IMG/VR virus record: IMGVR_UViG_3300032315_000466
Coordinates: 1-29,419 of that record
Strand: one strand, 5' to 3'
DNA: 29,419 bases
DNA from: a virus
Position numbers and translations under genes: made by a program. The notes beneath the pieces are model-generated. The model saw only the letters and a list, made by a program, of their open reading frames with translations. It searched no databases and was not told the origin of the DNA. Of the stretch, positions 1 through 29,419 are shown one piece after another. Position 1 is the first letter of the stretch. The number at the start of each line of letters is the position of its first letter.

Positions 1-150
1 ATGACTGAAAACAAACAACTCACAGAATACATCAAAAAAATTATCAATTCTCCTGATAATGTAAAACTTTGTGTTTATGATGAAGATAATAATGAAAGAG
101 ATTTATCTAATGGTATTGTAAATGTTGTGGTAGAGGAGAACCAGAAATGA
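1..150 (+). CDS. Small hypothetical protein, 49 aa
   Basis: An ATG at the first base opens a 49-codon frame beginning MTENKQLTEY and ending EENQK. It is acidic, with no membrane segment or recognisable domain. The ATGACT start is the one used by most genes in this region, so the frame is probably complete, but upstream sequence is not visible and an earlier start cannot be excluded. Its stop overlaps the next ATG (ATGA), so the two are probably translationally coupled. Confidence 0.7.
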   Translation: MTENKQLTEYIKKIINSPDNVKLCVYDEDNNERDLSNGIVNVVVEENQK

Positions 151-395
151 ATTGCCCCGATTACGAACTTCTAATGCATTGTCCGAAGTGGTTGCTTTGG
201 ACTATGAAAAGAGTTCCTCATCATACTGCGATGAAACTGTATGGGTTTTATAGTGGATTTCCAATGTCCTGGTGGGCATTTCAAGTATGGGGTGCTATAA
301 TGACTACAGACTATGAGACAACAAATAGAAAAACATTTGGATGGACTTGGTATGATGAATTTTATGGTATTTTGAATAGAGGTTATTATGACTGA
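147..395 (+). CDS. Small hypothetical protein, 82 aa, Trp/Tyr-rich
   Basis: The frame starts on the ATGA junction with the preceding gene and codes for an aromatic-rich protein (nine Trp, including WLLW and GWTWYDEFYG). No domain is recognised. The hydrophobic stretch around residues 38-52 is rich in Trp and Phe but too interrupted to call a membrane helix. The 3' end overlaps the next gene by 8 nt. An antisense frame over this gene is a shadow. Confidence 0.7.
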   Translation: MNCPDYELLMHCPKWLLWTMKRVPHHTAMKLYGFYSGFPMSWWAFQVWGAIMTTDYETTNRKTFGWTWYDEFYGILNRGYYD

Positions 396-990
396 AACCA
401 ATCACTCCCAATCAATTCCAGTATCCCCAAATGTATTCCCCACAAAAAACAAGAAAATGACTGAACCAACAGGATATAAACTCAATCCAAACAAACTCAA
501 AAAAGCACCTCAAGGTATTCTTCCTTATGTTTGTGGTGCTTTTTATTACACCGAAGATTATGAGTATTTTGATGTAATCAAACCATACCTTGATATTCCA
601 GAAAAACCTAAAACTCTGGAAGAAATCAAACAAGAACTTGATAAGAAGTTTGAAGAAATCATAGAGCAATATAAAAGGAACTCCTATGCTTCTAAACTAA
701 CTGCGGAAAGGAAATACGAAGATAAGTTTGATAATATTTTTGATAATTTTCAGTATGCTGTGAACAATGGATTTTTTCCTCTTAAAGGATTATTTGGTAT
801 TGCTGATTACTCCAATGTGAGTGTGAATAATGCCATTACTCATAAATTTGTAATCAAACCGGATGCTATTGGTGTTGGGTATTATCAAATCTCTTCTGAT
901 ATTCAATTTTGGATGAAGGAAAAACCTAATTTTATTGTTAGGAATTGTGCTAAAATTCTTTTAGGTCTTATTTGGAAGGACACTCCCTGA
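388..990 (+). CDS. Hypothetical protein, 200 aa
   Basis: This is the largest gene in the first 6 kb. The start region holds two candidate ATGs: residue 1 (MTETNHSQ) and residue 24 (MTEPTGYKLN). The second has the MTE start usual here, so the true N-terminus is uncertain. A charged, probably helical region at about residues 68-110 (many K and E) is followed by an alpha/beta-looking C-terminal half rich in aromatic residues. I recognise no family. The stop at 990 lies inside the first copy of the dispersed promoter module, so this gene ends its transcription block. Confidence 0.75.
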   Translation: MTETNHSQSIPVSPNVFPTKNKKMTEPTGYKLNPNKLKKAPQGILPYVCGAFYYTEDYEYFDVIKPYLDIPEKPKTLEEIKQELDKKFEEIIEQYKRNSYASKLTAERKYEDKFDNIFDNFQYAVNNGFFPLKGLFGIADYSNVSVNNAITHKFVIKPDAIGVGYYQISSDIQFWMKEKPNFIVRNCAKILLGLIWKDTP

Positions 991-1062
991 ACTGGCACAA
1001 GGACTTCCCAAAGTCCCCGAAAATGCCTTATAATACACCCATAACCACAAAGGAACTCAAAA
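985..1062 (+). promoter_or_regulatory. Promoter module copy 1
   Basis: The conserved element CTGAACTGGCACAAGG (about 986-1003) is followed by a TATAAT -10 box at 1029-1034 and the leader ACACCCATAACCACAAAGGA, then the ATG at 1063. No good -35 hexamer lies 17 nt upstream of the -10 box, so recognition may depend on the conserved upstream element. The leader AAGGAA provides a ribosome binding site. The same arrangement recurs at 2499, 3862, 26142, 26727 and 28893. Confidence 0.75.
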
Positions 1063-1218
1063 ATGGACTTCAAAGATGATGTAAGATTTGTTATTATTGC
1101 TCTGGCAATGTGTGTTCTTGTTCCATTCACGTTGATTAGTTCATTCGTATTTACTGCGAAATTTTATTCTATGATTTATGGTATTCCTTGTGAAATTTGT
1201 GGTGAGGCAAAGAAATGA
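1063..1218 (+). CDS. Small single-span membrane protein, 51 aa
   Basis: First gene after promoter module copy 1. The 51-residue product starts MDFKDDVRF, has one clear hydrophobic helix at about residues 9-31 (VIIALAMCVLVPFTLISSF) and ends in a small Cys-containing tail (PCEICGEAKK) with a CxxC pair. AAGGAA lies 10 nt before the ATG. Function is unknown. Small phage membrane proteins like this often act on the host envelope, but nothing in the sequence says so here. The stop overlaps the next start (ATGA). Confidence 0.75.
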   Translation: MDFKDDVRFVIIALAMCVLVPFTLISSFVFTAKFYSMIYGIPCEICGEAKK

Positions 1219-1430
1219 CTAAAATAAAACTCACAGCACACCAACTCGCAGTTATTATTGATACTTTCAATCAGTCTTTGATGACTTCTAATTGGAGTGG
1301 AGTATATACTCACAAGTCAAGGGAGGATGTAAGGAATGCGATTGCCGGGATTATGAATGAAATGAGTGTAGAGGTTGTCACAGACAAAGCAGAATTGCCA
1401 GGTGATTGCCAAGGAGGGTATTTGAAATGA
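1215..1430 (+). CDS. Small hypothetical protein, 71 aa
   Basis: The product starts MTKIKLTAHQLAVIID. The first half is predicted helical, with a central SREDVRNAIAGIMNEMS segment. It is soluble, with no recognised domain. It is coupled at both ends by ATGA overlaps to the membrane protein before it and the Cys-rich protein after it. Confidence 0.7.
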   Translation: MTKIKLTAHQLAVIIDTFNQSLMTSNWSGVYTHKSREDVRNAIAGIMNEMSVEVVTDKAELPGDCQGGYLK

Positions 1431-1642
1431 CTGAAATGAAACTCTGTAAGGATTGTAAGCATTATCGCAAGGATTGGTGTGCTCGTATTACTGGATACGG
1501 GAATATTTTTGATATGTGCTTCAATCCTATTTTGAATGAGGCAGACCCTGTGACTGGAGAATCCAAAGGTCTTTTTTGTGATACTATGAGAAAGTTTCAC
1601 GGGTGTCTAATGGAAGGTAAGTATTGGGAGGCACGGAAATGA
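1427..1642 (+). CDS. Small Cys-rich protein, possible zinc binder, 71 aa
   Basis: The start is taken at the ATGACTGAAATG that overlaps the upstream stop. An in-frame extension to 1406 exists but has no good start codon. The product has spaced cysteines (LCKDCKHY, DWCAR, MCFNP, LFCDT, HGCLM) and ends GKYWEARK. This arrangement, with a C-terminal Gly-x-[FYW]-[FW]-[ED] tail, is seen in small Cys-rich phage and bacterial proteins. Zinc binding is likely but unproven. Function is unknown. Confidence 0.75.
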   Translation: MTEMKLCKDCKHYRKDWCARITGYGNIFDMCFNPILNEADPVTGESKGLFCDTMRKFHGCLMEGKYWEARK

Positions 1643-1767
1643 CTAACAAACAATTTTACTCCCTTTGTGGTGTCATAACATTTTCTGCGGGGGTAATTGC
1701 AAACTCTCCAATTCTGTCAATATTTGCTTTTATCTGTTTTATTTTTTCAATTCGTGAGGCAAAATGA
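1639..1767 (+). CDS. Small membrane protein, 42 aa
   Basis: A 42-codon gene starting MTNKQFYSLC. Almost the whole product is hydrophobic: a first helix at about residues 10-20, a loop at residues 21-25 (ANSPI) and a second at about 26-37 (LSIFAFICFIFS). It ends IREAK. It may span the membrane once or twice. It is coupled to both neighbours by ATGA junctions, which supports it as a real gene despite its size. Confidence 0.65.
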   Translation: MTNKQFYSLCGVITFSAGVIANSPILSIFAFICFIFSIREAK

Positions 1768-2072
1768 CTGACAACCCATTATTACAAAAATACGACGAAC
1801 TCTACGGACAAAAAGAAGAACCTAAATCATTTCCATCACCAAGATATAGTAAGGATGCCTGGGCAATCAGACATCTTGAAGAACTTTTACACGAACTAAA
1901 AACTGGTAGGGCAGTATTTCTTGATAGTAAAACAGAACCAAACCATCGGCATTATGGCGCAAGTGAAGATTTTAGAAATTATATGAATGGTTCAAATTTG
2001 GAACCACAAACGCCATTACGAATTGATGAAGGTGATAAAATCACTTTAACTATTTTTAGAAAATGTAGGTAA
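1764..2072 (+). CDS. Hypothetical protein with N-terminal NPLLQKYDELYG motif, 102 aa
   Basis: The protein opens MTDNPLLQKYDELYGQ, a peptide that recurs at the C-terminus of the unrelated gene at 25682 (SNPLIQKYEELYG). This is a short exchanged module. A charged helical section follows (AIRHLEELLHELKTGRA) and then a beta-rich C-terminus (GDKITLTIFRKCR). No family is recognised. The next gene starts 4 nt after the stop. Confidence 0.7.
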   Translation: MTDNPLLQKYDELYGQKEEPKSFPSPRYSKDAWAIRHLEELLHELKTGRAVFLDSKTEPNHRHYGASEDFRNYMNGSNLEPQTPLRIDEGDKITLTIFRKCR

Positions 2073-2076
2073 TTTT

Positions 2077-2247
2077 ATGAAACTAACTATTGTTGATATT
2101 GCCATAGTATCTCTTATTGTTCTAAAATTCGCAGGAGTAATTGATTGGACTTGGGGACAAACATTATCTCCTCTTATTATTCTTGTTGTTATTGGATTTA
2201 TTCAAGGTGCTATTGAATCTTTTGAAGAAAGGAAGAATAAAAAATGA
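2077..2247 (+). CDS. Small two-helix membrane protein, 56 aa
   Basis: A 56-codon frame starting MKLTIVDIAIVSLIVLKFAG, with hydrophobic helices at about residues 4-20 and 30-46 separated by a DWTWGQ turn, and a charged tail ESFEERKNKK. The predicted topology is a helical hairpin with the charged C-terminus in the cytoplasm. The stop overlaps the next ATG. Function is unknown. Confidence 0.7.
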   Translation: MKLTIVDIAIVSLIVLKFAGVIDWTWGQTLSPLIILVVIGFIQGAIESFEERKNKK

Positions 2248-2498
2248 AACTAACTAATGTGAAACTCTTTGATTATCGCAAAAATGAAGATTGGGGAAAA
2301 GATTATTATTTCACATTTCTCAAAGGACGAAAATATTCACTCATTCAAGTATCTTTCAGTATCTGTCAATATAGTGGATGGTTTGAACTTCCACAAATTC
2401 AAATAACTATGGGTGGTGGAAAATTATTTGGAATATTTGTTTATTTTAGCAAATTTGGTGCGGATGTGGATTTTGTATCCAGAAATTGGTGGTTATAA
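2244..2498 (+). CDS. Small hypothetical protein, 84 aa
   Basis: The protein starts MKLTNVKLFDYRKNEDWGKD. It is rich in aromatic residues and beta-forming stretches (YYFTFLKGRKYSLIQVSFS) with a Gly-rich GGGKLFGIF turn. It contains no membrane helix or motif I can name. It shares the MKLT start with the preceding gene, but the rest is unrelated. It is the last gene before promoter module copy 2. Confidence 0.7.
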   Translation: MKLTNVKLFDYRKNEDWGKDYYFTFLKGRKYSLIQVSFSICQYSGWFELPQIQITMGGGKLFGIFVYFSKFGADVDFVSRNWWL

Positions 2499-2592
2499 GG
2501 ACACTTGAAGAACCGGCACAAGACCCCACCAATCCCCCTGTGGATGCCCTATAATACACTCATACACAAACAATCCAACTGAAGAACCTGAA
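2499..2592 (+). promoter_or_regulatory. Promoter module copy 2
   Basis: GACACTTGAAGAACCGGCACAAG is followed by a CCCC-rich stretch, a TATAAT -10 box at 2550-2555 and the leader ACACTCATACACA. The ATG of the next gene is at 2593. One frame through the module reads T-L-E-E-P-A-Q-D-P-T-N-P-P-V-D-A-L and stops in the -10 box. The other copies keep the same reading, so the module looks derived from the tail of a coding gene. Confidence 0.75.
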
Positions 2593-2886
2593 ATGACTAA
2601 TCTTTTTAATGCAGAAGACGCAAAACAACTATCCAAATCTAATGACCCAAATGAATTGCTGAAAACAATTCTTGGTGAAATTAAAGAGAAAGCAAGTATG
2701 GGTAAGTGGGAATACATCACTCGCAACTACGGGTTTGGGGAAAGTATTCTCTATGATTTGGAATGTAATTATCCTGAAAAAATTAAACACGTCTTGTACG
2801 GATTGCGGGATTTGGGATTTGATGTTACGATTGTAACAAAAGAATGTCAATTTGTTGATATTTACCTACAAGTTACTTGGTCTTGA
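2593..2886 (+). CDS. Hypothetical protein, 97 aa
   Basis: First gene after promoter module copy 2, starting MTNLFNAEDAKQLSKSNDP. It is mainly helical at the N-terminus (PNELLKTILGEIKEKA) with a mixed C-terminus (KHVLYGLRDLGFDVTIVTKE). No recognised family. The CTGAAGAACC sequence upstream is only a weak ribosome binding site. Confidence 0.7.
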   Translation: MTNLFNAEDAKQLSKSNDPNELLKTILGEIKEKASMGKWEYITRNYGFGESILYDLECNYPEKIKHVLYGLRDLGFDVTIVTKECQFVDIYLQVTWS

Positions 2887-3104
2887 TTTATTACTATACA
2901 AATTACCCCTTTAATGAACTTGGGGATATACCTCACCAACAAGCACCATTAAGGAAAGTAAAACTTATTGATTTTGATGGTGATAAATGGTGTAAAGTTG
3001 AAGTGGAAGGAATAGTTGCTAATGTAAAATACTTTTACCTTTGTAGATTAACACCACTTACTTTTGAGCAATTGATTATTGATTTTGTTGATTATGATGG
3101 ATAA
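2883..3104 (+). CDS. Small hypothetical protein, 73 aa, probable TTG start
   Basis: There is no in-frame ATG near the 5' end. A TTG at 2883 overlaps the upstream stop as TTGA, copying the ATGA junctions of its neighbours, and is the best start (product begins MIYYYTNYPFNELG). The protein is beta-rich (PLRKVKLIDFDGDKWCKVEV). No family is recognised. The 3' end overlaps the next gene by 8 nt. Confidence 0.6.
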   Translation: MIYYYTNYPFNELGDIPHQQAPLRKVKLIDFDGDKWCKVEVEGIVANVKYFYLCRLTPLTFEQLIIDFVDYDG

Positions 3105-3345
3105 AGAAGAATACTACAAATACATAGAAGGAAAAGACACTTATCCCTCCCATTCTCATAAGTGGATTGTGAAAACTTTTACTGATACAAGTGATTTCAA
3201 TCCTAATGAGTTGTTCTATCGCAACTTCGGTCCATTTGAAACCAAAGAAGAAGCAAAGGAGTTTATTGAAAATTATAAGGTAAAATATACAACCAAAGGA
3301 TTTATTACAAGGTATAGTATTCAACCATTATGTGAGGTATTATGA
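3097..3345 (+). CDS. Small hypothetical protein, 82 aa
   Basis: Two adjacent ATGs (3094 and 3097) can start this gene. Both lie inside the end of the preceding frame. From 3097 the product begins MDKEEYYKYIEGKDT. The middle section FGPFETKEEAKEFIENYKVK has the look of the short alpha/beta units that phage proteins use for small-ligand or protein contacts, but I cannot name a domain. It ends in an ATGA overlap. Confidence 0.65.
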   Translation: MDKEEYYKYIEGKDTYPSHSHKWIVKTFTDTSDFNPNELFYRNFGPFETKEEAKEFIENYKVKYTTKGFITRYSIQPLCEVL

Positions 3346-3569
3346 TTAAAAAAATTATCAAAAACTTATGGGAAAAACTTGTAATTCATAAGTATGTCTA
3401 TTATGGAATTCAATGGGGTAATTATGGTTCTTTTGGATATAATGGTAATTGGGAAAAATTTGAATATTGGCAAACCAAATATAAAGAACTTGGATATATT
3501 CCCGTGAGTACTCATATTTGGGTTTCTTGTAGTCAGTATTTGTCAAAATTGAGGATAAAAAATGAGTAG
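3342..3569 (+). CDS. Small basic hypothetical protein, 75 aa
   Basis: It starts MIKKIIKNLWEKLVIHKY, an amphipathic basic helix, followed by an aromatic- and Gly-rich section (YYGIQWGNYGSFGYNGNW). It has no Cys pair motif and no membrane helix. It overlaps the next gene by 8 nt. Function is unknown. Confidence 0.65.
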   Translation: MIKKIIKNLWEKLVIHKYVYYGIQWGNYGSFGYNGNWEKFEYWQTKYKELGYIPVSTHIWVSCSQYLSKLRIKNE

Positions 3570-3861
3570 ATTTACAAAAAATCCTGATGAAATCGTGCTT
3601 GAAAATGTGAAGATGTTTCACTTGGAAAACCTCACAGAAAATGCCTTATGGATTGGTGTTTATACAAAAGATAATAAAATCTATCACCTTAATATTGTCG
3701 CAAAGAATAATGAATTAAATTATTTTTGGAGTGATGAGACACCTGACGAAGTGGCACAAGGACACACCAATCCCCCTGTGGAGGTATTAGAATTTAATGG
3801 TATCTGTCGTGATAATTGTCAAGGAACTAAAATCTCTTCTCTTCCTGGACTTCCCGAATAG
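3562..3861 (+). CDS. Hypothetical protein carrying an in-frame copy of the tail/promoter module, 99 aa
   Basis: It starts MSRFTKNPDEIVLENVKMF. Residues 58-71 read ETPDEVAQGHTNPP, the translation of the module that elsewhere sits in intergenic promoters. Here the module has lost the TATAAT box (GTATTAGAAT at the equivalent place) and is followed by another 25 or so residues ending SSLPGLPE. The gene therefore shows the module inside an open frame. Confidence 0.7.
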   Translation: MSRFTKNPDEIVLENVKMFHLENLTENALWIGVYTKDNKIYHLNIVAKNNELNYFWSDETPDEVAQGHTNPPVEVLEFNGICRDNCQGTKISSLPGLPE

Positions 3862-3944
3862 ACACCTGAAGAACTGGCACAAGACCCCATCAATCCCCTG
3901 TGGATGCCCTATAATACACTCATACACACAAAGGAGCAACTAAA
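3862..3944 (+). promoter_or_regulatory. Promoter module copy 3
   Basis: ACACCTGAAGAACTGGCACAAG (from 3863) leads to a TATAAT -10 box at 3910-3915, the leader ACACTCATACACACAAAGGAG and the ATG at 3945. AAGGAG 8-9 nt before the ATG is the best ribosome binding site of this first region. Compared with copy 2, the coding reading is broken by loss of one C in the C-run, which supports the view that it acts here as DNA and not as protein. Confidence 0.8.
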
Positions 3945-4154
3945 ATGAGTTACGATGATGATTTTCTATTTGGATTTGCTGTTGTTATTTTTATTATTGC
4001 GATTTTTGTAGGAGGAATGATTATAGGTTCAGTGATTACGGAACAAGATAACATCACAAAAGGAAGAAGTGAAGGTATTATTCTCTGCTCCAAAAAACCA
4101 ACGGATTGTAAAACAGAATACGATTACTTGAAACTGAAAGAACAACTAAAATGA
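3945..4154 (+). CDS. Small membrane protein, 69 aa
   Basis: It starts MSYDDDFLFGFAVVIF. There is one strong transmembrane helix at about residues 9-31 (Ile/Phe/Val/Gly), preceded by an acidic N-terminus and followed by a polar domain with two cysteines (LCSKKPTDCK). The orientation is probably N-out or N-in with a polar C-terminal tail; charges do not settle it. It has a good ribosome binding site (AAGGAG) and is first in its transcription block. Confidence 0.75.
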   Translation: MSYDDDFLFGFAVVIFIIAIFVGGMIIGSVITEQDNITKGRSEGIILCSKKPTDCKTEYDYLKLKEQLK

Positions 4155-4414
4155 CTAAACTTTTTCAATACGATAAAAAAGTTTGGGAAAATGGTGAAAT
4201 CTCCCACACTTGGCAGTTTGTTATTCTCAAAAATCGTTCATTACTATGGGTGAATTATGAAAATCCTACCAATCATCATTGGTCTTCTGGTGGATTTCAT
4301 ATCGTATTTTCTTTTCTTTCCAGTTCTCTTTTTGGTGTAGAATTGAATAACGACAAACAGTGTCTTGCTTTTGAATTTTTTACAGAATACTTTGATGGGT
4401 GGGGTGAAAAATGA
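4151..4414 (+). CDS. Small hypothetical protein, 87 aa
   Basis: It starts MTKLFQYDKKVWENGEIS. It is rich in Trp, Phe and Ser (HHWSSGGFHIVFSFLSSSLF) and ends FDGWGEK. The pattern of alternating hydrophobics suggests a beta-sheet protein. No family recognised. ATGA overlaps at both ends. Confidence 0.65.
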   Translation: MTKLFQYDKKVWENGEISHTWQFVILKNRSLLWVNYENPTNHHWSSGGFHIVFSFLSSSLFGVELNNDKQCLAFEFFTEYFDGWGEK

Positions 4415-4584
4415 CCGAAGAATGTTTTGGTAGTTGTGAAAAACATATTGGAAAAGTTCAATATGTAAATGTAAAAGACCTCAGAACAGGATATGATTGG
4501 GGAGAGTTCTATTATTGTGAACACGCAATCAAGGGTGATACGGATGATGGACTTGTTGTTACTATTTTAAATGATGAAGAATGA
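4411..4584 (+). CDS. Small Cys-containing protein, 57 aa
   Basis: A 57-codon frame starting MTEECFGSCEKHIGKVQYV, with C5, C9 and a later YYCEHAIKG. Cys and His at these spacings (CxxxC then CxxH-like) would fit a small metal site, but this is inference only. It is coupled to both neighbours by ATGA junctions. Confidence 0.65.
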   Translation: MTEECFGSCEKHIGKVQYVNVKDLRTGYDWGEFYYCEHAIKGDTDDGLVVTILNDEE

Positions 4585-4763
4585 CTAAAAAACAACTCAA
4601 AACTCTTCTACTTGGTTTACCATTTCAATTTCCACTTATCTTTACTCTTCAATTTGGGGTTCATTTCCTTACAGGTTTGAGTATCTTGTGGTGTGTTCCT
4701 ATTGCTATTGTTCTTATTGTGATGTATAATGTTGGTGATAAGATTATGTGGGGGGAAAAATGA
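4581..4763 (+). CDS. Small membrane protein, 60 aa
   Basis: It starts MTKKQLKTLLLGLPFQFP. There are two hydrophobic stretches, about residues 8-26 and 30-50, with little between them, so a helical hairpin in the membrane is likely. It ends VGDKIMWGEK. Function unknown. Confidence 0.65.
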   Translation: MTKKQLKTLLLGLPFQFPLIFTLQFGVHFLTGLSILWCVPIAIVLIVMYNVGDKIMWGEK

Positions 4764-4972
4764 AAGGAACTATATCTCCTCAAATGAGAGCACTATTGAA
4801 TAATAGAGATTTGTATAGAAAATTTACTTCTAAATTATTTGAATCTTCCCCAAGAAAACCTTTTTGTGTAGAAGATGACTATGGAAACCGAGTATGTTAT
4901 ACTCCCTATGGTCAAAGCAATATTCAACCCAAAAAGAAAAGAAACCTACTTCAATTGCTATTAGGAATGTAA
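4760..4972 (+). CDS. Small basic hypothetical protein, 70 aa
   Basis: The ATG at 4760 overlaps the upstream stop and is preferred over an in-frame GTG at 4748. The G-rich GGGGGGAAAA run before it can serve as ribosome binding site. The product begins MKGTISPQMRALLNN and ends in a basic, Leu-rich tail (KKKRNLLQLLLGM). No recognised domain. Confidence 0.65.
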   Translation: MKGTISPQMRALLNNRDLYRKFTSKLFESSPRKPFCVEDDYGNRVCYTPYGQSNIQPKKKRNLLQLLLGM

Positions 4973-4973
4973 A

Positions 4974-5168
4974 ATGACTAACGAACAAATCCTTGAACTT
5001 GCTAAAACCTGTGGATTTATTGTCTGGGGGTGTGCGGAAGAACAACAACTCTTGAAGTTTGCCCAAGCAATTCGTAAAGAAACTATTGAGGAAGTTCTTA
5101 CTTCACTGAAAGATGTTCCTAATCCAGAAGCAAATAGAACAGCAATCAATCGTATTATGAGTATGTGA
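4974..5168 (+). CDS. Small helical protein, repeat family copy 1, 64 aa
   Basis: It begins MTNEQILELAKTCGF. The first 45 nt are identical to the start of the gene at 5352, and a further block (EEQ..LLKFAQAI) is shared. The protein is predicted all-helical. The gene pair, with the intervening gene at 5171 that also begins MTNEQ, looks like a recent tandem duplication. Function is unknown. Confidence 0.7.
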   Translation: MTNEQILELAKTCGFIVWGCAEEQQLLKFAQAIRKETIEEVLTSLKDVPNPEANRTAINRIMSM

Positions 5169-5170
5169 TT

Positions 5171-5359
5171 ATGACTAACGAACAACTACTCAATTCACTA
5201 CAAGGAACTATGGCAACGATTGACCCGTATTCAGTTAAAAAAGAAGCAATTGATGAGTATCGTATAGATACGATTGAGGAACGACTTACTCGTATTGAAG
5301 ATAAAGTTGATTTACTCATTACTCAACTCAAAATAGAGTTTTATAAGAAGAATGACTAA
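5171..5359 (+). CDS. Small coiled-coil-like protein, 62 aa
   Basis: The ATG at 5171 is preferred to an in-frame GTG at 5165. The product starts MTNEQLLNSLQGTMATID. Its C-terminal half (EERLTRIEDKVDLLITQLKI) has heptad spacing of Ile/Leu/Val and is probably a short coiled coil. Its first 15 nt match the duplicated genes on either side. Confidence 0.65.
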   Translation: MTNEQLLNSLQGTMATIDPYSVKKEAIDEYRIDTIEERLTRIEDKVDLLITQLKIEFYKKND

Positions 5360-5558
5360 CGAACAAATCCTTGAACTTGCTAAAACCTGTGGATTTGATA
5401 ATATCACAGGTAAGGATGAAAATTACTGGGACTGCGAGGAAGAACAACTCTTGAAGTTTGCCCTACTAATCCACGAAAATGGATACAATGAGGGTTATAG
5501 TGAGGGTTATGATAGTTCTACTATGAGTAGTAAAATGAATATGTGGGAAGAAGAATGA
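5352..5558 (+). CDS. Small helical protein, repeat family copy 2, 68 aa
   Basis: It begins MTNEQILELAKTCGF, identical at the DNA level to the gene at 4974 for 45 nt, and keeps EEEQLLKFALLIHE. An inserted section (NITGKDENYWDC) and a Gly/Tyr-rich repeat (YNEGYSEGYD) distinguish it from copy 1. The terminal segment MNMWEEE overlaps the next gene start. Confidence 0.7.
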   Translation: MTNEQILELAKTCGFDNITGKDENYWDCEEEQLLKFALLIHENGYNEGYSEGYDSSTMSSKMNMWEEE

Positions 5559-5728
5559 CTAAAAAACAACTAATTGATTCTCTTCTCAATCTTGATGTTC
5601 CTGACGATACTATCGTAGTTATGGCATCTGGTATTGGTTTTGAAGATGTTCGTGGTGTAGAACTTAAAGACCTCGTAAGTTCTACATACAAAAAAGACGA
5701 CGAATTTCCGGCAATTATTTTGAACTGA
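5555..5728 (+). CDS. Small hypothetical protein, 57 aa
   Basis: It starts MTKKQLIDSLLNLDVPDD. The middle DTIVVMASGIGFEDVRGVEL reads as a strand-turn-helix unit. An in-frame GTG at 5543 is a poorer start than the ATG that overlaps the upstream stop. No family named. Confidence 0.65.
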   Translation: MTKKQLIDSLLNLDVPDDTIVVMASGIGFEDVRGVELKDLVSSTYKKDDEFPAIILN

Positions 5729-5729
5729 A

Positions 5730-5972
5730 ATGACTAAAATCCCCCTCAAAGCAATCACCGTTACTTACACCAGAACTCTTCAATTCATTCCCACAGAGGA
5801 AATGAATGATGAATGGTTTATGGATCCATCACAAGAATCATTTGAGGGTTATGCTCTTGGTGAATTATTTGATGTGATTTGTAATGATGTAAGGGGCAAC
5901 GGAGATCCTATGCCTTATACTGTTATTCAGCAAGGAGAAACTGTTGAGGTTGATTGGGAGGATGAAGAATGA
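5730..5972 (+). CDS. Small acidic hypothetical protein, 80 aa
   Basis: It starts MTKIPLKAITVTYTRTLQF. It is strongly acidic towards the C-terminus (GETVEVDWEDEE). The beta-strand N-terminus and VICNDV segment are compatible with a compact alpha/beta fold. Unknown function. The start lies 1 nt after the previous stop. Confidence 0.65.
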   Translation: MTKIPLKAITVTYTRTLQFIPTEEMNDEWFMDPSQESFEGYALGELFDVICNDVRGNGDPMPYTVIQQGETVEVDWEDEE

Positions 5973-6184
5973 CTGAACCAATCTGGTATATTCTTTATGA
6001 TGGTGATAGTGTTGATGGTAGAGGAGACCCAACCTACTATGGAAGAACCACAGATAAAGAAATAGCAAAGGCACACTGGAAAAAGTGTAATAGCAGTCCT
6101 TATAGTGTTGGTAAAGTTGTTGCTTTTACTGATACAAAAAAACACACACTTAATTTTGATTATGATTGGGAGAGACTAAAATGA
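5969..6184 (+). CDS. Small hypothetical protein, 71 aa
   Basis: It starts MTEPIWYILYDGDSVDGRGD. The sequence TYYGRTTDKEIAKAHWKKC followed by SVGKVVAFTD resembles the strand-helix-strand layout of short phage proteins of unknown role. No catalytic motif seen. ATGA overlaps on both sides. Confidence 0.65.
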   Translation: MTEPIWYILYDGDSVDGRGDPTYYGRTTDKEIAKAHWKKCNSSPYSVGKVVAFTDTKKHTLNFDYDWERLK

Positions 6185-6420
6185 TTGAACTTGTTAATCT
6201 TGAAGAATGTGTTGGATATGTGGTTAAAGTTAATCGCAGAGACGATACAACTCTTTATGGAAAAATTAGAGTTAGACCTAATGATGATTATTGTCCTTTC
6301 ATATTGGATTTGGGAGATGGTCGTGGAGTTTGTTATCGCAAAAACGGCAGAGTAATGAAAGACGCAGATGAACTTGATATTATTTGGATTAAAAAAATAG
6401 CAAAAGAGGATGAAGACTGA
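6181..6420 (+). CDS. Small hypothetical protein, 79 aa, beta-rich
   Basis: The ATG at 6181 overlaps the upstream stop. The product starts MIELVNLEECVGYVVKVN. Alternating short strands (TTLYGKIRVRP, CPFILDLGDG, VCYRKNGRVM) suggest a small beta-barrel, but I cannot assign a family. It ends in an acidic tail. Confidence 0.65.
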   Translation: MIELVNLEECVGYVVKVNRRDDTTLYGKIRVRPNDDYCPFILDLGDGRGVCYRKNGRVMKDADELDIIWIKKIAKEDED

Positions 6421-6421
6421 A

Positions 6422-7225
6422 ATGACTGATATGATTTTCAAAACAGACGGTGAAGAAAAGTTTCGCATACCTTCAAATAAACTTGAAATACCTGACTCTG
6501 GATATTTGAAAAGTCCAGGAACAGTATGCCCAAAAACACCACTACACATTTGTGAAATGACTTCAAAAGAAACTATTCAAACCGTCAAAGAAGATATTGC
6601 GGTTCTTCAAGAGAAACTCAAAAAACTGGAAGAACTTGAAATTCAGAACTCAAAATCACCAGCAGAAAAAGCATTCTATCGTGTTTATGGTTATTATCCT
6701 ACATTTGATGGTGAATATGAGGATTCTCCTTGGCAAAGATTTGTGATAGGTTATAATGCTGGATGTAATGCTGGATACTATGATGTAAAAGGAAACAATA
6801 AGAACTTTGAACCAACTTCACAGGAACAAGAAAATAATGAGTGGAGAAATGTTGCTCTTAGGTTTGGGGAGGAACTTGTAAGCATTGGTCCTTGTGGTTA
6901 TTATGATATGACTGCTGATGATTGGTTGGAGTGGGCAAAGGGTGCTTATGAGAAAAATTCTGACGATTTGTTGAAATTTATGCGAGAAAAACAAAGAAAA
7001 TGTGAAGCACTGACAGAAAAACTCCAAGAGAAAACTGTGATTGAACCAAAACCACCGACACTTTTGGATATTGTCTATGAATGGTGCGATGATGATAATG
7101 ACCTCCCCTGTGAAGAACTTGTAAATAGGATTGAAGAATGGTTACCTGATGAGTTTGACCCTAATGAAGCATATGAAATTGGATGGAATGAAGCAATCCA
7201 ATCAATCAAGGAAAAACTACGATGA
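6422..7225 (+). CDS. Hypothetical protein, 267 aa, modular
   Basis: Two starts are possible: ATG at 6422 (MTDMIFKTD, the local style) or ATG at 6410. The protein looks modular: an N-terminal segment, a coiled coil at about residues 45-75 (VLQEKLKKLEELEIQ), a Gly/Tyr-rich middle (GYNAGCNAGYYD), a charged helix, then a C-terminal domain of about 60 residues (from LLDIVYEWCDD) ending GWNEAIQSIKEKLR. That last domain is paralogous to the end of the next gene (GWNDALHTIKEKLR). No enzymatic motif seen. Confidence 0.75.
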   Translation: MTDMIFKTDGEEKFRIPSNKLEIPDSGYLKSPGTVCPKTPLHICEMTSKETIQTVKEDIAVLQEKLKKLEELEIQNSKSPAEKAFYRVYGYYPTFDGEYEDSPWQRFVIGYNAGCNAGYYDVKGNNKNFEPTSQEQENNEWRNVALRFGEELVSIGPCGYYDMTADDWLEWAKGAYEKNSDDLLKFMREKQRKCEALTEKLQEKTVIEPKPPTLLDIVYEWCDDDNDLPCEELVNRIEEWLPDEFDPNEAYEIGWNEAIQSIKEKLR

Positions 7226-7620
7226 CTAAATGTAAATACTGGGATTGTGGATTTTGTTATGCTCCCGATGATATAAAAACTAATGCTACTCAAAGTGGTT
7301 GTTTTGAACCTGAACATTGCCCTTATCTAAAATCACAAATGACTGAAACCGACATCTCAAAAGTTCTCATAGAAGGAGACACCGCAACCATTATGGGTGT
7401 GAAGTATCAACGCATCATAGAACCTCAAAGTTTTTATGATAAACTCTATGGATTGCTACAATCTAATCTTGATGAAAGGGTTGATACAGAAGAAATAACT
7501 ATTAGAGTGTTGAACTTGATTGAGGAGAATATTCCCAAACCTTATGAAGGTGTTGGACTACCAGAGTATTCTGTTGGATGGAATGACGCACTCCACACAA
7601 TCAAAGAAAAACTACGATGA
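7222..7620 (+). CDS. Hypothetical protein with Cys-rich N-terminus, 132 aa
   Basis: The N-terminal 35 residues carry five Cys (CKYWDCGFCYAP, SGCFEPEHCPY), a likely zinc site. The C-terminal 60 or so residues (from SFYDKLYGLLQ to IKEKLR) match the end of the preceding protein in length and in the motif GWN[ED]A[IL]. One appears to have received its tail by duplication. An internal Met (MTETDISK, residue 40) could be an alternative start that would drop the Cys module. Confidence 0.75.
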   Translation: MTKCKYWDCGFCYAPDDIKTNATQSGCFEPEHCPYLKSQMTETDISKVLIEGDTATIMGVKYQRIIEPQSFYDKLYGLLQSNLDERVDTEEITIRVLNLIEENIPKPYEGVGLPEYSVGWNDALHTIKEKLR

Positions 7621-7922
7621 CTGAAAAACCTTTTTATCGTTATTTTGCTATTGATCATTATGAAACTGGTCTTGGTAGGTCTTTCTGGTTGAAAATTTGC
7701 CGTAACTATCAACCAGTTGATGGTAAAGACCGAGAATATGAAAAATTCAAAGAGTTTGTTGGAAACGACTATTTTATTCAAGGTTTTGAAGAAGAACTTA
7801 CCGAAGATAAGTTTATGGAAAGATATACAAGATTCATTCCTTATATGGTTGCTGGAATGATACAAAAAAGAGACCAACCCTTTTTTACTTGGGAAACACA
7901 TTTACACTTCAATTATAGTTAA
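7617..7922 (+). CDS. Hypothetical protein, 101 aa
   Basis: It starts MTEKPFYRYFAIDHYETG. It is aromatic-rich and of mixed alpha/beta character (FWLKICRNYQ, EKFKEFVGNDYFIQGFEEEL). No domain recognised. The start overlaps the previous stop and the next gene begins 2 nt after the stop. Confidence 0.65.
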   Translation: MTEKPFYRYFAIDHYETGLGRSFWLKICRNYQPVDGKDREYEKFKEFVGNDYFIQGFEEELTEDKFMERYTRFIPYMVAGMIQKRDQPFFTWETHLHFNYS

Positions 7923-7924
7923 AA

Positions 7925-8116
7925 ATGACTGAACGAGCACAGAAAATTTCGGACGCAACTTTACCCTACACATTAAGACCCAAAAGTAAGGATAGACAGA
8001 AGGTGATTGCTTGCGTTATTCGTGAGGTTGCCGATAGGTTATGCACAGACCTCGCAGAATTGCAACATCCTTACGACGTTCTTATGGAAATTGCTGATGA
8101 GGTGGAGGCATTATGA
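7925..8116 (+). CDS. Small helical protein, paralogue A, 63 aa
   Basis: It starts MTERAQKISDATLPY. The C-terminal part (VIREVADRLCTDLAELQ ... EIADEVEAL) aligns with the next gene (ALREVINQLQ ... ELCEELEAL), so the two are tandem paralogues. Each is predicted to be two or three helices. Function unknown. Confidence 0.7.
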   Translation: MTERAQKISDATLPYTLRPKSKDRQKVIACVIREVADRLCTDLAELQHPYDVLMEIADEVEAL

Positions 8117-8301
8117 GAACTAAAAGAGAGAAAAGAGTAATGGAAGCATTTTGGAACTCTCATCAACAAGACAGAGCATATTGGCATCGTGATGCTGTTG
8201 CTGCTGCTCTCCGAGAAGTCATCAATCAGTTGCAAGTGTCTCCTGGTGCGATTATGTGTGCTGATGTGTTAGAATTGTGTGAAGAATTGGAGGCATTATG
8301 A
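8113..8301 (+). CDS. Small helical protein, paralogue B, 62 aa
   Basis: It starts MRTKREKRVMEAFWNSHQQ, a basic helix, then repeats the pattern of the upstream paralogue and ends ELCEELEAL. The basic N-terminus distinguishes it from its partner. Coupled by ATGA junctions on both sides. Confidence 0.7.
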   Translation: MRTKREKRVMEAFWNSHQQDRAYWHRDAVAAALREVINQLQVSPGAIMCADVLELCEELEAL

Positions 8302-8555
8302 CTGACGAACAATTCCTAAAACAAACAGCCACCAAAGTTGCAAATATTCTTCATATGCCTTTGGGTGATATTGAACCAATAAAACTGATACAAATGGTTG
8401 TGTCTTTGGATATTCTTTTGGGTGGAGATAAAGAACTTATGATACACTGGGTAAATACTCATAATAAACACTTGGGATATTGTCCTGGTGCTCACTTGAC
8501 GGATGATCGTATGGATGCTACGATACGGTATCTCCAATCAATGGTGGAATGGTAA
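8298..8555 (+). CDS. DUF2384-like small protein, 85 aa
   Basis: It starts MTDEQFLKQTATKVANIL. The section from about residue 38 to the end (DILLGGDKELMIHWVNTHNKH then LGYCPG) resembles the C-terminal domain of ParS/Xre-type proteins (DUF2384), in which a Trp-[IL/VN]-T-x-N segment is followed by LGG/LGxxP. This resemblance is by eye. An antitoxin role is not implied, since no toxin gene is adjacent. Confidence 0.65.
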   Translation: MTDEQFLKQTATKVANILHMPLGDIEPIKLIQMVVSLDILLGGDKELMIHWVNTHNKHLGYCPGAHLTDDRMDATIRYLQSMVEW

Positions 8556-8749
8556 TGGCAAAAAAAGAAGTCAAAGAAGAATTTCCTTATGGTAAAGCAT
8601 TTCCAGTCAAAATTTCTCATAAGGATGGAAAGGATTTGAAAGACACAAAGCACTGTTATTTTGACAGTGAAACGAATGCTCAAAAGTATATCAACAAAAA
8701 CAATTTCAAGAAAAAAGATTATACCATCAATATTTTGAAAAATGAATAA
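8555..8749 (+). CDS. Small Lys-rich protein, 64 aa
   Basis: It starts MAKKEVKEEFPYGKAFP at an ATG overlapping the upstream TAA by one base. It is very Lys-rich, with alternating hydrophobics (FPVKISHKDGKD, YTINILKNE). The middle DSETNAQKYINKNNFK could be a helix flanked by strands. No family known to me. Confidence 0.65.
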   Translation: MAKKEVKEEFPYGKAFPVKISHKDGKDLKDTKHCYFDSETNAQKYINKNNFKKKDYTINILKNE

Positions 8750-8903
8750 AACTAGCAAACTTTTGTTTGCGATAAATCAAACAGAAAACATTATCTCCTT
8801 GATGAAAGATAATGAATATGAGAAATTCTTTTCATCACAACTTTCACCAGTTTTATATGAACTACAACGACAGTTGAAAATTAGTTCTAACTATATTGAA
8901 TGA
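8742..8903 (+). CDS. Small helical protein, 53 aa
   Basis: A 53-codon gene starting MNKTSKLLFAINQTENIISL and ending QLKISSNYIE. It overlaps the upstream gene by 8 nt and the downstream gene by 4 nt (ATGA). It is predicted helical and soluble. Confidence 0.6.
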   Translation: MNKTSKLLFAINQTENIISLMKDNEYEKFFSSQLSPVLYELQRQLKISSNYIE

Positions 8904-9100
8904 TGTGGAGGTTGTGGTCGTTAGCCCTTGGTGAGAAGGCATCAAAACACAGTAAAGAAGCAGATAAGATTGCGGTAATCAGAACCATTATTTTCGCAAC
9001 TTATCTGATTACTAACATCTTTATCGTTTATGGTGTAGTTCGCACTCATATATTTCCGGCAACTCCAAAATCAGTTAAGTGTATTATTGATAGAAAATGA
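8900..9100 (+). CDS. Small membrane protein, 66 aa
   Basis: It starts MMWRLWSLALGEKASKHSKE. A single hydrophobic helix at about residues 28-47 (TIIFATYLITNIFIVYGVV) follows a basic amphipathic N-terminus, so N-in topology is likely. The tail FPATPKSVKCIIDRK is polar. Confidence 0.7.
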   Translation: MMWRLWSLALGEKASKHSKEADKIAVIRTIIFATYLITNIFIVYGVVRTHIFPATPKSVKCIIDRK

Positions 9101-9273
9101 TTGACATACATAAAAATATTGGTTATAATTATAAGTATCCAGCATTGGATGCTACCACTCCTTGGTACGAATTTTTATCATATCAGGAGTGTTGCTGGAG
9201 TTTGAAAAGACCAGTTAGATTGTCTAGTTTTATTCGGTACAACAATTATTTGAATGAAATCGGAGTAAAGTAA
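9097..9273 (+). CDS. Small hypothetical protein, 58 aa
   Basis: A 58-codon frame starting MIDIHKNIGYNYKYPALDAT. It is aromatic-rich and basic, with a CC pair (QECCWSLKRPVRL). It joins both neighbours by overlapping stop and start codons (ATGA before, TAATG after), which is the main support. Confidence 0.6.
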   Translation: MIDIHKNIGYNYKYPALDATTPWYEFLSYQECCWSLKRPVRLSSFIRYNNYLNEIGVK

Positions 9274-9497
9274 TGTCAAGAACTAATCGCAATGTAGAGC
9301 ACATTCACAGTGGTGCTCTTCGTCATCCTCATACCTTCAACGAAATTCGTCAATTAGATGGAATTTTACAGGAAGAAGAACTTAAAGAGTATCCACTCTC
9401 TGGGTTTAATCACTTAAAAGCACGAGAGCATCAGTTGCCAACATCTTGGGATGATATTGTCGTGAGTGGTTATTATGAATCAGACCATCAAAAATAA
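9273..9497 (+). CDS. Conserved cyanophage-type hypothetical protein, 74 aa
   Basis: It starts MSRTNRNVEHIHSGALRHPH. The central NEIRQLDGILQEEELKEYPLSG and the end DDIVVSGYYESDH are of a type I recall from many marine T4-like cyanophages, always unannotated. It is basic at the N-terminus and acidic in the middle. A good ribosome binding site (CGGAGTAA) precedes the ATG. Confidence 0.75.
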   Translation: MSRTNRNVEHIHSGALRHPHTFNEIRQLDGILQEEELKEYPLSGFNHLKAREHQLPTSWDDIVVSGYYESDHQK

Positions 9498-9520
9498 ACA
9501 TTAAAGGAGATTTGAAAATT

Positions 9521-9709
9521 ATGTATGAAGATTTAACGGCTTTTGAAAGAGCACTTGCTCGTTTTGGTGATAAAGTAGGAATGCTTGCGGGCATGGAGTT
9601 ATCTGATAAGATTTCTCCAGAGGAAGCATATCAACAAATTCGTATCCTTTACAAGGAACTCAAAGCACTTCGCAAACAAGAAAAGGACGAATGGGAAGTA
9701 GAAGTATGA
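9521..9709 (+). CDS. Small helical protein, 62 aa
   Basis: Start chosen at ATG 9521, about 10 nt after a clear AAAGGAGA ribosome binding site. An upstream in-frame TTG is ignored. The product MYEDLTAFERALARFGDKVG continues as alternating helices (SPEEAYQQIRILYKELKAL) and ends acidic. Function unknown. Confidence 0.75.
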   Translation: MYEDLTAFERALARFGDKVGMLAGMELSDKISPEEAYQQIRILYKELKALRKQEKDEWEVEV

Positions 9710-9879
9710 CGAATACAACAACTGATGATAGTGGATTGATTGTTAGACAGAATGAAGACGGAACTTTTGAACTGGAATGGGATTCCAAGGACAGTCGGTG
9801 GAGTGTCCTCAATGACCTGACACCAGAGGAAATTCGTGCTATGCTAATGGAAGAAATCAAAAGGGACCTGAATGACTGA
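9706..9879 (+). CDS. Small acidic protein, 57 aa
   Basis: Start at ATG 9706 (MTNTTTDDSGLIVRQN) overlapping the upstream stop; the in-frame extension to 9691 is less likely. GTFELEWDSKDSRWSVLNDL reads as a beta hairpin followed by the helix TPEEIRAMLMEEIKRDLND. It is coupled to the next gene by 8 nt of overlap. Confidence 0.7.
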   Translation: MTNTTTDDSGLIVRQNEDGTFELEWDSKDSRWSVLNDLTPEEIRAMLMEEIKRDLND

Positions 9880-10393
9880 CCACAAAGACTATTCACTCAA
9901 ACAAGTTGAAAACTTTTTGTATGATGCGATGAGTGCTGATGCAACGGCACAAGAAATCTATGATGTAATTAAAGGTGTTGTTTCTGACAACTATAATGTC
10001 TACAAGAATGCTACACAAAAAGCATATGAACTTCTTGCTTTATTGAATGGTAATGGTGAAGGGCACATTAGTTCTTATCCAGTATCCAAAGTTGAAGAGA
10101 AACTCAAAACTCCTATTCAACAAAATCCTCAATATACTGATGAAGAAATGGATGCGATGATTGCTGTTGCAGAGGAAGAAGAACTTATCACTAAAGGATA
10201 CTTCAAAGAAAATGGTTTCTGGAAAAAACCAAAGACTTGGACTGTTGAAGTTTCTATGGATGGATTAACTGGTGATGCCTTTCTTCCAATCCCAGATGAA
10301 GTTATGGACCTAGTTGAATGGAATTTGTATGATGAACTTGAGTGGATTGATAACAAAGATGGTTCTTATATTCTTCGCAAGGTTACGAAATGA
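9872..10393 (+). CDS. Cyanophage protein with helical N-domain and AbrB-like C-domain, 173 aa
   Basis: Residues 1-65 (KQVENFLYDAMSADATAQEI ... AYELLALLNGNG) form a helical domain common in cyanophage proteins. The C-terminal 50 residues (TWTVEVSMDGLTGDAFLPIP then DELEWIDNKDGSYILRK) resemble a swapped-hairpin AbrB/SpoVT-type DNA-binding domain: strand, LP-[IL]-P-x-E, then GD/DELEW and a final strand. A role as a small transcription factor is therefore possible. The family resemblance is from memory. Confidence 0.7.
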   Translation: MTDHKDYSLKQVENFLYDAMSADATAQEIYDVIKGVVSDNYNVYKNATQKAYELLALLNGNGEGHISSYPVSKVEEKLKTPIQQNPQYTDEEMDAMIAVAEEEELITKGYFKENGFWKKPKTWTVEVSMDGLTGDAFLPIPDEVMDLVEWNLYDELEWIDNKDGSYILRKVTK

Positions 10394-10587
10394 ATAAAAT
10401 ATTCACTTCAGGTTCGTATGATGGAGAGTGCTATACTATCAATGTAGCATTCAATGACTTTCACGTTATGACCTTAGATGGTCTTGGTCGTGAAGATTTA
10501 TTTGAACTAGCATCGTGTATTACAACAATGATGCCTCAAGAAGATTTTAGCAAACTTATTATGGAGAAAACTGATGGCAATGTCTGA
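10390..10587 (+). CDS. Small hypothetical protein, 65 aa
   Basis: It starts MNKIFTSGSYDGECYTINVA. It has a beta-rich N-terminal half and a helical C-terminal half (LFELASCITTMMPQEDFSKL). No family named. It overlaps the following gene by 14 nt. Confidence 0.65.
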   Translation: MNKIFTSGSYDGECYTINVAFNDFHVMTLDGLGREDLFELASCITTMMPQEDFSKLIMEKTDGNV

Positions 10588-10789
10588 AAAGGTTGAAGAA
10601 AGTCTCAAAGAAGCAGAAGCATCTCTTCGGAATGCTCTTGCGTTTGCGGCACGAACTGAAAAACCAATGGTGACTTCTGGAATTGCTGATGTGATTAGTC
10701 GCATTAACACTTTGATTGGAACTCATCAAATGTTGGATAGTTTTGAGAGTATGATGGATGGCAAATCAGGATTCGGTAAATTCTTTTAA
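10574..10789 (+). CDS. Conserved cyanophage-type helical protein, 71 aa
   Basis: ATGs at 10574 (MAMSEKVE) and 10580 (MSEKVE) are both possible. The product is a long amphipathic helix (EKVEESLKEAEASLRNALAF) followed by SGIADVISRINTLIGTHQML and a Gly-rich tail. I recall similar unannotated proteins in other cyanophages. A coiled-coil assembly role would be a guess. Confidence 0.7.
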   Translation: MAMSEKVEESLKEAEASLRNALAFAARTEKPMVTSGIADVISRINTLIGTHQMLDSFESMMDGKSGFGKFF

Positions 10790-10802
10790 TAGGAGAAAAC
10801 TT

Positions 10803-11234
10803 ATGACTGACAAATATCTAAGTCACGAAGAAATGTTGGAAATTGCGGAACAACGTGAAAGGGAGAATGAAGAGGCAACCAACCCCAAAAGTCTTGGGAC
10901 ATCATTGGAACAGTGGTGGGATTCTGAAGCACACAAACAATTACAAGAAGCATCAGAAGCAACAGTTCAAAGAGCATTAGAAAAGTATTCTATGCTTTCC
11001 GAAGATGATAAGTATGATATGGTTCAGGCAATCTGTCATATTATGTGTGAGGCAGAAAAGAAAGGTGTGAGTCATCGTGGTCTGATGGATGAACTTGGCA
11101 TTTATCCTTCTGGATTTTGGATTTTAGAGTTGCTTACAGTACATAATTCCTTGTGGTCTTATTATCACGATAAAAAACAAAAAGAAGAGTTAGAAAGAGA
11201 TTTAAAAACCTTACAAGACCTCACAGAAACCTGA
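10803..11234 (+). CDS. Hypothetical helical protein, 143 aa
   Basis: Start at ATG 10803, after the ribosome binding site TAGGAGA. Upstream in-frame codons lie in the previous gene. It begins MTDKYLSHEEMLEIAEQRER. Nearly all is predicted helical, with a Trp pair (EQWWDSEAHK) and a charged C-terminal coiled coil (KKQKEELERDLKTLQDL). No family recognised. This is the last gene of the long small-gene block. Confidence 0.75.
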   Translation: MTDKYLSHEEMLEIAEQRERENEEATNPKSLGTSLEQWWDSEAHKQLQEASEATVQRALEKYSMLSEDDKYDMVQAICHIMCEAEKKGVSHRGLMDELGIYPSGFWILELLTVHNSLWSYYHDKKQKEELERDLKTLQDLTET

Positions 11235-11250
11235 AGACATTATTAAGGAA

Positions 11251-11280
11251 TTGTCATATTCATAGATAGTGTGTTAGAAT
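11251..11280 (+). promoter_or_regulatory. Sigma70-type promoter
   Basis: TTGTCA (11251-11256) and TAGAAT (11275-11280) are separated by 18 nt, followed after 26 nt by the ATG of the next small gene. This is a reasonable host-type promoter, unlike the -35-less module used further upstream. Confidence 0.55.
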
Positions 11281-11306
11281 GCTGACATACACATATGGAG
11301 AACTTT

Positions 11307-11477
11307 ATGGAACTAACAACTGACGAAATTTCTAAAATCACTAAAGAAGAATACGAAGAACTTCAAGTTCTTCGTAGAGCAATTAGTGATAATATATCTT
11401 CAGTCCATCCAGATAAACAAGAAAGATTTACTCATTTATTTGTTAAGTCTCTTTCTTATGTTGTAGATGCAGGATAA
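11307..11477 (+). CDS. Small helical protein, 56 aa
   Basis: ATG 11307 is preferred to ATG 11295 because GGAGA lies 6 nt before it. The product MELTTDEISKITKEEYEELQ continues as a second helix and ends SLSYVVDAG. It stands alone between a promoter and a terminator. Unknown function. Confidence 0.65.
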   Translation: MELTTDEISKITKEEYEELQVLRRAISDNISSVHPDKQERFTHLFVKSLSYVVDAG

Positions 11478-11480
11478 ATA

Positions 11481-11535
11481 AAGGTGCCTGACTTGGTGGT
11501 TCTTTTCAGGTTGGATAAAGCACCTTTGGGTGCTT
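11481..11535 (+). terminator. Terminator with competing hairpins
   Basis: AAGCACC TTTG GGTGCTTTT (about 11518-11537) is a rho-independent terminator hairpin. Its left arm can also pair with AAAGGTGC at 11480-11487, giving an alternative fold that would break the terminator. An outer 11-bp inverted repeat (ACTTGGTGGTT at 11491-11501 and AACCACCAAGT at 11555-11565) encloses it. The arrangement resembles an attenuator, but control is not shown. Confidence 0.65.
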
Positions 11536-11541
11536 TTCCTG

Positions 11542-11549
11542 TATAAATA
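11542..11549 (+). promoter_or_regulatory. T4-type late promoter box TATAAATA
   Basis: A perfect match to the T4 late consensus TATAAATA lies 28 nt before the GIY-YIG start codon and is positioned to drive that gene and possibly the capsid-targeted operon behind it. Confidence 0.6.
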
Positions 11550-11576
11550 GTAATAACCACCAAGTTAAGAGCAGAA

Positions 11577-12248
11577 ATGGAAGGAGCAATCTATTGTTTC
11601 TATTGTATTCCTACAGGAAAGAAATACATCGGACAAACAGTAAATTTAAATAGAAGAATTATATCTCACAGAAAAGATTTTAGAAATGGATTGGATAGTA
11701 AATTTTATCGTGCTGTAAAAAAATATGGTTGGGATAATTTTATTTTTGGTATAATTGCTGAATGTGAAAAAGAAGATTTGAATGAAAAAGAAATATTTTT
11801 CATTCATCATTATGATACGTATCATAATGGATATAATTCAACTTTGGGGGGAGGAGGAAGGTTTGGTTTTGTTTTATCTGAAGATACAAAAAATAAAATA
11901 AGTTTAGCAAATCGTGGCAAAAAAATGTCAGAAGAACAGAAAAAATATTTGAGTGATTTGTATAAAAGTAGAAATGTAATTCCTCCAAATAGAAAAGGAT
12001 GCAAAATGTCTGAAAGTTCTAAACTTAAAATTTCTGAAGCATCAAAAAATAGAAAAATTTCAGAAAGCACAATAAAAAAATTATCAGAATTGAATGCTAA
12101 AGAATTTACTTTGATTTCTCCAGAAGGAAACATTTTTACTGGAAAAAATATATCAGAGTTTTGTAAAAATAATAATTTAAACAGAATTTGTATAGGTAAT
12201 GTCTTGAACTCAAAAGCATCACACCATAAAGGATGGAAACGACTTTGA
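11577..12248 (+). CDS. GIY-YIG homing endonuclease with NUMOD repeats, 223 aa
   Basis: Residues 3-20 (GAIYCFYCIPTGKKYIGQT) carry the paired GIY and YIG motifs. R27 and E73 (NEKEIFFI, with a nearby HHYD) fit the catalytic Arg and Glu. Residues 100-175 hold repeated NUMOD3-like units (K-I-S-[LE]-A and SE-[ES] patterns), and the C-terminus (FTGKNISEFCKNNNLNR) is NUMOD1-like, a helix-turn-helix DNA-binding unit. This is the domain order of I-TevI/Seg-type enzymes that make a site-specific cut and drive their own spread. It stands free between a terminator and the capsid-targeted operon, with no intron visible around it. Codon use is more AT-rich than that of its neighbours. Confidence 0.9.
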   Translation: MEGAIYCFYCIPTGKKYIGQTVNLNRRIISHRKDFRNGLDSKFYRAVKKYGWDNFIFGIIAECEKEDLNEKEIFFIHHYDTYHNGYNSTLGGGGRFGFVLSEDTKNKISLANRGKKMSEEQKKYLSDLYKSRNVIPPNRKGCKMSESSKLKISEASKNRKISESTIKKLSELNAKEFTLISPEGNIFTGKNISEFCKNNNLNRICIGNVLNSKASHHKGWKRL

Positions 12249-12277
12249 TAAATAATCAAAGGTATTTTTGTATCTAA

Positions 12278-12982
12278 ATGATTTCGGAAGCAAGTAGAAG
12301 AGAGAAGATTGCTAATGCTGTTCTTGGTGCAACATTTGCATTAAGTGCAGCACAATCTCCCAAAGACTTCGTAAGAACAGGAAATATTGAAAGTCCTGGA
12401 ACTGCTCTAATGCAAACTTGGGGAAGAAGAAGAGGAGAAGCAGAAAGAAATCTAAATAGTGCTAGAGTTTCAGACCCAGCAAGAAATAAAAAAATGAAAA
12501 CATTTAAAGAGTTTGTAGGAGAAGCATATCTTTCTGAAATGAGAAAGGAAGATAAAGTTGCTGGAAAACAGAAAACTCCACTTTATAATGTTAAAACAAA
12601 TAAAAAATTAGAAAAAACACCAGAAGGTAAGTGGGAAACGAAGACCACCACTTACAAGAGACCAAGTGCAGAAGCAACTTTTGGAAGAAATCAACCACTT
12701 CACGCACACGGAAAGCGTAATGGAGTATCAGGCATCAATCGTGGTGTGAAGCAAGCAGATCAAAAGAAACCATATGTACCAACAACAGACGCAAAAGCAA
12801 GAAAACGTCATAAGGATTTCTTTAGATATCATCACGGTGAAGTAGCAGATACTAAAAGAAAAGAAGCACAGAAAACTGGTTTTACTCAAGCATCACAGTC
12901 TTGGAGTTCCTCTAAACCAAAGACTAAATCAAGTGCAGCAGAACGTATGTCGGCAGCAGCAGATAAACTTGGACTCAAATGA
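12278..12982 (+). CDS. Protein with internal capsid-targeting signal, 234 aa (or 162 aa from the internal start)
   Basis: Residues 73-83 read MKTFKEFVGEA, a match to the N-terminal targeting signal that sends T4 internal proteins into the prohead and is cut by the gp21 protease after Glu. In the next three genes this signal is at residue 1. Here it is preceded by 72 residues (MISEASRREKIANAVLGATF...) that read as a separate segment, so either translation starts at ATG 12494 or an upstream piece has been fused. The rest is Lys/Arg-rich and low complexity with HAHGKRNG and FFRYHHGE sections, compatible with binding packaged DNA. Upstream ATAAATAA (about 12247) resembles a late promoter. Confidence 0.75.
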   Translation: MISEASRREKIANAVLGATFALSAAQSPKDFVRTGNIESPGTALMQTWGRRRGEAERNLNSARVSDPARNKKMKTFKEFVGEAYLSEMRKEDKVAGKQKTPLYNVKTNKKLEKTPEGKWETKTTTYKRPSAEATFGRNQPLHAHGKRNGVSGINRGVKQADQKKPYVPTTDAKARKRHKDFFRYHHGEVADTKRKEAQKTGFTQASQSWSSSKPKTKSSAAERMSAAADKLGLK

Positions 12983-13542
12983 AAACCTTTAGAGAGTTTT
13001 TAGAAGAAGCAACCAGAGAAGAAGCAGACAAAAAAAGACAAGCAAAAGCAAATCCTAATGATTGGGTTTTAAATAATACTGGAAGCACAGAAAATCCAAA
13101 ATGGGGATTGAAAAGTAAATTTGCACGTTCTGCACAAGCAAAAAGAAGAACAGACACTATTAAATCATTAAACACAGATGATGAACGTAAGGCAGCAAAA
13201 CGTAAATCTAAACGTGCAGCAAGAAGAGGATATGAAATACATCACATCACCCCATTACATCATTCTGCCAAACTCAAATCATCTATGACTGGTGCAGAAT
13301 GGGAAAAAAGAAAAGCAGAAGATGCTAAAGATGGAATATATCACGGACATCATCCCAAAAATATAATGCACGTAAAAGGACCAAATACTTCTGCTGATAA
13401 ACCTGGAATTCGTCATAGAGCAGGTGGAGCACACGAACTTGAAGGTAAAGTGAAGGATATTGTATCTGGTTCAAGAATTACTTATAGAGATTTACTTGCA
13501 GCAGCAGTTAAAAAGCAAAGACAAGCAGCAAAAGACAAATGA
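12979..13542 (+). CDS. Capsid-targeted HNH-like nuclease, 187 aa
   Basis: It begins MKTFREFLEEA, a capsid-targeting signal with the expected cut after Glu10. A basic linker follows (KAAKRKSKRAARRG). Residues 84-131 hold GYEIHHITPLHH and HGHHPKNIMHVKG, the His-His ... N ... H pattern of HNH/treble-clef nucleases of the colicin type. A basic C-terminus ends RQAAKDK. Start and stop are ATGA-coupled to the genes on either side. The inferred role is a nuclease packaged in the head and injected with the genome, perhaps against host DNA. No immunity gene is evident. The nuclease assignment rests on the motif pattern only. Confidence 0.75.
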   Translation: MKTFREFLEEATREEADKKRQAKANPNDWVLNNTGSTENPKWGLKSKFARSAQAKRRTDTIKSLNTDDERKAAKRKSKRAARRGYEIHHITPLHHSAKLKSSMTGAEWEKRKAEDAKDGIYHGHHPKNIMHVKGPNTSADKPGIRHRAGGAHELEGKVKDIVSGSRITYRDLLAAAVKKQRQAAKDK

Positions 13543-13928
13543 AAACTTTTCAGCAATTCATCGCAGAAGCAAACCAAAAATCTCACGATGAAGTAATGAA
13601 AAAAATGAGTACAAATTGGAACCGGAATAATCCTGGTTCCAATTTTAATGTTGATTATAGATCATCAGAAGACCCAAAGAAAAATCACATATATCTTGGT
13701 TTAATTGACGTAAAGCAAGAAAAGAGAAGAGCAGGTAAAGGAACTAGATTTGTTCGTGGTATCACAAGATACGCAGACAAACATAAGTTGCCAGTCAGTG
13801 TAAAACCAGTTCCAGAAAAAGGATATGAAGATAAATTAAAATCTTTTTATTCTAAACACGGATTTGAGGACAATAAAACCAAAGAGATTGCTCCACATCC
13901 AATGATTCGTAATCCTAAAAATAAATAA
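13539..13928 (+). CDS. Capsid-targeted GNAT-like acetyltransferase, 129 aa
   Basis: The signal MKTFQQFIAEA is at residues 1-11 with the predicted cut after Glu10. The body fits a small GNAT fold: strand HIYLGLIDVKQE, then RRAGKGT (residues 63-69), which resembles the acetyl-CoA pyrophosphate loop R-x-x-G-x-G/A, then a helix and strand (LPVSVKPVP), and LKSFYSKHGF (100-109), the usual GNAT C-terminal signature. If active, it would modify a host molecule after injection, in the way T4 packages the ADP-ribosyltransferase Alt. Substrate unknown. Confidence 0.75.
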   Translation: MKTFQQFIAEANQKSHDEVMKKMSTNWNRNNPGSNFNVDYRSSEDPKKNHIYLGLIDVKQEKRRAGKGTRFVRGITRYADKHKLPVSVKPVPEKGYEDKLKSFYSKHGFEDNKTKEIAPHPMIRNPKNK

Positions 13929-13938
13929 AAGTAAAACG

Positions 13939-14769
13939 ATGAAAACTTATCAAGAGTTTGTTTCCGAAGCAAAGAAGTGCTGGCCTGGGTATAAGAAAAA
14001 AGGCACCAAAAAACTATTTGGAAAGACGTATAATAATTGTGTAAAAGAAGAAATTGAACTAGAAGAAAGTTCTACTGGTGAAAAGACCAGAGGTAAAGCA
14101 ACTCTCGCAAGAGGTAGAGGTGCTGATATGACTAGAAGTGAAAGATCTACAGCAGCAGTCGCAAAGAAAGCAGGATTGAAAGGGACTGGTAAGTATTCCA
14201 CTAAAGACTTAAGAAAACCTGCAAGAGATTATACAACTTATGATAGTGAAGATACTGATGATGATTACGGAAGCACAGAACAAGACCATTTTATTCGCAC
14301 ATATCCATCAGCAAGAGCAGCAGCAAAAGGTGAAAGACTGATTACTAAGATGAAAGCAGCAGGAAGAACTCTATCTGGTATGACTAAACTGAAAACCGCA
14401 CCTTCAAGTGAAAGTGTAAGAAGAGTGAAAGATTTGAAGAAGCAAATGACGAAATCGGGTGCGAATAAAACTGGAAAAGTTCATACTGTAGATATTATGC
14501 ATCGTGATAGTAATGTAGGTAAAGGTGATAGAAAAAAAAGAATGGAAAGGGGAAAAAACTTTATTCAAGCAATCAAAGATACACCAAAACACTTGAAGAA
14601 AGCAGGAGCAAAGAAAGGTGATACTGTAATTGGAAAACCAACAGCAGTTATGGATGGTGAGGATAAGAAAACTGGTGAAGCAAAGAGAGCAAAACTTTAT
14701 AAAAATATCTTTGGTAAAAGGAGCACCAAAAAGTCAGAAAAAACGGGACTTATGACAGGTAAAGTTTAA
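13939..14769 (+). CDS. Capsid-targeted basic protein with WPGY module, 276 aa
   Basis: It begins MKTYQEFVSEA, almost the T4 internal-protein signal itself. Next comes CWPGYKKKGTKKLFGKTYNN with a C13...C34 pair, a module I recall in several cyanophage virion-associated proteins. The remainder is very basic and Ala/Gly/Thr-rich, with an acidic island (YDSEDTDDDYGSTEQDH) around residues 94-110. The C-terminal half (GDTVIGKPTAVMDGEDKKTG then RAKLYKNIFGK) is more folded and contains HRD at 192-194. No enzyme is identified. It closes the packaged-protein operon before a strong terminator. Confidence 0.75.
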   Translation: MKTYQEFVSEAKKCWPGYKKKGTKKLFGKTYNNCVKEEIELEESSTGEKTRGKATLARGRGADMTRSERSTAAVAKKAGLKGTGKYSTKDLRKPARDYTTYDSEDTDDDYGSTEQDHFIRTYPSARAAAKGERLITKMKAAGRTLSGMTKLKTAPSSESVRRVKDLKKQMTKSGANKTGKVHTVDIMHRDSNVGKGDRKKRMERGKNFIQAIKDTPKHLKKAGAKKGDTVIGKPTAVMDGEDKKTGEAKRAKLYKNIFGKRSTKKSEKTGLMTGKV

Positions 14770-14795
14770 TAGGACAATCTTCAAACTGTCCCACC

Positions 14796-14819
14796 GACCC
14801 CCACAAGGGGGTCTTTTTT
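14796..14819 (+). terminator. Strong rho-independent terminator
   Basis: GACCCCC (14796-14802), loop ACAA, GGGGGTC (14807-14813) and six T. It ends the capsid-targeted operon. A weaker hairpin GGACA...TGTCC (14772-14790) lies just before it. Confidence 0.9.
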
Positions 14820-14823
14820 GTGC

Positions 14824-14829
14824 TATGAT
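14824..14829 (+). promoter_or_regulatory. Promoter -10 box directly after the terminator
   Basis: TGCTATGATAC gives an extended-type -10 (TATGAT) 20 nt before the ATG at 14850. No good -35 is present; the terminator stem occupies its place. Confidence 0.5.
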
Positions 14830-14849
14830 ACTGGAAACCAAAGAAACCT

Positions 14850-15260
14850 ATGGAACTGACTGTACTTGCTTACAAACTTGAAGATGGACTATGGGCATTT
14901 GACCACCCTCATAACGATACAGTCCAAGAACTTTTGATGAATGGAACTGAAGAAGCAATTGACGAATACTTTTATTTTGAAACTGGACGACACGCAGTTG
15001 AAAAAGACCAAATGGAAATCATTTTGAATACAGAAGAACCAGAGGATTATGATACTTTGCTTGTAAAAGAAGTTAGTGATGATGATGGAACTACATATAT
15101 GGATACGACACTTTGTATTCCTGTATGGTTGTGTCCTTGGTTACAAGGATACTTTGGATTTATTCCTGAGGAAATATATATTAAAGTTCGTCCAATTAAC
15201 AAAGGTCTTGAAGCATTCGTGAAAAATACAGGGATGAGACGGTTTCTGGACCGTCCCTGA
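14850..15260 (+). CDS. Conserved phage protein of DUF6717 type, 136 aa
   Basis: The pattern starts with LYKLEDGLWAFDHP-like text (LTVLAYKLEDGLWAFDHPHN), continues with a central acidic part and ends with the WLCPWLQGYFGFIPEEIYIK segment. I recall this pattern from a small family of unknown function (DUF6717 type) found in phages and environmental bacteria. No catalytic residues are obvious. The end of the gene overlaps a short GC hairpin (GACGGT..ACCGTC). Confidence 0.65.
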   Translation: MELTVLAYKLEDGLWAFDHPHNDTVQELLMNGTEEAIDEYFYFETGRHAVEKDQMEIILNTEEPEDYDTLLVKEVSDDDGTTYMDTTLCIPVWLCPWLQGYFGFIPEEIYIKVRPINKGLEAFVKNTGMRRFLDRP

Positions 15261-15264
15261 CCCC

Positions 15265-15293
15265 TTGCCAAGCACCCCAATTCGTGCTATGAT
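15265..15293 (+). promoter_or_regulatory. Sigma70-type promoter
   Basis: TTGCCA (15265-15270), a 17-nt spacer and TATGAT (15288-15293), followed by the leader TACTAGGTAATCAA that is shared with the promoters at 26777 and 28944. Confidence 0.7.
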
Positions 15294-15321
15294 TACTAGG
15301 TAATCAAATGAGTGAGGCACG

Positions 15322-15552
15322 ATGGAAGTTCTTGAAATCAAAACCTCTGGTGCGATTGCTAAACTTTCTTTCAATACTGAAACCAGTGAAGTAGGTGTTG
15401 CTTATACTTACAAACCTGATAAGTTCTATCTTTTCAAGTGTGATAGTATTGATGGTTTCAAAGACAAACTTTATACTGCTTTTGATAATGGAGAAAGTGT
15501 TGGTAAGATGATTTCTGATCTCAAAAAAGATGGAACTCTTATGAGTGTCTAG
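15322..15552 (+). CDS. KTSC-like small protein, 76 aa
   Basis: It starts MEVLEIKTSGAIAKLSFNTE. The order SGAIAKLSF, then VAYTYKPDKFYLFKCDSIDG, a helix (FKDKLYTAFDNGESVGKMIS) and a short tail fits the KTSC fold (about 60 residues), a small domain often attached to RNA-related proteins. It stands alone here. A TAG stop is followed by a T-rich run (TTTTTTATTTTTT) that may end transcription. Confidence 0.65.
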   Translation: MEVLEIKTSGAIAKLSFNTETSEVGVAYTYKPDKFYLFKCDSIDGFKDKLYTAFDNGESVGKMISDLKKDGTLMSV

Positions 15553-15567
15553 TTTTTTATTTTTTCT

Positions 15568-15639
15568 GCTCGTTTAGCAATCTAGGAATGCAATCGTCTC
15601 ATAAACGATAGAAGGTCGGGGCAGAACCGACAACGAGCA
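15568..15639 (+). tRNA. tRNA-Met(CAT), atypical T-loop
   Basis: The cloverleaf has acceptor GCTCGTT/AACGAGC, D-stem GCA/TGC with GG in the loop, anticodon stem ATCGT/ACGAT with loop CTCATAA, and T-stem GTCGG/CCGAC. The T-loop is GGCAGAA and not the usual TTCRANY, so standard models may score it poorly. G1-C72 argues against an initiator. A CAT anticodon could also be an Ile tRNA that needs lysidine. Confidence 0.6.
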
Positions 15640-15640
15640 C

Positions 15641-15669
15641 TTGACTATTATGATTCTTTGAGTTATAAT
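15641..15669 (+). promoter_or_regulatory. Strong sigma70-type promoter of the intron-containing tRNA
   Basis: TTGACT (15641-15646), a 17-nt spacer and TATAAT (15664-15669), then the GTCTCATACACA leader 14 nt before the tRNA. Confidence 0.85.
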
Positions 15670-15683
15670 AGTCTCATACACAA

Positions 15684-15954
15684 GCCCGTGTAGCCCAGCG
15701 GAAGAGGCAAGAGACTTATGAAAATTGAGCCTCATTTAGGAAACTTTATGAGTGTAATTCCTCAAATTCGGTGAAACCTGTAAAATGGCAATACCGAGCC
15801 AAGCATCGTAAGATGAAGGTGTAACGACTAGACGGGGAACATCTAAACCAAAAGGTATGATGAAGGTATAGTCTAGACCACAAACCGAAAGGGTAGTGAA
15901 AACTATAGTGGTAAGAAAATCTCTCAAGCGGTGGTTCGAATCCACTCACGGGTA
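15684..15954 (+). tRNA. tRNA-Leu(TAA) split by a group I intron
   Basis: 5' exon 15684-15717 (acceptor GCCCGTG to anticodon half-loop CTT); 3' exon 15916-15954 (AAAATCTCT to CACGGGT and discriminator A). Joined, they give the loop CTTAAAA, anticodon TAA, stem AGAGA/TCTCT, T-arm GGTGG TTCGAAT CCACT. The variable loop is only five nt (CAAGC), unlike normal Leu tRNAs. The other Leu tRNAs of this array share this, notably the one at 21094, whose D-arm and anticodon stem match closely. Confidence 0.85.
15718..15915 (+). other. Group I self-splicing intron, 198 nt
   Basis: The insertion is at the same anticodon-loop position (U34|A35) as the cyanobacterial tRNA-Leu(UAA) intron. Visible core parts: guide AATTGAGCC near the 5' end (U-G pair at the splice site), a P-type element CAAATTCGGTGAAACC, a Q-type element AATACCGAGCCAAGC, an R-type element AACGACTAGACGGG, an S-type AAGGTATAGTCTAGACC, and a terminal G at 15915. 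GAGCCAAGC and GACTAGACGG match my memory of the cyanobacterial and plastid intron. No ORF lies inside. Precise splice sites are inferred from that homology. Confidence 0.88.
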
Positions 15955-15970
15955 TGAACCGATAAACTTA

Positions 15971-15978
15971 TATAAATA
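15971..15978 (+). promoter_or_regulatory. T4-type late promoter box TATAAATA
   Basis: TATAAATA lies 22 nt before the HNH start codon. It is placed between the intron-split tRNA and the endonuclease gene, giving the latter its own late transcription. Confidence 0.6.
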
Positions 15979-16000
15979 ACTATATAATGCGTTTATCAGT

Positions 16001-16714
16001 ATGAAACATTCATATACAATAGAAGAGTTTAAAAGTGCTGTTTTGGGAAGTTATTCTATTGCTCAGACACTCACTAAACTTGGGGTCGCTCCAAAAGGAG
16101 GTAACTATAGAGTATTTAAAAAATTTGAAAAACTCTATGAAATAGATACTTCTCACTTTACTGGTCAAGGTCATTTAAAAGGAAAAACACATAACTTTAA
16201 TACTATTCCATTATGTGAGATATTGGTTAAAGATTATGAGTATAGTTCAAATAAACTTAGAAAAAGATTAATAAGTGAAGGAATAAAAGAACATAAATGC
16301 GAATGTTGTGGTCTAAATGAGTGGTTAGGTGAACCAATACCATTAGAACTAGACCATATTAATGGAGACCATTATAACAATATATTAGAAAATTTAAAAA
16401 TTTTATGCCCAAATTGTCACGCTAAAACACCAACATATCGTGGTAAAAATAAAAAAAGTAAAAAGTCAGAAACTATAAGAACAAAAACTGAAAGAATACG
16501 AACTAAAAAAGTTTATAATTGTTTATCTTGTGATATAGAATTAAGTGGAAAATGTAAAACGAATCTTTGCGTTTCTTGCTATTCAAAATCTCAAAGAAGA
16601 GTTGAAAGACCACCTATAGAACAATTACTTAGAGAAGTACAAGAAAGTTCTTATGTTGCTGTTGGGAAAAAATACGGAGTTAGTGATAAAACTATTTGTA
16701 AATGGTTAAAATAA
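16001..16714 (+). CDS. HNH homing endonuclease, 237 aa
   Basis: Residues 1-60 hold a DNA-binding N-domain (SYSIAQTLTKLGVAPKGGNY, IDTSHFTGQGHLKGK). The HNH zinc fold lies at 100-140: CECCG, LELDHINGDHYNN, LENLKILCPNCH, with the Cys pairs, catalytic D-H and N and final H all present. A second zinc-ribbon-like CLSCDIELSGKC follows at about 174. The C-terminus (AVGKKYGVSDKTICKWLK) is a helix-turn-helix. This is the full architecture of the common free-standing phage HNH enzymes. Its location 46 nt after the intron-split tRNA makes it the likely driver of intron spread (inference). Confidence 0.9.
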   Translation: MKHSYTIEEFKSAVLGSYSIAQTLTKLGVAPKGGNYRVFKKFEKLYEIDTSHFTGQGHLKGKTHNFNTIPLCEILVKDYEYSSNKLRKRLISEGIKEHKCECCGLNEWLGEPIPLELDHINGDHYNNILENLKILCPNCHAKTPTYRGKNKKSKKSETIRTKTERIRTKKVYNCLSCDIELSGKCKTNLCVSCYSKSQRRVERPPIEQLLREVQESSYVAVGKKYGVSDKTICKWLK

Positions 16715-16737
16715 ATATAAGATATTGAAACACAACA

Positions 16738-17037
16738 ATGTCTTATAAGTTTAAAATCACTCACGCATACTGTTGGTATAATCAATGCAGTATGATTGTA
16801 AGAATGTATTTTATTCAGGATGTTCCATTTACCTTCGATGAACTTCCTGAAAGCGCAATATATGATAAAGAACTGATTGAAATTGCGAATAAGTATTATC
16901 ACTATGAACCAGAAGATTTGTATAAAAATTCTTTCTATCTTATAGACGAGGAAGCACATCCTTGTCTTTTTGATTTAGAATTAGAAAATCCAGAAGATAT
17001 GCCACCTGATGTAGAGTATGAATATGAGAGAGAATAA
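16738..17037 (+). CDS. Hypothetical acidic protein, 99 aa
   Basis: It starts MSYKFKITHAYCWYNQCSMI. A beta-rich N-terminal half is followed by a helix (KELIEIANKYYHYEPEDLYK) and a strongly acidic tail (ENPEDMPPDVEYEYERE). ACAACAATG shows no ribosome binding site. Unknown function. Confidence 0.65.
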   Translation: MSYKFKITHAYCWYNQCSMIVRMYFIQDVPFTFDELPESAIYDKELIEIANKYYHYEPEDLYKNSFYLIDEEAHPCLFDLELENPEDMPPDVEYEYERE

Positions 17038-17076
17038 TGAAACCATAAATAAATACATTAGAACCATAATAAAGTT

Positions 17077-17721
17077 ATGAACTACAAGGATCTACAGAAT
17101 ATTGCGTTTCTTTCTCAAGAAATTCTTACCGAATCAGCAACTAAAGAGCACGATGCTTTGGATCGTTGGCCTTATACTTCTCCTTATCTTCAAGAATCAA
17201 CTGAAGTTTCTGAAGAAAGAGCACCTGGCGTAAAACCTTACGGAGGTGGCAAAGAAGTAGGAGATAAAATGAGAGCAGGTTACGGTATAAAAATTACACC
17301 AAAACCACCTTCTGGTAAAAAGGGAGATGGAAGTGGATATGGTGAGGACAAGAAGTTCGCCAAACCCGATGATAAAATTGAAAAGCCAGGAACCACTGTT
17401 CCAGAACCAAAGAAAGGTGGATATGGTAGAATTTCAAGAACTATTCCTTATGGCATTGGAGATCACGCAACTCCAACTCAATCAAGAGTTTCTGTAATAG
17501 TTAGAAAGGACCCTGGGGCACCAACTTCACAAAAACTTCCACCAGAAGATAAGAAGAAACTAAGTCGTGAAATCATCAGAAAACCAAAGAATGAAGAGTA
17601 TGATCTCTATGATGTAATTCTTTCTCATCTTCTTGATGAAGGTTATGCTGAAACTGTTGAAAACGCAGAAGCAATTATGGTGAATATGAGTGAAGAGTGG
17701 AGAGATTCCATTCTCGGTTGA
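17077..17721 (+). CDS. Cyanophage virion-type protein with C-terminal helical module, 214 aa
   Basis: The N-terminal 30 residues (NYKDLQNIAFLSQEILTESA) form a helix ending in ...LTE-S, which is similar to, but not, the capsid-targeting signal. The middle is Pro/Gly/Lys-rich and probably disordered (KPYGGGKEVGDKMRAGYG). The end (YDLYDVILSHLLDEGYAETV then AIMVNMSEEWRDSILG) is a module that I recall at the C-terminus of many cyanophage structural or hypothetical proteins. CATAAATA at 17044 is a late-promoter-like box. A virion or assembly role is likely. Confidence 0.75.
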   Translation: MNYKDLQNIAFLSQEILTESATKEHDALDRWPYTSPYLQESTEVSEERAPGVKPYGGGKEVGDKMRAGYGIKITPKPPSGKKGDGSGYGEDKKFAKPDDKIEKPGTTVPEPKKGGYGRISRTIPYGIGDHATPTQSRVSVIVRKDPGAPTSQKLPPEDKKKLSREIIRKPKNEEYDLYDVILSHLLDEGYAETVENAEAIMVNMSEEWRDSILG

Positions 17722-17725
17722 TAAT

Positions 17726-17754
17726 TTGACAAAACTCCAAAAAACTGTTATATA
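17726..17754 (+). promoter_or_regulatory. Sigma70-type promoter
   Basis: TTGACA (17726-17731), a 17-nt spacer and TATATA (17749-17754), with TATAAT four nt further on. It precedes a 32-codon gene. Confidence 0.7.
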
Positions 17755-17776
17755 TAATATACACAACATTCAAACA

Positions 17777-17875
17777 ATGACTAATCTCCATTCACAACCT
17801 AAGAGTGATTATCCGATGAACCGCTGGTTTATTGGAGAGACCCTCTTGGTTGCGAATATGATAAGTCAAAGTTAA
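17777..17875 (+). CDS. Micro-protein, 32 aa
   Basis: A 32-codon frame, MTNLHSQPKSDYPMNRWFIG then ETLLVANMISQS, sits alone between a good promoter and a terminator. That isolation is the main evidence. The ribosome binding site is weak. A longer in-frame reading from 17690 would run through the promoter and is rejected. Confidence 0.5.
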   Translation: MTNLHSQPKSDYPMNRWFIGETLLVANMISQS

Positions 17876-17899
17876 AAGACAAATCATAATCAGCAATTA

Positions 17900-17934
17900 A
17901 GAGGGAGAATCCAAAAGGTTCCCCCTCTTTTTTT
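17900..17934 (+). terminator. Rho-independent terminator
   Basis: AGAGGGAGAA, a 9-nt loop, then TTCCCCCTCT and a run of seven T (17928-17934). It separates the micro-gene from the tandem promoters of the tRNA array. Confidence 0.85.
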
Positions 17935-18007
17935 ATGCCTTTTGTGCCAGTTGAGCAACTGGTCGTATGATTTGCCACTAGGGTCCAAACTCTGGTATAT
18001 TGATTGG

Positions 18008-18031
18008 GTGGTGAGGGAAGCAGTCCTCAAA
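18008..18031 (+). repeat. 24-bp direct repeat, copy 1
   Basis: Starts GTGGTGAGGGAAGCAG and ends CTCAAA; identical to 18104-18127. It lies in the transcribed leader just after a promoter -10 box. Confidence 0.85.
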
Positions 18032-18103
18032 CCTCCTGTGTGCCACTCACGAGACTGGCACAACCCACTTGACTCCCTCCGGTGTCTGTGGTATTCTAAG
18101 GGA

Positions 18104-18127
18104 GTGGTGAGGGAAGCAGTCCTCAAA
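18104..18127 (+). repeat. 24-bp direct repeat, copy 2
   Basis: Identical to 18008-18031 over all 24 nt and in the same position relative to its promoter. Confidence 0.85.
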
Positions 18128-18161
18128 GAAACTTGAAAACTGAATATTTACCATATTATAT

Positions 18162-18233
18162 GGGTCAGTAACTCAATGGAAGAGTACCGGGCTTTTAACC
18201 TGAAAGTTGTGGGTTCGAGTCCCACCTGACCCA
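18162..18233 (+). tRNA. tRNA-Lys(TTT)
   Basis: Acceptor GGGTCAG/CTGACCC, anticodon loop CTTTTAA, T-arm GTGGG TTCGAGT CCCAC, discriminator A; no encoded CCA. The outer anticodon-stem pair is mismatched (C-A). Confidence 0.9.
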
Positions 18234-18313
18234 TTGACCGAGAATGTCATTAAACTATAGATGATTCAGCAAAAAAACTTTTTTTTGGTAAAAAAACAAC
18301 ATCATCTAGTCTT

Positions 18314-18402
18314 GGGTGTGTGTCTACTGTTGGCAACGTAGTATCAGTCTGTAAAACTGAAGTGGTTTTTTAGCCTCGGGGGTTCAATTCCCTCCGCACC
18401 CA
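18314..18402 (+). tRNA. tRNA-Tyr(GTA)
   Basis: Class II tRNA with acceptor GGGTGTG/CGCACCC, anticodon stem TCAGT/ACTGA, loop CTGTAAA, a long variable arm and T-loop TTCAATT. CCA not encoded. Confidence 0.92.
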
Positions 18403-18404
18403 TT

Positions 18405-18483
18405 TGCCGTGGTTCAAAACTTTAGATAAGTCCAGTGGGGCACTTATCAAAAAGTTTTGGTTTAGATTCACGACCACACGGCA
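18405..18483 (+). ncRNA. Unassigned structured RNA, tRNA-like ends
   Basis: TGCCGTG (18405-18411) pairs fully with CACGGCA (18477-18483), like a 7-bp acceptor stem. GGTT/GACC forms a T-arm-like helix. In place of D and anticodon arms there is one long hairpin: AAAACTTT/AAAGTTTT then GATAAGT/ACTTATC. It sits between tRNA-Tyr and tRNA-Asp in the same array. It may be a decayed tRNA or a separate small RNA. Confidence 0.45.
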
Positions 18484-18488
18484 TATTT

Positions 18489-18561
18489 GGCTCTATAGTG
18501 AAGTGGTCTATCACGCCTACCTGTCTAGTAGGAATCACGAGTTCGAATCTCGTTAGAGTCG
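18489..18561 (+). tRNA. tRNA-Asp(GTC)
   Basis: Acceptor GGCTCTA/TAGAGTC, anticodon stem CCTAC/GTAGG, loop CTGTCTA, T-loop TTCGAAT, discriminator G as expected for Asp. Confidence 0.92.
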
Positions 18562-18563
18562 TT

Positions 18564-18606
18564 GCTGATTTGCGCTGGAGCTGATAATCCAGAATGCCGT
18601 CAGCAT
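18564..18606 (+). other. Hairpin element between tRNAs
   Basis: GCTGA...TCAGC encloses CTGGA GCTGATAA TCCAG with unpaired interiors. The total is 43 nt, too short for a tRNA, although the loop contains the Ile-type sequence CTGATAA. Purpose unknown; it may be a processing site. Confidence 0.35.
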
Positions 18607-18609
18607 CAA

Positions 18610-18681
18610 GTTCCTGTCGTCTAATGGTTAGGACGATGCCCTTTCAAGGCATAAACGAGGGTTCAAATCCCTTCAGGAATA
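18610..18681 (+). tRNA. tRNA-Glu(TTC)
   Basis: Acceptor GTTCCTG/CAGGAAT, anticodon stem ATGCC/GGCAT, loop CTTTCAA, T-loop TTCAAAT, discriminator A, and CCA encoded at 18682-18684. Confidence 0.92.
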
Positions 18682-18685
18682 CCAA

Positions 18686-18759
18686 CGGAATGTAGCTCAG
18701 TTTGGTAGAGCATTCGCTTTGGGAGCGAGAGGTCGCAGGTTCGAATCCTGTCATTCCGA
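18686..18759 (+). tRNA. tRNA-Pro(TGG)
   Basis: Acceptor CGGAATG/CATTCCG, D-arm GCTC/GAGC, anticodon stem TTCGC/GCGAG, loop TTTGGGA, T-loop TTCGAAT. Confidence 0.92.
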
Positions 18760-18783
18760 TTGGAGATTTATCTCCAAACTTAT

Positions 18784-18857
18784 GGGAACATGGTGTAGGT
18801 TGGTCGGCACGTATGTCTGAAGAACATGAGGTCACAGTTCGATTCTGTGTGTTCCCA
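18784..18857 (+). tRNA. tRNA-Phe(GAA)
   Basis: Acceptor GGGAACA/TGTTCCC, D-stem GTGT/GCAC, anticodon stem TATGT/ACATG, loop CTGAAGA, T-arm CACAG TTCGATT CTGTG. A short hairpin TGGAGATTTATCTCCA lies upstream. Confidence 0.9.
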
Positions 18858-18927
18858 TAAGAGGGCGGAAGCAACACACCTCTCTAAAAACGGGTTGGAG
18901 GTTGCAAGTTTCCATAAACTTGCCTGA
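18858..18927 (+). other. 70-nt spacer with an 8-bp hairpin
   Basis: GCAAGTTT CCAT AAACTTGC (about 18904-18923) is a perfect hairpin, and AGAGG/CCTCT can pair before it. I find no cloverleaf and no ORF. Confidence 0.35.
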
Positions 18928-19000
18928 TGGAATGTAGCTCAGTTGGTAGAGCACACGGCTGATAACCGTGCGGTCACGAGTTCAAGTCTCGTCGTTCCAA
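18928..19000 (+). tRNA. tRNA-Ile(GAT)
   Basis: Acceptor TGGAATG/CGTTCCA, D-arm GCTC/GAGC, anticodon stem CACGG/CCGTG, loop CTGATAA, T-loop TTCAAGT, discriminator A. Confidence 0.92.
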
Positions 19001-19154
19001 TTCCCCTTCGGGGGTTCAACAAGAGAAGTAGTAAGGATAGGTAACGCTGAACCCGTTGCTGAATGGTGAAGCCTTTGTCGGCGTTTCCCCCCCAACCCGG
19101 CTCATACCCGGTGCTTGGGGCTCCCCAACTAAAATCTTGTCTCGAAAGGGAAAC
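19001..19154 (+). other. 154-nt spacer with several hairpins
   Basis: Contains CCCCTTCGGGG, a GGGTTCA...TGAACCC pair (about 19012-19054), CCGG CTCATAC CCGG, and TTGGGGCTCCCCAA. GTTTCCC and GGGAAAC can pair around the last two. No ORF and no convincing cloverleaf; the CAT loop lacks D- and T-arms. Confidence 0.35.
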
Positions 19155-19223
19155 CGGAACGTAGTCTAATGGTAGGCAACTGGCACTGCCAGATTTATGC
19201 AGGTTCGAGTCCTGTCGTTCCAA
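19155..19223 (+). tRNA. Atypical tRNA, possibly tRNA-Gly(GCC)
   Basis: Acceptor CGGAACG/CGTTCCA (first pair C-A), D-stem GTCT/AGGC and T-arm GCAGG TTCGAGT CCTGT are sound. The anticodon region CTGGCACTGCCAG is a near-perfect inverted repeat, so the 7-nt loop would be GCACTGC with C at position 33. Reading T33-GCC-A would give Gly but breaks the stem. The gene is probably degenerate or non-standard. Confidence 0.55.
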
Positions 19224-19258
19224 TTCCCTTAAATGGGAATTTTACGGGGTCGAGCATC

Positions 19259-19303
19259 AGGTAAAGTTTCGTTAGGTAATAGATGTATTACTGCGAAATA
19301 CCT
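19259..19303 (+). ncRNA. Long irregular hairpin between tRNAs
   Basis: GGTA (19260)/TACC (19302), TTTCG/CGAAA and GTAATA GATG TATTAC stack into one extended hairpin. It resembles in style the long arm of the 18405 element. No tRNA features. Confidence 0.35.
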
Positions 19304-19311
19304 CTAGAATT

Positions 19312-19402
19312 GGAAGTGTGGCAGAGTCCGGTTTATTGCAGAATCCTGCTAAGATTCCGTGTCAAGTAATTGGCACCACTGGTTCAAATCCAGTCACTTC
19401 CG
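19312..19402 (+). tRNA. tRNA-Ser(GCT)
   Basis: Class II: acceptor GGAAGTG/CACTTCC, anticodon stem GAATC/GATTC, loop CTGCTAA, long variable arm, T-loop TTCAAAT, discriminator G. Its D-arm (GCAGAGTCCGGTTTATTGC) is the same as in tRNA-Ser(TGA) at 22187. Confidence 0.92.
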
Positions 19403-19404
19403 TT

Positions 19405-19494
19405 GAGAGAGCACCTTGGTCGGTGAGCACGACGGTGTTAGAGGCGGTTCGATTCCGTCCTTTGGCAATGGTGGTTCGATTCCACCTTCTCTCA
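19405..19494 (+). tRNA. tRNA-like RNA with two T-arm-like hairpins
   Basis: Acceptor GAGAGAG/TTCTCTC. D-arm-like CACC TTGGTC GGTG, then GCAC/GTGT with a 4-nt loop, then GGCGG TTCGATT CCGTC, then GGTGG TTCGATT CCACC next to the acceptor. If the first TTCGATT is the anticodon loop, the anticodon is CGA (Ser) and the extra hairpin is an insertion. If it is the variable arm, no normal anticodon loop remains. Identity unresolved. Confidence 0.45.
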
Positions 19495-19499
19495 AATCT

Positions 19500-19584
19500 G
19501 GAGAATTGTCCGAGAGGATTATGGTGCAAACTTGGAAAGTTTGTGTGGATAAAACCACCAGAGGTTCGAATCCTCTATTCTCCG
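19500..19584 (+). tRNA. tRNA-Ser(GGA)
   Basis: Class II: acceptor GGAGAAT/ATTCTCC, anticodon stem CAAAC/GTTTG, loop TTGGAAA, long variable arm GTGGATAAAACCAC, T-arm AGAGG TTCGAAT CCTCT, discriminator G with CCA encoded at 19585-19587. Confidence 0.92.
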
Positions 19585-19587
19585 CCA

Positions 19588-19659
19588 GGCAGTATAGTTC
19601 AGTGATAGAACAGAAGATTCATACCCTTCTCGTCGGTGGTTTGATTCCACCTACTGTCA
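19588..19659 (+). tRNA. tRNA-Met(CAT)
   Basis: Acceptor GGCAGTA/TACTGTC, D-stem GTTC/GAAC, anticodon stem GAAGA/CCTTC, loop TTCATAC, T-arm GGTGG TTTGATT CCACC. It starts directly after the encoded CCA of tRNA-Ser. A CAT anticodon could be elongator Met or lysidine-dependent Ile. Confidence 0.87.
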
Positions 19660-19660
19660 T

Positions 19661-19732
19661 GTGCCATTATCCTAGTGGTTAAGGAACCTGTTTGTGAAAC
19701 AGGGTAGACGAGTTCAAATCTCGTATGGCACC
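19661..19732 (+). tRNA. tRNA-His(GTG)
   Basis: Acceptor GTGCCAT/ATGGCAC, anticodon stem CCTGT/ACAGG, loop TTGTGAA, T-loop TTCAAAT, discriminator C as required for His. Position -1 is T, so G-1 would need to be added. Confidence 0.92.
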
Positions 19733-19734
19733 CC

Positions 19735-19807
19735 GCCCGATTAGCTCAGTGGCCAGAGCAATTGTCTAGTAAACAATAGGTCATCAGTTCAAATCTGATA
19801 TTGGGCT
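19735..19807 (+). tRNA. tRNA-Thr(AGT), A at position 34
   Basis: Acceptor GCCCGAT/ATTGGGC, D-arm GCTC/GAGC, anticodon stem ATTGT/ACAAT, loop CTAGTAA, T-arm ATCAG TTCAAAT CTGAT. Bacterial Thr tRNAs normally carry G, U or C at position 34, so A34 is unusual. Confidence 0.88.
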
Positions 19808-19883
19808 TTGTCGGAAGTAATTAATCCGACAGCGTGAAACAGTTGGTCGCACCAACACTATGTTGAGTAGGTTTCACGTTAAT
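19808..19883 (+). ncRNA. Branched hairpin element between tRNAs
   Basis: TGTCGG...CCGACA forms a first hairpin (about 19809-19831). Then CGTGAAAC (19833-19840) pairs with GTTTCACG (19871-19878) around an inner GTTGGT CGC ACCAAC hairpin. The second part is a 46-nt structured unit with no cloverleaf match. Confidence 0.4.
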
Positions 19884-19957
19884 GTCTAGGTGGCAGAGTG
19901 GTCAAATGCGGAGGTCTGCAAAACTTCTTATCGTGGGTTCGAATCCCACCCTAGACT
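19884..19957 (+). tRNA. tRNA-Cys(GCA)
   Basis: Acceptor GTCTAGG/CCTAGAC, anticodon stem GAGGT/ACTTC, loop CTGCAAA, T-arm GTGGG TTCGAAT CCCAC, discriminator T as usual for Cys. Confidence 0.92.
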
Positions 19958-19991
19958 TTTAATCCCGTTGATTTTCACGGGATTAACTTAA

Positions 19992-20065
19992 TCCCAAGTA
20001 GACAAATTGGTAAAGTCACCTCGCTTTGAACGAGTTGTTTGGAGGTTCGACCCCTTCCTTGGGAG
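19992..20065 (+). tRNA. tRNA-Gln(TTG)
   Basis: Acceptor TCCCAAG/CTTGGGA, anticodon stem with CTCG/CGAG core, loop CTTTGAA, T-loop TTCGACC, discriminator G. An 8-bp hairpin AATCCCGT...ACGGGATT lies just upstream (19961-19984). Confidence 0.9.
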
Positions 20066-20068
20066 CCT

Positions 20069-20142
20069 GCCCGGTTGATGGAATTGGTATACATACTTGT
20101 CTTAGAAACAAGGTTTTGCAGGTTCGAGTCCTGTATCGGGCA
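20069..20142 (+). tRNA. tRNA-Leu(TAG), short variable loop
   Basis: Acceptor GCCCGGT/ATCGGGC, anticodon stem CTTGT/ACAAG, loop CTTAGAA, T-arm GCAGG TTCGAGT CCTGT. The D-arm is Leu-like (GGAATTGGTA), but the variable region is just GTTTT, not the long arm of normal bacterial Leu tRNAs. Confidence 0.9.
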
Positions 20143-20171
20143 TTGCCAGTTCCCAAACTGGCACAATCACC

Positions 20172-20200
20172 TTGAATGTAGTGTCCATAGATGCTACAAT
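20172..20200 (+). promoter_or_regulatory. Sigma70-type promoter with upstream palindrome
   Basis: TTGAAT (20172-20177), a 17-nt spacer and TACAAT (20195-20200). The palindrome TTGCCA-N10-TGGCAC (20143-20164) lies just upstream, as at other promoters of this window. Confidence 0.75.
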
Positions 20201-20222
20201 AATACGGTAAACAACAAATCAA

Positions 20223-20585
20223 ATGAAACCTTTTCTTCACGGAAGAATTCATGCTAAAAAGTATGGAGGAACTCCGAATGATTATGCTGATATTGATGAT
20301 TTCATTGATAGTAGCAAAATTGCTTTTCCAGATATTCGTCATAGGGCAATTCTACATTCTTCTTTTGGGTGTTATATTGTCGAACAAATGTTTGGAAGAA
20401 CAAGAACTAATTCTGCGGGTATTGAATACTCTCCCAGAGATGTTGCCGAAGATCACATTCTTCAAGACCTCGGATTTATTCCTACACCAGAGAATTATTT
20501 GAAAAACATGACAGCCGAATCTTGGATGTCAGGTACAAACAAAGGACACAAAAAAGAAACCAAATTCATTTCACTTGCCGATTAA
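20223..20585 (+). CDS. DUF6915-type protein, 120 aa
   Basis: It starts MKPFLHGRIHAKKYGGTPND. The sequence order H-x-x-x-x-AKK-[FY]-GG, DFIDSSK, RHRAILHSSFGCYIVEQMFG, RDVAEDHILQDLG[FR]IPT matches a conserved family (DUF6915 as I recall it) of unknown function found in phages and bacteria. The many conserved His suggest metal binding, but this is unproven. It follows its own promoter and is placed inside the tRNA arrays. Confidence 0.8.
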   Translation: MKPFLHGRIHAKKYGGTPNDYADIDDFIDSSKIAFPDIRHRAILHSSFGCYIVEQMFGRTRTNSAGIEYSPRDVAEDHILQDLGFIPTPENYLKNMTAESWMSGTNKGHKKETKFISLAD

Positions 20586-20590
20586 TTATT

Positions 20591-21052
20591 ATGAACCAAC
20601 AAACTATTGACACCTTTAATCAAGAATATTACGATTTTCAGAATTCTTTTCGTCAAAAAGCACAGGAAAAACTCAAACAAGTTTTCTCTGAATTTTGGGA
20701 AGAAAATCCTGCAATTAATGTGATAGTCTGGACTCAATATGCTCCATATTTTAATGATGGAGATGCTTGTGAGTTTAGTGTAAATGATCTACTATTTTCT
20801 AACGCATCTGAGCAAGATGATATTGATCAAATAAATGAGTATGAATATGATGGAGAAAATGAGAGTATTTGGTGTGAATATGAATATGGAGTTAAAAAAA
20901 CTGAAGGTGTAAATGCAGAATCCGTCAAAATTCTGACAAAATTTATGCATAGCGATGCTATGGAAGATGCTCTGGAAATTATGTTCGGTTCCAATAATAA
21001 AATCGTTGCCACTCGTGCAGGATTTATTTCTAAAGATTATGAACACGAATAA
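20591..21052 (+). CDS. Hypothetical acidic protein, 153 aa
   Basis: Start at ATG 20591, 5 nt after the previous stop; a longer in-frame reading from 20522 overlaps the upstream gene and is not favoured. It starts MNQQTIDTFNQEYYDFQNSF. It is strongly acidic (EYEYDGENESIWCEYEYGV). A WTQYAPYFNDGDACEFSVND section with a helical C-terminus (MHSDAMEDALEIMFG) looks like a compact alpha/beta protein. No family named. Confidence 0.75.
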   Translation: MNQQTIDTFNQEYYDFQNSFRQKAQEKLKQVFSEFWEENPAINVIVWTQYAPYFNDGDACEFSVNDLLFSNASEQDDIDQINEYEYDGENESIWCEYEYGVKKTEGVNAESVKILTKFMHSDAMEDALEIMFGSNNKIVATRAGFISKDYEHE

Positions 21053-21070
21053 GTTTTGATTTAATTTGAA

Positions 21071-21093
21071 GTTCTAGATTTCTAGAATTTTTT
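21071..21093 (+). terminator. Rho-independent terminator
   Basis: TTCTAG ATTT CTAGAA followed by six T, ending just before tRNA-Leu(AAG). The stem is AT-rich and may be leaky. Confidence 0.65.
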
Positions 21094-21165
21094 GTTCGTG
21101 TCCCAATTGGAAGAGGCAATAGACTAAGGATCTATTTGTTGGAGGTTCGAGTCCTCTCACGAATA
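21094..21165 (+). tRNA. tRNA-Leu(AAG), A at position 34
   Basis: Acceptor GTTCGTG/CACGAAT, anticodon stem ATAGA/TCTAT, loop CTAAGGA, T-arm GGAGG TTCGAGT CCTCT, variable loop TTGTT. Much of the sequence aligns with the intron-split tRNA-Leu(TAA) at 15684 (GGAAGAGGCAA.AGACT), so the two are related. Confidence 0.87.
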
Positions 21166-21201
21166 TTCCACTGGACGCAGTGGATTATTTGATATCAGAT
21201 A

Positions 21202-21261
21202 TAGTAAGTCTTGATGGCGACCTGTATACGAGGTTTGAGGGTGCGATTCTCTCTTTACTAA
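21202..21261 (+). tRNA. tRNA-like RNA lacking a D-arm
   Basis: Acceptor TAGTAAG/TTTACTA, anticodon-like stem GACCT/AGGTT with loop GTATACG, T-arm GAGGG TGCGATT CTCTC, discriminator A. Only 10 nt separate the acceptor from the anticodon stem, so no D-arm can form; total length 60 nt. The loop would read ATA. It is probably a decayed tRNA but is well paired throughout. Confidence 0.5.
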
Positions 21262-21264
21262 AAT

Positions 21265-21338
21265 GCCGAAGTGATCCAATTGGTAGAGGTGTTCGCCTCA
21301 AAAGCGAAATGTTGTGGGTTCGAGTCCCACCTTCGGTA
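21265..21338 (+). tRNA. tRNA-Leu(CAA), short variable loop
   Basis: Acceptor GCCGAAG/CTTCGGT, anticodon stem TTCGC/GCGAA, loop CTCAAAA, T-arm GTGGG TTCGAGT CCCAC, variable region ATGTT only. Confidence 0.9.
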
Positions 21339-21361
21339 TTGGATTTTATATCCAAACATAT

Positions 21362-21432
21362 ACGGGATTGGTCTAATGGTAAGACAAGAGATTCCAAACC
21401 TTTTGATGTGGGTTCGATTCCTACATCCCGTG
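21362..21432 (+). tRNA. tRNA-Trp(CCA)
   Basis: Acceptor ACGGGAT/ATCCCGT, D-stem GTCT/AGAC, loop TTCCAAA, T-loop TTCGATT, discriminator G and CCA encoded at 21433-21435. The anticodon stem is weak (AGAGA/CCTTT). Confidence 0.88.
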
Positions 21433-21436
21433 CCAT

Positions 21437-21508
21437 GCCCTGGTAACTCAGTGGAAGAGTGCTTCGCTACGAACGAAGAAGACGGGGGTTCAAATCCCTC
21501 TCAGGGTG
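21437..21508 (+). tRNA. tRNA-Arg(ACG)
   Basis: Acceptor GCCCTGG/TCAGGGT, D-stem ACTC/GAGT, anticodon stem CTTCG/CGAAG, loop CTACGAA, T-loop TTCAAAT, discriminator G. A34 is normal here: host TadA would convert it to inosine. Confidence 0.92.
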
Positions 21509-21510
21509 TT

Positions 21511-21567
21511 GGACACTTCCCAAAGTGTCCATTGAGACCTCACCACCAACCAAAGGTGGTGTATGAT
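21511..21567 (+). promoter_or_regulatory. Hairpins and -10 box before the phosphoesterase gene
   Basis: GGACAC TTCCCAAA GTGTCC (21511-21530) and ACCACC...GGTGGT are followed by TATGAT (21562-21567). No clear -35. The first hairpin may end the tRNA transcript; the TATGAT would start that of the next gene. Confidence 0.45.
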
Positions 21568-21589
21568 AGGTGAATACGCAAGCAAACTA

Positions 21590-22144
21590 ATGTCAAATCT
21601 ATTTCTTACCGCAGACCCGCACTTTGGGCACTGGGGTGTATGTAAGTTCCTCACCAATGAAGGAACCAAACTTCGTCCCTGGAACAATCCGGAAGAAATG
21701 GATGAAGCACTGATTGAACTTTGGAATCAAACTGTGGGTGTCAATGATAAGGTTTATGTTCTCGGTGATTATGTAATCAATCGTAGGGCACTCAAAACTG
21801 CATCACGCCTGAACGGTAAAAAGTGTCTCATCAAAGGTAATCACGATATCTTTCGGTTGAGTGAATATACCGAACACTTTTATGATATTCGAGGTTATCA
21901 TGTTCTAAACGGCATGATTCTCAGTCATATTCCAGTTCACACCAGTCAGTTGGAACGATTTGGATGTAATGTTCACGGACACCTACACTCAAATCGAGTT
22001 CTAGATTCTGAAGGTAACATTGACCCTAGATACTTCTGTGTAAGTGTTGAGCACACCGATTTCAGACCTATTTCTTTGGAAGAAGTAAAAACTAAAATCA
22101 TTGCTCAGGGTGGAAATGTGGATTTTCAGAAGCACACCTATTAA
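21590..22144 (+). CDS. Calcineurin-like metallophosphoesterase, 184 aa
   Basis: The metal-binding motifs are in order: DPHFGH (residues 9-14), GD (59-60), GNHD (83-86), SHIP (H113) and GHLHS (130-134). This is the compact form of the family that phages and bacteria use as a phosphodiesterase; the substrate (cyclic nucleotide, RNA 2',3'-phosphate or other) cannot be told. ATG 21590 is chosen over ATG 21563 because the latter overlaps the -10 box. Placement inside the tRNA region invites an RNA-processing role, as inference only. Confidence 0.9.
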   Translation: MSNLFLTADPHFGHWGVCKFLTNEGTKLRPWNNPEEMDEALIELWNQTVGVNDKVYVLGDYVINRRALKTASRLNGKKCLIKGNHDIFRLSEYTEHFYDIRGYHVLNGMILSHIPVHTSQLERFGCNVHGHLHSNRVLDSEGNIDPRYFCVSVEHTDFRPISLEEVKTKIIAQGGNVDFQKHTY

Positions 22145-22148
22145 ATGC

Positions 22149-22177
22149 TTGACAAATAATCATATATAACTTATGAT
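22149..22177 (+). promoter_or_regulatory. Consensus sigma70 promoter
   Basis: TTGACA (22149-22154), a 17-nt spacer and TATGAT (22172-22177), 10 nt before tRNA-Ser(TGA). Confidence 0.88.
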
Positions 22178-22186
22178 TATTTTAAT

Positions 22187-22273
22187 GGAAAGTTGGCAGA
22201 GTCCGGTTTATTGCACTTGTCTTGAAAACAAGAGAGGGTAACACCTCCGTGAGTTCAAATCTCACACTTTCCT
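22187..22273 (+). tRNA. tRNA-Ser(TGA)
   Basis: Class II: acceptor GGAAAGT/ACTTTCC, anticodon stem CTTGT/ACAAG, loop CTTGAAA, variable arm GAGGGTAACACCTC, T-loop TTCAAAT. The D-arm is shared with tRNA-Ser(GCT) at 19312, showing duplication followed by anticodon change. Confidence 0.92.
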
Positions 22274-22304
22274 TTGTGCCACTTCAAAGACTGGCATATA
22301 ACAC

Positions 22305-22333
22305 TTGACAAATGAGGCACTATGCATTATGAT
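22305..22333 (+). promoter_or_regulatory. Consensus sigma70 promoter with upstream palindrome
   Basis: TTGACA (22305-22310), a 17-nt spacer and TATGAT (22328-22333). The palindrome GTGCCA-N10-TGGCAT (22276-22297) is 8 nt upstream of the -35. Confidence 0.88.
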
Positions 22334-22345
22334 GTTAAGACAAAT

Positions 22346-22417
22346 GCGGATGTAATTCAGTGGTAGAATGGCTGCCTTCCAAGCAGTTTGTCGTCGGTTC
22401 AAGTCCGATCATCCGCT
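22346..22417 (+). tRNA. tRNA-Gly(TCC)
   Basis: Acceptor GCGGATG/CATCCGC, D-stem ATTC/GAAT, anticodon CTGC/GCAG core, loop CTTCCAA, T-loop TTCAAGT, discriminator T and CCA encoded at 22418-22420. Confidence 0.92.
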
Positions 22418-22420
22418 CCA

Positions 22421-22493
22421 GGGAGATTAACTCAGCGGTTAGAGTGTCTGATTTACATTCAGAAAGTCCACAGTTCGAATCTGTGATTTCCCA
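22421..22493 (+). tRNA. tRNA-Val(TAC)
   Basis: Acceptor GGGAGAT/ATTTCCC, D-stem ACTC/GAGT, anticodon stem TCTGA/TCAGA, loop TTTACAT, T-arm CACAG TTCGAAT CTGTG. It begins right after the encoded CCA of tRNA-Gly. Confidence 0.92.
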
Positions 22494-22495
22494 TT

Positions 22496-22520
22496 AGTAA
22501 TCTTATGATTACTATAAATA
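22496..22520 (+). promoter_or_regulatory. 8-bp hairpin and late promoter box
   Basis: TAGTAATC TTAT GATTACTA is directly joined to TATAAATA (22513-22520), which lies 22 nt before the ATG at 22543. Confidence 0.55.
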
Positions 22521-22542
22521 TCTCCAAACTTACATTGTTTTT

Positions 22543-22701
22543 ATGCAAATTAATCTTTGGTATAATGAATCAATGAAGGAATGGAGATGGACATTGGTTG
22601 ATTCTCAAATGAATATGGAGTCTGGTGGTCAATCAGATTTGAGAATTGCTATGAATGATATAGCAAACACAGTCGAATACTTAATTAGTAAAGAAGACTG
22701 A
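22543..22701 (+). CDS. Small hypothetical protein, 52 aa
   Basis: A 52-codon frame starting MQINLWYNESMKEWRWTLVD and ending EYLISKED. A short beta section is followed by one helix (SDLRIAMNDIANTVEYLI). It stands alone between two tRNA groups, with a late promoter box upstream. Confidence 0.6.
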   Translation: MQINLWYNESMKEWRWTLVDSQMNMESGGQSDLRIAMNDIANTVEYLISKED

Positions 22702-22706
22702 TTTAA

Positions 22707-22779
22707 TGGGATGTAGCACAATTGGCAGTGCGGGATGCTGTTAACATCTAGGTTACAGGTTCGAGTCCTGTCATCCCAG
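22707..22779 (+). tRNA. tRNA-Asn(GTT)
   Basis: Acceptor TGGGATG/CATCCCA, D-stem GCAC/GTGC, anticodon GATG/CATC core, loop CTGTTAA, T-arm ACAGG TTCGAGT CCTGT, discriminator G as usual for Asn. Confidence 0.92.
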
Positions 22780-22803
22780 TTGAAGTTATAAAACTTCAAA
22801 TAA

Positions 22804-22874
22804 CGCAGACGAGTGTAAAGGTAGCACGATAGGTTCATACCCTATAGGATGGAGTTCAATTCTCTGGTCTGCCA
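22804..22874 (+). tRNA. tRNA-Met(CAT), mismatched first pair
   Basis: Acceptor CGCAGAC/GTCTGCC with C1-C72 unpaired, D-stem GTG/CAC, anticodon stem ATAGG/CCTAT, loop TTCATAC, T-arm TGGAG TTCAATT CTCTG. An unpaired 1-72 is an initiator trait, but the anticodon stem lacks the three G-C pairs of bacterial initiators. It could be Met or lysidine-dependent Ile. Confidence 0.75.
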
Positions 22875-22882
22875 CCAAATAA

Positions 22883-22955
22883 GGGGTCTTAGCTCAATTG
22901 GTAGAGCATTTGCTTTGCAAGCAAGAGGTTAGGGGTTCGATTCCCCTAGATTCCA
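22883..22955 (+). tRNA. tRNA-Ala(TGC)
   Basis: Acceptor GGGGTCT/AGATTCC with G3-U70, the alanine identity pair. D-arm GCTC/GAGC, anticodon stem TTTGC/GCAAG, loop TTTGCAA, T-arm AGGGG TTCGATT CCCCT. Confidence 0.92.
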
Positions 22956-22956
22956 T

Positions 22957-23205
22957 TGTCCAAGAGGATGAGAAGTCTGATGTTTCGGACTCGGGTTCAA
23001 TTCCCGACACTTCCATACTCGGGGGTGCCTGGTTTCGACGGAGCATAAAGGTCTTATCTGTTGACGGGACAAGTCCATAAACGCAAACAACATTGTTGCT
23101 TTCTCTCGTCAAACCGCATTGGTTTGAACTAAACGAGTGAGGGGGTTATAAGTTTCCTTCTTACCCAAAACTTATATTGGGGACACTTTTTGGAGTGTCC
23201 CTTTT
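22957..23205 (+). ncRNA. ssrA: Permuted two-piece tmRNA
   Basis: The acceptor piece comes first (about 22957-23015): TTTCGGACTCGGGTTCAATT and CCCGACACTTCCA match the 3' end of bacterial tmRNA. A five-nt linker TACTC follows, then the coding piece from 23021: GGGGGTG and GGTTTCGACGG, the tmRNA 5' signature. GGGGGTG (23021-23027) pairs with CACTTCC (23008-23014) and gives G3-U70 for alanyl-tRNA synthetase. TCTTATCT (23052) pairs with GGATGAGA (22966), joining the pieces. The tag frame 23083-23127 reads ANNIVAFSRQTALV then TGA. A 9-bp stem (23147-23155/23168-23176) follows the tag. It rescues stalled ribosomes and tags the unfinished protein. Picocyanobacteria use the same permuted form. Confidence 0.92.
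23180..23205 (+). terminator. Terminator of the tmRNA
   Basis: GGGACACT (23180-23187), loop TTTTGG, AGTGTCCC (23194-23201), then TTTT. Confidence 0.85.
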
Positions 23206-23258
23206 CGTCGCAGGGGCATTGATGCTGTGCTACAATACAGAGGTAATCTTTTGAAATT

Positions 23259-23843
23259 ATGTTTGAATCTCTTGTTCCTTTCATCAAAGAACGTCTCACT
23301 AAGCATCACGAACTTTATAGTGCTCAATGTAAAGCAGAACTCTGGGAAGAAAATCTTTGTTGGGCATTAAAGCAGGCAGGTTTTGGTAGTGATTGGGAAC
23401 CAGACTTCAATCATAAAAGTGGACTCGATCAAACTACAGACCAAGGTATTAGTATTGGCAATAAGGCAGGAAATGTAACTAAAAATATCGTTGAAATTAG
23501 TGGATCACGATTGACTAAACACAAAACAATTAAAGATAAACTCAATTTCTTGAGTGTAAAAAAAGAGGATTATATTTTTTGTTTGGGTACTGAAAAAGAT
23601 GAATGGAAGAAAGGAATAAAACGTTATTATTTCATTGTAATTAAGTCTGATATTCTTGATTATCATAATCAACTCTGGGAAGAGACCTATGGAGAAAGGG
23701 GTCAATATGCAAAACAAGTAAATGGTTGGAAATGTACTTCTGAAGTATATTCTGCTAAAATTCAAAAGAGTATGTCCCATCAACTTTGGACAACTGTTAA
23801 ATTAGATTACTGCGAAGAAATTCATGACATTACTATTGGGTGA
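23259..23843 (+). CDS. Candidate restriction endonuclease-like protein, 194 aa
   Basis: The N-terminus MFESLVPFIKERLTKHHELY is helical. Residues 61-95 (GISIGNKAGNVTKNIVEISG then SRLTKHKTIKDKLNFL) resemble the core of some type II endonucleases, where a charged strand pair is followed by ISG-[HS]-R and a T-x-[YHK]-K-T helix. A clear PD-(D/E)xK cannot be pointed to, so this is tentative. The context fits: an adenine methyltransferase gene follows 660 nt later. The upstream CTACAATAC may be its -10 box. Confidence 0.55.
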   Translation: MFESLVPFIKERLTKHHELYSAQCKAELWEENLCWALKQAGFGSDWEPDFNHKSGLDQTTDQGISIGNKAGNVTKNIVEISGSRLTKHKTIKDKLNFLSVKKEDYIFCLGTEKDEWKKGIKRYYFIVIKSDILDYHNQLWEETYGERGQYAKQVNGWKCTSEVYSAKIQKSMSHQLWTTVKLDYCEEIHDITIG

Positions 23844-23901
23844 TTGTTTCCCAATTACAAATAGATATTTTGCTAAATAAAATAAAGTAACTGGGAAACT
23901 T

Positions 23902-24519
23902 ATGAATGAATCTATTATTGTTCAACTTTACGTTGATGATGGAAAAAGTTTAAGAGAAATTGCAAAAACATTCAATACTAATCACCATAAAATAAAAAAA
24001 ATTCTGAATGAGCACAATATTGAACTTTCAAAACGAAAAACAAGATCTTTTTCGGAAGAACATAAAAGAAAAATATCAGAATCCCATATTGCAAGAACAA
24101 ATTACACTAAAGGATATAAACAAAAAAAGATTACGGTTTATAGAAATATGATTTCAAAATTAAGATATGAAATTGATGAATCTTGGATATTTCAATTCAA
24201 TGACATAGATAAATTAAAATATCTTAATAGATCAATTACAAAGTCAAGAGTTTCTAAAACTTTTACAACTGAAAATTATAAAAACTTTATTGAAAAGTTT
24301 TATTATGATGAAAAATTTAATCAGTATTATTCAAGATGGATTGAAACAAATGATAATTGGGTCAAACCTTCATTGGATCATGTTGTCCCCATATCTAAAG
24401 GTGGAAACAGTGAACTTTCAAACTTTCAGTATTTGACTTGGTTTGCAAATCATGCTAAAATTAACATGTCACATCAAGAATGGAATAGAATTAAATCTAA
24501 CATAAATGACTATATTTAA
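23902..24519 (+). CDS. HNH homing endonuclease with HTH, 205 aa
   Basis: Residues 1-40 are a helix-turn-helix (VDDGKSLREIAKTFNTNHHK). A NUMOD3-like SFSEEHKRKISESH lies at 49-62. The HNH core is at 157-190: SLDHVVPISKGGNSELSNFQ and WFANHAKINM, with the D-H, N and H residues present. Very Lys/Asn/Ile-rich and AT-rich compared with its neighbours, a mark of transfer. It lies between the candidate nuclease gene and the methyltransferase and overlaps the start of the latter by 14 nt. Confidence 0.88.
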   Translation: MNESIIVQLYVDDGKSLREIAKTFNTNHHKIKKILNEHNIELSKRKTRSFSEEHKRKISESHIARTNYTKGYKQKKITVYRNMISKLRYEIDESWIFQFNDIDKLKYLNRSITKSRVSKTFTTENYKNFIEKFYYDEKFNQYYSRWIETNDNWVKPSLDHVVPISKGGNSELSNFQYLTWFANHAKINMSHQEWNRIKSNINDYI

Positions 24520-25322
24520 TATTCACAAAGAAGATTATGTAGGGGAGATTGTACCTAATAGTTTAGTCAGGTCAGATTGTCTTGATGCTATGAAGTACAT
24601 TGCAGATGGATCAGTAGATCTGATTCTCTGCGATCTCCCCTACGGTTAGCACTACTGCGTGTAAATGGGATAGTATTATTCCATTGGATAAACTATGGAA
24701 ACAATATAATCGCATTTGCAAAAAAGATGGTGTAATGGTGTTTACTGCTGCACAACCATTTACGACTATACTCGCAGCATCTAATCTTGAGAACTTTCGT
24801 TATGAATGGATTTGGGAAAAACCTCAAGGAACTAACCCTATGAATGCCAAAGTAATGCCTCTCAAGTCACACGAAAACATTCTGATCTTCTATAGAAAGA
24901 AACCAGTCTATAATCCACAAATGTGGTATTCAACTCCTTACAGTGGATTCTCCTCAAATACCAGCAAGATCGGTGAGGTTTATGGTAGTGCAAAGAGTAA
25001 GCATCGTGATAACCCAGAGGGATCAAGATACCCAAAAACAGTATTAAAATTTAAGCAAGAAAAGGGATTACATCCTACGCAGAAACCTGTAGAAATGATG
25101 GAATATTTAATTAAAACATATTCCAATGAAGGTGATGTTGTATTGGACAATACTATGGGATCTGGAACTACTGGTGTTGCCTGTGTGAATACAAATAGAA
25201 ATTTTATTGGAATTGAAATGGAAGAAAATTATTATAAAATTGCAGAGCAACGAATTTCAAGCACTGTGCCACCTGAACAACTGGCACAACAACCTTCCAA
25301 TCCACTCACAGACCTGCTATAA
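24506..25322 (+). pseudogene. Adenine-N6 DNA methyltransferase, interrupted after the catalytic motif
   Basis: The first frame (24506-24649) reads MTIFNIHKEDYVGEIVPNSL and continues to VDLILCDLPYG, then TAG. The rest continues in the +1 frame from 24651 as TTACKWDSIIP, with the family's SHENILIFYRK, a HPTQKP motif (LHPTQKPVEMM) and the SAM-binding DNTMGSGTTG near the C-terminus. The order DLPY first and FxGxG last makes it a beta-class enzyme. Removing TAGC at 24647-24650 restores an uninterrupted protein of about 270 aa. The downstream frame alone lacks DLPY. The C-terminal tail (VPPEQLAQQPSNPLTDLL) is a coding copy of the promoter module. Confidence 0.85.
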
Positions 25323-25323
25323 T
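25262..25323 (+). promoter_or_regulatory. Promoter module copy 4, overlapping a coding tail
   Basis: GTGCCA-N10-TGGCAC (25266-25287) is followed by TATAAT at 25318-25323. The stop codon of the methyltransferase lies inside the -10 box (CTATAAT). The sequence thus serves as protein tail and promoter for the gene at 25348. Confidence 0.75.
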
Positions 25324-25347
25324 TACAGAGTAAATCAAAAAAATCAA

Positions 25348-25674
25348 ATGCGTCCTCTTCTTGCTATTCTTGGAACTGTGGTTGGTGTTGCTGCCGTTGG
25401 TGCCCTTGGATGGGGTGTCACATACCACGAACTTATCTTTCAATCATTCTTCAATCCTAAGTTTGAAGATGTCCGTCGTAATACTTTTGAACGCAGTAAA
25501 TCATTCCGAACTGGTGCTGTTCAAGAGTTGGAAAATATGAGGTTTGAGTATATTAAGGCCGCACCAGAACATAAGAAAGCACTGGCAGACATTATTCGGC
25601 ATCGTGCGACTGAGATTCCGATTGACGCTATGCCTGCCGATCTTTCTGCTTTCGTTAATACTCTTTCCAACTGA
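25348..25674 (+). CDS. Membrane-anchored hypothetical protein, 108 aa
   Basis: It starts MRPLLAILGTVVGVAAVGAL, an uncleaved N-terminal anchor (residues 4-25, ending WGVTY). The rest is a charged helical domain (KFEDVRRNTFERSKSFRTGA, EYIKAAPEHKKALADIIRHR). I recall phage and bacterial proteins with the same build: a short anchor, FFNPK[FY]E[DE]VRR, then two helices. Function unknown. The longer frame from 25207 runs through the promoter and is rejected. Confidence 0.8.
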   Translation: MRPLLAILGTVVGVAAVGALGWGVTYHELIFQSFFNPKFEDVRRNTFERSKSFRTGAVQELENMRFEYIKAAPEHKKALADIIRHRATEIPIDAMPADLSAFVNTLSN

Positions 25675-25681
25675 TAAAACA

Positions 25682-26152
25682 ATGGGAATGTACACTGAAA
25701 TCTACATCAATGTAGATTTGAAAAAAGATACACCTGATGATGTCATTGGAGTGTTGAAAGCACTTTGTAGAATTCTACCCGACCAAGAATGTGATGAAGT
25801 AATAGCAGATTACCCATCTAGGTGGATTCATCTTTTTTCAAATATGAGTTATTATACTCCCAATACATATTGCCATTCACTAACTTTTGATGCTATTAGC
25901 AATCAATGGTCTCTTCTTGGTAAGGGAGACATCAAAAACTACGGTAATGAGATTGAAGAGTTTTTTGAATGGATTATGCCTTGGATTGAGGGTAGTGTTG
26001 GAGATTTTATTGGGTATCAAAGGTATGAAGAAGACCAATTACCAACACTTCATACCTTGAAAGAAGTAATACAAACACCAGTGGAAGAACCATCTTCCAA
26101 TCCACTCATTCAAAAATACGAAGAACTTTATGGGAAATTGGGTGCCACCTGA
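25682..26152 (+). CDS. Conserved phage hypothetical protein, 156 aa
   Basis: It starts MGMYTEIYINVDLKKDTPDD, the opening of a small family seen in phages (MGMYTE plus beta strand). The middle contains WIHLFSNMSYYTPNTYCHSL and a C-terminal PWIEGSVGDFIGYQRYEED. The last 30 residues (VEEPSSNPLIQKYEELYG) are an added tail shared with the start of the protein at 1764. Start is ATG 25682, 7 nt after the upstream stop. Confidence 0.8.
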   Translation: MGMYTEIYINVDLKKDTPDDVIGVLKALCRILPDQECDEVIADYPSRWIHLFSNMSYYTPNTYCHSLTFDAISNQWSLLGKGDIKNYGNEIEEFFEWIMPWIEGSVGDFIGYQRYEEDQLPTLHTLKEVIQTPVEEPSSNPLIQKYEELYGKLGAT

Positions 26153-26199
26153 CGAACTGGCACAATAGATTTCCACAGGGGCACCAGATGCCCTATAAT
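26142..26199 (+). promoter_or_regulatory. Promoter module copy 5
   Basis: GTGCCA-N10-TGGCAC (26142-26163), TATAAT at 26194-26199, leader ACTCTCATACACACACCACGGAG, then the ATG at 26234. Confidence 0.78.
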
Positions 26200-26233
26200 A
26201 CTCTCATACACACACCACGGAGATTTTTTTATT

Positions 26234-26725
26234 ATGGGTCTTGATATGTACCTCTATGCTCAAAAGATCATTTCTTTTAGTAAATGGAGTAAAGACGAAA
26301 AAGAAAATGAAGATTTCAATAAACTTGTTGAACTTACTGAAATTGATGAACTCATTGATAAAGAAGGTGGATATATTTCCGCATATGCTGCGGTTCAAGT
26401 TGGTTATTGGAGAAAGGCAAATGCTATTCATAAGTATTTTGTAGATAAATGTGCTGACGGTAAAGATGATTGTGGAGAGGTTGTTGTATATTGGGAACAA
26501 CTTAAAGAACTAATGGATATTTGCGAGAAACTTAGTTTGTCTAAGGATGTTGAACAAGCAAAGGTACTTCTTCCTCCTCAAAGTGGTTTCTTCTTTGGGA
26601 GCACTGATATTGATGAATGGTATTTTTCTGATATTGAATATACCTACAATCTTCTGAAAAAGATTCTTGAAAAAATTCCAGAAGAAGATTGTAAGTATGA
26701 TTTCAGTTATAGGGCATCCTGGTAG
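26234..26725 (+). CDS. Conserved MGLDMYL-type phage protein, 163 aa
   Basis: It opens MGLDMYLYAQKI and contains GYWRKANAIHKYFVDKCADG, DDCGEVVVYWEQL and QSGFFFGSTDIDEWYF, the signature segments of a widespread phage and bacterial family of unknown function. It has sometimes been labelled an enzyme without evidence. Length is typical. CGGAG lies 11 nt before the ATG. It forms a single-gene unit with its own promoter. Confidence 0.85.
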   Translation: MGLDMYLYAQKIISFSKWSKDEKENEDFNKLVELTEIDELIDKEGGYISAYAAVQVGYWRKANAIHKYFVDKCADGKDDCGEVVVYWEQLKELMDICEKLSLSKDVEQAKVLLPPQSGFFFGSTDIDEWYFSDIEYTYNLLKKILEKIPEEDCKYDFSYRASW

Positions 26726-26726
26726 G

Positions 26727-26782
26727 ACACCTGACGAACTGGCACAAGACCCCTTCCTCTTCTCCTCAATCCCTGCTATAAT
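26727..26782 (+). promoter_or_regulatory. Promoter module copy 6
   Basis: ACACCTGACGAACTGGCACAAG, then TATAAT at 26777-26782, followed by TACTAGGTAATCAACAAA. The first 16 nt match copy 5; the post -10 leader is the GATTAC/GTAATC type found at 15294 and 28950. Confidence 0.75.
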
Positions 26783-26803
26783 TACTAGGTAATCAACAAA
26801 ATT

Positions 26804-27301
26804 ATGAAACCCTTTATTGCTCTTGCTTCTCTTGCCGTTCTTGGCATTTCTCTTGTTGGATGTGAGTATACTCCCAGTTCTGATGAAATTCAACGTTCAC
26901 AACAAGAACGCATTCTACAAGAAGGATCTGCTCAAACTGGTATGCCTGCCATTAAGAACTTCCGTGAACGCAAACTCTTGAAGCAAATCATTGAAATGCG
27001 TGACCAAGATGGTCTTGTGACTTATACCTACACTGTTCCTGAAACTACTGGTCGTCCAGTGTTTCTGTGCAACTCTATTGGTTATGGTCTGCCTGCTGCC
27101 ACACAATACACTAATCCACAAAAGACTGAGTATAGTGGTAGCAGTGGGATTTCAACTCTCCCCCAAGCAGACCCGAATGGTCTATTCTCTCCCGAAAGTG
27201 CCGAAGGTACTTGGGTGATGTGTACTGACCCCAGTGGTAGTGGAAAGACCCGACCCGTGTATGTTGAACCTCGTGTGATTGTATCCCCCTTCAAACTCTG
27301 A
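26804..27301 (+). CDS. Phage lipoprotein, 165 aa
   Basis: The signal peptide MKPFIALASLAVLGISLVGC ends in the lipobox LVGC, so Cys20 would be lipidated and the protein anchored in the membrane. The mature part has GMPAIKNFRERKLLKQIIEM, DQDGLVTYTYT and FLCNSIGYGLPAATQYTNP, a set I recall from a conserved family of phage and bacterial proteins of unknown function. The Gly/Ser-rich C-terminal half contains a WVMCTD segment. Its own promoter precedes it, and the SPFH gene follows. Confidence 0.85.
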   Translation: MKPFIALASLAVLGISLVGCEYTPSSDEIQRSQQERILQEGSAQTGMPAIKNFRERKLLKQIIEMRDQDGLVTYTYTVPETTGRPVFLCNSIGYGLPAATQYTNPQKTEYSGSSGISTLPQADPNGLFSPESAEGTWVMCTDPSGSGKTRPVYVEPRVIVSPFKL

Positions 27302-27332
27302 TTGCTGACACCCCGAAAATTATCCCTTTTTT

Positions 27333-28892
27333 ATGAACAACTCAAAGTTTACAAATCTAATTGCTCCTGCTCTTATTTTCTCTGCACCATTTATTCATAC
27401 TCCTGCGGTAAATGCTCAGGTGAATATGATGCAACCTGTTCCAATTGTTGCAACTCAACCCGTACAAAATCAAAATAGTGCAGATCCAAATTTGGTCTAT
27501 ACTCTCATCAAAGCTGGTCTAGTTGTCGGTGGAACTGGTGGACTTGTGTTTCTACTTTCCGCCTTTATGTTCCGTAGGGTTGTAAGTACCAACGTGGTTC
27601 ATATTGTTCAGAGTGGTAAGAATACTGTTCCTTATGGTGCCAAATTGGACGCAGGAAATGTCTATTATGATATTCCCACTTGGATTCCTAAGTTTGGTGT
27701 GTCGGTAATCAAACTGCCGGTGAATAACTTTGACCTCTCTCTAAATGATTATGAGGCATATGATGAAGACCGAGTTCCCTTTGTCGTAGATGTAACGGCA
27801 TTCTTCCGAATTTATGATACGACTATTGCGGCACAACGAATTCTGAATATTGATGAACTACAACATCAATTGAGTTTGATTGTTCAGGGTGCTGTTCGTA
27901 AGGTTCTTGCTTCGGACAATATTCATAATATCATGCTTCAACGTGCTACTTTCGGTGAAAGTTTCTCCAATGAAGTAAAAGAACAACTTGCCGAATGGGG
28001 AGTTCAGTCCATTAAAAATATGGAACTTATGGATATTCGGGACTCTCATAAGTCTGATGTGATTGCTCGTATTCAGGCAAAGAAAATCTCTGAAATTGAC
28101 CGCGATAGTCGTATGACTGTGGCAGAGAACAATCGTATTGCTAAGGTGGCAGAAGTTGAAAACCTTCGTACATCGGAGATTTCAAGTGTTGATGCCAACC
28201 GTGAGATTCAACTCAGCAGGGAGATTGCGGAGCAACAAGTTGGTGAACGTTCTGCTGCAAAACAGAAAGCAGTGGGTGTTGCTCAAGAACAATCCAAGCA
28301 GGAAGTTCTACTTGAACAGGCACGGACTATGGAGAAGGATCTTGCCGTCCGTCGTGTTGAAGAAGTAAAAGTTGCTGAGATTGAACGAGACACTGCACTT
28401 GTTCTTGCCGAGAAGGAACAGAAAGTTGCTGCTATTACAAAACAAACTGCACTGGTTCAAGCATCTCAAACTAAAGAGACTACAATTCTTGTTGCTGAAG
28501 GTAAACTAGAAGCAGAGAAAAATAATGCTGCTGCTATTCAGGCAACTGGTATTGCAAAAGCAGAAGCAGAAAAAGCACTGCAACTTGCACCTGTGAGTGC
28601 TCAAATCACTCTGGCACAAGAGATTGGTACTAATGAATCTTACCAGAAGTATCTTGCACTTATTGAGGCATTCAAAGCATACATTGCCGTTGGCAGTGAG
28701 CAGGCAAAGTCTCTACAAAATGCAGATGTTAAGATTATTGCGAATGGTGGAAGTGCCTCTGATGGTGTGACAAAAGTTATGGACATCTTCAGTTCTAAAG
28801 GTGGAACTTCTATTGCTGCGGCAGTTGAAGCAATTGCCCAGAGTGATATTGGTTCTGACCTGTTGAACCGTCTGACCAACAAAGCAGAGTGA
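27333..28892 (+). CDS. Flotillin-like SPFH (band 7) protein, 519 aa
   Basis: Residues 1-29 look like a signal sequence (LIAPALIFSAPFIHTPAVNA). A transmembrane helix at about 57-80 (IKAGLVVGGTGGLVFLLSAF) follows. The SPFH/band 7 domain runs from about 84 to 260 (VVHIVQSGKNTVPYG, PFVVDVTAFFRIYDTT, ERILNID-like QRILNIDELQ, WGVQSIKNMELMDIRD). Residues 260-450 are an Ala/Glu-rich coiled coil typical of flotillins (VAEVENLRTSEI, EKEQKVAAITKQTALV). The C-terminus has IANGG. It would form membrane scaffolds, as flotillins do. Whole-length flotillins are uncommon in phages; transfer from a host is plausible. Confidence 0.9.
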   Translation: MNNSKFTNLIAPALIFSAPFIHTPAVNAQVNMMQPVPIVATQPVQNQNSADPNLVYTLIKAGLVVGGTGGLVFLLSAFMFRRVVSTNVVHIVQSGKNTVPYGAKLDAGNVYYDIPTWIPKFGVSVIKLPVNNFDLSLNDYEAYDEDRVPFVVDVTAFFRIYDTTIAAQRILNIDELQHQLSLIVQGAVRKVLASDNIHNIMLQRATFGESFSNEVKEQLAEWGVQSIKNMELMDIRDSHKSDVIARIQAKKISEIDRDSRMTVAENNRIAKVAEVENLRTSEISSVDANREIQLSREIAEQQVGERSAAKQKAVGVAQEQSKQEVLLEQARTMEKDLAVRRVEEVKVAEIERDTALVLAEKEQKVAAITKQTALVQASQTKETTILVAEGKLEAEKNNAAAIQATGIAKAEAEKALQLAPVSAQITLAQEIGTNESYQKYLALIEAFKAYIAVGSEQAKSLQNADVKIIANGGSASDGVTKVMDIFSSKGGTSIAAAVEAIAQSDIGSDLLNRLTNKAE

Positions 28893-28949
28893 CACTCTGA
28901 CAACTGGCACGGGGGGGGGGTTCCAAAGACCCCCTAAATGCCCTATAAT
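28893..28949 (+). promoter_or_regulatory. Promoter module copy 7 with a G10 tract
   Basis: CACTCTGACAACTGGCAC is followed by ten G (28911-28920), TTCCAAAGACCCCC, then TATAAT at 28944-28949 and the leader AACTAGGTAATCAACAAA. GGGGGT and ACCCCC can form a hairpin. Confidence 0.72.
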
Positions 28950-28970
28950 AACTAGGTAATCAACAAACAA

Positions 28971-29186
28971 ATGACACTTTCAAACAAAGCAATCCAATCA
29001 CTTGCTGAGGTTCTCGCACCCGAAGTGATTGATTATATTCACGAAGATGAACGTTATGCTGAGTTTTTGATGGAGATTATTCCTGACGCAATTCAAGATA
29101 AACTTGGTCCAATTAGTGAAGAACTAATGAATGAACTACCAATGTGCGTAATGGACCGTATTGCTTTTCGTAAGGTCTCATACTAA
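28971..29186 (+). CDS. Small acidic hypothetical protein, 71 aa
   Basis: It starts MTLSNKAIQSLAEVLAPEVI. All-helical and acidic (YIHEDERYAEFLMEIIPDAI, SEELMNELPMCVMD). No family named. It ends TAATG, sharing a base with the next start. Confidence 0.75.
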   Translation: MTLSNKAIQSLAEVLAPEVIDYIHEDERYAEFLMEIIPDAIQDKLGPISEELMNELPMCVMDRIAFRKVSY

Positions 29187-29419
29187 TGAATCCTCAAATC
29201 AAACAAAAATGGGTTAGTGCCCTCCGGTCTGGTGAATACCAACAAACTCAACGTTATCTTCGTACTGACAATGGATTCTGTTGCCTAGGAGTTCTCTGTG
29301 ACCTTTATGGAAAGGAGAACAATGTAGAATGGAACCTTGCGAATAATGGTCACAATTATGAGTTTCAAGAGTTTGAGTCTTATCTTCCTTCTTCTGTTGT
29401 AGAATGGTCAGGTATTGAA
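29186..29419 (+). CDS. Conserved phage hypothetical protein, partial (78 codons)
   Basis: Starts MNPQIKQKWVSALRSGEYQQ and continues QRYLRTDNGFCCLGVLCDLY, the opening of a conserved phage and environmental family of unknown function in which the GFCCLGVLC[DE] segment is the hallmark. The frame is open to the end of the window, so the C-terminus is missing. Confidence 0.8.
   Translation, partial: MNPQIKQKWVSALRSGEYQQTQRYLRTDNGFCCLGVLCDLYGKENNVEWNLANNGHNYEFQEFESYLPSSVVEWSGIE

Follow-up and report, generated by a model that had tools for sequence, protein, structure and literature searches.

A four-gene cassette of a T4-like cyanomyovirus fragment joins one T4-type targeting sequence to exchangeable bodies and is likely a locus for packaged cargo

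The internal proteins of T-even phages are established examples of a conserved targeting sequence (CTS) joined to varied bodies (PMC3012670, PMC9026906, PMC12373910). Mutagenesis of T4 IPIII has assigned CTS residues 4 and 7 to targeting, and residues 8 and 10 to processing by the gp21 protease (PMC9026906). Like the cassette described here, T4 IPI, IPII and IPIII have a 10-residue CTS with the same key residues (4, 7, 8 and 10) and an E/A cut, which in the cassette is predicted, and they carry basic, unrelated bodies that vary between relatives behind one tag. The T4-type protease is likewise common to T4 and to the phage group of the cassette. The cassette differs from the T4 proteins in its cyanophage host, in its four tandem genes with a single closing terminator, in the internal position of the gene 1 tag behind a 72-residue leader, and in having a GNAT and an HNH-like family among its bodies in place of GmrSD inhibitors. 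A further likeness is found in T4 Alt, a head-packaged ADP-ribosyltransferase that acts on the host after injection (PMC9026906). It is an enzyme of another kind, and its N-terminus is not known to bear this form of CTS.

Non-structural enzymes are also found in cyanophage virions, including NMNAT/cytidylyltransferase, SAM hydrolase, an APH/ChoK-like kinase and Cas9 (PMC10665884, PMC9602691). Most of those examined here bear a tag of this kind, either at the N-terminus or close to it, but they are encoded by single genes or in another cluster and have other bodies; their authors are not known to have reported a targeting sequence. The inner-body and ejection proteins of the giant phages phiKZ and SPN3US resemble the proposed cargo in that their propeptides are cut by a prohead protease during maturation, after which they are ejected, but phiKZ has no such tag by our DNA pattern and no match to the S77 protease model. 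In the open-access literature searched, the CTS of cyanophages received only passing mention, in one T4 review; subscription papers were outside the scope of the search. Within that literature, the mechanism is already known from T4, and the cyanophage cassette and the breadth of its cargo look new.

The stretch of DNA analysed (the window) is 29,419 nt long, and its best DNA relatives are the cyanomyoviruses S-CRM01 and B23. The window is a fragment of a cyanomyovirus, in the preferred reading a T4-like member of the Kyanoviridae. The same cassette is found in other viral contigs, including one of 247 kb (G001), and psbA/psbD-type genes are present in five of them (G001, G004, G006, G007 and G008); as psbA occurs in several, these relatives of the cassette are cyanophages. 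Elsewhere, the window harbors a run of 25 tRNA genes that together serve most amino acids (18161-22955, +) and a cyanobacterial-type permuted tmRNA (22943-23201, +; Rfam cyano_tmRNA, 102.7 bits, E = 1.1e-27), for which ARAGORN gives the tag ANNIVAFSRQTALV. It also encodes a 519-residue SPFH/Band 7 domain protein (27333-28892, Pfam 4.6e-15) and, at 17077-17721, a protein with a C-terminal EEYDLYDVILSHLLDEGYAETVENAEAIMVNMSEEWRDSI module that matches phrog_3708 (3.4e-7); a short reading frame resembling this one lies downstream of the cassette in the 247-kb contig. The features of the cassette and its flanks are as follows, a slash marking the predicted cut.

11577-12248, +: GIY-YIG and NUMOD3 homing endonuclease (Pfam 1.1e-7 and 1.6e-6)
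12247-12254, +: late-promoter-like element GATAAATA, 31 nt upstream of gene 1
12278-12982, +: gene 1, 234 residues; leader, CTS and basic P1 body
12278-12493, +: gene 1 leader, 72 residues (MISEASRREK...ARNKK), conserved in relatives
12494-12526, +: CTS copy 1, MKTFKEFVGE/A, located inside gene 1, with cleavage predicted after codon 12521-12523
12979-13542, +: gene 2, 187 residues; CTS and HNH-like nuclease body (motif only)
12979-13011, +: CTS copy 2, MKTFREFLEE/A, N-terminus of gene 2
13539-13928, +: gene 3, 129 residues; CTS and likely GNAT acetyltransferase body with an RRAGKG motif
13539-13571, +: CTS copy 3, MKTFQQFIAE/A, N-terminus of gene 3
13939-14769, +: gene 4, 276 residues; CTS, CWPGY module and basic C-terminal domain
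13939-13971, +: CTS copy 4, MKTYQEFVSE/A, N-terminus of gene 4
13972-14049, +: CWPGY module of gene 4, common to several PHROGs of unknown function
14050-14766, +: gene 4 C-terminal domain, conserved and basic
14796-14813, +: intrinsic terminator GACCCCCACAAGGGGGTC-TTTTTT, closing the cassette
14850-15260, +: DUF6717 gene (Pfam 7.6e-8), the conserved 3' flank that ends the variable locus in most relatives

The motif MKT[FY]x[EQ]FxxEA is shared by four co-directional genes on the plus strand. Genes 1 and 2 and genes 2 and 3 are joined by ATGA overlaps, and 10 nt separate genes 3 and 4. Across the whole window the DNA form of the pattern matches four times on the forward strand, with no match on the reverse strand or in a backwards control, and among the called reading frames the protein motif is found exclusively at the four cassette methionines. 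In the four tags, position 4 is F, F, F and Y, position 7 is always F, position 8 is V, L, I and V, and positions 10 and 11 are always E and A, so that the residues critical in T4 (4, 7, 8 and 10) are kept in all four. The identical DNA pattern picks up T4 IPII and IPIII (MKTYQEFIAEA). The cut is predicted after Glu-10 by the cleavage rule described for T4 (PMC9026906); the predicted mature products of all four genes have a pI of 10.0-10.3, against a median of 5.5 for the other plus-strand reading frames of the window.

The tag of gene 1 is internal. The 72 codons upstream of it are in frame and conserved as protein sequence in dozens of relatives, with more than 70 tblastn locus hits to the leader in related contigs, many of which overlap one another. 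In many relatives of gene 1, the tag methionine is replaced by K, L or N (KKTFKEF, LKTFKEF, NKTFREF), and translation could not start there. Gene 1, therefore, begins at 12278 and not at 12494, and the tag comprises residues 73-83. A parallel is found in gp23 of T4, in which AQAFGSFLTEA, which we take to be the maturation cut site, lies about 56 residues in and fits the tag consensus. To our knowledge, the CTS has not been tested in an internal position in T4.

The features upstream of gene 1 make late expression likely, on the evidence of a sequence motif only and without transcript data. Of 26 distinct regions upstream of the leader gene in relatives, 25 have the motif NATAAATA, reported as a cyanophage late promoter (PMC2984593), at a distance of 28-33 nt, whereas it occurs in 1.9% of background 80-nt segments. 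At 12241-12270 of the window and in relatives, the late-promoter motif TGATAAATAAT often sits in a hairpin loop followed by a T-rich stretch, an arrangement that looks like an upstream terminator merged with the promoter, although some relatives cannot form the pairing. The hairpin was dropped as a candidate conserved regulatory element because several relatives are unpaired yet retain the promoter motif.

The bodies behind the tags are supported to different degrees. Gene 3 is likely a GNAT by its family, and the call is good: Acetyltransf_7 is matched by six of eight family members (best Pfam E = 5.6e-9), GNAT motif A (Q/RxxGxG/A) is present as RRAGKG, and tagged GNAT relatives are found in S-CRM01, where Glu-10 is followed by G instead of A, and in B23. 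The window protein alone scores 0.017 against Acetyltransf_7, under the Pfam cut-off, and its individual function is inferred. The assignment of gene 2 as an HNH-like nuclease rests on a motif only (HHITP...HHPKN...AHE, conserved in the family alignment), with weak, scattered matches to protein families; its activity is inferred. As a single-sequence protein query, gene 2 returned no confirmed relatives, and these surfaced only via neighbouring genes. Gene 4 has 40 related loci in viral contigs, but comparison with Pfam, the PDB and PHROG was uninformative. Its CWPGY...NNCVKE module (13972-14049) is shared by several PHROGs without a known function, and the DNA of the gene 4 region is matched by proteins of S-E7 and S-P4 annotated as "structural protein". 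Gene 1 had no match in the Pfam scan, and for its leader Pfam, the PDB and PHROG gave nothing informative. Genes 1 and 4 thus have no enzyme domain recognisable by Pfam or PHROG and no assignable fold. The AlphaFold models of gene 2 (mean pLDDT 67) and gene 4 (pLDDT 61) are weak, and neither had a fold match in the PDB (Foldseek, E<=0.001), so that no fold is claimed for either protein.

A first-pass annotation, made from sequence alone, had described four coupled genes sharing this tag, and this is shown to be real, the coordinates and sequences being exact. It had placed the tag at the N-terminus throughout, which holds for genes 2-4 and fails for gene 1, and had begun both gene 1 and the transcription unit at 12494, both of which fail, since the frame opens at 12278 and the unit opens with the late-promoter-like GATAAATA at 12247. 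The terminator it placed at the end of the operon is confirmed at 14796-14813. Its descriptions of the bodies held for the basic protein of gene 1 (by predicted mature pI) and for gene 4 as a long basic protein with a WPGY module, held for the GNAT of gene 3 through relatives rather than the window protein itself, and held only in part, by motif, for the HNH-like gene 2, for which the structure prediction it had proposed as a check gave a weak model without a PDB fold match.

The shared N-terminus could be a recombination or translation feature, or a residue of tandem duplication, without any role in sorting. The genes adjoin, duplication can yield adjacent copies, and the DNA of the tag is similar across copies. 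Against this, protein positions 4, 7, 8, 10 and 11 are conserved, whereas the codons and residues 5, 6 and 9 vary; relatives of gene 1 keep the internal motif though its start codon is gone; the tag is carried by 55 body clusters (in a motif-selected sample); and it marks virion proteins in S-CREM2. This alternative is all but excluded, leaving a sorting signal as the preferred reading.

No gp21 or gp23 gene was seen in the 29-kb window fragment. A gp21-type protease (PF03420, Peptidase S77) is encoded in four contigs with the same cassette (G001, G003, G005 and G014), three of which (G001, G003 and G014) also encode the gp23 capsid protein. PF03420 was found in all nine T4-like reference genomes searched and in none of T7, P-SSP7, SPO1, phiKZ and P1. 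Over 32 records, the DNA pattern of the tag gave 48 matches against none in the control; it is absent from the five protease-less phages and present, in its strict form, in seven of the nine T4-like references, S-PM2 and KVP40 being the exceptions. Some of these nine references were picked for similarity to the cassette, and the count is not fully independent.

Comparison of related loci shows directly that bodies are exchanged at the tag junction, as protein-level matches. In approximately 30 related architectures, the ends of the locus are kept, the leader gene standing first and the DUF6717 gene last, while the tagged bodies in between come, go and replace one another. The leader and tag are followed by the P1 body in the window and in L128, L136 and L155, but by the HNH-like body in G001, L142, L143, L151, L158 and L160; in most phages of the second kind, P1 has its own tagged gene, whereas the window has a separate tagged gene for the HNH-like body instead. 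The GNAT-like gene is present, swapped for a distant GNAT, or missing; the C-terminal domain of gene 4 is retained in most relatives, but the middle of the gene varies; and an EGKVPW segment that forms a separate tagged gene in L129 lies inside gene 4 in G001. Global alignment of the DNA around the swap junction yielded no informative comparison of identity, the background being inflated by gaps.

This variability could be driven by mobile elements rather than by selection on cargo, with the HNH-like gene being a homing endonuclease. A GIY-YIG homing endonuclease, a neighbour outside the cassette that is absent from that place in G001, adjoins the cassette upstream, and the HNH-like body is found now in gene 1, now in a gene 2 of its own. 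However, the HNH-like body carries an in-frame CTS with the same junction in nearly every relative, for which a free-standing homing enzyme has no need, and non-nuclease bodies (GNAT, the P1 body and others) show the same turnover. A homing origin of the variability is, consequently, very unlikely, and exchange of tagged cargo remains the better account.

The range of tagged proteins extends beyond this locus. A scan of viral contigs gave at least 120 stretches, a motif-selected sample that speaks to diversity and not to enrichment, with at least 112 complete tagged proteins in 55 body clusters; among these Pfam recognises SAM lyase (5.8e-14), glucosaminidase, DPBB, GNAT and several DUFs. It is possible that some of these bodies, such as glucosaminidase and DPBB, act in the tail or in lysis and not in the cytoplasm. 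The tagged SAM lyase family protein (L122:7160-7690) is a possible injected anti-restriction enzyme. CTS-bearing proteins in L099, L108, L061, L015 and L027 have an HGT...GF...G(V)Y pattern that is ADP-ribosyltransferase-like by eye; those of L099, L061 and L027 had no informative match in the Pfam scan.

None of the four cassette proteins, nor a close relative, is known to us from a virion proteome, and the evidence for packaging is by proxy. For S-CREM2, a virion proteome of 52 proteins has been published (PMC10665884). Six S-CREM2 reading frames (ORF6, ORF13, ORF14, ORF136, ORF154 and ORF175) fit a rule derived from T4 (aromatic/Leu/Ile at position 4, Phe/Tyr at 7, aliphatic/Phe at 8, Glu at 10), among them a SAM hydrolase (ORF6), an APH/ChoK-like kinase with a GTG start (ORF14) and a cytidylyltransferase (ORF154). 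Five of the six are in the virion list (P=0.003), as is one of two in S-SCSM1 (NMNAT), giving six of eight for the two phages pooled (P=0.001); tagged gp175 (ORF175) of S-CREM2 and ORF30 of S-SCSM1 were undetected in virions. The S-CREM2 P value is only indicative, as the background was 221 annotated features and the rule was fixed after the S-CREM2 N-termini had been viewed with a similar expression. The sole tagged protein found in S-SM1, the cytidyltransferase T4-GC190, is reported in its virions (PMC3037559). The authors of the S-CREM2 study caution that purified virions may be contaminated by abundant proteins (PMC10665884). In the same phage (L275, region 3837-13331), the virion Cas9 (ORF12) has a CTS-like RFASFMAEA about 18 residues in, and the products of the neighbouring ORFs 6, 13 and 14 begin with CTS-like sequences.

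Packaged proteins need not have a task in the next host, and the four could be merely minor core or DNA-condensing parts of the head that remain with the DNA and aid assembly. All four are strongly basic, genes 1 and 4 lack a recognisable enzyme domain, and T4 IPIII mutants are slow in head assembly (PMC9026906). Gene 3, on the other hand, falls within a GNAT family, a nuclease-like motif is present in gene 2, bodies turn over fast while the tag and flanks stay, as expected for host-directed cargo, and T4 IP1-3 block host restriction enzymes (PMC12373910). A purely structural role is, therefore, unlikely.

The preferred reading is that the cassette serves a T4-like cyanophage (Kyanoviridae) as a cargo locus expressed late in infection, and we consider this reading, of a packaged cargo locus addressed by the CTS, likely (probability of about 0.8). 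According to this model, the CTS would bind the prohead core and bring each protein in during assembly, a gp21-type prohead protease would cut after Glu-10, and the basic body (pI ~10) would be retained alongside the DNA inside the head. From there it would most likely enter the host together with the genome and act earliest in infection, within the first minutes and before phage gene expression. The HNH-like body may target DNA, whether host or competing, or else a component of defence. The GNAT body may have a host protein or a small molecule as its substrate for acetylation. The basic bodies of genes 1 and 4 are perhaps DNA-bound inhibitors of host defence, as are T4 IPI-III. The internal proteins of T4 are inhibitors of distinct GmrSD restriction enzymes (PMC12373910), which makes counter-defence or early takeover the obvious guess. 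Packaging of the four proteins is likely on indirect support, and so is processing, the cleavage itself being inferred; injection, host targets and the functions of individual bodies are inferred only.

The first-pass annotation had proposed a delivery system with exchangeable cargo behind a constant tag, and this interpretation is supported, the exchange being seen directly in related loci. It had held that the reading would be refuted if the proteins were absent from virions, if the phage had no gp21-type protease or if the motif occurred at random, and none of the three refuted it: the first could be addressed by proxy only, through the tagged proteins of the S-CREM2 proteome, the second is not met in the phage group, given PF03420 in four cassette contigs, and the third is not met by the pattern counts and the absence of the tag from phages without the protease. 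Its claims that the four proteins are packaged, and any injection, are still inferred.

A bolder reading, towards which the balance tips slightly, is that T4-like phages infecting aquatic bacteria share the CTS as a general sorting signal. If so, dozens of unrelated proteins, including GNATs, nucleases, SAM lyases, nucleotidyltransferases, kinases and Cas9, would be loaded into the head, which would account for the repeated finding of non-structural enzymes in the virions of cyanophages, and N-termini would predict the injected proteome of uncultured phages. The locus shows a natural exchange of cargo at the tag junction, which T4 engineers carry out by hand. If the tag works here as in T4, a ten-residue signature would predict which phage proteins enter the host before phage gene expression, and would turn scattered reports of cyanophage virion enzymes into one testable rule.
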